From: Pseudomonadota bacterium
Lineage (GTDB): Bacteria > Pseudomonadota > Gammaproteobacteria > Burkholderiales > JABEVD01
Direction of reading: 5' to 3'
DNA length: 64,000 nucleotides
NCBI GenBank assembly: GCA_021802545.1
Contig: JAJZRS010000005.1
Span: forward strand, 1-64,000
In this document: positions 1 to 64,000 of the stretch, in pieces
Layout: each line of letters starts with the position of its first letter
Numbering within the stretch: position 1 is the stretch's first letter
Made by a program: the position numbers and the translations under genes
Notes under the pieces: generated by a model
The model's input: the letters and a program-made list of their open reading frames with translations, nothing else
The model's database searches: none
Told to the model about the DNA's origin: nothing

Positions 1-2276
1 ATCTTGATGAAGTCGATGACGAACAGATAGGCGATCACGGCGACAATCAGGCCGAGCACAAGATCGACCGGTATGGGCGCCATCAGGATGCCTCGGGTGG
101 AAAGGATCCCGACGGCGAGAATATCGAAAAGGCTCGCGGTCAGCAGCCATTTGCTCGGGACCGAACTCCAGAAATGTTTCCTTTCTCGAACCAGATAAAC
201 GTTCCCCTGGCCGGTTAATACCAGCATGACGAAAACGAGCGTCTGCAGTTCTTTCAATGGAAGATGAAGCCAGTCTCGTCCGACGAAAAAAACGGTGAAG
301 GAAAGAATCAGCACGAAAGCTGCCAGGATGCCAGCGGTCGCCATCAGCTGGGGAACGTTCCAGCGTTCCGGCTTTTTCGAATAGGAAACGTTGTCCGTCG
401 CGATCGACATGGTCACGAAGTCGTTAGTGAATAGAAGCAGGACGATCAGCATCGGCGTGATGACGAAAACACCTGTCAACATCACGCCTACGCTCATGAA
501 GATCGCGATTTCCATGGTCTTGATGATCTTGTTGAGCGTGTAGGTCAGCATGCGCTGGTAAATTCGCCTGCTCGTCCTGACCGCCTCTGCCATGTCAGAC
601 AGTCCCGGCCTGGTGAGAACGAGGCTGGCGGCTGCCTTGGCGACGTCCGTCGCATTCGCCACTGCGATCCCGACTTCGGCCTGCTTCAGAGCAGGCGCGT
701 CGTTGACGCCGTCCCCGCTCATGCCGACCACCTGCCCCGCCCGCTGCACTTCCTGTACCAGACTGTACTTGTCTTCCGGCAGCACTCTCGCATAGACGTC
801 GTAATCCAGTACATGACGCTTCATTTCGTCGCCCATGTGTTCCGGCGGGCAAACGCGATTCCCAATCCCGACTTGTTCTGCTATCGCTCGGGCTGTGGCA
901 GCCCCGTCACCGGATACCATCAATACGCGCACGCCGAGATCGTGTAGCTCGTCAATCAGCGATTTCGAATCGGTCCTGGGCGGATCCTGAAGGCCGACGA
1001 ATCCCGCGAGGGTCATGACATCCTGTTCGACTGCGACGGCCAGGATGCGCGATCCGTCGGAGCCAAGGCTCTCGGCGTCCGCACCTTTCCCTGCAAGGGA
1101 GGAGATGACTCCCGGTGCTCCCTTGAGCACGTGCATCGTTTTTCCGTCCTGCTCGAAATAAGCCTCCGAGCGCTTTGTCTCCGGATCGAAAGGAACGAAT
1201 TTCACGCGTATCGGCATGCCTTCGAGCACTCCCCTCAATCTGGCAGCTTCCAGAATGGCGAGGTCGATTGGGTCCTGGGTGGCTTCGTCGCATGCGAGCG
1301 CTGCAAGACGAAGAAGCGCTTCTTCAGAGAAGGATCCATGGGGATGGAGCATGGAAAGCGCAAGCCTGTTCTGGGTGATGGTGCCTGTCTTGTCTGTGGC
1401 CAGCACTTCCATCGATGCGGCATCCTCGATCGCGGAAAGACGCGTCACCAGCACCCCGCTTTTGGCGAGTTCCACTGCGCCGAGGGCCGTGGCAAGCGTA
1501 TAGGTTGCCGGAAGCGCAATGGGGACGGAGGCTACAAGCAGGATCAGCGCAAAAGGGACGATTTCGGCGATCTGAATACCGTAGGCGAAGGTATAGACGA
1601 GCAGCGCCGCGACGAGCGCGATGTCCATTGCGACAAGATACCTGACGATCTTGAAGATCAGCGTTTCGAGATGGCTCGCCGTCTTTGCGCTGCGCACGAG
1701 CTCTGCTGTCTTTCCGAAATAGGTTCGCGCGCCCGTTGCGGTCACTTCGCCTGTAGCCTCGCCGCGCTTGACGATGACACCGGCATAGGCGGTACTGCCT
1801 GGCGTACCTTCGACGGGCAGGGCTTCTCCCGTCAGGGAAGACTGGTCGAGCTGACCCTGCCCTTCAACGAGGCGCATGTCGGCGGGAACGAAATCTCCCA
1901 TCCTCAGGTAAACCACGTCGCCCGGAACGAGATCCTGAGCCAGGACCATTTTCCAGGCATCGTCACGCAGGACCCTTACCCTGATTTCAAGCCGGCTCTT
2001 CAGCAAGGCAAGCGCATTGTCGGCGCGGCTTTCCTGAATGAAGCTCAGGATCGCATTGAATACAAGCAAAGCGCAGATGACGACAGCCTCATCCCGTTTT
2101 CCAAGAAAGAGCTGAAGGGCGATCGTTGCCTCGAGCATCCAGGGGACCGGCGCCCAGAATTTCCTGAGGAAGGAAATCCACGGACTGCGTCGATCTTCAT
2201 AGATCGCGTTCGGTCCGAATTGAAGCAGCAGGTTCCTCGCTTCTTCGCTGGTCAATCCCTTTGTGGCTACAGACAT
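1..2276 (-). CDS. P3A-type plasma-membrane proton-efflux P-type ATPase, C-terminus cut by window edge
   Basis: The frame opens with ATG at 2276 and is still open at base 1, giving about 758 residues. Seen: an N-terminal cation-ATPase segment, the actuator motif SLTGEALP, the membrane motif VPIALPATYTLA, the phosphorylation motif DKTGTITQN with Asp about residue 295, and the hinge motif SGDGVNDAPA. The short N-terminus, absence of heavy-metal domains and the VPIALP form point to the P3A H+-ATPase family, which expels protons across the inner membrane using ATP. Oddity: the nucleotide-domain motif is VSGDGAATA where the family usually has TGD followed by a polar residue. The closest alternative would be another P-type cation pump, but the P3A signature is strong. 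The gene stands alone on this strand; its 5' side is a 476-bp spacer. Confidence 0.9.
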   Translation of the reverse strand, partial: MSVATKGLTSEEARNLLLQFGPNAIYEDRRSPWISFLRKFWAPVPWMLEATIALQLFLGKRDEAVVICALLVFNAILSFIQESRADNALALLKSRLEIRVRVLRDDAWKMVLAQDLVPGDVVYLRMGDFVPADMRLVEGQGQLDQSSLTGEALPVEGTPGSTAYAGVIVKRGEATGEVTATGARTYFGKTAELVRSAKTASHLETLIFKIVRYLVAMDIALVAALLVYTFAYGIQIAEIVPFALILLVASVPIALPATYTLATALGAVELAKSGVLVTRLSAIEDAASMEVLATDKTGTITQNRLALSMLHPHGSFSEEALLRLAALACDEATQDPIDLAILEAARLRGVLEGMPIRVKFVPFDPETKRSEAYFEQDGKTMHVLKGAPGVISSLAGKGADAESLGSDGSRILAVAVEQDVMTLAGFVGLQDPPRTDSKSLIDELHDLGVRVLMVSGDGAATARAIAEQVGIGNRVCPPEHMGDEMKRHVLDYDVYARVLPEDKYSLVQEVQRAGQVVGMSGDGVNDAPALKQAEVGIAVANATDVAKAAASLVLTRPGLSDMAEAVRTSRRIYQRMLTYTLNKIIKTMEIAIFMSVGVMLTGVFVITPMLIVLLLFTNDFVTMSIATDNVSYSKKPERWNVPQLMATAGILAAFVLILSFTVFFVGRDWLHLPLKELQTLVFVMLVLTGQGNVYLVRERKHFWSSVPSKWLLTASLFDILAVGILSTRGILMAPIPVDLVLGLIVAVIAYLFVIDFIK

Positions 2277-2752
2277 TGTTGGATGAATGAACTCATGCGT
2301 CCGAATGAAGGCATCTCTGGAATTATATTCAACGCATGCAAGGGAATCGATTAATTTATATTTATCCAGCGTGATACCAGGAAACTGACTGGACGTTTTT
2401 CGGCCCTTATGCCGGTCGGGTGCCTGATCACATCGGGCAGGAATGCGCCGATTATCTGCCGTTTAATCTCGGATGGCTCGATCGGCGGCAAAGGGCACCG
2501 ACCACCCATTGACGCAGCCATCGTCGATCTTGCATAAAAAGCCAGTGACGGCTTCCTGGCGCATCGCCGAATACGAACGCCATGCCCTTGCTCCTGTCGG
2601 TAAATCATTTGGACTAGCAATTCATACGGCTGATAATCTGACTAACTCGTCCTATAGATCCATGAATCAACCGCTAGACCGACAGAAATCATGGTCCATG
2701 CAGAATATCCCTATTAATTAGACGATTATTCAAGGTAGAATAATTCCATGTC
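2277..2752. other. 476-bp intergenic stretch, no supported gene
   Basis: The spacer lies between two divergently transcribed genes. Two short open frames (2351-2620 minus, 2473-2721 plus) have no recognisable domain and no good ribosome site. A plus-strand frame around 2390-2514 reads as protein-like (residues WTFFGPYAGRVPDHIGQ and onward) but has no clear start and ends at a TGA, so it may be a decayed remnant. The last 100 bases are AT-rich and probably hold the promoter of the downstream signalling gene. Confidence 0.4.
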
Positions 2753-5221
2753 TTGACCTTGAGAATCTGCATTGTGGTCGACCCCAAGCAGAAAATAACA
2801 GCAATTGATTCCCTCTACGAAAGTATCCTGAACTTCGTTCCGGTTGGCGTGTACATCTGGCGCCACTATGCGGATGAGACGATGGGGTTCGAGTACGTCA
2901 GCCCTCCGTTCTGCCAATTGCTCGGACTCGACGCAAAGACCATCCTTGAGGATTACCGGTGTACCTTCGACATCGTTCATCCAGACGATATCGAATCCTT
3001 GAATCAGTACAACCAGAAAGCGCGCGAGTCCCTGACGGTATTCAATTGGACAGGCCGTTTTCTGGTTCATGGCAAGGTGCGCTGGATGCGCATCAAGGCT
3101 GATCCAACGCCTGAAGCAGACGGCGGCAGTTTGTGGATCGGCGCCATCAGCGACGTCACTGACCTGAAGACGGCGGAACTCGCGCTTCAGGAATCCGGCA
3201 AGACCTACGAGTCGCTGTTTACCAACATGCTCAACAGCTTCGCCCATTGCCGAATGATTTACGAAAGCGACATCCCTGTCGATTATGAAATCCTCAGGGT
3301 CAATCCAGCTTACGTAAGAGTTACGGGACTCAAGGACGTCGAGGGTAAAAGGATCAGCGAAGTCATTCCGGGATATTGCGAGCAAAGCTCGGAATCGCTC
3401 GAGAAATTCGACCAGGTGGTCAAGTCGGGTATCCCGGCGAGATGGGAACATTACTTGAGCCTGCTCGACAGATGGTACTCGTTCATGATTTACCGCCCTG
3501 CAGAGGGGGAATTCGTACTGATCAGTGAGGACATCACCGAAAGAAAGCATGACGAGGAGTCGCTTCAACAGGCTGACATGGTGTTCAGAAGCACCGGAGA
3601 AGCCATTGTACTGACCGATGCGGATAACAACATCATCGCAGTCAACCCGGCCTTTACAGAAATCACGGGCTACAACGAATCCGAAGTCATCGGAAAGAAC
3701 CCCAGAATTCTCAGCTCCGGCCTTCAGGACACGTCTTTCTATCAGGCGATGTGGCGCCAATTGAATGAACAGGATAGATGGCAAGGAGAAATTCTGAATC
3801 GTCGCAAGACAGGCGAGGTTTACGCCGAACAACTGTCGATCAACATCATCAGGAGCGGTGGCGGAAAAGTCTATCGCCATGTCGCCCTATTTTCGGACGT
3901 CACCGAGAAAAAGCGTACTGAGGAAATCATCTGGCGCCAGGCCAATTACGATGCCCTGACCAGCTTGCCCAACCGCAGGATGTTTCTGGATAGATTTGCC
4001 CACCAGTTGAAACAGGCGAATCGGTCCGGCGAAAAACTTGCTTTACTGTTCGTCGATCTCGACCGATTCAAAGATATCAACGACACCCTCGGTCATCTGG
4101 TCGGAGACGAGATGCTCATGGAGGCAGCCAGTCGCCTCAAGGAATGCATCAGAGAAACGGACATGGTCTCTCGCCTTGGAGGAGACGAATTCACGGTCAT
4201 CCTCAATCACCTTCAGTCGGTAGGGGATGTTGACCATGTTCTGCAATCCATCTTGTCCAGGCTTTCCAGGCCCTACATGATCGGCAGCGAGCGCATCTTT
4301 TCTTCGGCGAGCATCGGCATAGCTGTTTACCCGGACGACTCGATCCAGCCTGAAGAACTGCTCAAATTTGCCGATCAGGCCATGTATGTAGCCAAACAGG
4401 AAGGCAGGAATCGCTACAGCTTCTATACCCATGAATTGCAGGAAACCGCTCGGGAGCGAATCCACATGTTGTCGGAATTGCAGGGTGCGCTTGCTTCGAA
4501 TCAGTTCAGGGTGTATTTCCAGCCTATCGTGGAACTCGCAACAGGACAAGTTCACAAGGCTGAAGCCTTGTTGCGCTGGCAGCATCCGAACCGCGGACTG
4601 GTGAGCCCATCAACCTTCATCCCGCTGACGGAAGAGACGGGGCAGATCATCGAGATCGGCGACTGGGTGTTCCGCGAATCGATGGGCTGGGTGAAGCGAT
4701 GGAATGATTTATCGAATGAAGGCTTCCAGATCAGCATCAACAAGTCCCCCGTGCAGTTTCGGGCAAGCCATCATGCCGGTACATCCTGGCTTGCGTATCT
4801 CGAAGAACTGGGACTGTCAGGACACAACCTGGTGATTGAAATTACCGAAGGCATGCTACTCAATCAAGACGACCAGACCTTGAACAAACTCATACAGTAT
4901 CGCGATTCCGGAATCCAGGTGTCGATCGACGATTTCGGCACAGGTTACTCGGCGCTCTCCTATCTTCAGCGATTCGATATCGACTATCTCAAGATTGATC
5001 AGTCCTTCGTGCGCAACATGGCAGTTGACTCTTCAGATCTGGCCTTGTGCGAAGCAATTGTCGTCATGGCGCACAAATTGGGCCTAAACGTCATCGCGGA
5101 AGGGATAGAAACCATTGAACAGCGGGACCTACTGACATCAATCGGATGCGATTACGGGCAAGGATTTTATTTTGCCAAACCCATGCCGGGAGAAGAGTTC
5201 GAAAAGTTGCTGTATTCATAA
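2753..5221 (+). CDS. PAS-PAS-PAS-GGDEF-EAL cyclic-di-GMP signalling protein
   Basis: A protein of about 822 residues with no predicted membrane segment. Three PAS-like domains occupy roughly residues 20-140, 150-270 and 275-400, followed by a GGDEF domain (motif SRLGGDEF, 476-480) and an EAL domain (EALLRW from residue 604). The diguanylate cyclase half keeps the inhibitory site (RETD, five residues before GGDEF). The phosphodiesterase half keeps EAL, ISINKS, EITEG, DDFGTGYS, LKID and AEGIET, so both activities look intact. It probably makes or degrades c-di-GMP in response to a PAS-sensed signal. The start is uncertain: TTG at 2753 opens the frame, GTG at 2774 is an alternative, and an ATG at 2748 is out of frame and followed at once by TGA. 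It is monocistronic. Confidence 0.92.
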   Translation: MTLRICIVVDPKQKITAIDSLYESILNFVPVGVYIWRHYADETMGFEYVSPPFCQLLGLDAKTILEDYRCTFDIVHPDDIESLNQYNQKARESLTVFNWTGRFLVHGKVRWMRIKADPTPEADGGSLWIGAISDVTDLKTAELALQESGKTYESLFTNMLNSFAHCRMIYESDIPVDYEILRVNPAYVRVTGLKDVEGKRISEVIPGYCEQSSESLEKFDQVVKSGIPARWEHYLSLLDRWYSFMIYRPAEGEFVLISEDITERKHDEESLQQADMVFRSTGEAIVLTDADNNIIAVNPAFTEITGYNESEVIGKNPRILSSGLQDTSFYQAMWRQLNEQDRWQGEILNRRKTGEVYAEQLSINIIRSGGGKVYRHVALFSDVTEKKRTEEIIWRQANYDALTSLPNRRMFLDRFAHQLKQANRSGEKLALLFVDLDRFKDINDTLGHLVGDEMLMEAASRLKECIRETDMVSRLGGDEFTVILNHLQSVGDVDHVLQSILSRLSRPYMIGSERIFSSASIGIAVYPDDSIQPEELLKFADQAMYVAKQEGRNRYSFYTHELQETARERIHMLSELQGALASNQFRVYFQPIVELATGQVHKAEALLRWQHPNRGLVSPSTFIPLTEETGQIIEIGDWVFRESMGWVKRWNDLSNEGFQISINKSPVQFRASHHAGTSWLAYLEELGLSGHNLVIEITEGMLLNQDDQTLNKLIQYRDSGIQVSIDDFGTGYSALSYLQRFDIDYLKIDQSFVRNMAVDSSDLALCEAIVVMAHKLGLNVIAEGIETIEQRDLLTSIGCDYGQGFYFAKPMPGEEFEKLLYS

Positions 5222-5627
5222 TTCAACATCGAAGAGGCTGATTTCAAAATGATGCCGCCCTGTCGAATAATAAAATGTGGCAATACTGGAGGGCCGCCTT
5301 TGGCACGTGGAGCACCAGTTCGCTGAAATAGAAAGCAGCCATTCGCGGTAAAGAACCGTGGAACGGCAGGTTCCGTCACCTACCGGCCCGACTTGGTGAA
5401 ACTGACCTACGGCCGTTTTGTGGCCGAAATTCGGTCATAGTGGATTCAAGACGTTATTTATCGCCACAATTGAAACAACAATGCTTGTTCTCAAAAAGAA
5501 AGGTGCCCGAAGGCACCTTGAAATCCGCATCAAGGGGGTAAATGCGGCAGGTGAAGGCTGGATCAAATATCGTGCTTCATTGCATAGAAATGAATGATGT
5601 CCTCAGACGATGCGGAGAATGTCGCTG
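5222..5627. other. Intergenic stretch with a minus-strand terminator, otherwise empty
   Basis: This is the convergent spacer between the GGDEF/EAL gene and the small membrane-protein operon. Apart from the terminator at 5493-5519 and a short inverted repeat around 5410-5430 (CGGCC paired with GGCCG), I see no gene. The short open frames here have no recognisable protein character. Base composition resembles the flanks. Confidence 0.4.
5493..5519 (-). terminator. Intrinsic terminator of the small membrane-protein operon
   Basis: On the minus strand an 8-bp perfect stem (AAGGTGCC / GGCACCTT) with a TTCG tetraloop is followed by TCTTTTT. The plus-strand reading has no T-run, so it ends minus-strand transcription, 108 bp after the last small gene. 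Confidence 0.85.
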
Positions 5628-5759
5628 TTACCTCATGTGCGGAGCAATGAAGTAGTAGAAAACGAATGTTGCCGCGATATTGAAAACAACGATGAACGCG
5701 AGAACTTCAAGTCCGATGGCAAGGTAGTTAGGACCGGCCTGATCGTTTTTCCTGTTCAT
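5628..5759 (-). CDS. 43-aa single-pass membrane protein, unknown function
   Basis: Reads MNRKNDQAGP then a hydrophobic segment (about residues 13-38) and ends IAPHMR. The ATG overlaps the TGA of the preceding 40-aa gene (ATGA at 5759-5756), so translation is probably coupled. I do not recognise a family. The polar Asn/Lys/Asp N-terminus and short cationic C-terminus are typical of small accessory subunits of membrane complexes, which is inference only. Support comes from the coupled junctions on both sides of its neighbour, codon use like real genes, and the terminator just downstream. Confidence 0.7.
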   Translation of the reverse strand: MNRKNDQAGPNYLAIGLEVLAFIVVFNIAATFVFYYFIAPHMR

Positions 5760-5878
5760 TGCAGTCCCAGCCACTTGTCGATCAGACCAATGCGCTCGAG
5801 CACGATGAAGAGGACGATACCCAAGACAAACCCTATTCCGAAGGGCAAAATCAGTTGGTGGATGGCGAGGTCATTCAT
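5756..5878 (-). CDS. 40-aa single-pass membrane protein, unknown function
   Basis: Begins MNDLAIHQLILPFG, has one hydrophobic helix (about residues 9-27) and ends LIDKWLGLQ. Its ATG overlaps the TGA of the 146-aa gene and its own TGA overlaps the ATG of the 43-aa gene, both as ATGA. Two back-to-back couplings in frames this short are hard to explain unless all three are translated as one unit. No family recognised. Confidence 0.7.
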   Translation of the reverse strand: MNDLAIHQLILPFGIGFVLGIVLFIVLERIGLIDKWLGLQ

Positions 5879-6315
5879 GACAATTCTCCTTTGATGATTG
5901 CGTTTTTACTTCCTGCATTTCCTCCACCATAAGCACCAGCCATCACCTCGCCGATTATTCCGCCAAAATTAGCGGATTCGACGGCGAGTATGATGCAGGG
6001 TCCCCAGTAAAAGAGATTGAGCTGGTAGAAGAAGTCGCCGTGCGGATGAAAATAGTGCAGGTGAAGAAAGCTCGCACTCCTCACCGCGAGCGGAGGGATG
6101 CAGGCAAGATATTTCCCGCCCTTGAATCCGTATATTTTCGAGACGAAAAGGCCGGTTGCAAATGGCACCAGGAAAATGTCCATCATCCACGGGAAGGTGA
6201 AAGTTGTCATTCCCGAGAATATTTCTATCTTGACGCCGAGCAGCATGTCGCCGAGAAAATTCACGACAATTCCGGCAAGCACGGCCGCAACCCCAATTTT
6301 CTGTTTCCGGTTCAT
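5875..6315 (-). CDS. 146-aa multi-pass membrane protein with a His-rich motif, unknown function
   Basis: First gene of a three-gene operon. ATG at 6315 follows a near-perfect ribosome site (AGGAGG, 6-7 bases upstream). Three to four hydrophobic segments are visible, about residues 6-27, 40-62, 70-88 and 98-125. Between the middle and last segments lies a His cluster, HLHYFHPHGDFF, which could bind a metal or haem; that is inference. A Gly-rich stretch (GAYGGGN) precedes the C-terminus. I do not recognise the family. It is divergent from the MocR-type regulator at 6425, a usual arrangement for a regulator and its target, so its expression may respond to an amino compound or a vitamin B6-linked signal. 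Confidence 0.8.
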   Translation of the reverse strand: MNRKQKIGVAAVLAGIVVNFLGDMLLGVKIEIFSGMTTFTFPWMMDIFLVPFATGLFVSKIYGFKGGKYLACIPPLAVRSASFLHLHYFHPHGDFFYQLNLFYWGPCIILAVESANFGGIIGEVMAGAYGGGNAGSKNAIIKGELS

Positions 6316-6377
6316 GTTTTCCTCCTGATACGGGTCTGCACGGTGTTTACATTAACGGACAATGGACGCACAATACA

Positions 6378-6412
6378 TGTACACTTAATCTATTGGTCAT
6401 CGGTACTGTACA
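6378..6412. promoter_or_regulatory. Candidate MocR operator: two TGTACA repeats
   Basis: In the 109-bp divergent spacer, TGTACA occurs at 6378-6383 and again at 6407-6412, 29 bp apart, about three helical turns. MocR-family regulators typically bind repeated sites next to their own gene. The assignment is inference from position and repetition. Confidence 0.45.
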
Positions 6413-6424
6413 GGTTGGGCGACC

Positions 6425-7825
6425 ATGTCAATTATCAGTCTTGATCCGGGAGATACGCTTCCGCTCATCGATCAGATCGCGAACTCGGTCAGGAAGATGA
6501 TCGACGACAGGGCGCTTCGGGCGGGTTCGCGCATGCCGTCGATCAGGCAGTTCGCCAAGGACCACGGGGTCAGTACGTTCACCGTCGTTCAGGCATATGA
6601 CAGGCTCGTCGCCATGGGTTATCTCCAATCGAGACAGGGTTCCGGATTCTACGTCTTGCAGCGGCACCTGCCGCATTCCTCCGCCGATAGCCACTATGTT
6701 CCGGACAGCGCCGTGGATATCGTCTGGTTGCTAAGAAACTCGCTGGAACACAGATCAAGCAGCACCATGCCGGGCGCATGGTGGCTTCCCGCATCCTGGA
6801 TGGAAGAAACCGGGATAAAGAAGAGCCTGAGGGGACTTGCGCTCAAGAAGGGTGAATTCCTGACGGCCTACGGCACGCCCGCAGGCTATTTCCCTTTGCG
6901 TGAACTCCTGCGCAACAAGCTTGCCGCCATGGGAATCGGCGCAGATGTATCGCAAATCGTGCTGACCTCGGGGGTGACCCATGCCATGGACCTCGTCTCC
7001 AGATATTTCGTCAGGTCGGGGGACACCGTGCTGGTCGACGACCCGGGTTACTTCATCCTGTTCGGGGGACTGAAATCATTTGGCGCCAAGATCGTCGGCG
7101 TCCCCTGGAACTCGGACGGACCTGACACGCACATCATGGAAGAACTGATCAAGGAGCACCATCCCAGGCTTTTCTTCACCAATACAATCCTGCACAATCC
7201 GACCGGCGCGAGCATCAGCCAGCCAGTTGCATATCGAATGCTGCAGCTCGCCGAAAAATACGACCTGATTCTCGTCGAGGATGACATTTATGGCGATTTC
7301 CATCCATCGACCGTGACGCGTCTCGCAACGCTCGACCAGCTCAATCGCGTCATCTACGTCAGCAGCTATTCGAAGACGGTATCGGCCAGCCTCAGGGTGG
7401 GTTTTTTCGCCTGCAACCCAGATCTCGCCGCCAATCTCTGCGACGTCAAGCTATTGACCGGACTCACCACTTCGGAAATCAGCGAGCGGCTGATGTACCA
7501 GCTGCTTACCGAGGGGCACTATCGGAAACACATGGACAAGCTCAGGGCAAAGCTCCTGTCCTCGAGACAGCACGTCATTTCAAGGCTGGAGTCACTCGGC
7601 TTTGCGGTACATTGCGACCCGGAAGGCGGGATGTTCGTCTGGGCGAGACTAGCTGAGAACTGCAATTCTGCGGAAATCGCAGGACTCGCCGCAAAGAAGG
7701 GGATCATGCTCGCACCAGGGAACATGTTCAGGCCGCATCAGGAACCGTCCCCCTGGTTCAGGTTCAATGTTGCACACTGCAACGACGATGCGACTTTCGA
7801 TTTTCTTGCTTCATACACACAATAA
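6425..7825 (+). CDS. MocR-family transcriptional regulator (GntR winged helix plus aminotransferase-like domain)
   Basis: A 466-residue protein. Residues 1-80 form a GntR-type winged helix (MPSIRQFAKDHGVSTFTVVQ, then GYLQSRQGSGFYV). Residues about 120-460 form a fold-type I aminotransferase domain with the PLP lysine in SSYSKTVSASLRVGF. Such proteins use PLP as part of ligand sensing rather than catalysis and regulate vitamin B6, GABA, taurine or transporter genes. The specific ligand cannot be read from the sequence. It is divergent from the small membrane-protein operon at 5628-6315, its most likely target, and may also regulate the transporter at 8120. Confidence 0.92.
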   Translation: MSIISLDPGDTLPLIDQIANSVRKMIDDRALRAGSRMPSIRQFAKDHGVSTFTVVQAYDRLVAMGYLQSRQGSGFYVLQRHLPHSSADSHYVPDSAVDIVWLLRNSLEHRSSSTMPGAWWLPASWMEETGIKKSLRGLALKKGEFLTAYGTPAGYFPLRELLRNKLAAMGIGADVSQIVLTSGVTHAMDLVSRYFVRSGDTVLVDDPGYFILFGGLKSFGAKIVGVPWNSDGPDTHIMEELIKEHHPRLFFTNTILHNPTGASISQPVAYRMLQLAEKYDLILVEDDIYGDFHPSTVTRLATLDQLNRVIYVSSYSKTVSASLRVGFFACNPDLAANLCDVKLLTGLTTSEISERLMYQLLTEGHYRKHMDKLRAKLLSSRQHVISRLESLGFAVHCDPEGGMFVWARLAENCNSAEIAGLAAKKGIMLAPGNMFRPHQEPSPWFRFNVAHCNDDATFDFLASYTQ

Positions 7826-8119
7826 CGATTAATCAGTTTGGCTTTACTTGTCTGGGTCAGTCTCAAACTCGATGGTTTGGCTGTGCCAAATTGAGGAATG
7901 CGAGCGTGTCAGCAATGACCAGCAGCCATGGTTGCAAGATGTCGTCACAGGCACCTTCGGCCGAAATGCGGGAAAAGGCCACGTTGAACGAAGCGTTCCG
8001 GAGTATCGGAACACTTCGATTTTTGGGAGAATGGCGCCTGAATATTCATCAAGTCTGGAGCCAATCTTGCAAATTCATATCGGCGATGACCGCGCAGGCG
8101 TGATTTCCACGCCAGGATC
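7826..8119. other. 294-bp spacer with no supported gene
   Basis: Two overlapping short frames (7848-8123 and 7891-8103) lack domain character, ribosome sites and plausible amino-acid composition. The stretch probably holds the promoter of the transporter at 8120, but no clear -35/-10 pair is visible. Confidence 0.4.
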
Positions 8120-9937
<1,818 letters not shown>

Positions 9938-10017
9938 GCATATCGCAATCTGCTCATAATCTTCTGTTAACAATCAGCCCATACAATGCAATCATCCAGA
10001 CTGCATGAGGGCGAGAC

Positions 10018-10119
10018 ATGTATACCTATGAGATCCTGATCGAGATGGCTATCGAATTCGCTATTCTGTTGCTGCTCATTTGGGTCGAGGAACGCTTCCT
10101 GTCTGCCCGCCATTCCTGA
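10018..10119 (+). CDS. Possible 33-aa membrane miniprotein
   Basis: ATG at 10018 follows GAGGGCGAG and opens a 33-residue frame, MYTYEILIEMAIEF then a run of Ile/Leu (about residues 11-22) and a charged tail (WVEERFLSARHS). The composition fits a single-pass membrane miniprotein. The last 44 bases overlap, antisense, the 3' end of the DUF3025 gene. There is no homology evidence, so this remains tentative. Confidence 0.35.
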   Translation: MYTYEILIEMAIEFAILLLLIWVEERFLSARHS

Positions 10120-10879
10120 TCCTTCCTCGCCTGAAATAGCTTTCGTTGTCGTAATAGGCGGGGTCTTCGTTTCCATCTGCCCAGCCCGGCACGCCGAGCA
10201 GGGGCAGCGGGCATAAATCGCGGGGCGTCGCGATTTTCGAGAAAATTTGTTCGAAAGACGAATCGAGCCGTTCAATCTGCATGTCGATGGGCAATGCGAA
10301 AAACGCTTCTTCCACGTGAAAGAGGACTGCATGTCCCGTGAGTCCGACGTAGGGTGAGAGCGCTTTCTCATACAGGCCATGGCCGAAAATGTAGAAGCGC
10401 ATCTCTTCCATGACTTTTTTCCTGTTGTCGAGGAAAAGGGATTTCCATTCGAAGCGTTTCAGCATGTTAGACAGCGACGGGTTCGACGATGCGACGATGA
10501 CGCCCGATTCGTCAAAAAGGGTGGCGATGTCGCGCATCTTCCCCCGCCTGCCGTCCTCCTCCTTCTTCATTTCCCTGACATGCAGCCGGTTGAGAAAGGA
10601 CTTCGCTTTCGGAAAGCTCATCCAGACGAGCGCATTGAAAAGATCGTGCCAGGATGCTTCCCGCGTGTGCACTTCCCCTTCGAGATATATCCTTTTTTCG
10701 TAATTTTCGCAGCTGTCTTTCACGAACCTGACGGGCAGCCCGCTGCTGTTTCTGACGTGACAAGCGAGCTGGCTCAGGGATTCATGGGAAGGCCAGCCAC
10801 GAAGCTTCATGCAAAAATGCCTGATCGGCACGAACATTTCCGATCCTGCATGAAAATCGGCGATCCAGCCGTCAGCCAT
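10076..10879 (-). CDS. DUF3025 domain protein
   Basis: A 267-residue protein. The family hallmark is visible as SWHDLFNALVWMSFPKAKS near residues 75-95, with LFDESGV and HGLYEKAL further on and the terminal LLGVPGWADGN motif. Function is not established for the family. The start is taken as ATG at 10879 (MADGW), which overlaps the hpnC stop by 8 bases; the frame is open further upstream (to 10954) but that part is inside hpnC. It is the last gene of the long rnfA operon, directly after hpnC. Confidence 0.85.
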   Translation of the reverse strand: MADGWIADFHAGSEMFVPIRHFCMKLRGWPSHESLSQLACHVRNSSGLPVRFVKDSCENYEKRIYLEGEVHTREASWHDLFNALVWMSFPKAKSFLNRLHVREMKKEEDGRRGKMRDIATLFDESGVIVASSNPSLSNMLKRFEWKSLFLDNRKKVMEEMRFYIFGHGLYEKALSPYVGLTGHAVLFHVEEAFFALPIDMQIERLDSSFEQIFSKIATPRDLCPLPLLGVPGWADGNEDPAYYDNESYFRRGRIRNGGQTGSVPRPK

Positions 10880-11684
10880 ACAGGGCGCGCAACAAGAGAA
10901 GAACCCAGTCGGCCTTTTCGAGCTTTGGGCGGCGCCTGTAGACATCCCATTCAACCTTTTCCAGCTTGTCCAGTATGGCCAGCCCCCCCAGGACGATCAT
11001 CTTCATCTCGAACGAGATCCTTCCTCTCATGATTTTTGAGAGCGGCGCGCCTTCCAGCATCATTTCCCTCGCTCTTTGCGATTGATGCGCCATGAGCTCG
11101 CGCCATGCGCCTCCTGCATTTCCCTTGGCGATGGCTTCTTCATCGATGCCGCAGGACTTCATTTCGTCCTGGGGCAAGTAGATCCTTCCCAATCTATGGT
11201 AATCGATGGAAACGTCCTGAAGGAAATTGATGAGCTGCAGGCTCGTGCAGATCTTGTCGGACAATTTTATGCTCTCTTCCGAATCGAAGCCGTAGAGCGC
11301 AAGCAGCAGCCTGCCGACCGGGTTGGCCGATTTTTCGCAGTAGGCGAGCACTTCGCAAAAATTCGCATAGCGCTTTTTCATCACGTCCTGGGAAAAGGCG
11401 TCGAGCAGATCATAGAAGGGGGGCAATGGGAGATGGTGTTGCCTGATGATCACGGAGAGCTCCGCGAAAAGAGGCGATTCGGGAATTTTTCCGCTCCCGA
11501 TTCTTGCGAGCTCCTGCCTGAATCCATCGAGCAGGGAAAGCCGCTCCTGATCCGCCATCTCTCCTTCGTCAGCGAAATCGTCCGCTTGTCTTGCGAAGGC
11601 GTAGATCAGGCCGACCGGTCGTCTGTATCGGCGCGGCAGGGCCAGCGATGCGACAGGGAAATTTTCGTAATGCTTTGAAGACAA
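10872..11684 (-). CDS. hpnC: Squalene synthase-like protein HpnC
   Basis: A 270-residue trans-isoprenyl diphosphate synthase fold. The first acidic motif is in FARQADDFADEG and the second in NFLQDVSIDYHRLGRIYLP. HpnC, with HpnD and HpnE, makes squalene from two farnesyl diphosphates via hydroxysqualene in hopanoid producers; HpnC converts presqualene diphosphate to hydroxysqualene. hpnD and hpnE are not in this window. The start is TTG at 11684, preceded by GGAG inside the cheB stop region; the N-terminus HYENFPVAS matches the family's usual beginning. Confidence 0.9.
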   Translation of the reverse strand: MSSKHYENFPVASLALPRRYRRPVGLIYAFARQADDFADEGEMADQERLSLLDGFRQELARIGSGKIPESPLFAELSVIIRQHHLPLPPFYDLLDAFSQDVMKKRYANFCEVLAYCEKSANPVGRLLLALYGFDSEESIKLSDKICTSLQLINFLQDVSIDYHRLGRIYLPQDEMKSCGIDEEAIAKGNAGGAWRELMAHQSQRAREMMLEGAPLSKIMRGRISFEMKMIVLGGLAILDKLEKVEWDVYRRRPKLEKADWVLLLLRALYG

Positions 11685-11686
11685 GG

Positions 11687-12346
11687 CTATGCTCCGAGAT
11701 GAAGCATGACGCGATTGGCCATTTCATCGATCGGAACGATTTCGTCCACCGCGCCAACGGCGATGGCTTCCCTGGGCATGCCGAAAACGACGCAGCTCGC
11801 CTCGTTCTGTGCGAAATTGTGCGCGCCTGTCTGCTTCATTTCGAGCATGCAAAGCGCGCCGTCCTTGCCCATTCCTGTGAGGATCACGCCGACCGCATTC
11901 TTTCCAGCGACATTGGCTGCGGAGCGGAAAAGCACGTCGACTGAAGGGCGGTGCCTGTTGACGGGCGGCCCCTGGTTGAGTTCCGTGACATAGCTCGATC
12001 CTGCTCTTCCGACAAGCAGATGGGAATGGCCGGGCGCGACATAGGCATGGCCGGGCAGGATTCTTTCTCCATGCTCGGCTTCCTTGACGCGGATTTTGCA
12101 AAGGCCGTTCAGGCGCTCCGCGAAAGGCTTCGTGAAGGCCTCGGGCATGTGCTGGGAAATCAGGATGCCGGGGCAGTTTTCCGGCATGGCGACCAGAAAA
12201 GTCTTGATCGCCTCGGTGCCGCCCGTCGATGCACCGACAAAGATGAGCTTCTCTGTGACGGGGACATTCTGGGCGTGGAAAAGGAGGATGGCATCCGCAG
12301 ACAGGCTGGGCTGCACGGGAGGATGCTCGCTATTTGGCAAGTTCAT
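11687..12346 (-). CDS. cheB: CheB-type protein-glutamate methylesterase, catalytic domain only
   Basis: A 219-residue protein consisting only of the CheB catalytic domain. The triad is intact and spaced as in Salmonella CheB: Ser40 in GASTGG, His66 in SQHMP and Asp162 in TGMGKDGA. The N-terminal receiver domain that normally represses and activates the enzyme is absent, replaced by about 30 residues without a fold. It would remove methyl groups from chemoreceptor glutamates, or act on another protein. The start at ATG 12346 overlaps cheR by 17 bases. No cheA, cheW, cheY or receptor gene lies nearby. Confidence 0.9.
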
Positions 12347-13133
12347 AGACAGTCTTCCCGCGCAGCCTGAAAATATCCGGGACATGATGGAAGCTTTCGG
12401 AATGGCCTGCGAAAAGCAGGCCGTCCTTCTTCAGGAGCGGGGAGAATTTCCTCAGGATTTTCGCTTGGGTGTCCTTGTCGAAATAAATCATGACGTTGCG
12501 GCAGAAGATCGCGTCATACGGCCCTTTCGCAGGCCATCTGTCGTCCAGCAGATTGATTTTCTCGAAGCTGACCATTTCCCTGATTTCGGGCTTGATCTTC
12601 GCCATGCCACCGGGCAGCTCGACGAAATATTTCTTCAGCTTGTCAGTCGGAACCTTTTCCAGCTGGGAAGCATTATAGAGGCCATCCTTGGCCTTTTCCA
12701 GGACGCCCGTGTCGACATCGCTCGCCAGGATGGTGACTGGCGGGCGCAGGGTGTCGAAGAGATCGGCCATGGTCATTGCCATCGAATAGGCTTCTTCTCC
12801 CGTCGAGCAGGCGGCGCACCAAAGCGAGATGTGCGACTTTTTCGATCGGACATGTTCGGCAAGGGCAGGAAAATGGTGCTCTTCCCTGAAGAAGAAGGTC
12901 AAATTCGTGGTGAGCGAATTGATGAACGCTTCCCATTCGGCGCTGCTCCCTGCCTCGAGAAGCGCGATGTAATCGGAAAATGAGGTGAGCCTGTTTGCGC
13001 GCAAGCGCTTGGCCAGCCGGCTGTAGACCATTTCCTGCTTGCTCTGGTTGAGCGAGATGCCGGCCCGTTGGTAGATCAAGGCTCTCACGCGATCGAAATC
13101 CTTTTCGGTGAATTCGAATTCCCTCGAATTCAT
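12330..13133 (-). CDS. cheR: CheR-type protein-glutamate methyltransferase
   Basis: A 267-residue protein with the CheR N-terminal helical domain (about 1-75, with [19 protein letters not shown]) and the SAM-dependent methyltransferase domain ([11 protein letters not shown] near residue 110, NVMIYFDKD near 220). It methylates glutamates of chemoreceptors using SAM. The start at ATG 13133 overlaps the TGA of the DUF1841 gene (ATGA). Paired with a receiver-less CheB and lacking other chemotaxis genes, it may serve an orphan receptor set or a non-motility target. Confidence 0.92.
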
Positions 13134-13534
13134 GCCCGCCTCTCCAGGCATTCGAAATAAATGCCCGAATCGAGCTGGGTATTCTGCCGCTGCGCCTGCC
13201 AGATCATTTCGCCAAGACATTCCATGACCTGGTGATATGCGTTATGCCTCGATTCCGATTTCACGAGGATGGATTCGAAGTGCTTCTTGATGCCGAACGG
13301 CTGGTCGATCGAGAGCTGCTCCATGACGGCAAGATGGAGGCTCAGATGAAGAAAGGGATTTTCTTCGCTGTTTTCCGCAAGCTCGGGATGGTTGAGCACG
13401 GGATGGTATTCAGGATGAATCAGCATGATGCCCAGCGCCATGGATTCGAGCGGGGTGAGCAAAGCCTTCTCCTGGTGCTTTTTCCAGGCTTCGCAGAAGA
13501 ACCGCCTCACTTCATCGCGTGTCGGGTTGAACAT
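13130..13534 (-). CDS. DUF1841 family protein
   Basis: A 134-residue soluble protein beginning MFNPTRDEVRRFFCEAW, with LTPLESMALGIMLIHPEYH near residue 30 and NPFLHLSLHLAVMEQLSIDQP near 60, the conserved blocks of DUF1841 in beta- and gammaproteobacteria. Function unknown. The pairs of His in the middle block might bind a metal. It starts one base after the nth stop and overlaps cheR by ATGA. Confidence 0.88.
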   Translation of the reverse strand: MFNPTRDEVRRFFCEAWKKHQEKALLTPLESMALGIMLIHPEYHPVLNHPELAENSEENPFLHLSLHLAVMEQLSIDQPFGIKKHFESILVKSESRHNAYHQVMECLGEMIWQAQRQNTQLDSGIYFECLERRA

Positions 13535-13535
13535 G

Positions 13536-14168
13536 CTAGACGGATTTCCCCTTGTATTCGCAATATTCCCTGATCAGGCAGGCCGGGCAATCCGGTTTTT
13601 TCGCCTTGCAGACGTAGCGCCCGTGCAGGATCAGCCAATGATGGGCATCGTGCCTGAATTCTTCCGGCACGGCCTTCATCAGCTTCGTTTCGACTTCGAG
13701 CACGTTCTTTCCCGGGGCAATGCCGGTCCGGTTGGAGACGCGGAAAATATGCGTATCGACGGCGATGACCGGCACGCCGAACGCGGTGTTGAGGATCACG
13801 TTGGCCGTTTTCCTGCCCACGCCGGGGAGCGCCTCGAGTTCTTCGCGGGTTTTCGGCACCTGGCCATGATGGCGCTCGACGAGGATCCTGCAGGTTTCTA
13901 TGATGTGCTTCGATTTCGTCTGGTAGAGCCCGATCGTACTCACGTGTTCCCTGAGTTTTTCGAGGCCGAGAGCCAGCATCTTTTCAGGGGTGTCGGCTGT
14001 CTTGAACAGGCTTCTCGTTGCGAGATTGACGCCCTTGTCCGTGGCCTGGGCCGAAAGGATGACGGCGATCAGGAGCTCGAACGGGGAGCCGTGTTCAAGC
14101 TCTGTCGTCGGGTGCGGATTGGCAGCCTTGAGTCGCTCGAAGATTTTCTGACGCGTTTCCCTGTTCAT
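13536..14168 (-). CDS. nth: Endonuclease III
   Basis: A 210-residue DNA glycosylase/AP lyase that removes oxidised pyrimidines in base excision repair. Seen: helix-hairpin-helix [11 protein letters not shown] with its catalytic Lys, the catalytic Asp in VDTHIFR, and the C-terminal [4Fe-4S] ligands [17 protein letters not shown] (C-X6-C-X2-C-X5-C). The start is ATG at 14168, overlapping the rnfE stop. The rnfE-nth neighbourhood is the same as in enterobacteria. Confidence 0.96.
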
Positions 14169-14836
14169 GCGCTCTGCAGGGAAGGGGCGGGAATCTGGGC
14201 TCTGGCAGCCCTTGCGTCGAGCCGGTTCTTCAGGGCGATCAGCAAGCCGAGCCCGATGAATGCGCCTGGCGGCAAAATGGCGAGCAGGAAGCCGTGGTAA
14301 TGGGGGAACACGGTGATGACGAAGGATTTCGCGGAATCGCCGAACACCAGATCGATCCCTGAAAAAAGCGTCCCCTTGCCAAAAATCTCGCGCATGCCGC
14401 CCAGGAGGGCGAGCACCAGGGTCAGCCCCATGCCCATCATGAATCCGTCGAAAACCGAAGGCAGCGTCTTCTGCTTGGAGGCGAAAGCTTCCGTTCTGGC
14501 CAGCACGATGCAGTTGGTCACGATCAGCGGGACGAATATCCCGAGGACCAGGTAGAGCGAGTGCAGATAGGCCTTCATGACGAGCTGGATGATGGTCACC
14601 AGGGATGCGATGATCAGGATGAAGACTGGAATCCTGATTTCGCCCGGCACCAGGTTCCTGATCAGGGATACCGCGAGATTGCTGAGCGCCATGACGAGCA
14701 GGGTCGCAAGCCCCAGGCTGACGCCGTTCACCACCGAACTGCTGACGGCGAGCAACGGGCACATGCCGAGCAGCTGCACCACCCCGGTGTTCTGCTTCCA
14801 GAGGCCGTTCTTCGCTATCTCGATGTATTCGTTCAT
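14165..14836 (-). CDS. rnfE: Rnf electron transport complex subunit RnfE
   Basis: A 223-residue integral membrane subunit with about six helices, starting [18 protein letters not shown] and containing [15 protein letters not shown] and [15 protein letters not shown], typical of RnfE/RsxE (NqrD homologue). Cys in CPLL and TNCI help hold an intramembrane iron site shared with RnfA. It is coupled by ATGA to rnfG upstream and nth downstream. Confidence 0.95.
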
Positions 14837-15468
14837 TTTTCCTTCCCTTGCGCAAAAAGCATGGCCTTGTTTGCCGAGAAATACAGAAGCGCCTTGTGCA
14901 CCGCCTTGACCACGGCTCTGGGGGTGATGGTCGCGCCTGTCATGTAATCGAACTGCCCGCCGTCTTTCCTGACATGCCATGCCGCATCGGTGACGGAGCC
15001 GAGGGAGGCATGGTCGAATCCCTTGATCCAGTCGCTCTTGGCGATTTCGATGTAGTCGCCAAGCCCTGGCGTCTCGTTCTGGCTGATGACCCGCACGCCC
15101 GATATTTCGCCGCTTGCCAATATGCCGATGAGCAGGGTGATCCTGCCCGCATACCCGTCCGGGGCGGTGGCCTCGATCATGACCGCAACAGGCTTGCCGT
15201 GGAATCTTGCCCGGTAGGCCGTGACCGGCTTGCTGTTGCCGAGCAGCTCACTGGGCGGAATTTCGACCGTATCGTGGATCAGGTCGTTGTCCGACATTCC
15301 GGGTGGAAACACCTGGTTGATCAGGGAAAGCTTTTCTTCGGCTTCGCTCTTGGAAATTAAATCATGAGTCCTGTCGTAGGTCAAAGCGAGCAGCGTCGTG
15401 GCGAGCAGGACGAAGGCCAGCATGATGAGGGAAGTGCGCAATGAGGTCTGGATGAGGCCGCGCTTCAT
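14833..15468 (-). CDS. rnfG: Rnf electron transport complex subunit RnfG
   Basis: A 211-residue protein with one N-terminal membrane helix (about 10-30) and a periplasmic FMN-binding domain. The covalent FMN site is [10 protein letters not shown] near residue 180, where the second Thr carries the flavin. [13 protein letters not shown] is the other family block. It passes electrons between the RnfD flavin and the rest of the complex. Both ends overlap neighbours by ATGA. Confidence 0.95.
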
Positions 15469-16472
15469 TTCTTTTTCCCGAAAACCGGAGGCTGGGTATA
15501 GGCGTCGATCAGCGGCACGCAGATGTTCATCAGGAGCACGGCGAAAGCAACGCCGTCAGGATAGCCGCCGTGGAGGCGTATGACGTAAGTCAGAAATCCC
15601 GCGCCGGAAGCGAAAAGCAGCTTGCCCTTGGGCGTGGTGGGTCCGGTCACGGGGTCGGTCAGGATGAAGAATGCACCGATCATGGTGGCCCCCGAGGCGA
15701 GCTGGAAAAGGGGGGATGCGTAATGTGCCGGATCGACGAGATGCAATGCCCCGGAGAGGATGGCGATCGTTCCGATGAAGGATACGGGGACATGCCAGCT
15801 GACGATCTTCTGCTGCAACAGGTAGAGGCCGCCTGCCAGATAGGCCGCAGCCATCCATTTTCCGCCAATTGTTCCGTAGATCGGCAGGCTCATGATCGCA
15901 TCCATCGATTTGTCGAGATGGAGCTGGGTCTTGAGCGTATCCAGCGGGGTCGCCGAGGTCAGGGCGTCGAGTCCCGTGTTTGCCGGAAGAGCATGGAAAA
16001 ACATGTAATCGAGAATCGATGAAAAATCGAGATGAGACTGCGCGATGGAAGCAGGGGCGAGCCATTGCGTCATCTGGACAGGGAAGGAAATGATGAGCAC
16101 GGCATAGCCGACCATGGCCGGATTGAACGGATTGCTGCCGAGCCCGCCGTAAAGGTGTTTTGCGATCACGATGGCAAATGCCGTTCCCGTCACGATCAGC
16201 CACCATGGCGCCATGGGCGGGATGGAAAGGCCGAGCAGCCATGCGGTGAGGAGCGCGCTGCCGTCCATGAGAAAAGGCTTCACCGGCCTTCCCCTGAGCC
16301 TCAGCATGAATGCTTCCAGAACGAGCGCTGTCACGCTTGCGAGCGCCAAGGTCACGAGCACGGCAGGGCCGAAGAACCATACGTCTGCAGCAATCGCGGG
16401 AATCAGGGCCGCGAGCACCTTCACCATGATCTCGGTCACGGAAGGGGAGCGGGTGATGTAGGGTGAATTCAT
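15465..16472 (-). CDS. rnfD: Rnf electron transport complex subunit RnfD
   Basis: A 335-residue, roughly ten-helix subunit (NqrB homologue). The covalent FMN site is in LASGATMIGAFFILTDP near residue 240, with KHLYGGLGSNPFNPAM another diagnostic block. It begins [16 protein letters not shown] at ATG 16472, overlapping the rnfC stop. It forms the membrane core of the NADH/ferredoxin-coupled ion pump. Confidence 0.95.
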   Translation of the reverse strand: MNSPYITRSPSVTEIMVKVLAALIPAIAADVWFFGPAVLVTLALASVTALVLEAFMLRLRGRPVKPFLMDGSALLTAWLLGLSIPPMAPWWLIVTGTAFAIVIAKHLYGGLGSNPFNPAMVGYAVLIISFPVQMTQWLAPASIAQSHLDFSSILDYMFFHALPANTGLDALTSATPLDTLKTQLHLDKSMDAIMSLPIYGTIGGKWMAAAYLAGGLYLLQQKIVSWHVPVSFIGTIAILSGALHLVDPAHYASPLFQLASGATMIGAFFILTDPVTGPTTPKGKLLFASGAGFLTYVIRLHGGYPDGVAFAVLLMNICVPLIDAYTQPPVFGKKK

Positions 16473-17890
16473 AGTTCCTTCGCCTGGGCCGATTTTTGGG
16501 CGAGACGTTCCGCCTTTTCGCGCTTGTCCCGTTCCATGCGCTCGACCCTGAATTCGTGGCGCAGCCTGGCCAGGTCGGATGCCTTCTTTTCCCGTTCCTG
16601 CGCCCAGATCTCGCTTTTGGCGTAGCGGTAATACTGGACGAGCGGAATATGGCTGGGACAGACGTAGCTGCAGCAGCCGCATTCGATGCAGTCGAAAAGC
16701 GCGTATTCCTGCGCCTTGCCGAAATTTTTCGCCTTGGCGAACCAGTAGAGCTCCTGCGGCTGCAATTCGGCAGGGCAGCTTTCGGCGCATCTCGCGCAGC
16801 GTATGCAGGGCATGGGGTCTAGCGCCTTCGGGAAGAGCGCTTCAGACTTCACGATGACGCAGTTCATCGCCTTGACCACGGGAACATGCGTCGAAGGCAG
16901 GTCGATGCCCATCATCGGCCCGCCCATGATCGCGCCCGAACTGCCGGGAAGCGCGCCTGCCTGCCTGATCAGGTGGTCGACGGGCGTGCCGATCAGCGCT
17001 TCATAATTGCCTGGCTGCGCCACGTTGCCGGTGATCGTCACGATGCGGCTCAGGACGGGCTCGCCGAGCCGGATTGCGCGGTAGACGGAAGCCGCCGTGG
17101 CGACATTGAAGCATTGCACGCCGAGGTCGGTGGAGCGTTCCCCGGCAGGCACTTCGACGCCTGTGAGCACCTTGATCAACTGCTTCGCACCGCCGCCGGG
17201 ATAGACCGTCGGGACGGCGACGACTTCCATGCCGCCTGCCGATTTCATCGCTTCGATCGCCAGTGGCTTGTTGTCTTCGATCCCCAGCACCACTTCCTCG
17301 GCGCCCAGGAGACGCTGCATCAGTTTCGCACCTTCGGCGATCTCGAAGGCGCGCTCGCGCATCAGGAGATCGTCGCAGGTGATGTAGGGCTCGCATTCGG
17401 CACCGTTCAGGATCAATGTCCTGACCTTGTTTTTCGATCCGGGATTGAGCTTGATGAAGCTCGGAAAAACGGCGCCGCCCAGGCCCACCACGCCCGCGTC
17501 CTTCAGCTTCGTTCTCATGGTCCCGGGATCCATTTCAGGATCCAGCGGCACGCGTTCTATCCATTCTTCAAGCCCGTCGGGCTCCAGAATGACGCATAGC
17601 GCGTCCAGGCCCGAAGGATGCGGAACGGGTTCCATGCCGACCGAAAGAATTTTTCCGGATGTCGGGGCATGGATCGCGCTCGAAACATGGCCTTCGGGTT
17701 GGCCGATCATCTGTCCCTTCAGGACGCGCTCCCCGGGCTGGACGAGCGCTTTCGCGCTGCTGCCGATATGCTGATGGAGCGGTATGATCAGCTTCTCGGG
17801 CAGGGGCGGGATGCGGATCGGGTCTATCGTCGATTGATCCTTGTGCTGCGGCGGATGAACGCCGCCATTGAAATGGTATAGCTGCCTCAT
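16469..17890 (-). CDS. rnfC: Rnf electron transport complex subunit RnfC
   Basis: A 473-residue peripheral subunit. An N-terminal barrel-sandwich part is followed by the NADH/FMN-binding domain ([32 protein letters not shown]), an SLBB domain ([14 protein letters not shown]) and two [4Fe-4S] motifs ([24 protein letters not shown]). It exchanges electrons with NAD(H). The C-terminus is a short charged coil ([16 protein letters not shown]) without the long Ala-rich extension of E. coli RsxC. ATG at 17890 overlaps the rnfB stop. Confidence 0.96.
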
Positions 17891-18429
17891 GCCACTTCCT
17901 TCATGGGCGGCTTCCATTTCCAGTTCGCGATGCTGGACTCGACGGGAACCATGACGATGCAGTCGACCGGGCAGGGGGGGATGCATAGCTCGCAGCCCGT
18001 GCATTCCTGGGCGATGATGGTGTGCATCTGCTTGGGCGCGCCCGAAATGGCGTCGACCGGGCAAGCCTGGAGACAAAGCGTGCAGCCGATGCAGGTGTTC
18101 TCGTCGATATAGGCGACGGATTTCGGTTTCGGCTCGCCGTGCTCGGCATTGAGCGGCTTGAATTCGACGCCCAGGAGATCGGCGAGCTTGTGGATGTTCG
18201 CTTCCCCGCCGGGCGGACACTGGTTGATGTCTGCGCGCCCTTCGGCGATCGCCTCCGCATAGGGGCGGCAGCCCGGGAAGCCGCATTGTGCGCATTGCGT
18301 CTGGGGCAGGATGGCGTCGATTTTCTCGACCAGCGCATTGCCCTGGACGTGGAAGCGGATCGATGCGTAACCCAATACGCCGCCCAGAAAAAGGGCGAGT
18401 CCGGACATCACAATAATCGCGTCTAGCAT
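17887..18429 (-). CDS. rnfB: Rnf electron transport complex subunit RnfB
   Basis: A 180-residue protein with one N-terminal membrane helix, a four-Cys [4Fe-4S] domain ([16 protein letters not shown] plus QCPPGG) and two ferredoxin motifs ([24 protein letters not shown]). It is the ferredoxin-interacting entry point of the complex. It begins 7 bases after the rnfA stop and overlaps rnfC by ATGA. The ferredoxin partner is not encoded nearby. Confidence 0.96.
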
Positions 18430-18436
18430 GTCAGCA

Positions 18437-19012
18437 TCACTTGACGAGTCCGGAGAATCCCATGAAGGCCATGCTCATGAGTCCGGCAGTGACCATTGCG
18501 ATGGAGGAGCCCCTGAAGGGCGCTGGAATGTCGGCCGCTTCAAGCCTTTCACGCATGGCCGCAAACAGGATGAGGACCATGGAAAATCCGATTGCGCCGC
18601 CCATGCCGAAGAAAAGCGACTGGAGGAAATTGTGGTTCTGCTGGAGATTCAGCAGGGGAATGCCCAGAACGGCGCAATTCGTCGTGATGAGGGGAAGATA
18701 GATGCCGAGCACCTGGTAGAGCACGGGGCTGACCTTCTTGACCACCATTTCGGTGAACTGGACGATGCCCGCGATGACGACGATGAAGGAAATCGTGGTC
18801 AGATAGGCAAGATCGGGCCCGAGGAGGTATTTTGCGATCAGGTAGCTGCTTCCGCTTCCCAAGGTCAGCACGAAAGTCGTTGCCGCGCCCATGCCGATCG
18901 CCGCCTCGAGCTTCTTGGATACGCCCATGAAGGGACAAAGTCCGAGAATCTTGACGAGGACGATATTGTTCACGAATACCGTGCCGATCAGGATGAGGAT
19001 ATAGCTTTCCAT
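18437..19012 (-). CDS. rnfA: Rnf electron transport complex subunit RnfA
   Basis: A 191-residue, six-helix subunit (NqrE homologue) with [16 protein letters not shown] and [14 protein letters not shown], whose Cys residues bind the intramembrane iron with RnfE. It is the first gene of the run and is preceded by a well-spaced promoter. Order rnfABCDGE-nth matches the gammaproteobacterial rsx/rnf operon. Confidence 0.96.
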
Positions 19013-19045
19013 GAAAAATAGCGCGAAACCATAGAGTTCCGGCTG

Positions 19046-19074
19046 ATTATCCCTGTTTCAACAGCGGCAATCAA
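19046..19074 (-). promoter_or_regulatory. Sigma70-type promoter for the rnfA operon
   Basis: On the minus strand TTGATT (19074-19069) and GATAAT (19051-19046) are separated by exactly 17 bp. The initiation point would lie some 25-30 bases before the rnfA ATG at 19012. No other promoter of this quality is visible before the following eleven genes. Confidence 0.65.
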
Positions 19075-19115
19075 CCACATCGGGGCGATATGTATATGAA
19101 TATTGGTTATAACTT

Positions 19116-20189
19116 TCAAGTTCCCAATGCTTCGGCGACGGCGGGATGAGTGATCCTGCCCGCCCGTACCTGCAAACCGCCCTTGAGCCCACTATCTTCT
19201 TCGACTGCGGCATCCAGTCCCAAGTTCGCGATTTTCAAGACAAAAGGAAGGGTGGCATGGGTGAGCGCCAGGGTCGCCGTCCTGGAGACGAGCGCCGGCA
19301 TGTTGGTCACGCAGTAGTGGACTACGCCTTCTTCGACATAGAAAGGGGAAGAATGGGTGGTCGGCCTGGAGGTCTCTGCGCTCCCCCCCTGGTCGATGGA
19401 TATGTCGACGATGACCGATCCTTTCTTCATGTTTTTCACCATGTCGCGCGAAATCAGCTTCGGCGCATGTTTTCCCGGAATCAGCGTGGCGCAGACGACG
19501 AGATCGGAGTCCGTCAGGCCGGCTTCCAGGGATTCAGGATTCGAATAGCAGGTTTGCATGCCTTCGATTTCGAGCACGGACAAGGCATCGGGGTTGACGT
19601 CCAATACGGTGACTTCCGCGCCCATGGCATGGGCAAGCCGCGCCGCATTGCTGCCAGCGATGCCTGCGCCGATCACCGTGACCCTTGCGGATTTCACGCC
19701 GACCGCTCCCGAGAGCAGCGTGCCGCACCCTCCGTTGGGCAGGGTGAGGCCTGAAGAGCCTTCCTGGATGGCGATCCTGCCCGCGATTTGCGACATGGGG
19801 GTGAGAAGCGGCAGGCGGTTCATCCTGTCCGTCACGGTTTCATAGCCGATTGCGGTGGAGCCGCCTGACATGAGGGAGGCTGCGAGTTGTGCGCTGGAAG
19901 CGAGGTGGAGGTAGCCGAAGAAGATGCTCCCTTCTTTCAGCATGCCGCATTCGGAAGGCTGAGGCTCCTTGACCTTGACGATGAGATCGCTGGCAAATGC
20001 TTCTTGTGCAGAGCCGACTATGGTTGCGCCCGCATTTTCGTAGTCCTTGTCAGCAAAGCCGATCGCGGCCCCTGCTTGCTGCTGCACGACGACCTGGTGT
20101 CCCGCCGCCACGAGCGCCTTCGCGCCGGATGGCGTGAGACTGACTCTGTATTCATGGTCCTTGATTTCCTTGGGAATGCCGATTTTCAT
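19116..20189 (-). CDS. ald: Alanine dehydrogenase
   Basis: A 357-residue NAD-dependent enzyme interconverting L-alanine with pyruvate and ammonia. Catalytic Lys74 (VKVKEPQ) and His95 (FGYLHLA) are at the family positions; the Rossmann motif is [12 protein letters not shown]. The start codon at 20189 lies within the last codons of pyrD, a 38-base overlap, so the two are probably co-transcribed. The N-terminus [20 protein letters not shown] is the standard one, so the start is secure. Confidence 0.95.
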
Positions 20190-21201
20190 TTGTTTTGCCC
20201 CGCAAGAGTAATTGGTTGATTTCGCCGACCAAGGCCGGTCCTCGATAGATTAGACCTGAGTATATCTGGATAAGCGTTGCGCCAGCTGCCAATTTTTCAT
20301 CGGCATCCCGCGCATTCATGATTCCTCCAACGCCTATGATCGGGATCCTGCCGTCCAGTTTCTCGGCAAGATGCCTGATCACCCGGTTCGAGGCTTCTTT
20401 GAGCGGCGCGCCGCTCAATCCGCCTGCCTCATTGACGTATTTTCCTGGAACGCCATCCCTCGAAAGCGTGGTGTTGGTGGCGATCACGGCTTCGATCTCG
20501 TGTTCCAGAAGAAGGGCTGCGATTTCCCTGATTTCGTCGATTGAAAGATCGGGGGATATCTTGACGGCAAGCGGTACATGCCTGCCGAAGCGGCTTGCGA
20601 GGTCGTTCTGTTTCGCCTTGAGGCTGTGGAGCAGGTCGGAGAGCGCATCCTGCTGCTGAAGCTGGCGCAGATTCTTCGTGTTGGGCGAAGAAATGTTGAT
20701 GGCGACATAGCTGGCGTAAGGATAGACCTTTTCGAGGCAGGAGAGATAATCGCCTTTCGCGGACTCGATCGGCGTGTCGAAATTCTTGCCGATATTGATG
20801 CCGAGTATTCCCCGGTATTTCGATTTCTTGACGTTTTCGACCAGATTGTCGACACCGAGATTGTTGAACCCCATTCGATTGATGATGGCCGAAGATTCGG
20901 GAAGTCTGAAAAGACGCGGTTTCGGGTTTCCAGGCTGAGGGCGTGGCGTCACCGTGCCGATCTCGATGAATCCGAATCCGAGGCTTGCCAGGGCATCGAT
21001 ATGCGCTCCATCCTTGTCGAGTCCTGCGGCAAGACCGACGGGATTAGGGAATTCGAGGCCCATGGCCTTGACCGGATTCGCAGGGATGGAGCCGAACTTC
21101 ATGCCGAAACCGTGCAAATCGTCGAGAAGCTTCAGCGCGAGATGGTGGGCGCGCTCGGCATCGAGCATGAAGAAAAGCGGTCGGGCTAGCGAATAGATCA
21201 T
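20152..21201 (-). CDS. pyrD: Dihydroorotate dehydrogenase (quinone), class 2
   Basis: A 349-residue FMN enzyme of pyrimidine synthesis that oxidises dihydroorotate with the quinone pool at the inner membrane. Seen: the N-terminal amphipathic membrane-docking helices ([20 protein letters not shown]), [10 protein letters not shown], the class 2 catalytic Ser in [11 protein letters not shown] and the FMN phosphate motif IIGVGGI. The start at ATG 21201 overlaps the bpt stop. The C-terminus runs on about 12 polar residues ([15 protein letters not shown]) across the ald start. Confidence 0.95.
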
Positions 21202-21890
21202 GCGAGCGGACTCCACTTTCCTTCGATGTGGCCCTCGATCGGAGCGAAATTGATTTTGTATGACATCTTTCTGCTGTTTTCCACCCAATAGCCGAGATAA
21301 ACGTAAGGCAGTCCCATTTTTCTGCTCATGTCGATCTGCCACAATATATTGTAAGTGCCCAATCCGGCCCTGTGAGCATCAGGGTCGAAAAAAGCGTAAA
21401 CGGAAGACAGGCCGTCCTCGATTCTGTCGACGATGCTGACCATGACGAGCTTGTCCGCTTCCCTGAATTCGTAGAGCGTCGAATCCACCTGGCTCTGCAG
21501 CAGCGCTTCGCAGTATTGTTCCATGCTGTCCATGGTGCCGCCGGGGTGCCTTGCATGCTGGTAGCGCCGGTACAGGTCGAAATGCGCCTTGTCGAATGAG
21601 GGTTCGCATGCGATGACCTCCAGCCTTTCATTGCGCTGCCAGCATCGCTTCTGCGAGCGGTTGGGTTCGAATGCGGCAGCATCGACTCGCACCGCGATGC
21701 AGGCCATGCAATGCCTGCAGGCGGGGCGATAGACGAAAAGACCGCTGCGGCGAAACCCAGACCGGATCAGCTCGCCGAACGCACGATAGGCCAGCTGAGG
21801 CGGTGCGACTTCAGAGCGCGCAATGTTCCCTTCGAGGTAGCTGCATGGATATTCCGCGGTGAGGTAATAGCGCTCATTCGACAAGATCAT
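21198..21890 (-). CDS. bpt: Aspartate/glutamate leucyltransferase (Bpt)
   Basis: A 230-residue arginyltransferase-like enzyme. Seen: the N-terminal Cys cluster (YPCSYLEG and [14 protein letters not shown]), [12 protein letters not shown] and [13 protein letters not shown]. Bpt transfers Leu from leucyl-tRNA to proteins beginning with Asp or Glu, marking them for ClpS/ClpAP. It overlaps aat by 17 bases upstream and pyrD by ATGA downstream; aat-bpt side by side form the N-degron module. Confidence 0.93.
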
Positions 21891-22572
21891 GATCGAATAC
21901 CCATTTGCCGGCGGAAATCCGTGATGTTTCCGCCATCAAGATCGATGCGAATTCGCTTCTCGGGATTTCCGTTGCGCCCAATGATGCGAGGTGTTCCGTC
22001 CGCACCTGGCAGTCGATCATGGAAAACCCCCAGCGCTTGAGCTGCAATACGAGATGAACGAAAGCGATTTTCGATGCGTCCGTTCTTCTCGAGAACATCG
22101 ATTCGCCGAAAAAAACCTTCCCCAGGGCGATGCCGTAAAGCCCGCCGACGAGATCGCTTTCGACCCAGGTTTCGACGCTGTGGGCGATTCCCATTGCATG
22201 GAGGGCGCAATAGGCCGAGACCATTTCTTCCGAAATCCAAGTTCCCGCCCCGTCACGCCTGGGTTCGGCGCATTTTCTCATCACCTTCTCGAAAGCGGAG
22301 TCAGTCCTGATTTCATAGTCCTTCCTGAGCGATTTTGTCAGCGAGCGGGAAATCCTGAGGTTTTCCGGGAAAAGAACGAGCCTGGGGTCAGGACTCCACC
22401 AGAGGATGGGATCGGATTCGCTATACCATGGAAAAATGCCGTGTTTGTAGGCCTCGATCAGTCGTTGCGGAGAAAGATCTCCCCCTGCGGCCAGCAGGCC
22501 GTTCGGCTCACGCATCGCCTTGTCCACTTCGGGGAACGGATCATTTCGGCCCAACCATTTCAGCACAGGCAT
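21874..22572 (-). CDS. aat: Leucyl/phenylalanyl-tRNA-protein transferase
   Basis: A 232-residue enzyme with the family blocks [58 protein letters not shown] and [17 protein letters not shown]. It adds Leu or Phe to N-terminal Lys/Arg of proteins in the cytoplasm for N-degron degradation. First gene of aat-bpt-pyrD-ald, divergent from yciB. Confidence 0.95.
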
Positions 22573-22685
22573 GAACTATACTGCCAGGATTGAATCTAAT
22601 GTCCGATTGTACCTTACTTTCGACTCTTCCGATGGACAGCGAAAAGATAAAACTGCATAATCCTTTTTGATATAGGGCCTGGCTC

Positions 22686-23246
22686 ATGAAATTCCTTTTC
22701 GATCTTTTTCCTGTCATCCTGTTTTTCGGGACCTACCGCGTCTTTCCGCATTTCGGCCCGAAAGACGAGGCCATGTTTTACGCCACGGCGGTCGTCATCG
22801 TGGCGACCCTTGCGCAGATCGTCTGGACTTACATGCGGCGCGGCAAAGTGGACGGCATGCTCTGGATGAGTTTTGCCATCGTGCTCGTTTTCGGCGGAGC
22901 GACGCTGCTGTTTCACGACAAATCTTTCATCATGTGGAAGCCTTCCGTCCTTTACTGGTGCTTTTCGGCGATATTGATCGCGAGTTCGACCTGGTTCGAC
23001 AAGAACCTGATCAGATCGATGCTGCAGGAGCAGCTTGTTTTGCCCGACGACGTATGGGGCAAGGTCAATCTGAGCTGGGCGGCCTTTTTCGCCGCGATGG
23101 GCGTAGCCAATCTCTATGTCGCCCTGAATTTCTCGGAATCCGCATGGGTCAATTTCAAGATGTTCGGGACGCTTGGACTGATGCTGGTCTTCATCGTCGT
23201 ACAGAGCCTGTTGCTTTCCAAATATACCGAGAGCAAGGAAAGCTGA
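22686..23246 (+). CDS. yciB: Inner-membrane spanning protein YciB (intracellular septation protein A)
   Basis: A 186-residue protein with five hydrophobic helices, beginning MKFLFDLFPVILFFGTY as in YciB/IspA. It affects cell envelope synthesis and division and interacts with elongation and division proteins in E. coli. Contains NLSWAAFFAAMGVANLYVA and WVNFKMFGTLGLML, the family hallmarks. Its TGA shares a base with the yciI ATG. Confidence 0.94.
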   Translation: MKFLFDLFPVILFFGTYRVFPHFGPKDEAMFYATAVVIVATLAQIVWTYMRRGKVDGMLWMSFAIVLVFGGATLLFHDKSFIMWKPSVLYWCFSAILIASSTWFDKNLIRSMLQEQLVLPDDVWGKVNLSWAAFFAAMGVANLYVALNFSESAWVNFKMFGTLGLMLVFIVVQSLLLSKYTESKES

Positions 23247-23527
23247 TGCTGTATGCCATCATAGGACAGGATGTCGAAAACAGCACCGACAAGCGGCTCG
23301 CGGCCCGTCCCGTCCATCTGCAGCGGCTTGAGACGCTCAAGGAATCGGGCAAGCTCGTCCTGGCAGGTCCTTTCCCGACGGACGACGGCGCATTCATGGG
23401 TAGCCTGATCGTCGCCGATTTCGATTCCATCGAAGCGGCGAGGTCCTGGGCCGAAGCCGATCCCTACATGCTCGAAGGTGTCTTCAAGCAAGTCGAAGTG
23501 AAGCCGTTCAGAAAGGTGCTGCCCTGA
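23246..23527 (+). CDS. yciI: YciI family protein
   Basis: A 93-residue ferredoxin-like-fold protein starting MLYAIIGQDVENS, with RPVHLQRLETLKESGKL (conserved His), AGPFPTDD and ADPYMLEGVF, all typical of YciI. The biochemical role is undefined; a His-Asp pair has been proposed as an active site. It is coupled to yciB by TGATG and to the bolA-type gene by the same kind of overlap, the usual yciB-yciI-bolA order of proteobacteria. Confidence 0.93.
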   Translation: MLYAIIGQDVENSTDKRLAARPVHLQRLETLKESGKLVLAGPFPTDDGAFMGSLIVADFDSIEAARSWAEADPYMLEGVFKQVEVKPFRKVLP

Positions 23528-23805
23528 TGGGAACCAAGGAAAAAATCATCGAAAGACTGGGTGAGCTGGAGGCGACCAAGATCGATATCGTCGACGAAAG
23601 CGAAAAACACAGCGGACACGCGGGCGCACGGGATGGCGGGCATTACCTCATGACTATCGTATCCAACCATTTTTCTGGCCAGGGCACCATGGCGCGCCAC
23701 CGACTGATTTACGGCCTGCTCTCCGACATGATGAAAGGCGAGATTCATGCGCTCGCGCTCAAGACCTATACTGCTGACGAATACCAACTGAAACACCCAA
23801 CCTAA
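23527..23805 (+). CDS. BolA family protein
   Basis: A 92-residue protein with the BolA fold: LGELEATKIDIVDESEKHSGHAG followed by GGHYLMTIVSNHFSGQGTMARHRLIY. The conserved His in the C-terminal helix-turn (MARHRLI) and His in HSGH can co-ligand a [2Fe-2S] cluster with monothiol glutaredoxins. It could act in iron-sulfur handling or as a regulator. It overlaps yciI by one base and is 10 bases before the parvulin gene. Confidence 0.92.
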   Translation: MGTKEKIIERLGELEATKIDIVDESEKHSGHAGARDGGHYLMTIVSNHFSGQGTMARHRLIYGLLSDMMKGEIHALALKTYTADEYQLKHPT

Positions 23806-23815
23806 AGGAAGAAAC

Positions 23816-24622
23816 ATGCCCTCTTTGAAGTCGTTTTTAGCCGCGTCCGGCCTGCTCTTTGCATCGGTTTGCCATGCGCAGGATTCGAGCGTGCTCACCA
23901 AACCCGTCGCAACCGTCAATGGCGTGGGCATACCCGAATCCCGTTTCGAATTTGTCTTGAAGCAAAACATGTCGCAGCGCGGCATGTCTGATTCTCCTGA
24001 ACTGCGCAGCAACATCAAGGAAACGCTGATCAACCAGGAAATCATTTCCCAGGCTGCAAGCAAGAAAGGGCTCGAAAACACTGCGGACTTCAAGATCATG
24101 ATGGATTTGAGCAAGCGCCAGAATCTGGTCAATGCTTATCTGCACCAATACGTTTCTACCCATCCCGCCACCGATGCCGAAATGCATCAGGAATTCGACA
24201 AGATCAAGGCGCACATGGGCTCCAAGGAATACAAGGTGCGCCATATTCTCGTCAAGACGGAAGATGAAGCCAAGAAGCTTATCTCTGAGCTGAAAAAGCA
24301 TCCAGGGAATTTTGCCAAGCTTGCCGCGGAAAACAGCCTGGATCCGGGCTCGAAGGCGACCGGGGGCGAACTCGATTGGGCGCCAGCCTCGAATTTCGTC
24401 AAGCCTTTCGCCGATGCGGTGACTCATCTGAAGAAGGGACAGATGACCAGCGAGCCGGTGCAGACGCCTTTCGGATGGCATGTTATTAAACTCGACGACG
24501 AAAAGGCGCTGAAGCTGCCCTCGTTCGAGCAGGTCAAGCCGCAGCTCGAACAGCGTATCGAGCAGGAGCGTGTGCAGAAGCTGATCGCCGACCTGCGTGC
24601 CGCAGCCAAGGTCGAGGAATAA
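23816..24622 (+). CDS. Exported parvulin-type peptidyl-prolyl isomerase
   Basis: A 268-residue protein with a signal peptide (MPSLKSFLAASGLLFASVCHA, cleavage about residue 21). A SurA/PpiD-like N-terminal helical chaperone part (about 30-130) is followed by a parvulin domain (VRHILVKTEDEAKKLI, LAAENSLDPGSKATGGELDW, VQTPFGWHVIKLDD). It likely assists folding of outer-membrane and periplasmic proteins. An AAGGAAG ribosome site precedes the ATG. It ends the yciB-yciI-bolA transcript, with an intrinsic terminator 12 bases downstream. Confidence 0.93.
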   Translation: MPSLKSFLAASGLLFASVCHAQDSSVLTKPVATVNGVGIPESRFEFVLKQNMSQRGMSDSPELRSNIKETLINQEIISQAASKKGLENTADFKIMMDLSKRQNLVNAYLHQYVSTHPATDAEMHQEFDKIKAHMGSKEYKVRHILVKTEDEAKKLISELKKHPGNFAKLAAENSLDPGSKATGGELDWAPASNFVKPFADAVTHLKKGQMTSEPVQTPFGWHVIKLDDEKALKLPSFEQVKPQLEQRIEQERVQKLIADLRAAAKVEE

Positions 24623-24633
24623 TACGCAGAATC

Positions 24634-24657
24634 AAGGCCCCGCAAGGGGCCTTTTTT
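24634..24657 (+). terminator. Intrinsic terminator after the parvulin gene
   Basis: AAGGCCCC / GGGGCCTT 8-bp stem with a GCAA tetraloop followed by six T, at the end of the yciB-yciI-bolA-parvulin run. Confidence 0.9.
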
Positions 24658-24672
24658 ATTTAGGAGAAAATC

Positions 24673-25083
24673 ATGATGCGCTATGCCATTTTCCTGCTTT
24701 TCTTCGCAGCATCAGCCCAAGCGGCGCCCGGTCCGGAAATCAATCAGGCCATCGAGAAGGGAAAGTCGCTTTACATGCATGAGACTTTCGGCGGCAACGG
24801 CAGGACGTGCAATACCTGTCATACCCATGGCGGCGTAGGGCAGGGGGCATTGCCCAACGGAAAAGCCATTCCCAGCCTCGAAAATGCGGCTGCCATTTTC
24901 CCCAGATATAATCAGAGAATGGGTAAAATCATCACGCTGGAAGACCAGATCCATTCCTGCATCCACGGCGGGCTGCAGGGAAATCCGCCGGAATACGGCA
25001 GCGAAAAACTGGTCGATCTCGTCAGCTACGTGACCTCCCTTTCCCAGGGCAAGCCGATCGATATGGATGGGCAGCCCCATTGA
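24673..25083 (+). CDS. Periplasmic monohaem cytochrome c
   Basis: A 136-residue protein with a signal peptide ending about AQAAPG (cleavage near residue 18) and one haem motif CNTCH (Cys46, Cys49, His50). The distal Met may be in NQRMGKI (about residue 82). A CIHGG motif follows, as in class I cytochromes of the SoxX/thiosulfate-related type. It is a small electron carrier; the partner cannot be told. It begins 16 bases after the upstream terminator and overlaps the GNAT gene by 17 bases. Confidence 0.88.
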   Translation: MMRYAIFLLFFAASAQAAPGPEINQAIEKGKSLYMHETFGGNGRTCNTCHTHGGVGQGALPNGKAIPSLENAAAIFPRYNQRMGKIITLEDQIHSCIHGGLQGNPPEYGSEKLVDLVSYVTSLSQGKPIDMDGQPH

Positions 25084-25615
25084 TTTTTGCAAGGGGCTGA
25101 TTTCCGACGCAGGGGATATCGTCAAGCTCGTCAATTCCGCCTACAGGGGCGAATCGAGCAAAGCAGGCTGGACGACCGAAGCCGACCTGCTCGGCGGCCA
25201 AAGGACGGACATCAATGAAGTGTCGCGCCTGATCGAAAAGCCTGATTCTGTGTTTCTGCTCTGTCTCGAAGAAAAGAAGCTCGTTGCCTCGATGCATCTC
25301 GAGCGGTGGGGCGAGATGGCCAAATTCGGCATGCTGGCCGTGAGGCCGGCATTGCAGGGCAGGGGAATAGCCAAGCGGCTGCTGCTGGAAGCCGAAAGCT
25401 GGTCGCAAAGCGCCTGGCAATCCAGAAAAGCGGGCATGACCGTCCTGACATTGCGGGACGAGCTCATCGCCTATTATGAAAGGCGGGGTTACGGCAGAAC
25501 CGGGCGCTTCGAGGATTTTCCGAAGGATCCCCGATTCGGCATCCCCAAGGTTTCAGGCTTGCGCTTGGAATGGCTGGAGAAAGCGCTCAACTCAGCCATT
25601 TCCGCGCATTCCTGA
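25067..25615 (+). CDS. GNAT family N-acetyltransferase
   Basis: A 182-residue protein with the acetyl-CoA motif A ([20 protein letters not shown]) and the C-terminal motif B ([12 protein letters not shown]). The substrate is unknown. The ATG at 25067 lies inside the cytochrome gene, giving a 17-base overlap. Its 3' end overlaps the end of purL, on the other strand, by 29 bases. Confidence 0.88.
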
Positions 25616-28600
25616 ACATCCTGAGCCAGGGACCGTCCTGTCCCCATTCTTGCGGGTGCCATGAATGCTGAATCGTCCTGAAAATCCGCTCGGGATGCGG
25701 CATCATGATCGTGAAGCGACCGTCCTGGGTGGTTAAGCCCGTGATTCCCCCGGGTGAGCCATTCGGATTGAAAGGGTAGCGTTCCGTTGCTGCGCCATAA
25801 TGATCGACAAAGCGCATCGCCACGAGTTCTTCAGGCAGCGGCTTTCTGAATTCGGCATAGCCTTCGCCGTGCGAGACGACGACCGGCATCCTGGATCCCG
25901 CCATGCCTTCGAAAAAGATTGACGGGCTGGCCTGCACTTCGGCCATCACGAAGCGCGCCTCGAATTGCTCGGAGCGGTTCCTGACGAAATGGGGCCAGTT
26001 TTGCGCGCCTGGAATGACGTCGTGCAGATTGCTCATCATCTGGCAACCGTTGCATACACCGAGTGCGAAGACGTCTTTTCTCCGGAAGAAGGCTTCGAAT
26101 TCGCTTCTTGCCACGGGATTGAACAGGATGGATTTGGCCCATCCCTCGCCTGCGCCAAGCACGTCGCCGTAGGAAAATCCACCACAAGCGGCGAATCCGT
26201 TGAATTCAGCCAGCGTCACCCTGCCCGATATGATGTCGCTCATGTGCACGTCGAAGGCGAGGAAGCCGGCCTTGTCGAAGGCCGCAGCCATTTCGACATG
26301 GCCGTTGACGCCCTGTTCCCTGAGGATGGCAACCTTCGGTTTTTCCAGGTTGAGGTAAGGCGCCGAGATGTCTTCGAGCGGATCGAAGGAGAGCTGAGCA
26401 TGGAGTCCGGGGTCGTTCTCATCCAGTATCCTGTCCCATTCTTCGATTGCGCAATCGGGATTGTCGCGCAGCTTCTGCATCCGGTAGGTTGTTTCCGACC
26501 ATGCGCGGTTGAGGTCTATCCTGGATTCATCAAGGAGCACGGATTCACCGGTCTTGACGATCAGTCTTTCATCCGGGTTCAGCGCGCCGATCACGTGAAC
26601 CATTTTCGAGAGCCCGGCTTCCATGAAGGTGTCCAGGACGGTCGGAAGATCGTCATTTTTCACCTGGACGACTGCGCCCAGTTCCTCGTTGAACAAGGTC
26701 TCGTAAAGGCAGCTTCCCTTGTCCTTGCAATGCATGTCGACCACTTCGACCACTTTCGTTTCGAAGCAGAGTTGTTCGAGATCGACAGTGATGCCGACAT
26801 GGCCCGCGAACATCATTTCGCAAAGCGTGACGAAAAGCCCGCCGTCGGCGCGGTCATGATAAGCGAGCAGCTTCTCTTCCCTGCTGAGCTTCTGGATCGC
26901 GGCGAAGAAAGCCTTCAGCCTCAGTGCGTCATCGAGATCCGGGCAGAGTTCGCCCATCTGCCCGAAGACCTGGGCGAGGATGGAGCCGCCCAGCCTGCCT
27001 TTCCCTGCGCCGAGATCGATCAGCACCAGCGCCGTCTTGCCGCAATCCTTGCGCAGCTCGGGGGTGAGCGTTTTCGAGGCGTTGTTGACCTGCGCAAAAG
27101 CGGAAACGATCAGGGAAAGCGGCGAGGTGACCGTTTTCTTTGCGCCCGCCTCGTCTGTCCATGAGGTTTTCATCGACATCGAATCCTTGCCGACAGGAAC
27201 GCTGATGCCGAGATGCGGGCAGAGGTCCATGGCGATCGCATGCACGGTGTCGTAGAGGGCTGCATCTTCCCCGGGGTGGCCAGCTGCGGCCATCCAGTTC
27301 GCCGAGAGCTTGATCGAGCCGATGTCGTGGATCTGCGCTGCGGCGATGTTCGTGATGGCCTCGCCGATCGCCATGCGGCCTGAGGCTGCGGGATCGATCA
27401 GCGCGATCGGTGTGCGCTCTCCCATGGCGAATGCTTCGCCTGATGCCGATTCGAAGCCGGACAATGATACCGCGACGTCCGCAACCGGAACCTGCCAAGG
27501 GCCGACCATCTGGTCCCGCGCAGTCATCCCGCCGACCGTGCGGTCGCCGATGGAGATCAGGAAGGTCTTGTCCGCAACGGCAGGTGCTCTCAGCACCCGG
27601 TAAGCTGCATCCTTGAGGTCGAGGCCATCCGATTCGAAGGCGGGCAGCTCCCGCTTGATCCGCTGGGCATTACGGGTCATCTTGGGCGGCTTCCCGAGCA
27701 GCACGGAAAGCGTCATGTCGACAGGAAGATTGCCGAAAACGGGATCCTTGATCGTCAGATTTTCGTCCAGCGTTGCGCTGCCGACCACGGAATAGGGGCA
27801 GCGCTCCCTTTTGCACATCGCGTCGAACTGATCGAGGCTGGCGGCCTCGATGGCCAGCACGTAGCGCTCCTGAGCCTCGTTGCACCAGATCTGCATGGGG
27901 CTCATGCCCGGCTCTTCGCTCATGACGTCGCGCAGGTTGAGTTTCCCGCCGCGGTTCGAGCCGTGGACGAGCTCGGGGAGCGCATTGGAGAGGCCGCCCG
28001 CGCCGACGTCGTGGATGGACAGGATGGGGTTATCAATACCCATCTGCCAGCACCGGTCGATGACTTCCTGCGCTCTCCGCTGCATCTCTGCATTGCTGCG
28101 CTGAACGGAATCGAAATCCAGGTTTTCGGCATTGCTTCCGGTATTCATGCTGGAAGCGGCGCCACCGCCCAGCCCGATGAGCATGCCGGGGCCGCCGATC
28201 TGGATCAGGAGGGCGCCTTCCGGGATGTCGCGCTTCATGGCATGGCTGTCCAGGATGCTGCCCACGCCGCCGGCCAGCATGATGGGCTTGTGGTAGCCGC
28301 GCACCTCGCCATCGACTTCCATTTCGAACGTGCGGAAATAGCCGCAGAGATTGGGGCGTCCGAACTCGTTGTTGAAGGCGGCGCCCCCAATAGGGCCTTC
28401 CAGCATGATCTGCAATGGGGAAGCGATGTGTCCTGGCCTGCCGTATTCCGATTGCTCCCAGGGCTGGACGAATTCTGGAATGGCGAGGTTGGAGACGGAA
28501 AATCCAGTGAGTCCTGCCTTGGGCTTGGACCCGCAGCCGGTAGCGCCTTCATCGCGGATCTCGCCGCCTGCGCCCGTCGCAGCCCCTTCGTAAGGGGAAA

Positions 28601-29492
28601 TGGCGGTGGGGTGGTTGTGCGTCTCCACCTTCATGAGGATGTGGGTCAGCTGCTTGTCGTATTTGTAGACGTTGTCTTTTCCCGGAAAGAAGCGTCGGGT
28701 TTTCGAGCCTTCCATGATGGCTGCATTGTCGCTGTAAGCGAGCACCGTGCCCTGAGGATTCATGGCGTGGGTGTGGCGTATCATGGAAAAGAGCGAGCGC
28801 GGCTGGGTTTGACCGTCTATCACCCAGTCCGCATTGAATATCTTGTGGCGGCAATGTTCGGAATTGGCCTGGGCGAACATCATCAATTCCACGTCCGTCG
28901 GGTTTCTTTCCATGGACGTGAAATTCTCGTTCAGATAGTCGATCTCGTCTGGCGACAAAGCGAGCCCCATCCGGCTGTTCGCATCAATGAGCGCATCCTT
29001 TCCGCCCGAGATGATGTCGACGACGGTGAGCGGCTTGGGATCGAACGTTTCGAAAAGCCGCTTGGCCTCATCCAAAGAAGAGACGACGCACTGGGTCATC
29101 CTGTCGTGAAGGAGCTGCAGAATGCTCTGGTCGAAATGGGGTTCTATGCGGTAAAGGATGCCGCGTTCTATCCTGTCGACGGCTTCCAGACCGCAGTGCC
29201 TTGCGATGTCCGTGGCCTTGGAAGACCATGGGGAAATGGTGCCGATGCGGGGAAGAACGAGCAGCATCTGCCCGTGCTCTGGCGGCGGATTGCCTGCAGG
29301 CCCGTATTCGAGCAGTTTTTCAAGGATTGCATGTTCCTCGGATGTAAGCTTTCTTGATGACGAGACGAAGTGCCAGAATTCCGCGTGTATCGCGTCGATT
29401 GCCGGCATGACCGAGCGCGCGGATTTCAGGAGCTTGTCGAGTCGGAAGTCTGAGAGGGCGCTGCGTCCGCGCAGCATGGTAAATTCGGGCAT
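25587..29492 (-). CDS. purL: Phosphoribosylformylglycinamidine synthase (FGAR amidotransferase)
   Basis: About 1301 residues, the long single-chain proteobacterial form. It has the PurS-like N-terminal part, linker, two AIRS-like halves ([43 protein letters not shown]) and a C-terminal glutamine amidotransferase domain with nucleophile Cys in [10 protein letters not shown]. It converts FGAR to FGAM in purine synthesis. The frame opens at 29510; ATG 29492 is preferred because the upstream one lies only about 12 bases from the -10 box. Confidence 0.95.
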
Positions 29493-29521
29493 GGGATATT
29501 TGGGCTGCAAATTTTGGATGT

Positions 29522-29527
29522 ATTATA
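29522..29527 (-). promoter_or_regulatory. Possible -10 box for purL
   Basis: The minus strand has a perfect TATAAT at 29527-29522, about 30 bases before the preferred purL start; no convincing -35 is seen. The same AT-rich stretch probably serves the divergent nnr gene. Confidence 0.4.
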
Positions 29528-29548
29528 TCTCAAAAGAAACGGCTGCCC

Positions 29549-31027
29549 ATGAGAGATCTTTCCGACATATTCGAGCCAGTCTATTTGCGGCATGAAATCG
29601 CAGAAATCGAGCGGCGTGCCGCAATGCCGCTGATGGAGCGCGCGGGGCGCGCCGTCGCGCAATTCGTCGAAGAAAGGTTTCCTGGAAAAGTGCTCGTGCT
29701 CGCAGGGCCCGGCAACAACGGGGGGGATGCCTTCGTTTGCGCACGTCTCCTGAAATCCTGGTGGATGAATGTCGACCTCGTCTTCACGGGGAATGCTGGA
29801 AATCTTCCCGAGGATGCGGCCTCGGCCTATCATGCCTGGGTCGATGCAGGCGGAGCCTGCCTCAAAGATGTGCCCGAGGGGAAATGGGATCTCGTCGTGG
29901 ACGGACTGTTCGGCACAGGGCTGAAGAGACAGCTTGCAGGGGATTATGCAGGGCTCATCGAGCGGATCAATGCGATGGACATTCCCGTATTGTCGATCGA
30001 CATGCCGAGCGGCGTGGACGCGGATACCGGCGTCGTTCTCGGGCATGCAATCCGCGCGAGCCATACCCTGACCTTCATCGGCTTGAAGCCGGGCCTGTTG
30101 ACTTCGGATGGGCTCGACCATTGCGGCGTTGTTCACCATGACAGGCTCGGGATCAATCCGCTTGACCTGGTGAAGCCGCAGGGCTGGTTTTCGAATTCCA
30201 TTATCCTATCCGCAATCAAAAAAAGACCGAGAAACAGCCACAAGGGCTCTTTCGGCAGCGTCGCCGTCATCGGCGGATCGAAAGGCATGGCTGGAGCGGG
30301 ATTGCTCGCAGCGAGGGCTGCCTTGAGGCTCGGTTCGGGCAAGGTCTTTCTTGGAACGGATGCGCTTGAAGTCGATTTGTTGCAACCCGAGATCATGGTG
30401 AGAGATGCGTCCGAACTGATCGGGATGGGCGCGAATGCGATCGTGATCGGGCCGGGGCTGGGCCGATCAGAAGGCGCGAAGCAGCTTGTCGAGGCGGCAC
30501 TGGAATCGGCAAATGCGCTCGTGCTCGATGCGGATGCGCTCAACCTGATCGCCGAGCATGCTGAACTTCAGGAGAAGCTTGCCGGAAGAAAGACGGTTTC
30601 CGTTCTGACGCCGCATCCGCTTGAAGCTGCTCGCCTCCTGAATATCGACGTTTTGGATATACTGGAGCACAGGGTCGAATCGGCCAAAAGACTGTGCCTG
30701 AAATTCAAATGCCATGCGCTGCTGAAAGGGGCGGGAAGCATCCTGGCCTTTCCCGATGGGACATGGGTGATCAATGGTTCGGGCAATGCCGGGCTCGCCC
30801 AGGCAGGGACCGGGGATGCGTTGTCCGGGATGATCGCGGCCTTTATTGCGCAGGGGCTCGATGCGTCAAACGCCATGCTTTGCGCAGCCTATCTGCACGG
30901 GGCCGCAGCCGAGAAGCTGGCGGAAGAGGGCAGGGGGCCCGTGGGCATGAGCGCATCGGATGCGATCGATGCGGCAAGAATGCTCCTGAACGAATGGGTT
31001 TATCGTGCCCGATCCTGCGGGCTATAA
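29549..31027 (+). CDS. nnr: Bifunctional NAD(P)H-hydrate epimerase / ADP-dependent dehydratase
   Basis: A 492-residue metabolite-repair enzyme. The N-terminal epimerase (about 1-215) shows LAGPGNNGGDAFVCARLL and SIDMPSGVDADTG. The C-terminal dehydratase (about 225-485) has GSVAVIGGSKGMAGAG, IGPGLGRS, TPHPLEAARLL and AGTGDALSGMIAAFIAQG. It repairs damaged NADHX and NADPHX. It is divergent from purL, with about 56 bases between start codons. Confidence 0.95.
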   Translation: MRDLSDIFEPVYLRHEIAEIERRAAMPLMERAGRAVAQFVEERFPGKVLVLAGPGNNGGDAFVCARLLKSWWMNVDLVFTGNAGNLPEDAASAYHAWVDAGGACLKDVPEGKWDLVVDGLFGTGLKRQLAGDYAGLIERINAMDIPVLSIDMPSGVDADTGVVLGHAIRASHTLTFIGLKPGLLTSDGLDHCGVVHHDRLGINPLDLVKPQGWFSNSIILSAIKKRPRNSHKGSFGSVAVIGGSKGMAGAGLLAARAALRLGSGKVFLGTDALEVDLLQPEIMVRDASELIGMGANAIVIGPGLGRSEGAKQLVEAALESANALVLDADALNLIAEHAELQEKLAGRKTVSVLTPHPLEAARLLNIDVLDILEHRVESAKRLCLKFKCHALLKGAGSILAFPDGTWVINGSGNAGLAQAGTGDALSGMIAAFIAQGLDASNAMLCAAYLHGAAAEKLAEEGRGPVGMSASDAIDAARMLLNEWVYRARSCGL

Positions 31028-31056
31028 TGGCGCATCCACAACCCAAGCGAAGATTG

Positions 31057-31758
31057 ATGAGAAAAATCGCCTTCATGACCATTGCGCTGCTGCTTGCCGG
31101 CTGCGCCACTCCGAACAATCGCAAGGATCCTCTCGAGCCGTTGAACCGCAAGATCTATTCCTTCAACGATACGGTCGACAAGGCGGTGTTGAAGCCCGTG
31201 GCCAAAGGGTACGAGAAGATCACGCCGAAGGGGATCAGGGTCATGGTCGGCAATTTCTTCTCGAACCTGGACGATGTGGTCGTCACGGTCAACGATGTCT
31301 TGCAGCTGAAAGGGAAGCAGGCATTCTCGGATGCCGGGCGCGTGCTCATCAATTCGACGATAGGCTTCGCGGGGCTCGTCGATGTGGCAGGCCCTTCTGG
31401 ATTTTCGAAGCACGACGAGGATTTCGGGCAGACCTTGGGCTATTGGGGACTCAACACGGGCCCCTATCTGGTGCTGCCTTTCCTCGGGCCGAGCGACGTG
31501 AGGGACGGGGTGGGTACGGTCGTCGACTGGCAATACTATCCGCTTTACAGAACGACGGATGTGGCGAGAAAGAACAGCCTGGTCGCGCTGGGCGGCGTGG
31601 ACAAGCGGGCCGGGCTGCTCGATGCGGAGAATATCCTATTGCAGGCCGCGATCGATCCCTATGTTTTCGTCAGGGAAGCCTATCTGCAGCACAGGCAGAG
31701 CCTGGTCTACGACGGCAATCCGCCCATGGAAGATGAGGACGACGACTCGGCCCAGTGA
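31057..31758 (+). CDS. mlaA: Outer-membrane lipoprotein MlaA (VacJ)
   Basis: A 233-residue lipoprotein with the lipobox LLAGC at residues 12-16. It contains DPLEPLNRKIYSFND, VMVGNFFSNLDDVVVTVND, GQTLGYWGLNTGPYLVLPFLGPS and a very acidic C-terminus (MEDEDDDSAQ). MlaA sits in the outer membrane with porins and extracts misplaced phospholipid from the outer leaflet for retrograde transport by the Mla system. No other mla gene is in the window. It ends base-to-base against phoH on the opposite strand. Confidence 0.93.
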   Translation: MRKIAFMTIALLLAGCATPNNRKDPLEPLNRKIYSFNDTVDKAVLKPVAKGYEKITPKGIRVMVGNFFSNLDDVVVTVNDVLQLKGKQAFSDAGRVLINSTIGFAGLVDVAGPSGFSKHDEDFGQTLGYWGLNTGPYLVLPFLGPSDVRDGVGTVVDWQYYPLYRTTDVARKNSLVALGGVDKRAGLLDAENILLQAAIDPYVFVREAYLQHRQSLVYDGNPPMEDEDDDSAQ

Positions 31759-33150
31759 TCAGAGCTTTTCGGTGGCGTAGTCGGCCAGCCTGGACCGTTC
31801 ACCGCGCTGTAGCGTGACATGTCCGCCGTGCGCCCATCCCTTGAATCGGTCGACCACATAGGTGAGACCTGAACTGCCCTCGGTTAGATAAGGGGTGTCG
31901 ATCTGCGAGATGTTGCCGAGGCAAACCACTTTCGTTCCAGGTCCTGCGCGCGTGATCAGCGTCTTCATCTGCTTCGGTGTGAGGTTCTGCACCTCGTCGA
32001 TGATCAGGAACTTGTTGAGAAAAGTCCTTCCCCTCATGAAGTTGAGCGATTTCACCTTGATCCTCGAGCGGATCAGGTCGTGCGTGGCGATGCGCCCCCA
32101 GTCGCCGCCTTCTTCGTCGGTCTTGTTGAGCACATCGAGGTTGTCTTCCAGCGCGCCCATCCAGGGCCCCATCTTTTCCTCTTCAGTGCCGGGCAAAAAG
32201 CCGATGTCTTCTCCGACAGGTATCGTCACGCGCGTCATGATGATTTCGGAATAGAGCTTGAGCTCGATGGTCTGCATCAAGGCGGATGCAAGCGTCAGCA
32301 GCGTCTTGCCGGTTCCGGCCTGTCCAAGCAGGGTGACGAAGTCGATCTCAGGGTCCATCAGCAGATTCAGGGCGAAATTCTGCTCCTTGTTTCTCGCAGA
32401 AATGCCCCACACGTTGTTTTTCTGATGGGTATAGTCCTTGATCGTCTCGATGATCGCCATCTGACTGCTCTGTTCCCTGACTCTCGCGTAAAAGGGCTGG
32501 GGAGCTTCCTGATAGACGAATTCGTTGGTGTTCAGGGAGGTGCAAACCGGTCCCTTGATGCGGTAAAGCGTGCGCCCCGCATCCTTCCAGGATTCGATTT
32601 CTCCGCCGACGGCTTCCCAGAAGTCGGGAGGCAGTTCGCGAAGGCCGGTATAGAGGATATCCGTGTCTTCCAGCACCTTGTCGTTGAAGTAGTCCTCCGC
32701 TTCGACGCCGATCGCCCTCGCCTTGATCCGCATGTTGATGTCTTTGCTGACCACGATGACGGAACGGGAAGCATATTTCTTGCTGAGATGCAGGGCGACG
32801 CCCAGAATCTGATTGTCGGCCTTGAGTCCGGGCAGGGATGCAGGCAAGGATTCTTCTATTGTCGCGGTCTGCAGGAACAGCCTGCCGGTTGCCGCGCCAT
32901 GGGATTCGAGCGTGATGCCCTCGTCGATGTCGGTCATGGCCCGACTCACGATCTCGTCGAGGAAGCGGCTTGCCTGACGGGCGTTGCGGGCGACTTCCGA
33001 CATGCCTTTCTTGTTGTTGTCGAGCTCTTCCAGCGTCGCCATGGGCAGATAAATGTCATGTTCCTCGAAACGGAACAGGCTCGTCGGGTCATGCATCAGC
33101 ACATTGGTGTCGAGCACGAACAGCTTGGTTTCGTGATGTTTCTTCGTCAT
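31759..33150 (-). CDS. PhoH family protein with N-terminal PIN domain
   Basis: A 463-residue fusion. The PIN ribonuclease domain (about 8-140) shows acidic residues in LDTNVLMHDP, LEELDNNKKG, DNQILGVAL and VSKDINMRIKA. The PhoH ATPase domain (about 240-460) has Walker A GQAGTGKTLLTLA and Walker B FLIIDEVQNLTPKQMK. This PhoH2-like architecture is associated with sequence-specific RNA cleavage coupled to ATP-driven unwinding. No partner antitoxin-like gene is seen. It is followed upstream by the peroxiredoxin gene with a 2-base gap. Confidence 0.93.
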   Translation of the reverse strand: MTKKHHETKLFVLDTNVLMHDPTSLFRFEEHDIYLPMATLEELDNNKKGMSEVARNARQASRFLDEIVSRAMTDIDEGITLESHGAATGRLFLQTATIEESLPASLPGLKADNQILGVALHLSKKYASRSVIVVSKDINMRIKARAIGVEAEDYFNDKVLEDTDILYTGLRELPPDFWEAVGGEIESWKDAGRTLYRIKGPVCTSLNTNEFVYQEAPQPFYARVREQSSQMAIIETIKDYTHQKNNVWGISARNKEQNFALNLLMDPEIDFVTLLGQAGTGKTLLTLASALMQTIELKLYSEIIMTRVTIPVGEDIGFLPGTEEEKMGPWMGALEDNLDVLNKTDEEGGDWGRIATHDLIRSRIKVKSLNFMRGRTFLNKFLIIDEVQNLTPKQMKTLITRAGPGTKVVCLGNISQIDTPYLTEGSSGLTYVVDRFKGWAHGGHVTLQRGERSRLADYATEKL

Positions 33151-33152
33151 GT

Positions 33153-33605
33153 TCAGGAAAGTGTTTTCAGATGGTTGAGCACTGCTTCGGCATGGCCGTC
33201 AGCCTTGACGCCGCGCCATTCCGTGAGGATTTTTCCGTTCGAGTCGATCAGGAAGGTGCTGCGTTCGATTCCCTGAACGGCTTTGCCATACATCATTTTC
33301 TGCTTGATCACGCCGAACAGGTTGCAAACCTGCTCGTCTGCGTCGCTCAACAGGTCGAAAGGGAATGAAAATTTCGACTTGAAGTTTTCATGGGATTTGA
33401 TGCTGTCTCGCGAAATCCCGAGCACGAGGCAGTCGAGTTTTTCGAATTCGGCATGCAAGTCCCTGAACTGCTGGCTTTCCGTGGTGCATCCAGGCGTGTT
33501 GTCCTTGGGGTAGAAATAAATCAGGATGAATTTCGAATTGCAGGCGGACAGCTGGAAGGTTTTCCCTCCCGTGGAGGGCAATACAAAATCCGGAATGATT
33601 TGCAT
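33153..33605 (-). CDS. bcp: Bcp/PrxQ-type peroxiredoxin
   Basis: A 150-residue thiol peroxidase with the peroxidatic Cys40 in YPKDNTPGCTTES. Oddity: the resolving Cys five residues later (position 45) is Gln. Cys94 in EQVCNLFG sits where an alternative subgroup of PrxQ carries its resolving Cys. It detoxifies peroxides with thioredoxin, which is compatible with a trxC-type gene elsewhere in the window. It precedes phoH on the same strand with a 2-base gap. Confidence 0.92.
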   Translation of the reverse strand: MQIIPDFVLPSTGGKTFQLSACNSKFILIYFYPKDNTPGCTTESQQFRDLHAEFEKLDCLVLGISRDSIKSHENFKSKFSFPFDLLSDADEQVCNLFGVIKQKMMYGKAVQGIERSTFLIDSNGKILTEWRGVKADGHAEAVLNHLKTLS

Positions 33606-33731
33606 GATGCTAAATGCTGTTCCTTAGAGGTAAATATTCAGCTTACCTTAACTTAACTGCATTACCCTTGTCAAAGCGGTTTTACAAGGAATGAAATGTG
33701 ATAGAAATTCGAAGCTTGTTACAGAAAGTTT

Positions 33732-33740
33732 TGTTATAAT
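33732..33740 (+). promoter_or_regulatory. Extended -10 promoter for the hydrolase-ACP-ketosynthase operon
   Basis: TGTTATAAT gives a perfect extended -10 (TG-N-TATAAT) about 75 bases before the hydrolase start. No good -35 is visible at the right distance, as is usual for extended -10 promoters. The 208-bp spacer 33606-33814 holds nothing else recognisable. Confidence 0.5.
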
Positions 33741-33814
33741 CTACGTCATTTTCCTGCGTTGGCACGTTGCGGTTTGCCGGAGCGGGGGCGTTCTGAGATA
33801 AGGATGAGTAACGG

Positions 33815-34672
33815 ATGGTGGCATTGAATGAAATTACCAAGCATATCAATCTGGTCAAGGGAGAAGATGCGGTACTGCTGATTCATGGTTTGTCTGGAAC
33901 GCCGCTTGAAATGCAGTATGTGGCCAGGAGGCTTCACAAGGCAGGGTTCACCGTGGTGGCGCCCCATTTTTCAGGATACGGCTACGGCAAGGCTTCTTCG
34001 ACGAAGAAATGGCAGGAATGGCACAAGGAAGTCGTCGGGCATTTCGACGAGCTGAAGAAGAAATACAGGACGGTTTCGGTCTGCGGTCTTTGCATCGGCG
34101 CGGTGCTTGCGCTGAATCTTGCCGCAGAGAAAAAGGATGAGATCGCCGGACTTTCACTGCTCGCAACCACTCTTTATTTCGACGGCTGGAGCATCCCCTG
34201 GTACCGCTTCCTGCTGCCGCTCGGGTATTACACGCCTTTCCGTTATTTCTATTCCTATCGCGAACGCGAACCGTACGGGCTCAAGAACGAGCAATTGCGT
34301 GCCTGGATCGCGCGGGAAATGACGGAAAAGTCGACTTCGGCTGCAGGGTCTGCGACGATACCGATGACCGGCATCTTCGAAACGGACAAGCTGATCAGGA
34401 ACGTGAAGCGCAATATTGGTCAGGTCACGGCGCCTGCGCTGATCATGCACTCCATCGACGACGATACGGCCACTGTCAGAAGCGCCGATTTCGTCGAGAA
34501 GCATATATCCAGCAAGAAAGTGCGCAAGATCTTTCTTGACGACAGCTACCACATTCTGACGCTGGACAACCAGAAAGACATCGTTGCCGAAGAAACCATC
34601 CGTTTCTTCAAGGAGGCCATCTCGAGTGAGGCGCCTGCTAAAGTTGAATTCGATACGGTTCGCGTAGCTTGA
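33815..34672 (+). CDS. Alpha/beta hydrolase with a Cys nucleophile, next to ACP and ketosynthase
   Basis: A 285-residue alpha/beta-hydrolase fold of the serine aminopeptidase/monoacylglycerol-lipase-like type, with the oxyanion stretch LIHGLSGTPLEM. The nucleophile elbow reads GLCIGA, so Cys93 replaces the usual Ser. Asp215-217 (IDDDTA) and His246 (DSYHIL) complete a possible Cys-Asp-His triad. Cys at this place is known in PHA synthases and dienelactone hydrolases. No signal peptide is present. The gene is followed 8 bases later by an acyl carrier protein and then a ketoacyl synthase, so a role as acyl-ACP acyltransferase or thioesterase is plausible, but this is inference. Confidence 0.85.
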   Translation: MVALNEITKHINLVKGEDAVLLIHGLSGTPLEMQYVARRLHKAGFTVVAPHFSGYGYGKASSTKKWQEWHKEVVGHFDELKKKYRTVSVCGLCIGAVLALNLAAEKKDEIAGLSLLATTLYFDGWSIPWYRFLLPLGYYTPFRYFYSYREREPYGLKNEQLRAWIAREMTEKSTSAAGSATIPMTGIFETDKLIRNVKRNIGQVTAPALIMHSIDDDTATVRSADFVEKHISSKKVRKIFLDDSYHILTLDNQKDIVAEETIRFFKEAISSEAPAKVEFDTVRVA

Positions 34673-34680
34673 TAATAAAT

Positions 34681-34935
34681 ATGACTACTTTACAAACGAT
34701 ACAAAAGCTCATGGCGGAAAACTTCGAACTTAACGAAGCCGAACTCCTGCCCGACAGACAACTTGAGACGCTCGGGCTCGACTCGCTTTCGGTCATTGAA
34801 TTCATGTTCGTCCTCGAGGACGAATTCAAGATCAAGCTTTCCGATGAGCGGGTCGAGATCAAGACCATTCAGGACATCGTGACCATTGTAGACAGGCTTG
34901 TCGCCAACCAGCATTCTCAAGAGAATCGGCATTGA
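34681..34935 (+). CDS. Acyl carrier protein
   Basis: An 84-residue, acidic four-helix carrier protein with the phosphopantetheine site LGLDSLSVIEF (Ser35). ATG 34681 is preferred; an in-frame TTG at 34669 overlaps the hydrolase stop. It is not the housekeeping fatty-acid ACP (no fabD/fabG/fabF cluster) but a dedicated one, sandwiched between a Cys hydrolase and a ketosynthase. Its stop overlaps the ketosynthase start (TTGA). Confidence 0.92.
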   Translation: MTTLQTIQKLMAENFELNEAELLPDRQLETLGLDSLSVIEFMFVLEDEFKIKLSDERVEIKTIQDIVTIVDRLVANQHSQENRH

Positions 34936-36167
34936 GGCGTGTCGTCGTTACCGGCCTGGGCGTCGTATCGCCGGTCGGCAGCAACAAGGTTGAGTTTTTC
35001 GACGGACTGATGTCTGGAAAATCAGGGGTTCGAGCGCTGTCAGCCCCTTTTGCAGACAAGCTTTCGATCCGTATCGCAGCCGAAGTCGATTTCGATCCGT
35101 CGCTCCATTTTTCCAGGATGAAGGTCGGCTCGCTCGACCGGTTCAGCCAGTTTGCCCTGGTGGCCGCGAAGGAAGCGGTCACGGACGCGAAACTGGTCCT
35201 GGACGAGTCAGAGCAGCGGCGCGCAGGGATCTATTTTGGCACTGGCATAGGCGGGGTCGGGACGATAGAAGAGGGCTACGTCGAGATCTATACCAAGGAA
35301 GTGCCGAGATTCAAGCCGCTGACCGTGCTGATGGCGATGAACAACGCAGCTGCATCCCAGGTCTCCATCGAATACGGCCTCAAGGGGCCGAATCTCACCT
35401 TTTCCACGGCCTGCTCCTCTTCCTCCATTGCGATCGGCGAGGCATGCAGATTGATCCGTGATGGCTATGCCGACGTCATGCTGGCAGGGGGGAGCGAAGC
35501 GCTCCTCACTTACGGCACGATCAATGCCTGGATTTCGCTCCGGGCGCTCGCTCTGCCTGACGAGCAGGACATCTCCGCTTCCTGCAAGCCTTTTTCCAAG
35601 AACAGGAGCGGCCTCGTTTTAGGAGAAGGGGCGGCCGTCCTCGTTCTGGAAGAGGCGGAACGGGCGATTGCCCGCGGTGCGACGATATACGGGGAGATCG
35701 TCGGCTATGGTTCGTCGAGCGATGCATGCCACATCACCAAGCCTTCCCAAGAGGGGCAGGTGCAGTCGATGCGGCTTGCGCTCGACGAGGCGGGCATCGA
35801 TGCGAAAGACATCGACCACATCAATGCTCACGGCACGGCGACCAGCGTCGGGGATGCGGTCGAGACGGCTGCGATCAAGGAGGTGTTCGGCGACCATGCT
35901 TACCGCATTCCCGTGACGTCGACGAAATCCATGCATGGCCACATGATGGGGGCGACCGGTGCGATCGAGTTCATGGCTGCGCTCCTTTGCATTCGCCACA
36001 AGAGCGTTCCGCCCACGACCAATCTCGACATTCCTGACCCCGAGTGCGATCTCGATTACGTGCCGAATGTCGGAAGAAGCGGGCTCGACATCAGGACGAT
36101 CATGTCCAATTCATTCGCATTCGGCGGCAGCAACGCCGTGCTGATTGCGCGCGAGTTCAAACCCTAG
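34932..36167 (+). CDS. Beta-ketoacyl-ACP synthase (FabF-like)
   Basis: A 411-residue condensing enzyme with the full Cys-His-His triad: Cys161 in STACSSSS, His300 in NAHGTAT and His335 in KSMHGHMMGATG, plus NSFAFGGSNAVL at the end. It condenses malonyl-ACP with an acyl primer. The start is TTG at 34932 (MRRVVVTGLGVVSPVG). Placement after a dedicated ACP suggests a secondary lipid or polyketide-like acyl chain. Its 3' end overlaps the arnD end by 4 bases on the opposite strand. No ketoreductase or dehydratase is present here. Confidence 0.92.
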   Translation: MRRVVVTGLGVVSPVGSNKVEFFDGLMSGKSGVRALSAPFADKLSIRIAAEVDFDPSLHFSRMKVGSLDRFSQFALVAAKEAVTDAKLVLDESEQRRAGIYFGTGIGGVGTIEEGYVEIYTKEVPRFKPLTVLMAMNNAAASQVSIEYGLKGPNLTFSTACSSSSIAIGEACRLIRDGYADVMLAGGSEALLTYGTINAWISLRALALPDEQDISASCKPFSKNRSGLVLGEGAAVLVLEEAERAIARGATIYGEIVGYGSSSDACHITKPSQEGQVQSMRLALDEAGIDAKDIDHINAHGTATSVGDAVETAAIKEVFGDHAYRIPVTSTKSMHGHMMGATGAIEFMAALLCIRHKSVPPTTNLDIPDPECDLDYVPNVGRSGLDIRTIMSNSFAFGGSNAVLIAREFKP

Positions 36168-37060
36168 ACCAGGAATTCGCTGCCCTGCATCGCGAGGTTT
36201 CCCGCTCTTCCCGGGATTTCTTCGTAGACGATTTCGTGTCTTGGAAAATCCTTGTCCTGCAACGACTCGAAATACTGTTCGAGCGAGACGAGCTCAAAAC
36301 CCCTTTCCTTCCAGCCATGGAGCAGCTTTTCGAACAAGCCGATCAGCTTCATGCCTTCAAGTTCGGCATGCAGCGTATACACATGGCCCGTCTCGGGCGG
36401 ATTTTCGCATAATCCGAGCAGATGTCCTGCAGGGTCTTCGACGTTACCGATCAATTCATCCAGGGTTGGCAGCGTGGTGGGCAACTGAGGGCAAGCGATG
36501 ATCTCGGCGTTCTGGACGGGAATGAAGGGCGATTTTCCCCTCGTGTCGGAGGCGTAGCGAAAACCGAGCTGCTGGGTGAGGCGGAATGCATGGGGATTCA
36601 TCTGCCAGCCGGCAGCTCCGTGGACATGCGCAGGCTCGTCGAAAACATCTTCGAAGCGCTTTGCCGCGCTTTTCATTTCATGCGCCGTCCAGGCGGCTTC
36701 CTTATCCGCAACATTGTTCTGCCATTTGACGTGATCCCAGGTGTGGATGCCCGTCTCGAAACCTTCGCTTCTGACCTTGCGCATGATTTCCGTGCAGCGG
36801 CGGCCGATATCGGGGCCGGGAAGCAGCGTGCCGTAGAGCAGGGTTTTCAGGCCGTAATGCTCGAGAACGGAAGTGCGCGACACCTTCTTCATGAAGCCTG
36901 GCTTGAATGCGCGTTTTATCGCCCATCCCGTGTGATCCTTGCCCAGGCTGAACAGGAAAGTGGCCTGGGCTCCCATTTGCTGCAGCAGGGAGACGAGCGG
37001 CATCACGCCTTCCCGCGTTCCCCTGTATGTGTCGACGTCGATCTTGAGGGCGAGCTTCAT
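36164..37060 (-). CDS. arnD: 4-deoxy-4-formamido-L-arabinose-phosphoundecaprenol deformylase ArnD
   Basis: A 298-residue NodB-fold polysaccharide deacetylase. Motifs: [24 protein letters not shown] (metal His) and [13 protein letters not shown]. It removes the formyl group from undecaprenyl-phosphate-L-Ara4FN in the inner membrane, the step before flipping. The start at ATG 37060 overlaps the previous stop. It is the last gene of the arn run and converges with the ketosynthase. Confidence 0.94.
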
Positions 37061-38103
37061 GCGTCGACGAGTTTTCTCGCTTCGGCAACCTGGCCTCTGT
37101 AGGCTTCGTAAATATGAACGAGCGCATCCGCCATGCTCACTTTCGGTTCCCATCCGAGATCCTTGCAGGTGTTGGCGATCTTCGGCACGCGGTTCTGGAC
37201 GTCCTGATAGCCCTTGCCGTAGTATTCGCCGGCCGTGGTCTCGATCGTTTGGACTTTCCTTGCGGACGCCTCGTATTCGGGATAGGTGTAGGCGAGATCC
37301 AGCATCATTTTAGCCAGATCCTTGACCGAATAATTGTTCTTGGGGTTGCCGATGTTATAAATCTGTCCGGAGGCCACCCTATTTTCGTTGGCGATGATTT
37401 TCATCAGGGCATCGATGCCGTCGTCGATATAGGTGAAAGCCCTTTTTTGCGTGCCGCCGTCCACCAGCTTGATGTTTTCACCCCTCACGATATGGCCCAG
37501 GAACTGTGTGATGACGCGAGAACTGCCTTCCTTTTGTGTGTGGATGCTGTCGAGACCTGCGCCGATCCAGTTGAAAGGCCTGAACAGGGTGAAATCCAGG
37601 CCGTCCTGCATGGCATAGGCCCAGATCACGCGGTCCATGAGTTGCTTGCTGCATGAATAAATCCATCTCGGCTTGTTGATGGGGCCGAGGATCAGGTCCG
37701 AATTGTCCGGATCGAATTCGTCGTCCTTGCACATGCCGTAGACTTCAGATGTGGAAGGGAAAACGACGCGCTTGCCGTATTTGACGCAGGCCCTGACTAT
37801 GGGGAGATTCGCCTCGAAATCCAGCTCGAATACCTTGAGCGGCTCCTTGACGTAGGTTGCCGGCGTTGCGATGGCAACCAAAGGCAGGATCGTGTCACAT
37901 TTCTTGACATGGTATTCGATCCATTCGCGGTTGATGGTGATGTCGCCTTCGAAGAAATGGAAGCGCGGATGATTCAGCAGGTCGGAGATGCGGTCGGTCT
38001 GCATGTCCATGCCGTAGACTTCCCAGTCCGTGGTGTTGATGATCCGGTTGGAAAGATGGTGGCCGATGAAGCCGTTCACGCCGAGTATCAGGATTTTTTT
38101 CAT
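37057..38103 (-). CDS. arnA: UDP-glucuronate decarboxylase-type enzyme (C-terminal half of ArnA)
   Basis: A 348-residue short-chain dehydrogenase with [25 protein letters not shown], the YxxxK pair in [14 protein letters not shown] and [14 protein letters not shown]. This is the UDP-glucuronic acid oxidative decarboxylase that makes UDP-4-keto-arabinose, normally fused to a formyltransferase in ArnA. Here it is a separate gene, 12 bases after the formyltransferase gene. The UDP-glucose dehydrogenase that supplies its substrate is not in the window. Confidence 0.93.
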
Positions 38104-38115
38104 GTCTTCCTCGAA

Positions 38116-39030
38116 TTAAGATAGGGAAATGATGTCGGAACCGAATTTTCCGGGGAGACTCAAGGCGTTTGCCTTTTCTCCGTCCAGTTCGAAAGAGACG
38201 AGGCGCAGCACGCCTTGGCCGCACTCGGCATAGCATCGCCCGTTCTCGATATAGAGGGTCGGTTTGCCGAATTTGGGCGTGCGGTGTTCGACCAGGGTAC
38301 GATCGATCTTCATCGACACGCCCCGGATCTCCGAATGGGCTCCGGGATAAGGGGGGGCTACAGCACGCACCAGATTGTGGATGTCTCGAGCACAATGCTG
38401 CCAGTTGATTCTGCCGTCTTCAGGCCGTCTCCCTTTGAAATAGCCGCCTATGGACAGATCCTGCTTGGTAAACATTGCAGTTTTTGATACGAGCTTCGGC
38501 AATGCGCGCATCAGAGTGAATTCGGCGGCACAGGTTACCTTGGAAAAGACCTCGAAAGCGGTGTCGTTCGGCAGGATAGGGACGGGCGTTTGGTCGACGA
38601 TGTCTCCGTTGTCCGGCTTTTCAGTCATCTTGTGCAATGTCGCGCCCGTCTCCTCCTCACCGTGGATGATGGCCCAATTGACGGGAACCCTTCCACGATA
38701 TTTGGGCAGGAGCGAGCCATGCATGTTGTAGGCGCCGAGCTTCGGGATGTCGAGCAGGCTTGCCTTGAGCATCTGCCTGTAATAGAAGGAGAAAATGAAA
38801 TCGGGCTGGAGTGCTGCGATGCGCTCGACCACCTCGGGGACGTTCGGGTCTTCAGGCTTGATGACCGGAATGTCGTACAGCGCTGCGCGATCGGCCAAGC
38901 TTTCGAACCAGATCGATTCATTCGGGTTGTCCTCATGGGTGACGACGAGCGGCACTTCGATGCGCTGGGCGAGCAGAACCTCCAGGCACCGCACGCCGAC
39001 GTTGTGGTAACCGAAGACGACCGCTTTCAT
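38116..39030 (-). CDS. arnA: UDP-4-amino-4-deoxy-L-arabinose formyltransferase (N-terminal half of ArnA)
   Basis: A 304-residue formyltransferase with AYNMHGSLLPKYRGRVPVNW (catalytic Asn and His) and EKPDNGDIVDQ (catalytic Asp), plus a C-terminal OB-like domain (about 210-300). It formylates UDP-L-Ara4N with 10-formyl-tetrahydrofolate. Standalone here, split from the decarboxylase, which is a known but less common arrangement. ATG at 39030 overlaps the arnC stop. Confidence 0.93.
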   Translation of the reverse strand: MKAVVFGYHNVGVRCLEVLLAQRIEVPLVVTHEDNPNESIWFESLADRAALYDIPVIKPEDPNVPEVVERIAALQPDFIFSFYYRQMLKASLLDIPKLGAYNMHGSLLPKYRGRVPVNWAIIHGEEETGATLHKMTEKPDNGDIVDQTPVPILPNDTAFEVFSKVTCAAEFTLMRALPKLVSKTAMFTKQDLSIGGYFKGRRPEDGRINWQHCARDIHNLVRAVAPPYPGAHSEIRGVSMKIDRTLVEHRTPKFGKPTLYIENGRCYAECGQGVLRLVSFELDGEKANALSLPGKFGSDIISLS

Positions 39031-39959
39031 TTCGAATCTTCCAGCACGGTTTCGATCAGATATCTTGGCCTGTGGCGCACTTCCTGATATATCCTGCCGA
39101 TGTATTCGCCCAGCAGGCCGATGCCGAACATGATGATGCCGATGAGAAAGAAGACGATGCCGAACAGGGTGAACACGCCTTGCGCTTCCGGGCCCACGAT
39201 AAGGCGCCTGATGGCGAGATACACGACGAACAGGGTGGAGAGAAGCGAAATCAGGATGCCGAAAAGCGAGAAGACCTGCAGCGGCATGACCGAAAAGCCC
39301 GTCATGAGGTCGAAGTTGAGCCTGATCAGGCTGTAGAGGGAATATTTCGATTCGCCCGCAGCGCGTTCCTCGTGTTCGACCTCGATCTCGGTGGGGTTGC
39401 TTGCAAAAGTGTAGGCGAGGGCAGGGATGAAGGTGTTGATTTCGCGGGCCGAGTTGATCGCATCGATGATGCCGCGGCTGTAAGCGCGCAGCATGCACCC
39501 CTGGTCGGTCATCTTGATCCGCGTGATGCGTTCCCTGAGACCGTTCATCAGGCGGGAGGCGAAGCTGCGCCATAAGCTGTCCTGGCGATTTTTCCTGATC
39601 GAGCCGACGTAGTCATAGCCTTCGTCCATCTTGCCGAGCAGCTTGCCGATTTCCTCTGGCGGATTCTGCAGGTCAGCGTCCAGCGTGACGATCATTTTGC
39701 CGCGCGAATGCTCGAATCCGGCCATGATCGCCATATGCTGCCCGAAATTGCCCTTGAGCAGAATGACCCGCGTGACGTCCCTGCGCGCATTGAATTGTTC
39801 TGATAGGATTGAAGACGAGCGGTCTCGGCTGCCGTCGTTGATGAAGACGATCTCGTAGGACTTTCCGAGATTGTCGAGCGCTGGATAGAGCCTGTCGAAC
39901 AGCGCCTTTAGCCCGGCTTCTTCGTTGTAGACAGGGATGATGACGGAAACGTCGATCAT
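39027..39959 (-). CDS. arnC: Undecaprenyl-phosphate 4-deoxy-4-formamido-L-arabinose transferase ArnC
   Basis: A 310-residue GT2 glycosyltransferase with the catalytic domain (VIIPVYNEEAGLKALFDRL, DADLQNPPEEIG, DQGCMLRAY) and two C-terminal membrane helices (about 235-290). It transfers L-Ara4FN to undecaprenyl phosphate at the cytoplasmic face. Coupled by ATGA to arnB and to the formyltransferase. Confidence 0.94.
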   Translation of the reverse strand: MIDVSVIIPVYNEEAGLKALFDRLYPALDNLGKSYEIVFINDGSRDRSSSILSEQFNARRDVTRVILLKGNFGQHMAIMAGFEHSRGKMIVTLDADLQNPPEEIGKLLGKMDEGYDYVGSIRKNRQDSLWRSFASRLMNGLRERITRIKMTDQGCMLRAYSRGIIDAINSAREINTFIPALAYTFASNPTEIEVEHEERAAGESKYSLYSLIRLNFDLMTGFSVMPLQVFSLFGILISLLSTLFVVYLAIRRLIVGPEAQGVFTLFGIVFFLIGIIMFGIGLLGEYIGRIYQEVRHRPRYLIETVLEDSK

Positions 39960-41065
39960 GATTTCAGTATCCTTGCCGCAGCCTGGCACACCCTTGCGAC
40001 GTCGATTTCCTCCATCAAGGGAAAAAGCGGCAGGGTCACGGTTTCACGTCCGATTCTTTCCGCGTTGGGAAAGTCCCCAACCCCGTATCCCAGCTTCCTG
40101 TAAAGACTGAAAAGATGCAGGGCGGGATAATGGATGCCGACACCTATTTGCGCCTCGTGCATTTTCGCGATGAATTCACGCCTGGTGAGGCCGAATCGCT
40201 CGAAGGGTATCAAGGGAGCGAACATGTGCCAGCTGTGGCCTTCGTCATCCACGGGCAGGGTGCAATCCTCGACGGCCCATTCTCCCAAGTAGCGCTGCAC
40301 GAGTGCTTTCCGTTTTTCATTGAATTGCTCCAGATGAGCGAGCTGGCCGATCCCGACGCGCGCCGCCACATCCGAAAGATTATATTTCCCACCGGCCATC
40401 ATGACGTCCTGGTTGCCTTCCTCGTCCTTGGAGAGACCGTGAAAGCGCAGCAGGTCGAGTTTTTTCGCCTCGACAGGATCGGACAGGCAAAGCGCGCCGC
40501 CTTCAATGGTGGTCATGTTCTTGTTGGGATGGAAGCTGAAGGAGACGAGGTCTCCAAAGCTGCCTATTCTTTTTCCGCGCCACGCGGTCCCGATGGCATG
40601 CGCAGCATCCTCGATCACCCTGAGGCCGTGCTTTTCTGCGATGGCATAGAGCCTGTCGCAATCGACGGCAAGACCGGCGAAATGCACGGGCATGATGGCG
40701 CGTGTCCTGGGTGTGATGGCTTTTTCAACCGCATCGAGGTCGATATTGCGCGTATCCAGTTCGACGTCGACGAAAACGGGTTTCGCGCCTACGCGCATGA
40801 TCACGTTGGGGGTTGCGGTGAAGCTCATGGCCGGCGTGATGACTTCGTCGCCAGGCCTGATCCCGCACAGTTCGAGCGCAACTTCCAATGCGCCGGTTGC
40901 GGACGTGAAGCTTTTGACTATCCTGCCGCCGACATAGGCCGAGAACTTCCTTTCGAAATCCGCCACATTGGGGCCAGTCGCGAGCCATCCCGAACGCAGC
41001 ACCTCTGCAACCCCTGCGATCGTGTCTTCGTCGACAAAAGGCTTTGTGAAAGGAAGATAGGTCAT
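39956..41065 (-). CDS. arnB: UDP-4-amino-4-deoxy-L-arabinose-oxoglutarate aminotransferase ArnB
   Basis: A 369-residue DegT/DnrJ/EryC1 PLP aminotransferase. The PLP lysine is in FSFHPNKNMTTIEGG; SFTATPNVIMRVGAKPVFVD and EDAAHAIGTAWRG are family blocks. It aminates UDP-4-keto-arabinose from glutamate. ATG at 41065 (MTYLPFTKP) is chosen to match the family N-terminus. It follows arnE with a 31-base gap and overlaps arnC by ATGA. Confidence 0.94.
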   Translation of the reverse strand: MTYLPFTKPFVDEDTIAGVAEVLRSGWLATGPNVADFERKFSAYVGGRIVKSFTSATGALEVALELCGIRPGDEVITPAMSFTATPNVIMRVGAKPVFVDVELDTRNIDLDAVEKAITPRTRAIMPVHFAGLAVDCDRLYAIAEKHGLRVIEDAAHAIGTAWRGKRIGSFGDLVSFSFHPNKNMTTIEGGALCLSDPVEAKKLDLLRFHGLSKDEEGNQDVMMAGGKYNLSDVAARVGIGQLAHLEQFNEKRKALVQRYLGEWAVEDCTLPVDDEGHSWHMFAPLIPFERFGLTRREFIAKMHEAQIGVGIHYPALHLFSLYRKLGYGVGDFPNAERIGRETVTLPLFPLMEEIDVARVCQAAARILKS

Positions 41066-41096
41066 TTCAGTAATTTTCTGATTTTCATAAATAACA

Positions 41097-41468
41097 TCAG
41101 CTTCTCGAGACGATGTATACGCCGAGAATGATGATGCCGATGCCGGCGAGTTTCGCGAGCGAAATCTGCTCCCCGAACAGGTACCAGGCCGCAAACGCAT
41201 TGACCACATAACCGATCGAGAGCATCGGATAGGCGATGCTGACTTCGACCCTGGACAAGGCCATGATCCATACGACGACCGATACGGCGTAGCAAGAAAG
41301 CCCCCCGATGATCGGGGGCTGGGTGGCGATCTGCCAGCCTATCGGAATAATGTTGTCCCGGCTGAACGTGAAGGTGCCGACCGCATTGGTGCCGGCTTTG
41401 AGCAGCAGTTGCGCTGCCGCATTGAGCAGCACGCCGGTAAGAATAAGCATGAAGCTGGTGAGATTCAT
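41097..41468 (-). CDS. arnE: Small EamA/SMR-type flippase subunit (ArnE-like)
   Basis: A 123-residue, four-helix small multidrug-resistance-like protein (LLLKAGTNAVGTF, SIGYVVNAFAAWYLFGEQIS). In the arn operon ArnE/ArnF form the flippase for undecaprenyl-phosphate-L-Ara4N. Only one such gene is present, so it would act as a homodimer or with a partner elsewhere. Overlaps arnT by ATGA. Confidence 0.82.
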   Translation of the reverse strand: MNLTSFMLILTGVLLNAAAQLLLKAGTNAVGTFTFSRDNIIPIGWQIATQPPIIGGLSCYAVSVVVWIMALSRVEVSIAYPMLSIGYVVNAFAAWYLFGEQISLAKLAGIGIIILGVYIVSRS

Positions 41469-43081
41469 GGGGTTTTCACCACGACGCGCCGGGTGTCTTG
41501 TGCGATCATTTTCATCGGGAGCTCTTTTTCAAGCTGAGCGTACAGTTGAGGCGACATGATTGCAAGCGCATAGGGCTGCTTTTTCCAGATGCTCTCGAAA
41601 GTCTGGATGTCGGGAATCCATTTGTCCGGCTCCTGTTCGATGCCGAAAGCCAGTTCATCCTTGTATGCGACCGGGGTGACGGTGCGCTTGATGTAAAAGG
41701 GCAGGGTCTGTTCGTACATCGCGACGCTGTAGAAAGGCGCATCATCCTTCAGGTAAGGCTTGATTTCCTGGGCGAGACGGTAGGCCGAATTCGAAGGAGC
41801 GAGGCTGTTGTGTCCGGCCATGATCAATTGCCCGCTCACCAGCATCGAAAGGGACATGGCGATGATGGCGCTGCTGTTCCTGTTTTTGCGGCTTGCATAA
41901 AGCGCGTAAAGGCTGCCAGAAAGGGCGACTGCGGCGGCAGCCATGAGCCAGGGAACGTAATTCCGGTAAAGCTCGACAGGCACGATGGGATCGGCAAAAT
42001 GCACGACCTTCGGAGCAAGCATCAGGCCGATTGCCGAAAGCGTTGCGACAGGCAGAAAGTGCCAGAAAAGCTTTCCGCCTTCTGAGAGCCTCTGTCCGAT
42101 GAGGAGGGCGGCTGCCGGGAAGATCGGCAAAATGTAGGAAGGCAGCTTCGAGTCGGACATTGAAAAGAAGAAATAGATGAAGACGATCCAGACCAGCAGG
42201 AAGCGGCCTGGCTGGAACTGGCCGTTATCGCGCTTCCATGCACCTGCCAGCGCGCCGAAAAGGGCCACCGTCCAAGGCAGAATGCCGGCGATCAGGATGG
42301 GGATGAAGTAGCCCCATGGATGGTAGCGGCCATGATCCTTGGTCAAAAAACGCTCGAAATGCTCGTGAATGAAGAAGAAATGGAAAAATTCCGGATTGTC
42401 CCTGCAGACCAGGATGAACCATGGGGCTGAAACGGCCAGCATGACGAGGATGCCGGGAATGAGCTTGATGCGCTTCCAGATAGCGATGTCGCGTTGCAGG
42501 AGCGAGTAGAGCACGAGCACTGCTCCTGGCAGGACAATGCCGATCAGCCCTTTGCTCAGGATGGAAAACCCCATCGCCATCCAGGCGATGGCCATCCAGG
42601 CTGTTCTTTTTTCAGGAATCTTTTGCGCGAGCAGAAGGCCGCAAAAGCTCAATGTCATGAAGAAGGTGACGCCCATGTCCAGCGTGTTGATATGCCCGAT
42701 GACGGCATAAAGCAGGCTGCTGGAAAGAACAAGCGCCGAATAGAAGCCGGCCTCCATTCCGAAGAGGCGGCATCCGGTGTAATAAATGAGCAGGATGCCC
42801 AGAAATCCCGTGAGCCCGCTCCACAGTCTCGCGGTCCACTCGTGCTGACCGAAAACCGTATAGGCGATGGCGGTGGCCCAATATTGAAGCGCGGGTTTTT
42901 CGAAGTATTTGATGCCGTCGAGGCGCGGCGTCACCCAGTCGCCGCTTGTGACCATTTCTCTCGCAATTTCCGCATAGCGCCCTTCGTCCGGCCTGACGAG
43001 TTTGCGGTATTCGAGATTGCTGAACCAGACCAGCGCGATCAGGGCAAAAATCCAGAGGACCAGATTGGATTTGATGGGCAT
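41465..43081 (-). CDS. arnT: Lipid A 4-amino-4-deoxy-L-arabinose transferase (ArnT-like)
   Basis: A 538-residue GT83-type membrane glycosyltransferase. About 12 hydrophobic helices are followed by a periplasmic C-terminal domain. Family motifs are RPDEGRYAEIAREM near residue 33 and YFEKPALQYW near 60. It moves L-Ara4N from its lipid carrier to lipid A, lowering negative charge and giving polymyxin resistance in known species. ATG at 43081 is the family-like start; the frame is open upstream to 43288, which lies inside mnmH. Confidence 0.92.
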   Translation of the reverse strand: MPIKSNLVLWIFALIALVWFSNLEYRKLVRPDEGRYAEIAREMVTSGDWVTPRLDGIKYFEKPALQYWATAIAYTVFGQHEWTARLWSGLTGFLGILLIYYTGCRLFGMEAGFYSALVLSSSLLYAVIGHINTLDMGVTFFMTLSFCGLLLAQKIPEKRTAWMAIAWMAMGFSILSKGLIGIVLPGAVLVLYSLLQRDIAIWKRIKLIPGILVMLAVSAPWFILVCRDNPEFFHFFFIHEHFERFLTKDHGRYHPWGYFIPILIAGILPWTVALFGALAGAWKRDNGQFQPGRFLLVWIVFIYFFFSMSDSKLPSYILPIFPAAALLIGQRLSEGGKLFWHFLPVATLSAIGLMLAPKVVHFADPIVPVELYRNYVPWLMAAAAVALSGSLYALYASRKNRNSSAIIAMSLSMLVSGQLIMAGHNSLAPSNSAYRLAQEIKPYLKDDAPFYSVAMYEQTLPFYIKRTVTPVAYKDELAFGIEQEPDKWIPDIQTFESIWKKQPYALAIMSPQLYAQLEKELPMKMIAQDTRRVVVKTP

Positions 43082-43118
43082 GATGCTTCGCTTTTGGACG
43101 GCAATGTCAAAAGCGAGA

Positions 43119-44174
43119 TTATACCATGGGATGAGTCCATATCCTGTTGGCAAGATCCATGAATGACGATTCGGCAGGGCTGGAAACGCGATAGACGGGC
43201 ATCTCCCCGTAACCGGGGTAGTGCTTCTCGATCGATTTTTTGTAGGCGGGGTCGTAGTGCTGTGCAAGCAAGGAGGAGACGAGCGCATGCCATTCGCATT
43301 TCTCGACCAGGCCTATCCATGCCGCAATCGTCTCATTGCCGTGCAGCGGGGCGAGACATTCCAGCTTTTCGACGAGGATTTCAGGCTGGCTGAAAAAATG
43401 GGCGTAATCCTCAGAAAGAATGGAACTTCTGGTTTCGAAATCGGCTTCGATGCGGATGCATTCGCTTTCCCACATGGCATCGATGAGCGACTGAGGAACG
43501 CGCAATTCGCCGATCTTTTTGCTTTCTGATTCGACGTACACTGGAAGCGTTGGATCGAATTTCGACAAGGCAGACCACAGGCAGCTTTCAAAGTATTTCT
43601 GGCTGGGCTGGGGAATGCCTGGCATGTTTCCGAGAACGGAACCCTTATGATGAGCGATAGCCTCGAGATCGAGCATCTGGGCGCCAACTTTGGCAAGCGC
43701 TTCCAGCAGCCTGCTTTTTCCGCAGCCTGTCGGGCCGCAGATCACCTTGAACTCGAACTGCTTCGGCAGGATTTCAAGCGCTTCCAGCACCATTGTCCGA
43801 TAGGCCTTGTAGCCGCCTTCAAGTCTTGCTGTCTGCCAGCCGATCTCGGAAAGAATGTGCGCCATCGAGCCGCTGCGCTTGCCGCCGCGCCAGCAGTACA
43901 CCAGGGGCTTCCATGATTTGGGCTTGTCCATGAAGCTCGCTTCGATGTGGACCGCGATGTTCCTTGCAACGATCGCAGCACCGACCTTCTTGGCAAGAAA
44001 AGGGGAATGCTGCGTGTACAGGGTGCCGACCTTCGCCCTTTCCTCGTCGTCCAAGACGGGATAGTTCCTGGCGCCGGGCACGTGGTCTATCGCGAATTCA
44101 GAAGGCGAGCGCACATCGATGATCTCGTCAAATTCGCTTAATTGTGCTAGGGTTGGGCTGCTCTGTATTTTCAA
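43119..44174 (-). CDS. mnmH: tRNA 2-selenouridine synthase
   Basis: A 351-residue protein with a rhodanese domain (about 10-125; catalytic Cys94 in VYCWRGGKRSGS) and a P-loop domain (GPTGCGKSRLLEAL near 148). It converts 2-thiouridine at the wobble position of Lys, Glu and Gln tRNAs to 2-selenouridine using selenophosphate. The start is TTG at 44174, only 12 bases from the divergent selD ATG. It precedes arnT by 37 bases, so the arn genes may be read from it. Confidence 0.93.
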   Translation of the reverse strand: MKIQSSPTLAQLSEFDEIIDVRSPSEFAIDHVPGARNYPVLDDEERAKVGTLYTQHSPFLAKKVGAAIVARNIAVHIEASFMDKPKSWKPLVYCWRGGKRSGSMAHILSEIGWQTARLEGGYKAYRTMVLEALEILPKQFEFKVICGPTGCGKSRLLEALAKVGAQMLDLEAIAHHKGSVLGNMPGIPQPSQKYFESCLWSALSKFDPTLPVYVESESKKIGELRVPQSLIDAMWESECIRIEADFETRSSILSEDYAHFFSQPEILVEKLECLAPLHGNETIAAWIGLVEKCEWHALVSSLLAQHYDPAYKKSIEKHYPGYGEMPVYRVSSPAESSFMDLANRIWTHPMV

Positions 44175-44186
44175 AAATCATCCGGC

Positions 44187-45221
44187 ATGCAAGTCAAACT
44201 CACGAAATTTTCTCACGGAGGCGGGTGCGGATGCAAAATCGCACCTTCCCTTTTGCGCGAACTGCTTTCCGCCTCGCCCATATTTTACCCTGATCTCATC
44301 GTCGGGAAAGAGTCGAGCGACGATGCGGCCGTCTATCGCATCAACGATGAGCAGGCGATCGTCGCCACGACCGATTTCTTCATGCCCATCGTGGACGATG
44401 CCAGGGATTTCGGCAGGATCGCTGCGACCAATGCGATCTCGGACATCTACGCCATGGGCGGCAAGCCGCTCATGGCGCTCGCTATCGTCGGCATGCCGAT
44501 CGACAAACTGCCTGCCCAGGTCATGAAGGAAATCCTGGAAGGCGGGGAAGCGGTATGCGGCCTCGCCGGCATACCGGTTGCAGGCGGGCATTCCATCGAT
44601 TCTCCCGAGCCCATCTACGGCCTTGCGGTCATCGGCATCGTCCACCCGGACAAGGTCAAGCGCAACGACAGGGCGCAGGCGGGTGACAGCCTGATTCTCG
44701 GAAAGCCGCTGGGCATCGGCATCATGAGCGCCGCGCTCAAGAAGGGGATATTGTCGGAAGACGGTTACCAAAGCATGCTGGACAGCACGACCAGGCTCAA
44801 CACCCCGGGCATCCGGCTTGCCGAGATGCACGGGGTGCATGCCATGACCGATGTCACGGGTTTCGGCCTGCTCGGTCATCTTCTCGAAATCTGCAGGGGA
44901 TCGAATATCGGTGCGGTGGTCGAGTTCGGCAAGGTTCCTGTCTTTCCCGAGGCCGGAAAACATTGCATGGACGGCATATCTCCCGGTGCGGTCGACAGGA
45001 ATTGGGCAAGTTATGGGGAAGAAGTCAGGCCTGCTTCGGGTATTGCCGACTGGCAGAGAAAGCTGCTTTGCGATCCCCAGACGAGCGGCGGATTGCTGAT
45101 TGCGTGTTCGCCTGAATCCGAAGAAGAAGTGCTTGCGCGTTTCAGGGAAGAGGGGTTCGAAGCTGCGCAAAAAATAGGTATCTTTCGGGAAGGGGAAGCC
45201 ATGGTGGAAGTGCTCCCGTGA
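44187..45221 (+). CDS. selD: Selenide, water dikinase
   Basis: A 344-residue AIR-synthase-like enzyme making selenophosphate from selenide and ATP. The active-site Cys and Lys are in HGGGCGCKIAPS near residue 15; the Cys codon is TGC, so this is not a selenoprotein. GGHSIDSPEPIYGLA, MTDVTGFGLLGH and CDPQTSGGLL are the other family blocks. Paired with mnmH it supports tRNA selenation. No selA, selB or selC is seen in the window. Confidence 0.96.
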   Translation: MQVKLTKFSHGGGCGCKIAPSLLRELLSASPIFYPDLIVGKESSDDAAVYRINDEQAIVATTDFFMPIVDDARDFGRIAATNAISDIYAMGGKPLMALAIVGMPIDKLPAQVMKEILEGGEAVCGLAGIPVAGGHSIDSPEPIYGLAVIGIVHPDKVKRNDRAQAGDSLILGKPLGIGIMSAALKKGILSEDGYQSMLDSTTRLNTPGIRLAEMHGVHAMTDVTGFGLLGHLLEICRGSNIGAVVEFGKVPVFPEAGKHCMDGISPGAVDRNWASYGEEVRPASGIADWQRKLLCDPQTSGGLLIACSPESEEEVLARFREEGFEAAQKIGIFREGEAMVEVLP

Positions 45222-45676
45222 ATCGCCTGATAGTCTTGCTATTCCTGCTCGTTGCAGGCTGCTCGGTCGCGCCGGTCAAGCAGGAGGCTCCGGCTCATGT
45301 CGGCAGCCGGGACGAGGTCGTGCTCTACGCCATGGGATTGATGGGCGTGGATTATCGCTTCGGCGGCAAAAATCCGTCGAGCGGCATGGATTGCAGCGGT
45401 ATGGTCAGCTACATATACAAGAATGCCGTCGGGATGAATTTGCCGCACAATGCATACAGGATCGCGAAAATTTCGAAAAGCATTGCGATGAGCGAAATCC
45501 AGCCTGGCGATCTGGTGTTTTTCAATACGCAGCATCGGTCCTATTCGCATGTGGGCATCTACATCGGAAAAGGCCGCTTCATTCATGCGCCGGGCACGGA
45601 CGGCAAAATCAAGATCAGCAACCTTTCTTCCAGGTATTTCGCAAGGCATCTTGAAGGGGCAAGAACATTGTTTTGA
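45218..45676 (+). CDS. NlpC/P60 family lipoprotein
   Basis: A 152-residue lipoprotein with lipobox LLVAGC (Cys15). The NlpC/P60 catalytic Cys is in GMDCSGMVSYIY, the catalytic His in YSHVGIYIG and a third polar residue, His, in FIHAPGTDG. It is a likely gamma-D-glutamyl-diaminopimelate endopeptidase on the outer-membrane inner face. GTG start at 45218 overlaps the selD stop (GTGA). It precedes the BrkB-type gene by 8 bases. Confidence 0.92.
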   Translation: MNRLIVLLFLLVAGCSVAPVKQEAPAHVGSRDEVVLYAMGLMGVDYRFGGKNPSSGMDCSGMVSYIYKNAVGMNLPHNAYRIAKISKSIAMSEIQPGDLVFFNTQHRSYSHVGIYIGKGRFIHAPGTDGKIKISNLSSRYFARHLEGARTLF

Positions 45677-45684
45677 GGACAGCC

Positions 45685-47031
45685 ATGCACAAATCGATTC
45701 GCGACCGCGTCAACTGGTTTTCGCAGGTGAGCTACGTCACGCTGAACCTTTTTTTCAAGTCCAAGGTGCCGAATCATGCCGCAGCGGTCGCCTACTACAC
45801 CATGCTTTCGCTTGCACCCTTGGTGGTGCTGATCTCGTATCTGCTCAATACGTATTTTTCTGATTTCCCCGAGATCAGGGAGGCATTCGGTACGCTCGTC
45901 GCACGGGGGCACCTGCAATTTCTCGATCAGGATTCCCAGCAACGGATCGATGCGGTTTCGCGCCTCCTGAACATCACGAACGGTCTGGGCGTTCTCATAC
46001 TGATGTGGAGTTCGAAGGGTTTGATGAAATCCGTGCACGATGCATTTTCCGTGATTTTCACTGACTCGAGCAGAAGAAGCATCGTGCTTTCCAGCTTGAC
46101 GTCGATGATGTCGATTCCATTCATCATCATGCTGCTCGGGGTCACCGTATTCGACGACTATCTCCTCAACCATTTCGACTATGCTTCGCTCAATGTCCCC
46201 TTTCTGGGGCGCTTCCTGAAGCTGATCCTCATTTCCGTCGGTGCATTCACGCCTTTCGCAGGCGCCTGGATGGTCGTATTCATCCTGTATCGCCACATGC
46301 CGAGGATCATGCCTTCGGTTTCAGCGTGCCTGCTTTACAGTTTCCTATGCACGTTTAGTCTTTACGCGCTCGAGCTTTTCCTCAACAAGGTCGTGCGCAT
46401 CGACAGGTACATCAGTCTGTATGGTTCGCTTGGGGATGTCATCTTCGTTCTGGTTTGGGTTTATCTCGCCTGCGCCCTGTTCTTCATCTGGGCGCAATTC
46501 CTTTACGTGGCTGGAAAAATCGATGCGATCGCCCTGGAGAAGATTTTTCTCGACAGCGAGGAGCGCAGCAAACTGGAACACAAGATCGAGCATTATCTTT
46601 TCGATCGTTCCAGCAGAATCTTCGAGAAATACGGCATGCGCTGCGCCAAGGGTGAAGTGATCATCAGACAGAACGAAGAAACGGGTTCGATCTACTATCT
46701 TTATACGGGCCAGGTCGGGCTTTACCGGGAAAACCAGGGCAAGGAAATCCGGATGGGGGGGCTGAGACCGGGGGAGATATTCGGGGAGATGGCCTATCTG
46801 CTTCGAGAGCGCAGAACGGCCACGGTGGTTGCGGAGGATGACTGCTTCCTGTTCATCCTGAGTCCGGAGATCCTGGAAGCGATGATGGGATACAGCTCGA
46901 AGCTGTCGAGAAGAATCATCGAGTCGCTGTGCCAGCGGATCGCCAAGATGAACAAGGGCATCCTGACTTCAGGATTCAAGTCGGCAACCTACAAGCATCC
47001 CATCTACAATCCGGATTCCGGCGCAGTCTGA
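45685..47031 (+). CDS. BrkB/YihY-type membrane protein fused to a cyclic-nucleotide-binding domain
   Basis: A 448-residue protein. Residues about 1-285 form the YihY/virulence factor BrkB domain (VPNHAAAVAYYTMLSLAPLVVLIS, LMWSSKGLMKSV, YGSLGDVIFVLVWVYLACALFF) with about six membrane helices. Residues about 310-430 form a cNMP-binding domain (FEKYGMRCAKGEVI, GSIYYLYTGQVGL) with phosphate cassette RPGEIFGEMAYLLRERRTATV (Glu368 and Arg). Function of BrkB proteins is poorly defined. The fused sensor suggests ligand-regulated transport or envelope function. ATG at 45685 is used; an in-frame TTG at 45673 overlaps the lipoprotein stop. Confidence 0.9.
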   Translation: MHKSIRDRVNWFSQVSYVTLNLFFKSKVPNHAAAVAYYTMLSLAPLVVLISYLLNTYFSDFPEIREAFGTLVARGHLQFLDQDSQQRIDAVSRLLNITNGLGVLILMWSSKGLMKSVHDAFSVIFTDSSRRSIVLSSLTSMMSIPFIIMLLGVTVFDDYLLNHFDYASLNVPFLGRFLKLILISVGAFTPFAGAWMVVFILYRHMPRIMPSVSACLLYSFLCTFSLYALELFLNKVVRIDRYISLYGSLGDVIFVLVWVYLACALFFIWAQFLYVAGKIDAIALEKIFLDSEERSKLEHKIEHYLFDRSSRIFEKYGMRCAKGEVIIRQNEETGSIYYLYTGQVGLYRENQGKEIRMGGLRPGEIFGEMAYLLRERRTATVVAEDDCFLFILSPEILEAMMGYSSKLSRRIIESLCQRIAKMNKGILTSGFKSATYKHPIYNPDSGAV

Positions 47032-47799
47032 TCAGGCGGGAAGAAAGAAATTGCCGTAAGGGCCTTTTGCCGAGACGATGGGATGATGGTAAATCAGGCT
47101 CAGATTCGATTCGGTCAGGACATCTTCCTTCTTGCCCAGAAGACAGTGCCCATCTCCGAGAAGCAGCAGGATATGGTCGCAATACCGCTCAGCCAGATTC
47201 GGGTCGTGCAGGATCATGACGATCGCCTTGTCCGAATTCTCGGTGCGTTTTTTGAGCAGATCGAGCATTTCAACCTGGTGGCGGATGTCGAGATGATTCG
47301 TCGGCTCGTCAAGCAGAAAAAGCTCCGGATCCTGAACGAGCAGCGTGGCAAGCGCAAGTCTTCTCCGCTCGCCGCCCGAAAGCGTGCTGGCAAGGCGATT
47401 TTCCATGCCGGAAAGCCCGACTTCACGAAGCGCGCTCAGCGCCGCTTTTTCGTCCGCGATTCCTACCCTTTGCCATGGAGGAATATGCGGATGGCGCCCG
47501 ATCAATGCCGTCTCGAGGAGCGTGGAAGGGAAGCGATCTTCGCTGTCCTGGAACAGCATGCCTGAAATGCGCGCCATGTCGCGGCGCTTCATATCGATGA
47601 TCGGTTTGCTTTTCAGGCGGATTTCCCCGGAATGAGGGGGCCTGATGCCGGAGAGCGCAAGCATCAGCGAGGTTTTTCCGACGCCGTTGACGCCCAGGAT
47701 TCCCCATCTTTCGCCGCCTGACACGGCAAGGTCGAGCGCCTTGCACGCCCATTTTTCTCCTGCATGAACGGAAAGCTGAAGCGTCTCGAGGAGAATCAT
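47032..47799 (-). CDS. ABC transporter ATPase of the FecE/BtuD type
   Basis: A 255-residue nucleotide-binding subunit with Walker A GVNGVGKTSLMLAL, signature LSGGERRRLALA, Walker B LFLLDEPTNHLD and switch His in ILHDPNLA. It pairs with the FecCD-type permease just upstream (4-base ATGA overlap). Substrates of this family are cobalamin, haem and ferric siderophores. ATG at 47799 matches the family start. Confidence 0.92.
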   Translation of the reverse strand: MILLETLQLSVHAGEKWACKALDLAVSGGERWGILGVNGVGKTSLMLALSGIRPPHSGEIRLKSKPIIDMKRRDMARISGMLFQDSEDRFPSTLLETALIGRHPHIPPWQRVGIADEKAALSALREVGLSGMENRLASTLSGGERRRLALATLLVQDPELFLLDEPTNHLDIRHQVEMLDLLKKRTENSDKAIVMILHDPNLAERYCDHILLLLGDGHCLLGKKEDVLTESNLSLIYHHPIVSAKGPYGNFFLPA

Positions 47800-48740
47800 G
47801 GTTCCCGGAATAGCAGGTAAAGGAAAAAGGGCACGCCGAAGAGCGCCATGATCACGCCTGCCGGCAGCTGTTGCGGCGCGATGAGGGTTCTGGACAGGGT
47901 ATCGGCGAAGAGCAGCAGCGCACCGCCCAGGAGTGCTGCGCCAGGAAGCAGTATGCGGTGATCGTGTCCGCCGAGCCTTCTGACGCCGTGCGGGACGATC
48001 AGGCCGACGAATCCGATGCTGCCTGCGGTCATGACCGCAACGGAAGCGAGCAGGGCGCAAACCACGTAGATCGAGACCCGCATGCTTTTTACGGAGACCC
48101 CCAGGCTCGCTGCGAGATGCTCTCCCCTGGCCAGCACATTGAGATCCCGAGCGAAGGGGAGTATGCAGGCGAGTCCGATTGAGAGCGTGACGAGCCCGGG
48201 ATAGGGGGAGGCATCGTTGTCCAGACTGCCCATCAGCCAGTAAAGCATGCCGTGCAGCGAGGATTCAGGTGAAAGCGAAAGCAGCATGGCGATGAGCGCG
48301 CCCCACCCGGATGCGACGACGACCCCAGTCAGCAGCAGCCTGACCTCCCTGTCGACGCCGGAGAGACTGAAAACCAGGAACATGGAAGCCATTGCCCCGC
48401 AGAAGGCGCCGATCGACACGCCGACGGATGCGAATCCCAGGAGCATCGCGCAAAGCGCGGCAACCGATGAGCCCCCCGATATGCCCAGTACATAGGGGTC
48501 GGCAAGCGGATTGCGCAGCAAGACCTGCATCAATGCGCCGGACAACGCGAGCAAGGCGCCCGTGGTGAAGGCATTGACGGCTCTCGGCATGCGCAGGTGG
48601 AAAATCAGCTCCCGGTCGAGGGAGGACGCGTGAAAAAGGTCGCTCCAGCCGATCCTGGCGCTGCCGCTTGCGATGGCGAACAGCATGCCAGCTGCTGCCA
48701 ATGCCGCGAGAATGAAGAGTAGCTTTTTTCCAGAATTCAT
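47796..48740 (-). CDS. ABC transporter permease of the FecCD/BtuC type
   Basis: A 314-residue, roughly ten-helix permease with LRMPRAVNAFTTGALLALSGALMQ, NPLADPYVLGISGGSS and GSIGFVGLIVPHGVRRLGGHDHR, all diagnostic of BtuC/FecCD. No periplasmic binding protein or TonB receptor gene is adjacent, so the substrate (cobalamin or iron chelate) is open. It is divergent from trxC with about 31 bases between starts; no riboswitch would fit in that space. Confidence 0.92.
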   Translation of the reverse strand: MNSGKKLLFILAALAAAGMLFAIASGSARIGWSDLFHASSLDRELIFHLRMPRAVNAFTTGALLALSGALMQVLLRNPLADPYVLGISGGSSVAALCAMLLGFASVGVSIGAFCGAMASMFLVFSLSGVDREVRLLLTGVVVASGWGALIAMLLSLSPESSLHGMLYWLMGSLDNDASPYPGLVTLSIGLACILPFARDLNVLARGEHLAASLGVSVKSMRVSIYVVCALLASVAVMTAGSIGFVGLIVPHGVRRLGGHDHRILLPGAALLGGALLLFADTLSRTLIAPQQLPAGVIMALFGVPFFLYLLFREP

Positions 48741-48771
48741 CTTTGGGCCAAAAACATGCTAGATTTGAAGC

Positions 48772-49206
48772 ATGGACGAATCCAAGCTAATTGTCTGTCC
48801 GGAATGCGCTGCGATCAACCGCGTGCCACTTTCCAAGATGACCGAATCCCCGAAATGCGGCAAATGCAAATCACCGCTTTTTACCGGCCATCCCGTCGCA
48901 CTCGATGGCGTGCGCTTCGAAAAGCACATCGGACATAATACCATACCGGTGGTGGTGGACTTCTGGGCAGACTGGTGCGGCCCGTGCAAGATGATGGCGC
49001 CTGTTTTCGAACGTGCCGCACGGGAACTCGAACCTTCTTTCAGGCTCGCCAAGCTCGACACGGAAGCCGAGCAGCACATCGCGTCCCGCTACAATATACG
49101 CAGCATTCCGACCCTCGTCGTTTTCAAGGCAGGGAGGGAAGTGGGAAGGCAATCCGGCGCAATGGACTATTCGAGTCTCTTGAGGTGGATACGCAATTAC
49201 GCCTGA
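48772..49206 (+). CDS. trxC: Thioredoxin 2 (TrxC-type, zinc-ribbon N-terminus)
   Basis: A 144-residue thioredoxin with an N-terminal zinc ribbon (CPECAA and CGKCKSP, four Cys) and the catalytic WADWCGPCKMM. The ribbon marks it as Trx2/TrxC, a redox protein often induced by oxidative stress. Converges with the stress protein gene (stop codons one base apart). Confidence 0.94.
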   Translation: MDESKLIVCPECAAINRVPLSKMTESPKCGKCKSPLFTGHPVALDGVRFEKHIGHNTIPVVVDFWADWCGPCKMMAPVFERAARELEPSFRLAKLDTEAEQHIASRYNIRSIPTLVVFKAGREVGRQSGAMDYSSLLRWIRNYA

Positions 49207-49207
49207 G

Positions 49208-49654
49208 TCACCTGTAAACCAAGACGGGGATCCTGCTGTGGGTGAGCACCTTGGTCGTTTCGCTGCCCACCAGGAGGCCGGCGACTCCCCTTCTGCCGTG
49301 AGATGCCATCCAGATGAGATCGCATTCCTTGTTTTCGGCTGCCTGGACGAGGGCCTCGAAGACATGGAATCCAGTGACGATCTCGGATTCGCATGCAACC
49401 CCGGCGTCAAGCGCGGCTTTCTCGACAAAGTCGAGGCTGCGTTTTGCGAAACTCTCAGCGCTTTTTTCGAACTGCTCCACCGTCAAGGGATCGATGTACC
49501 CTAACCCTTCGGTTGCGAGTATGGGTGAATACTCCTGTCTCACATAAATCGCAGAGATGCGCGCGCCCACCGATTTGGCGAATTCTACTGCGGATTTTGC
49601 CGCATTTTCAGACAATTCAGTGCCGTCTGTGGGCAGAAGGATATGCTTGAACAC
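49208..49654 (-). CDS. Universal stress protein (UspA family)
   Basis: A 148-residue single-domain Usp with N-terminal FKHILLPTDGTELSE and the ATP-binding G-2X-G-9X-G(S) motif in HGRRGVAGLLVGSETTKVL. The ATP-binding subclass is therefore likely. A ribosome site GGAG precedes the ATG. The 50-base spacer to prmB holds nothing visible. Confidence 0.94.
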   Translation of the reverse strand: MFKHILLPTDGTELSENAAKSAVEFAKSVGARISAIYVRQEYSPILATEGLGYIDPLTVEQFEKSAESFAKRSLDFVEKAALDAGVACESEIVTGFHVFEALVQAAENKECDLIWMASHGRRGVAGLLVGSETTKVLTHSRIPVLVYR

Positions 49655-49704
49655 GATTCGCTCCTTTCAAGCCGAGTTAAGCAGACAGGGGCGTAGAAGT
49701 AAAG

Positions 49705-52065
<2,361 letters not shown>

Positions 52066-52069
<4 letters not shown>

Positions 52070-53205
52070 GATTCGACTCCATCGTCGATTCTGAAACTCC
52101 TGAACGAGCCCGTCTTGATCGCCTCGGGCGTCTCGCTGGTCCCGGCATGTTCTGCATATTCGATCAGGGAAGAGAGATTGCTGGGGGAATCCGAATGGTT
52201 CATGGCTTCTTCGTAACTGATCTGCCCCGACTTGTAGAGCCTGTAGAGCGACTGTTCGAAAGTCTGGCAACCGATGGCCAAGCTGTGATCCATCGCTTCC
52301 TTGATCTGGTCGATTTCCCCCTGCTTGATCAGTTCGGCGATATGCTTGGTGTTGGGCAGAATTTCAACTGCGGGCACCAGCTTGCCGTTGACGCCGGGCA
52401 CCAGCCTCTGCGAAACGATGCATTTCAGGCTCGTGGCGAGATCGGAAAGCAGGCTCGTCCTCGCTTCGTAGGGAAAGAAGGTGAGCATCCTGTTCAGCGC
52501 ATGGTAGCTGTTGTTGGCATGCAGCGTGGACAAGCAAAGATGGCCGGCCTGGGAAAAGAGCAGCATGTGCTTGAGCGATTCCTGATCCAGAATCTCGCCC
52601 AGCATGACGACATCGGGAGCCTCCCTCATCGCATTGACGAGCGCCGTCGAGTAGGATCGCGTATCCGAGCCGATTTCGCGCTGGTTGATGATGGATTTCT
52701 TGTGGGTGAAGCGGTATTCGATCGGTTCCTCGATGGTCAATATGTGGCCCGTCGTGGTTTCGTTGCGGTAGTCGATCATCGAAGCGAGCGTCGTCGATTT
52801 GCCCTGGCCTGCAGCGCCGACGACCAGCACGAGGCCGCGTTTGGCCATGATCAGTTCCTTGAGGACAGGCGGCAGGTTCAGCGATTCGACATCGAGAATA
52901 TGCTCCCTGATGTAGCGGATGACCATGGCAGTACAGCCCTGCTGCTGGAACACATTGACCCGGTAAGTGCCGGTATTGGGCTGGTTGAAGGCGAAATTGG
53001 ATTCCCAATCGGATTCGAATTCTTGAATCTGCTGATCGCTCATCAGGCTGTAGGCGAGTTCCTTTATTTTCGCGGCATCCAGAACCTGGTTGTTCACAGG
53101 CCGGGTGACGCCGTTGATCTTGATGTGGATTGGCGCGCCTGGCGAAAAATAAAGATCGGAGGCCTGTTTCTCGGCCATCAGCTTGAAAAGCGGGGCGAGT
53201 ATCAT
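52066..53205 (-). CDS. pilU: PilT/PilU-family type IV pilus retraction ATPase
   Basis: A 379-residue secretion ATPase. Family blocks: an N-terminal PAS-like domain (MAEKQASDLYFSPGAPIHIKING), Walker A GAAGQGKSTTLASMIDYR (the PilT form is usually GPTGSGKS), the Asp box ILTIEEPIEYRF, Walker B PDVVMLGEILDQ and the His box AGHLCLSTLHAN. It matches PilU rather than PilT, and Asp replaces the Arg in the final part of the Walker B motif (EILD for EIRD). It retracts type IV pili together with PilT. It sits inside the dap operon, away from pilin genes. Confidence 0.9.
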
Positions 53206-53211
53206 GGGCGT

Positions 53212-54033
53212 TCAGATTCCCCTGAGCAGTTCGTTGATGCTCGTTTTTGCGCGCGTCTTTGCATCGACTTCCTTCACGATCACTGCGCAGTACAGGCTGT
53301 ATTTGCCGTCGCTGGAAGGCAGGCTTCCCGACACCACGACCGCCCCTGCGGGGATGCGCCCGTAGCTGACTTCGCCTGTCGTCCTGTTGTAGATCTTGGT
53401 GCTTTGCCCGATGTAGACGCCCATCGAAATGACGGCGCCTTCCCCCACGATCACGCCCTCGACGATCTCGGAGCGGGCGCCGATGAAGCAGTTGTCTTCG
53501 ATGATGGTGGGGTTTGCCTGAACGGGTTCGAGCACGCCGCCGATTCCCACGCCTCCTGAAAGATGCACGTTCTTTCCGATTTGCGCGCAGGAACCCACGG
53601 TTGCCCAGGTGTCAACCATGGTGCCTTCGTCGACATAGGCGCCGATGTTGACATAGGAGGGCATGAGCACGGCATTCTTCGCGATGAACGATCCCTTTCG
53701 CACGGCGGCAGGCGGGACGACCCGGAAACCGCCATCCCTGAAATCTTTCGAATTGTAATCAGCGAACTTGGAGGGAACCTTGTCGTAGTAATTGGTGTAG
53801 CCGCCCTTGATGAAGCTGTTGTCCTCGATCCTGAAGGAAAGCAGCACGGCTTTCTTGATCCATTGGTGAGTCACCCATGCGCCATCGATCTTTTCGGCCA
53901 CCCTGAGGCGCCCCGTATCGAGCAGGTTCAGCGTTTCCTGGATCGCTTCCTTCAGTTTCGGGGCGACATTGCGCGGCGTGATGTCGGCGCGGATTTCGAA
54001 GGCTTCGTCAATGATGGATTGGAGTTCTTGCAT
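53212..54033 (-). CDS. dapD: Tetrahydrodipicolinate N-succinyltransferase
   Basis: A 273-residue left-handed beta-helix acyltransferase starting [13 protein letters not shown], with hexapeptide repeats through residues about 100-230 and the motifs [17 protein letters not shown] and [11 protein letters not shown]. It succinylates tetrahydrodipicolinate in the DAP/lysine pathway. It starts 11 bases after dapC and ends 6 bases before pilU. Confidence 0.95.
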
Positions 54034-54044
54034 GATGTTGATCC

Positions 54045-55232
54045 TTATAATTTGTCGCCCAAAGTGGCACACAGTTTCCTGATTCTTTGCGCTGCCTCGA
54101 CGCATTCGGGCAGGGGGGCAACCAGGGCGATGCGGATGAACCCGCTTCCTGGGTTCGATCCACCCGCTTCCCTGGCAAGAAACCGCCCGGGCAGAACGAG
54201 CACATTATAATCTCGATAAAGCAGGCGCGCGAATTCGGCGTCATCCATCGGCGTTTTCGGCCAGAGATAGAACCCGGCATCCGGCATCCCGACGTCGAGC
54301 ACATCCTTAAGAATGGGAAAGACGGCGTCGAATTTCTGCTTGTAGAGTACGCGGTTCTCGATCACGTGGGATTCGTCGGACCATGCTGCGATGCTCGCCG
54401 ATTGCACGGCAGGGCTCATCGCGCAGCCGTGATAGGTGCGATAAAGCAGAAAGCTTCGCAATATTTCCGCGTCCCCTGCGACGAATCCGGAGCGCATGCC
54501 GGGCACGTTGGAGCGCTTTGAAAGGCTGCTGAACACGACGAGATTCTTGAAGTCGTGCCGCCCGAGCCGTCTTGCCGCTTTAAGCGCACCGAGCGGTGCC
54601 TCGTCGAAATAGATTTCGGAATAGCATTCGTCGGATGCGATGACGAAGCCGTATTTGTCGGAAAGCTCGAAGGCCTTTTCCCATTCCGACATGGGCATGA
54701 CGCGTCCAGTGGGATTGCCCGGCGAACACAGGTACAAGAGCTGGGTGTTTCGCCATACGGATTCAGGAAGCTGTGAAAAATCCAGGGCGAAGCCGTTTTC
54801 CGGGGTCGTGTTGAGGAAATGGGGGGTCGCGCCGGCAAGGAGCGCTGCGCCTTCGTAGATCTGATAGAAGGGATTGGGGCACACGACGGCAGCCGGGGCG
54901 TCGACGACCGCCTGTGCGAAGGCGAACAAGGCCTCGCGGCTTCCATTGACCGGCAGAATCTGGGTCTTGGGGTCGATCTCGACGCTGTAGCGCTGCGACA
55001 GCCATTTCGCGATTGCCTCGCGCAATTCATCGCTGCCCTGGGTTGTGGGATAATGCGAAAGCCCGTCCAGATGATTTGCCAATGCGTCCCGGATGAAGGC
55101 GGGCGTGTCGTGCTTGGGCTCCCCGATGGAAAGCCTGATCGGCGGATAATCCGGGGATGGGACCACGTCCCTGCACAGCGCAGCGAGGCGCTGGAAAGGG
55201 TAGGGTTGCAGTCGAGAGAGGTCGGGGTTCAT
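54045..55232 (-). CDS. dapC: N-succinyldiaminopimelate aminotransferase
   Basis: A 395-residue class I PLP aminotransferase ([30 protein letters not shown] Lys in [17 protein letters not shown]). In the dapC-dapD-dapE order it converts N-succinyl-2-amino-6-ketopimelate to N-succinyl-DAP. It is divergent from the EamA gene with 27 bases between starts. Confidence 0.92.
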
Positions 55233-55253
55233 CTAGTGGACTCGAAATTTGGA

Positions 55254-55259
55254 ATTATA
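55254..55259 (-). promoter_or_regulatory. Possible -10 box for dapC
   Basis: The minus strand carries TATAAT at 55259-55254, about 20 bases before the dapC ATG, in the 27-base divergent gap. The dapC transcript would then begin just in front of its start codon. The other strand reads TTATAATG at the transporter start. Confidence 0.4.
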
Positions 55260-56114
55260 ATGTTCCAGGGCAGGTTATCCAAACAAATTCCCGTGCTTTC
55301 TCTCCTGACAGGTGCGACGGTATGGGGGCTCATCTGGTATCCCTACCGGGTTCTTGCAGCGCTCGGCATGCCGGGATGGATTTCGCTCACCCTGAGTTAT
55401 GCAGCCGCTTTCCTGCTCACGCTGGCCTTCTTCCGCAAAAAGGCATGTTCATTTTCCTGGATGCTCGTCTGGATAGGCTTATCTGCCGGTCTATGCAATT
55501 TCGGCTATGTGATCGCGATGCTCGATGGCAAAGTCATGCGGGTATTGCTGCTTTTCTATCTGGCGCCTTTCTGGACTGTCCTGCTTTCGAGATTCATTCT
55601 GAAGGAACGCCTGACTGCGAAGGGATATCTCGTCATCCTGTTTTCTGCTGCAGGGGCGATCGAGATGCTCTGGAGCCCGGGGAGCATCCTGCCGCAAAAC
55701 GATGCGGAATGGCTGGGGCTGGCTTCCGGATTCATGTTCGCGCTGTCCAACGTGCTGGCCAAGCGCGCAGCAAGCTACAGCATCGAGGCGAGATCGGCGA
55801 GCGTGTCATTGGGGGTCGTGGCATCCGGCATCCTATTCGCTTTTTTTCAGCCAACTGGTGAAAGCGGCATTTCGCCCTATGCGTTATTGCTCCTGGTCGC
55901 CATGGGACTGGCCATATTCGCAGTCAATTGGGTGATGCAGTACGGATTGAGCCGCGTGCCTGCCAACCGCGCCATCGTCATACTGCTTTTCGAGCTTGTC
56001 GTGGCGGCGCTGTCTTCCTATTTCCTGGCAGGGGAAGCGATGCGGTTGCAGGATTGGGTGGGCGGGGCGATGATCGTCGCAGCCGGCTTTTTCTCCAGCA
56101 AGCTCGAAATCTGA
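55260..56114 (+). CDS. EamA-family transporter
   Basis: A 284-residue, roughly ten-helix drug/metabolite transporter (TGATVWGLIWYPYRVLAALGM near the start, VPANRAIVILLFELVVAALSSYFLAGE near the end). Substrate unknown. ATG at 55260 follows an AT-rich gap without a clear ribosome site. The nearby dapC is divergent, so export of an amino acid is possible but not shown. Confidence 0.85.
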   Translation: MFQGRLSKQIPVLSLLTGATVWGLIWYPYRVLAALGMPGWISLTLSYAAAFLLTLAFFRKKACSFSWMLVWIGLSAGLCNFGYVIAMLDGKVMRVLLLFYLAPFWTVLLSRFILKERLTAKGYLVILFSAAGAIEMLWSPGSILPQNDAEWLGLASGFMFALSNVLAKRAASYSIEARSASVSLGVVASGILFAFFQPTGESGISPYALLLLVAMGLAIFAVNWVMQYGLSRVPANRAIVILLFELVVAALSSYFLAGEAMRLQDWVGGAMIVAAGFFSSKLEI

Positions 56115-56189
56115 GGCGGCGCGGGAACCCGCCAGCGGTGATCCTCAAGCAGTATTTGGGGTAAAATGTGGCGAACTACGGAGAACTCC

Positions 56190-57683
56190 ATGCTGCTCTG
56201 GTTCGTCATCGCCTATTGGATCATTTCGGTCGGAATCGGCCTCTACGCCGCCACCCGCGTACACAACACCAAGGACTTCGCCATCGCAGGACGGCATCTT
56301 CCTTTCTACATGGTCACGGCGACGGTTTTCGCGACCTGGTTCGGCTCGGAAACCGTGCTCGGAATTCCCGCCACCTTCCTGAAGGAGGGGCTTCACGGGG
56401 TGGTGGCCGATCCCTTCGGTGCATCCTTGTGCCTCATCATGGTCGGGCTCTTCTTCGCTGCCCCCCTGTATCGGATGAATCTGCTCACCATCGGCGATTT
56501 CTACCGCAAGAAATTCGGCCGCAGCGCCGAGACGCTGACCACCATCGCCATCGTGATCTCGTATCTGGGGTGGGTGGGGGCGCAGATCACCGCCCTCGGG
56601 CTCGTTTTCAACGTGGTGTCGAATGAAGCCATCAGCAAGGTCGCTGGCATGTGGATCGGATCGGCCACCATCCTCGTCTACACGGTTTTCGGCGGCATGT
56701 GGGCCGTGGCGATCACTGACTTCCTGCAGATGATCATCATCGTCATCGGCATGCTTTTCATCGGTGACGAGATTAGCGGGCAGTTGGGCGGCGTTGGCGT
56801 CGTGGTGAAGCATGCCGCGGCTGCCGGGGAATTCCGGTTCTGGCCGGCACTGGATCCAAAGGAAATCATCGGTTTTTTCGCCGCCTGGATCACGATGATG
56901 CTGGGGTCGATCCCGCAGCAGGACGTTTTTCAGCGAGTGCAGTCTTCGAAAACCGAAAAGATTGCGGTTTGGGGATCGGTGATGGGAGGCGTGCTCTACT
57001 TCCTTTTCGCTTTCGTGCCGATGTTTCTCGCTTATTCTGCGACATTGGTCGATCCGAAAATGGTGCAAAACCTCATCGACACCGATCCGCAGATGATCCT
57101 GCCCACGCTGGTGTTGCAGCATGCGCCTATTTTTGCGCAGGTGATGTTCTTCGGCGCCCTCCTGTCCGCGATCAAGAGCTGCGCTTCTGCGACATTGCTT
57201 GCCCCTTCGGTTACTTTCACCGAAAACATCCTGCGCCCGATGGTGGGGCACCGGCTTTCAGACCGGCAGATGCTGCACGCGATGCGCACGGTGACGGTTG
57301 CCTTCACCATCCTGGTCACCCTCTACGCGATGAATTCGAAGGTGGGGATTTTCAAGATGGTGGAAAACGCCTACCAGGTGACGCTGGTCGCGGCATTCGT
57401 CCCGCTTTTGATGGGCGTGTACTGGAAGCGTTCGACCAATCAGGGGGCGCTCATGGCGATTTTCTGCGGCGTATCGGTGTGGCTCGCGATCCTGATCTTC
57501 GGCCCTGAAGATCCATTCATTCCTGCGCAGCTCGCGGGCGTCATCGCGAGCTTCCTAGGCATGCTCGCTGGATCGCTTCTTCCCTCGAGAATCGGAAAAC
57601 CCAGGCTTGAGCGTCCGGATCACGCCGAGCTTCACCACCACGCGGCGAGCCTCACCGACCATGTCCCGCCGCCGCACCGCTAG
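56190..57683 (+). CDS. Sodium:solute symporter (SSS family)
   Basis: A 497-residue, 12-14-helix symporter with GIGLYAATRVHNTKDFAIAGRHLP, VFATWFGSETVLGIPATF, YLGWVGAQITALGLVF and LPFGSS-family sodium-site elements. Substrate unknown; the set includes panthothenate/proline-like carriers. GGAG upstream of ATG 56190 favours that start; an ATG at 56166 would add 8 residues. The C-terminus is a His/Pro-rich tail (HAELHHHAASLTDHVPPPHR). Converges with queF. Confidence 0.9.
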   Translation: MLLWFVIAYWIISVGIGLYAATRVHNTKDFAIAGRHLPFYMVTATVFATWFGSETVLGIPATFLKEGLHGVVADPFGASLCLIMVGLFFAAPLYRMNLLTIGDFYRKKFGRSAETLTTIAIVISYLGWVGAQITALGLVFNVVSNEAISKVAGMWIGSATILVYTVFGGMWAVAITDFLQMIIIVIGMLFIGDEISGQLGGVGVVVKHAAAAGEFRFWPALDPKEIIGFFAAWITMMLGSIPQQDVFQRVQSSKTEKIAVWGSVMGGVLYFLFAFVPMFLAYSATLVDPKMVQNLIDTDPQMILPTLVLQHAPIFAQVMFFGALLSAIKSCASATLLAPSVTFTENILRPMVGHRLSDRQMLHAMRTVTVAFTILVTLYAMNSKVGIFKMVENAYQVTLVAAFVPLLMGVYWKRSTNQGALMAIFCGVSVWLAILIFGPEDPFIPAQLAGVIASFLGMLAGSLLPSRIGKPRLERPDHAELHHHAASLTDHVPPPHR

Positions 57684-57700
57684 CATGCAATGCTGCAGGT

Positions 57701-58102
57701 TCAGCCCCTGGTGTTGGATTGCGGCTCGAAGGAGGCCAAATCCACTCTTGGCGCAGGCGCCCACCCGGCTTTCCTGTGTTCGGCCACGACGTTTGTGAAA
57801 ATGCCGCCGCGGACGTAGAATTTTGCGGTCAGGCGCATGAAGCGGGGGTCGGTCAGCGCAACCAGGTCGCCGAGAATCTGGTTGGTGACCGCTTCGTGGA
57901 ACGCGCCCTTGTTGCGGTACGATACGATATATAATTTGAGACTCTTGAGCTCGACGCAGCGTTCGTCGGGAATGTAATCGAGGTAGAGCGTCGCGAAATC
58001 GGGTTGGGACGTTTTCGGGCAGAGGCAGGTGAATTCGGGGATCTCCATGTGAATATGGTAGTCGCGTTCCGGGTTCGGATTTGGAAATGTTTCCAGGGTC
58101 AT
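57701..58102 (-). CDS. queF: NADPH-dependent 7-cyano-7-deazaguanine reductase, short type
   Basis: A 133-residue T-fold enzyme with substrate Cys in [16 protein letters not shown] and Asp further on, plus [20 protein letters not shown]. It reduces preQ0 to preQ1 in queuosine synthesis. This is the short unimodular type, unlike the long E. coli QueF. Its start is taken at ATG 58102 (MTLETFPNP), divergent from smc. Confidence 0.95.
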
Positions 58103-58161
58103 GCTTGAAGCCTTTCGATAACGATACAACCGCATTATAACGTTTTGCATAGCGGATTAAA

Positions 58162-61100
58162 TTGCGACTTTCTCAAATCAAGCTGTCAGGTTTCAAGTCC
58201 TTCGTCGATCCGACGCATATCCACACCCCGGGTCGGATAGTCGGTATCGTCGGGCCGAACGGATGCGGCAAATCCAACATCATCGACGCATTGCGCTGGG
58301 TGCTGGGCGAATCCCGAGCATCCGCCTTGCGCGGAAGCTCCATGCAGGACGTGATCTTCAGTGGCTCGGGAAACAGGAAGCCGGTTGCGCGCGCCAGCGT
58401 GGAACTGGTTTTCGACAACAGCCTGGGGGCTGCAGCCGGCCAATGGTCGGAATATGCCGAAATCGCAGTGAAGCGGGTATTGCAGCGAGACGCCGAGTCA
58501 AGCTACTTCATCAACAATATCCGCGTCAGGCGCAAGGACATCGCCGACATCTTTCTCGGGACAGGACTCGGCGGGCATGCCTATGCCATCATCGAGCAAG
58601 GCATGATTTCCAGGATCATCGAGGCCGACCCTGAAGAGCTGAAAGTTTTTCTCGAGGAAGCGGCGGGCATCTCCAAATACAAGGAAAGAAGGCGCGAGAC
58701 TGAACACAGGCTCAAGGGAACGCGGGAAAACCTGCTGCGCGTGGAAGACATTAAGGGCGAGCTTGCCGAGCGCATCAGTCGCCTCGAGCACCAGGCGAGC
58801 ATTGCCAAGCGCTACCACGAGTTGCAGGCATCGTTGAAAACGGCCCAGAACCTGCTCTGGCTTGGCCGCAAGATGCGTGCAGGGGAGTCCAGGCGAAAAC
58901 ATGCCCAGGAAGCGGGCAGGCTGGAGACGATGCTGGAAGCCGATATTGCGAACCTCAGGGGCATCGAGAGCAAGCTCGTCGAATTGCGGGAAGCGCATGA
59001 GGCTATGGGTTCGAAGCTTCAGGTGGCGCAGGGTGACATGTATCAGGCCAATGCCGAAGTTTCCGGACTGCAGCAGAAAATCGATCATGTCAGAAGCAAC
59101 CGCGCGCGCCTGGAATCGCGCATCGAATCGATGATGAGGGAAATCGAGGGGGTCGAACGGCAGCACGGGGAAGCAGGCGCGAATCTGGAAAAGCTTGAAA
59201 ACGAATTGATGCAGGCTGCGACACTGAAGCAGGAGGCTTGTGACGACCTGGAGAACAGGAAAGCGTCCTGCGAGGAGGCGAGAGTGCTGCTGCTGACAGC
59301 CAGAGGCCGTCATGATGAAAAAAGGCGCTCGCTTTCCTCGGTCGAGCAGGATGAGCGGATAGAAGAGACGCACCGCGTTCATCTGGAAAGAAGCATCAAG
59401 GAACTCGAAAAGAGACGGGAGCGGCTGTTCGAATCGAGCCGAAACAGGCTTGCTCCGGATGAATCCAGGCTTTCCGGAATCGAGGGTGAGCTCGTCCGGG
59501 CGAATGCGGCGATCGCATCTCAACGCCAGGAATCGGATGCATCCGCCTTGCGCCTTGAAAATGCGCGAAAAGCGCGAGAAGAAGCATTGAACGCGCTCAG
59601 GGAAGAAGAGAAGCGTTACGCCGAGATCAAGGCCAAGCTGGCCGCGCTTCAGGGCATTCAGGCGGACCTTGAACATGCAGCGCATCTCGACAGCCGTTTC
59701 GAGAACTTGCCCAGACTGCGCTCGTCGATCAGGATTAGGGATGGCTGGGAGAATGCGTTCGAATCCGTTTTGAGCGGACGGGTCAACGCGGTTCTTGCCT
59801 CTTGGGAGGGCGTGATCCCGAAGGGGGAGGCGACCTTCGTTGAGGCGGGTGCACCGTATGCCATTGAATCGAAAAACGCATCGCTTTCGCCCCTCTTGAA
59901 CTTCATCGACCCGGTGCTTCATGAATTCGGCGGCGCGCTTTGCGACTGGTTGCGCCATGCCTATGCCGCTCAGGATATCGGCGAGGCGTTGACGTTGCGC
60001 CCGCAGCTGGAGACAGGGGAATTTCTCGTGACAAAGGAAGGCATTGTCGTCACGCCCTTCAGCATTCATTGCCATGGAGAAGGGGGACAGGGAATTCTCG
60101 TCAGGGCGCGCGAAATAGAAAGTCTTCTTGAAATCGAAGGCAGGTCGGCTTCCAGGCTGGAAACTTTCCAGAAGAGTCTTGTGGGCAAGGAAGATGAAGT
60201 CTCCAGTCTAGAAAAGGAAGTCAAGGATCAGGCTGCATCGATTTCGGCCCTGGAGAGAGAGCTGCATTCCCTTCAGCTCGAGCGGATTCGCCTGCTTGAA
60301 GCGCATGCGCGATATGTCGAGCAGAGCGCCAGGATCGGTGCGGAATCAAGCGAGATCGATGTCCAGCTCGAAGCGGAAGCGGCCAGGAAAATGGAAATTG
60401 ACGGAAAACTGCATGCGCTTCGCGAGAATATCGGATCGCTGCGCGAAAACCTGATCGAAATGAAGCGTGCACTCGATCAAGCCAACGCCCGTTTCGAACA
60501 AAGAAACACATTTTTGCAGCATGCGGAAAAGAAGTGCCGCGATGCCGAATTCCACGAAAAATCCTGCGTGATCAAACTCGACGAATTGAGGGGACGCATC
60601 GAATTTCTGACCAGAAACATGATGCAGGGCAGGGAAAATCTCGATGCGCTTGCGAAGGAGCATGCGGCCCAGGATGCAGCGCTCCTGGAGAATGAACTGC
60701 AAATTGCGCTCGCTCAGCATGGAGAGAAGGAAGCAAATCTTTCGGCCATTCGCAAGATGAGCGAAGCGTTGTCTTTCGAACTGAGGGAAATCGACCGGTC
60801 TCGACAGGAAGCGGAGCTCAAGCTCGATCCGATGAGGGAAAAAATCGCAGGGATGCGCCTCAAGGAACAGGAAGCGAGACTCAATGAAGCGCAATTGGAA
60901 GAATCCCTCGGCAATGCAGGCGCGGACATCGAGGCGCTTGCCGGGATGCTCGACAAGGCGCCTGAAGCCTATTGCCAGGCTGAAATAACAAAGCTGGGCG
61001 GCGCAATCGAAAGCCTGGGGGCCGTCAATCTGGCCGCATACGACGAGCTTCAGGAAGCGCTGGAGAAGCGGGGTTATCTTGATGCGCAGGTTTCGGATCT

Positions 61101-61632
61101 GAATCTGGCGATCGAGACGCTCGAGACGGCCATCAGGAAAATAGATCGGGAAACTCGGGAAAGACTGAAGTCGACCTTCGATGAAGTCAACAAGAATTTT
61201 TCCGATCTCTTTCATCAGTTGTTCGGTGGCGGTCAGGCTAGGCTCGTGCTGACGGGGGAGCAGATCATCGACAGCGGCATGGAGATCGAGGCGCAGCCGC
61301 CAGGAAAAAAGAATGCCTCCATCAGGCTGCTCTCCGGCGGAGAGAAGGCGCTGACGGCGATCTCCCTGGTTTTTTCGCTTTTCATGCTGAATCCAGCACC
61401 TTTCTGTCTGCTGGATGAAGTGGATGCGCCGCTCGACGACAGCAATACGGAGCGGTTTTGTGATATGGTCAGGAAGATGTCCGAGCATACCCAGTTTCTG
61501 TTCATCAGCCACAACAAGATCACCATGGAAATGGCGCACCAACTGGTCGGCGTGACCATGCAGGAGCAGGGGGTGTCCAGGGTGGTGGCGGTGGATGTCG
61601 AGGCTTCGAAGCAAAGGGCGTTATCGTTATAA
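58162..61632 (+). CDS. smc: Chromosome partition protein Smc
   Basis: A 1156-residue SMC ATPase: N-terminal Walker A (GPNGCGKSNIIDALRWVLGE, about 32-51), two long coiled coils (about 170-490 and 630-950), a hinge (about 500-620, with LPRLRSSIRIRDGWENAFESVLSG), and the C-terminal signature LSGGEKALTAISL (1057) with Walker B FCLLDEVDAPLDDSN. It organises and segregates the chromosome. TTG start at 58162. It is the first gene of smc-zipA-ligA and divergent from queF; ScpA and ScpB are not here. Confidence 0.96.
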   Translation: MRLSQIKLSGFKSFVDPTHIHTPGRIVGIVGPNGCGKSNIIDALRWVLGESRASALRGSSMQDVIFSGSGNRKPVARASVELVFDNSLGAAAGQWSEYAEIAVKRVLQRDAESSYFINNIRVRRKDIADIFLGTGLGGHAYAIIEQGMISRIIEADPEELKVFLEEAAGISKYKERRRETEHRLKGTRENLLRVEDIKGELAERISRLEHQASIAKRYHELQASLKTAQNLLWLGRKMRAGESRRKHAQEAGRLETMLEADIANLRGIESKLVELREAHEAMGSKLQVAQGDMYQANAEVSGLQQKIDHVRSNRARLESRIESMMREIEGVERQHGEAGANLEKLENELMQAATLKQEACDDLENRKASCEEARVLLLTARGRHDEKRRSLSSVEQDERIEETHRVHLERSIKELEKRRERLFESSRNRLAPDESRLSGIEGELVRANAAIASQRQESDASALRLENARKAREEALNALREEEKRYAEIKAKLAALQGIQADLEHAAHLDSRFENLPRLRSSIRIRDGWENAFESVLSGRVNAVLASWEGVIPKGEATFVEAGAPYAIESKNASLSPLLNFIDPVLHEFGGALCDWLRHAYAAQDIGEALTLRPQLETGEFLVTKEGIVVTPFSIHCHGEGGQGILVRAREIESLLEIEGRSASRLETFQKSLVGKEDEVSSLEKEVKDQAASISALERELHSLQLERIRLLEAHARYVEQSARIGAESSEIDVQLEAEAARKMEIDGKLHALRENIGSLRENLIEMKRALDQANARFEQRNTFLQHAEKKCRDAEFHEKSCVIKLDELRGRIEFLTRNMMQGRENLDALAKEHAAQDAALLENELQIALAQHGEKEANLSAIRKMSEALSFELREIDRSRQEAELKLDPMREKIAGMRLKEQEARLNEAQLEESLGNAGADIEALAGMLDKAPEAYCQAEITKLGGAIESLGAVNLAAYDELQEALEKRGYLDAQVSDLNLAIETLETAIRKIDRETRERLKSTFDEVNKNFSDLFHQLFGGGQARLVLTGEQIIDSGMEIEAQPPGKKNASIRLLSGGEKALTAISLVFSLFMLNPAPFCLLDEVDAPLDDSNTERFCDMVRKMSEHTQFLFISHNKITMEMAHQLVGVTMQEQGVSRVVAVDVEASKQRALSL

Positions 61633-61673
61633 TGACAAACTGAGCTGGCCCAGCCAGCGTTCATGAGGTGGGT

Positions 61674-64000
<2,327 letters not shown>

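Follow-up and report, generated by a model that had tools for sequence, protein, structure and literature searches.

The 64-kb stretch of DNA analysed here (the window) contains a gene for a MocR-type regulator and, divergent from it, a cassette encoding membrane proteins of 146, 40 and 43 amino acids. By homology and phylogeny, the 146-aa protein is a diverged orphan paralogue of a membrane protein encoded in cbb3-like oxidase operons. On balance we lean toward the view that the locus supplies alternative small membrane components or assembly factors for a cbb3-like terminal oxidase, switched by MocR. The link to the oxidase is drawn from this paralogy, the operon context, the cbb3-like identity of the operon and the separate clade formed by the orphan copies, and further from the co-occurrence of MocR, the 40-aa gene and the operator boxes, a CcoG-like gene in one congener and the precedent of MpaR.

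Layout of the cassette and selection on its genes

The features of the locus are as follows (coordinates in the window).

6425..7825, + strand: MocR-type regulator, 466 aa, with a winged HTH and a fold-type-I PLP domain (Pfam)
6404..6414, unstranded: predicted operator box 1, CCTGTACAGTA read toward the cassette, in a conserved place in MocR-bearing genomes
6369..6384, unstranded: predicted operator box 2, TGTACATGTATTGT read toward the cassette, probably overlapping the −35 element
6349..6354, − strand: TAATGT, the probable −10 element for transcription of the cassette, from its conserved position
5875..6315, − strand: 146-aa membrane protein, orphan type (type B), probably with four transmembrane segments (homology and hydropathy)
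5756..5878, − strand: 40-aa single-pass miniprotein, found in every MocR unit (ORF, homologues and Ka/Ks)
5628..5759, − strand: 43-aa single-pass miniprotein (ORF, homologues and Ka/Ks)
5500..5519, − strand: terminator-like stem-loop with a T tail (intrinsic type), ~110 bp past the 43-aa stop

The 146/40 and 40/43 junctions are both ATGA overlaps. The 43-aa frame begins with ATG at 5759, while the ORF list starts it at an open GTG five codons upstream (48 aa). The cassette and MocR are separated by 109 bp (MocR ATG at 6425), and TGTACA is found at 6378-6383 and 6407-6412. This hexamer occurs 6 times in the window versus 2.1 expected, and a count of at least 6 was reached in one of 100 shuffles. 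The terminator-like stem at 5519-5500 (− strand) has 8 counted pairs and a T-rich tail, and is among the four terminator-like sites of 5200-6500, versus 1.3 in shuffles. The arrangement described in the initial annotation, with three frames joined by ATGA and closed by a hairpin, agrees with the ORFs and their coordinates; so does the divergent MocR gene across a 109-bp gap with two TGTACA repeats, as the Pfam matches (GntR and Aminotran_1_2) and the location of both boxes indicate.

No Rfam family was found in 5200-6450. PADLOC gave no match for the cassette, PHROG gave weak matches only (E 0.09 and 0.86), and no relative of query A1 was found in viral contigs. Elsewhere in the window, apparent Rnf-type electron transport genes were recognised by eye at 13130-18295 (an RnfG-like frame at 14833-15468 and its neighbours).

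The assembly that holds the window (G000, 2.77 Mb) was compared with eight congeners (G001-G008; genus set n = 9 with G000). All three frames are under purifying selection. Ka/Ks was 0.08-0.24 in 15 of the 16 pairwise comparisons of the 146-, 40- and 43-aa genes, which used G000, G005 and G008 and, for the 40-aa gene, also G002 and G004; the 16th, a 43-aa pair, was saturated at synonymous sites and gave no ratio. Nucleotide changes in the three frames of these genomes fell mostly at third positions, and the lengths and frames of all three genes were retained in G005 and G008. Thus the two miniproteins, suspected earlier of being easily missed by gene callers, were borne out as real genes by Ka/Ks and by their retained lengths and frames.

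The 146-aa protein and the cbb3-like oxidase operon

The 146-aa protein had no Pfam or NCBIfam match at E <= 10, its family profile found nothing in the PDB, and an AF2 model built from three sequences had a mean pLDDT of 48 and was unusable. A homologue search of 100 genomes gave matches in 9, comprising five orphan copies (type B) and nine copies of a second, operon type (type A). Identity of the type B copies to the 146-aa protein was 100% in G000, 82% in G005, 79% in G008, 57% in G049 and 56% in G093; that of the type A copies was 38-44%. The window's own genome holds a second copy, of type A, at G000:C36:940-1326 (E 5.3e-26, 42% identity). A profile of the 14 copies, which found both types and had been built from both, matched 31 of 369 genomes of the class, including G000 (both copies) and a weak partial match in G265 (E 0.0015), and 43 of 398 genomes of the phylum sample, G000 counted. 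In a tree of 47 rows the five type B copies formed one clade (100/100) apart from the 42 operon-type copies. The type B lineage occurs in two families of the order.

No cytochrome c or FGE-like (formylglycine-generating-enzyme-type) neighbour was found by type B in window positions 1-14000 or in loci L015, L016, L018 and L019, which marks type B as an orphan paralogue and not an operon member. Outside G000, 33 loci were examined (19 from the class, 14 from the phylum), and in 31 of them type A had both a cytochrome c gene and an FGE-like gene beside it; in L078 and L177 one of the two was missing where the contig ends. The operon was followed in G007 (L020), G049 (L021) and G093 (L022). The gene order runs from CcoN-like and CcoO-like proteins, and one that in L022 matches FixP_N weakly, through a pair of small proteins and a membrane cytochrome c to type A, which is followed by the FGE-like protein, a further two small proteins, a large protein weakly matching spermidine synthase, and a CcoG-like protein.

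Pfam and NCBIfam were run on L022, where the oxidase genes matched COX1 (8e-77) and FixO (1e-17) in Pfam and, as best NCBIfam models, ccoN-type (1.7e-70/8.8e-68) and ccoO (1.9e-18). For the CcoN, CcoO and CcoG-like proteins of L022 the matching NCBIfam models were the best or nearly the best, well under their cut-offs. The CcoN and CcoO scores lay under the equivalog cut-offs (229 versus 583 bits for ccoN, 67 versus 201 bits for ccoO), indicating a divergent cbb3-like oxidase. The CcoN of G007 (L020) aligned to P. stutzeri CcoN (3mk7) at 1.2e-60, and by our reading the histidines that bind haem and copper are aligned between the two. Judged by these matches, the type A operon encodes a cbb3-type (C-family) oxidase of a divergent form. 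The operon (L017, L020-L022) also has an FGE-like gene, the weak spermidine-synthase protein and several unnamed small membrane proteins among its members.

A search for CcoN in the assembly that holds the window found none: COX1 gave a strong match, which its neighbours, read by eye, mark as bo3 type, and a partial one over 103 positions. The downstream half of the operon in G000 lies on C36 (1-16909, L017), a contig that starts 939 bp ahead of the type A match; those of G005, G006 and G008 likewise start within 940 bp of type A. Such starts in four assemblies make an assembly gap a likely, if unproven, explanation for the missing CcoN. The contig breaks upstream of type A (G000:C36, G005:C63, G006:C12 and G008:C39) could be due to a CcoN-CcoO segment that hardly differs among coexisting strains.

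From hydropathy and the positive-inside rule, the 146-aa protein probably has four transmembrane segments with the HLHYFHPHG loop outside. The motif LHY-(x1-2)-HP-x-G was present in 5/5 orphan-type rows and 0/9 operon-type rows, and three of the orphan-type rows have Q, M or V in place of the His after HP. The motif is therefore not a family-wide ligand set. The metal or haem site considered at first could still exist as one peculiar to the orphan type. The charged residues D23, E31, R79, E113 and E123, in or near hydrophobic segments, are invariant, in the operon-type copies too. With regard to YczE/YitT, no Pfam YitT_membrane match was obtained for the 146-aa protein at E <= 10, and the 14 family rows gave only NCE101 in Pfam (one row, E 0.045), with no YitT_membrane.

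In G049 and G093 the type B gene is directly preceded by a gene for a short single-pass membrane protein of 64-67 aa (L018:6680-6874, L019:6589-6792), and two photolyase-like genes, named by eye, adjoin this pair. A partial survey of the literature found on MocR regulators and cbb3 oxidases (PMC4643136, PMC4944035, PMC10790758, PMC7029218, PMC4725956, PMC10734462), in the portions available, yielded no description of the 145-aa protein.

The MocR unit and its miniproteins in the genus

MocR was found at 78-100% identity in six of the nine genomes (G000, G002, G004, G005, G007 and G008). It was absent from G001, G003 and G006, and these three have no cassette-type 40-aa copy either. The 40-aa gene is present in the divergent unit of all six, first in G002, G004 and G007 and second, after the 146-aa gene, in G000, G005 and G008. 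In this comparison MocR, the two-box operator, the promoter and the 40-aa gene are the invariant core. The 146- and 43-aa genes are in the cassette of G000, G005 and G008 only, and in G002 and G004 the 40-aa gene stands alone opposite MocR. The unit of G007 consists of the 40-aa gene, a 43-aa frame with a frameshift (seen in one assembly and possibly an error) and then a 4Fe-4S membrane protein resembling CcoG.

The best NCBIfam model for this last protein was CcoG (8.6e-20, residues 12-197), at 71 bits versus a cut-off of 317, which was not reached, and a CcoG-like gene adjoins the cassette in 1/6 MocR-bearing genomes. A link to CcoG may be drawn from this one genome and from a score far below the CcoG cut-off. 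Members of the same CcoG-like 4Fe-4S family (60-77% identity to the G007 gene) also lie outside the operon at G007:C18, G008:C13, G006:C2, G002:C23/C95, G001:C35 and G003:C19; apart from the operon copy, relatives were not found in G000 or G005.

The idea of a fixed three-gene unit did not hold up, since the 146- and 43-aa genes vary and the 40-aa gene occurs without both in G002 and G004. Synteny told against it as well: in G049 and G093 type B has no adjacent 40- or 43-aa genes. There the 40-aa protein has a relative of 36-39 aa (E 3e-5 and 9e-5), encoded 13-14 kb from type B, and no relative of the 43-aa protein was found; a frame of ~53 aa that faintly resembles it follows the 36-39-aa relative (L050 ~9071-9400, L051 ~8516-8830). 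Among close relatives, the frameshift of G007 interrupts the 43-aa frame. The cassette has different flanks in G005 and G008, indicating that the module was moved or rearranged.

The regulator matched GntR (3.4e-14) and Aminotran_1_2 (4.5e-34) in Pfam; at E <= 0.001 no other protein of the 2.77-Mb assembly matched the GntR domain. By its domains it belongs to the MocR subfamily of GntR regulators. K317 (in SYSKT; within SFSKT in G007) and Y289 (in DDIYG) are presumably the PLP contacts. Among the best 25 of 88 NCBIfam matches the nearest named MocR model was PdxR, at 244.5 bits below a cut-off of 320, and none of PdxR, YczR, GabR, EhuR, PtsJ and the other named MocR models reached its cut-off.

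Boxes 1 and 2 and TAATGT keep the same spacing (29 and 29 bp) in all six MocR-bearing genomes. Invariant columns over the six number 7/10 in box 1, 13/15 in box 2 and 2/19 in the spacer between the boxes; box 1 has one changed base in G005 and two in G007, and TAATGT of G007 lies within TATAATGT. The TAATGT −10 element was not among the consensus promoter sites predicted for 5200-6500. From the distance between box 2 and TAATGT, box 2 would overlap the −35 element, a position that suggests activation by MocR, as with other regulators of this subfamily. The sole exact 14-mer match to box 2 in the assembly was the window's own site. With up to 2 mismatches 8 sites were found, versus 3 for the pattern read backwards, and a 1-mismatch site near a contig end (C17:343) was set aside as a further MocR target, being at about chance level by estimate.

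A gene for an EamA-family transporter (8120-8986, same strand) lies 294 bp behind MocR. As a shared neighbour it was rejected, for the window's transporter had no match beside MocR in L015, L016, L052, L053 and L054 (L052 and L053 are short contigs). More distant MocR relatives (42-45% identity) adjoin EamA/DMT transporters in G008:C42 and in two of the three plasmid records examined of 1737 matching.

These neighbours favour an alternative to which we give some weight while thinking it unlikely, namely that the 146-aa protein has left the oxidase and, with the miniproteins, moves a PLP-linked metabolite as a transporter or channel under MocR, as proposed for YczE under YczR. MocR genes are known to face, divergently, genes for membrane proteins of uncharacterised function (excerpts of PMC4944035); related MocRs adjoin EamA/DMT transporters, and one such gene lies behind MocR in the window; and the 146-aa protein has invariant charged residues within its hydrophobic segments or close to them. 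However, the operon-type copies share those residues, which thus do not set the orphan apart. What stays constant in the unit is the 40-aa gene and not the 146-aa gene, the latter's product has no YczE/YitT match, and in the sequence compared from five relatives the window's EamA gene has no counterpart next to MocR.

Both miniproteins have paralogues outside the cassette. A stand-alone paralogue of the 40-aa protein occurs in the window's genome (G000:C10:106370) and in five congeners (G002, G003, G004, G007 and G008). The paralogue of the 43-aa protein in the window's genome has 54 aa and a His/Met-rich tail (G000:C19:47525); if genomes whose single copy lies outside the cassette are counted, this genome and each of the eight congeners have an extra-cassette copy, which stands alone in the six of the nine genomes whose context was read. 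No oxidase genes were seen around the 40- or 43-aa paralogues where context was read. Outside G000, the sample of 369 class genomes, operon bearers included, yielded no convincing match to either family, and the miniproteins are therefore not general subunits of the operon oxidase. Class-wide matches at E <= 0.1 (30 and 43 genomes besides G000) were discarded, with best E of 0.0015 and 0.0012; they were short and often inside large frames or with stops. Likewise neither family matched a Pfam family or PDB chain below E 0.01; for the 40-aa family, DUF543 (8/14 members, best E 0.037) and DUF7299 (6/14, best 0.023) fell below the cut-off and were taken as hydrophobic chance matches. By hydropathy and charge, the C-terminus may lie inside in the 40-aa protein and outside in the 43-aa protein.

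We consider it quite improbable that the cassette encodes stress-induced hydrophobic miniproteins which act alone on the membrane, by YohP-like silencing or in a toxin-like manner, with the 146-aa gene added later. The 40-aa gene is indeed alone opposite MocR in G002 and G004, its family has stand-alone copies, and small stress-induced membrane proteins are a known class (excerpts of PMC12719787); against this, the miniprotein frames are under strong purifying selection, the 40-aa frame is coupled with the 146- and 43-aa genes and kept so in three genomes, and PADLOC, PHROG and Rfam offered nothing beyond the weak matches given above. That the locus is a decaying remnant, a duplicated respiratory piece under a leftover regulator, is very improbable, since the frameshifted 43-aa frame of G007 and the differing cassette content of congeners are outweighed by frames that in the window, G005 and G008 are intact and have Ka/Ks far below 1, by the conserved operator and by an orphan clade that spans two families.

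Proposed role and comparison with known systems

Accessory subunits of a membrane complex, as proposed in the initial annotation, are still the best idea for the three proteins, and the paralogy to the operon protein now points to the cbb3-like oxidase as the candidate complex. In the scheme that we infer, MocR would carry PLP and sense a signal, which may be an amine, an amino acid or a PLP-reactive respiratory inhibitor. It may then activate the cassette from box 2 at −35. The products may insert into the oxidase, or help to assemble it, in place of the standing copies, and the swapped-in products would change the performance of the oxidase under stress. The miniproteins may also serve something other than the oxidase.

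A broader and rather doubtful extension is that many proteobacteria have a divergent cbb3-like class with an unrecognised conserved four-transmembrane subunit, of which some have a second, non-operon isoform. To this the genus of the window would add two miniprotein isoforms under a PLP-based sensor of a PLP-reactive respiratory poison, for example cyanide, so that the oxidase is retuned.

Very short single-pass proteins tied to oxidases are known in CydX, CcoQ and CcoM. The 40- and 43-aa proteins resemble them in being very short and single-pass, but differ in that their families match no Pfam family or PDB chain below E 0.01.

The closest precedent is MpaR of P. aeruginosa, a predicted PLP-binding GntR regulator. 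According to the available part of the report, orphan ccoN4 and MpaR's own operon, which includes a CcoG orthologue, both depend on it, and it responds to cyanide; K314 is required and Y284 contributes (PMC10790758). The likeness of the window's locus to MpaR/ccoN4Q4/PA14_10540 lies in orphan cbb3 genes that adjoin a GntR regulator with predicted PLP binding, in a short palindromic site, and in CcoG, whose gene (PA14_10540) is in the MpaR-regulated set and of which a distant relative is in the G007 unit (PMC10790758, in part). MpaR and the window's MocR are likened by context and domain make-up only. The orphans differ, being catalytic CcoN and CcoQ with MpaR and, here, a small uncharacterised operon-protein paralogue and two miniproteins; the sites differ as well, ATCTGAT for MpaR versus the TGTACA boxes (same source and portion). 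In a partial survey, the MpaR paper was the only literature joining MocR, cytochrome oxidase, cyanide and pyridoxal.

YczR/YczE offers a second comparison: there too a MocR gene and the gene of an uncharacterised membrane protein diverge from an interval that holds repeated sites (PMC4944035, as excerpted). In contrast to that pair, the window's cassette shows no YczE/YitT similarity, its constant member is the 40-aa miniprotein, and its larger protein comes from an oxidase-operon family.

As for the operon, only subunits I and II were recognised for the cbb3 oxidase of 'Ferrovum' JA12, and neighbouring c-type cytochromes were proposed to replace III (PMC4725956, in the part available). By description, these genes with their co-localised c-type cytochromes resemble the type A operon. 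'Distal' and 'proximal' forms of ccoN are described in Zetaproteobacteria and Gallionellaceae (parts of PMC7029218 and PMC10734462). The accessible portions of these accounts of cbb3 oxidases in iron oxidisers (PMC4725956, PMC7029218, PMC10734462) mention neither a 145-aa membrane protein nor orphan copies.

An anonymous trio of tiny genes is thus linked to a conserved, so far unnamed membrane protein of a widespread oxidase operon. After MpaR-ccoN4 in Pseudomonas, the locus may be the second case of a PLP-type regulator set over spare oxidase parts, here over a part that has had no name. If this is true, the retuning of terminal oxidases through subunits swapped by PLP sensors would be more general, and the 145-aa family would be a candidate for the missing subunit or an assembly factor of this cbb3 variant.
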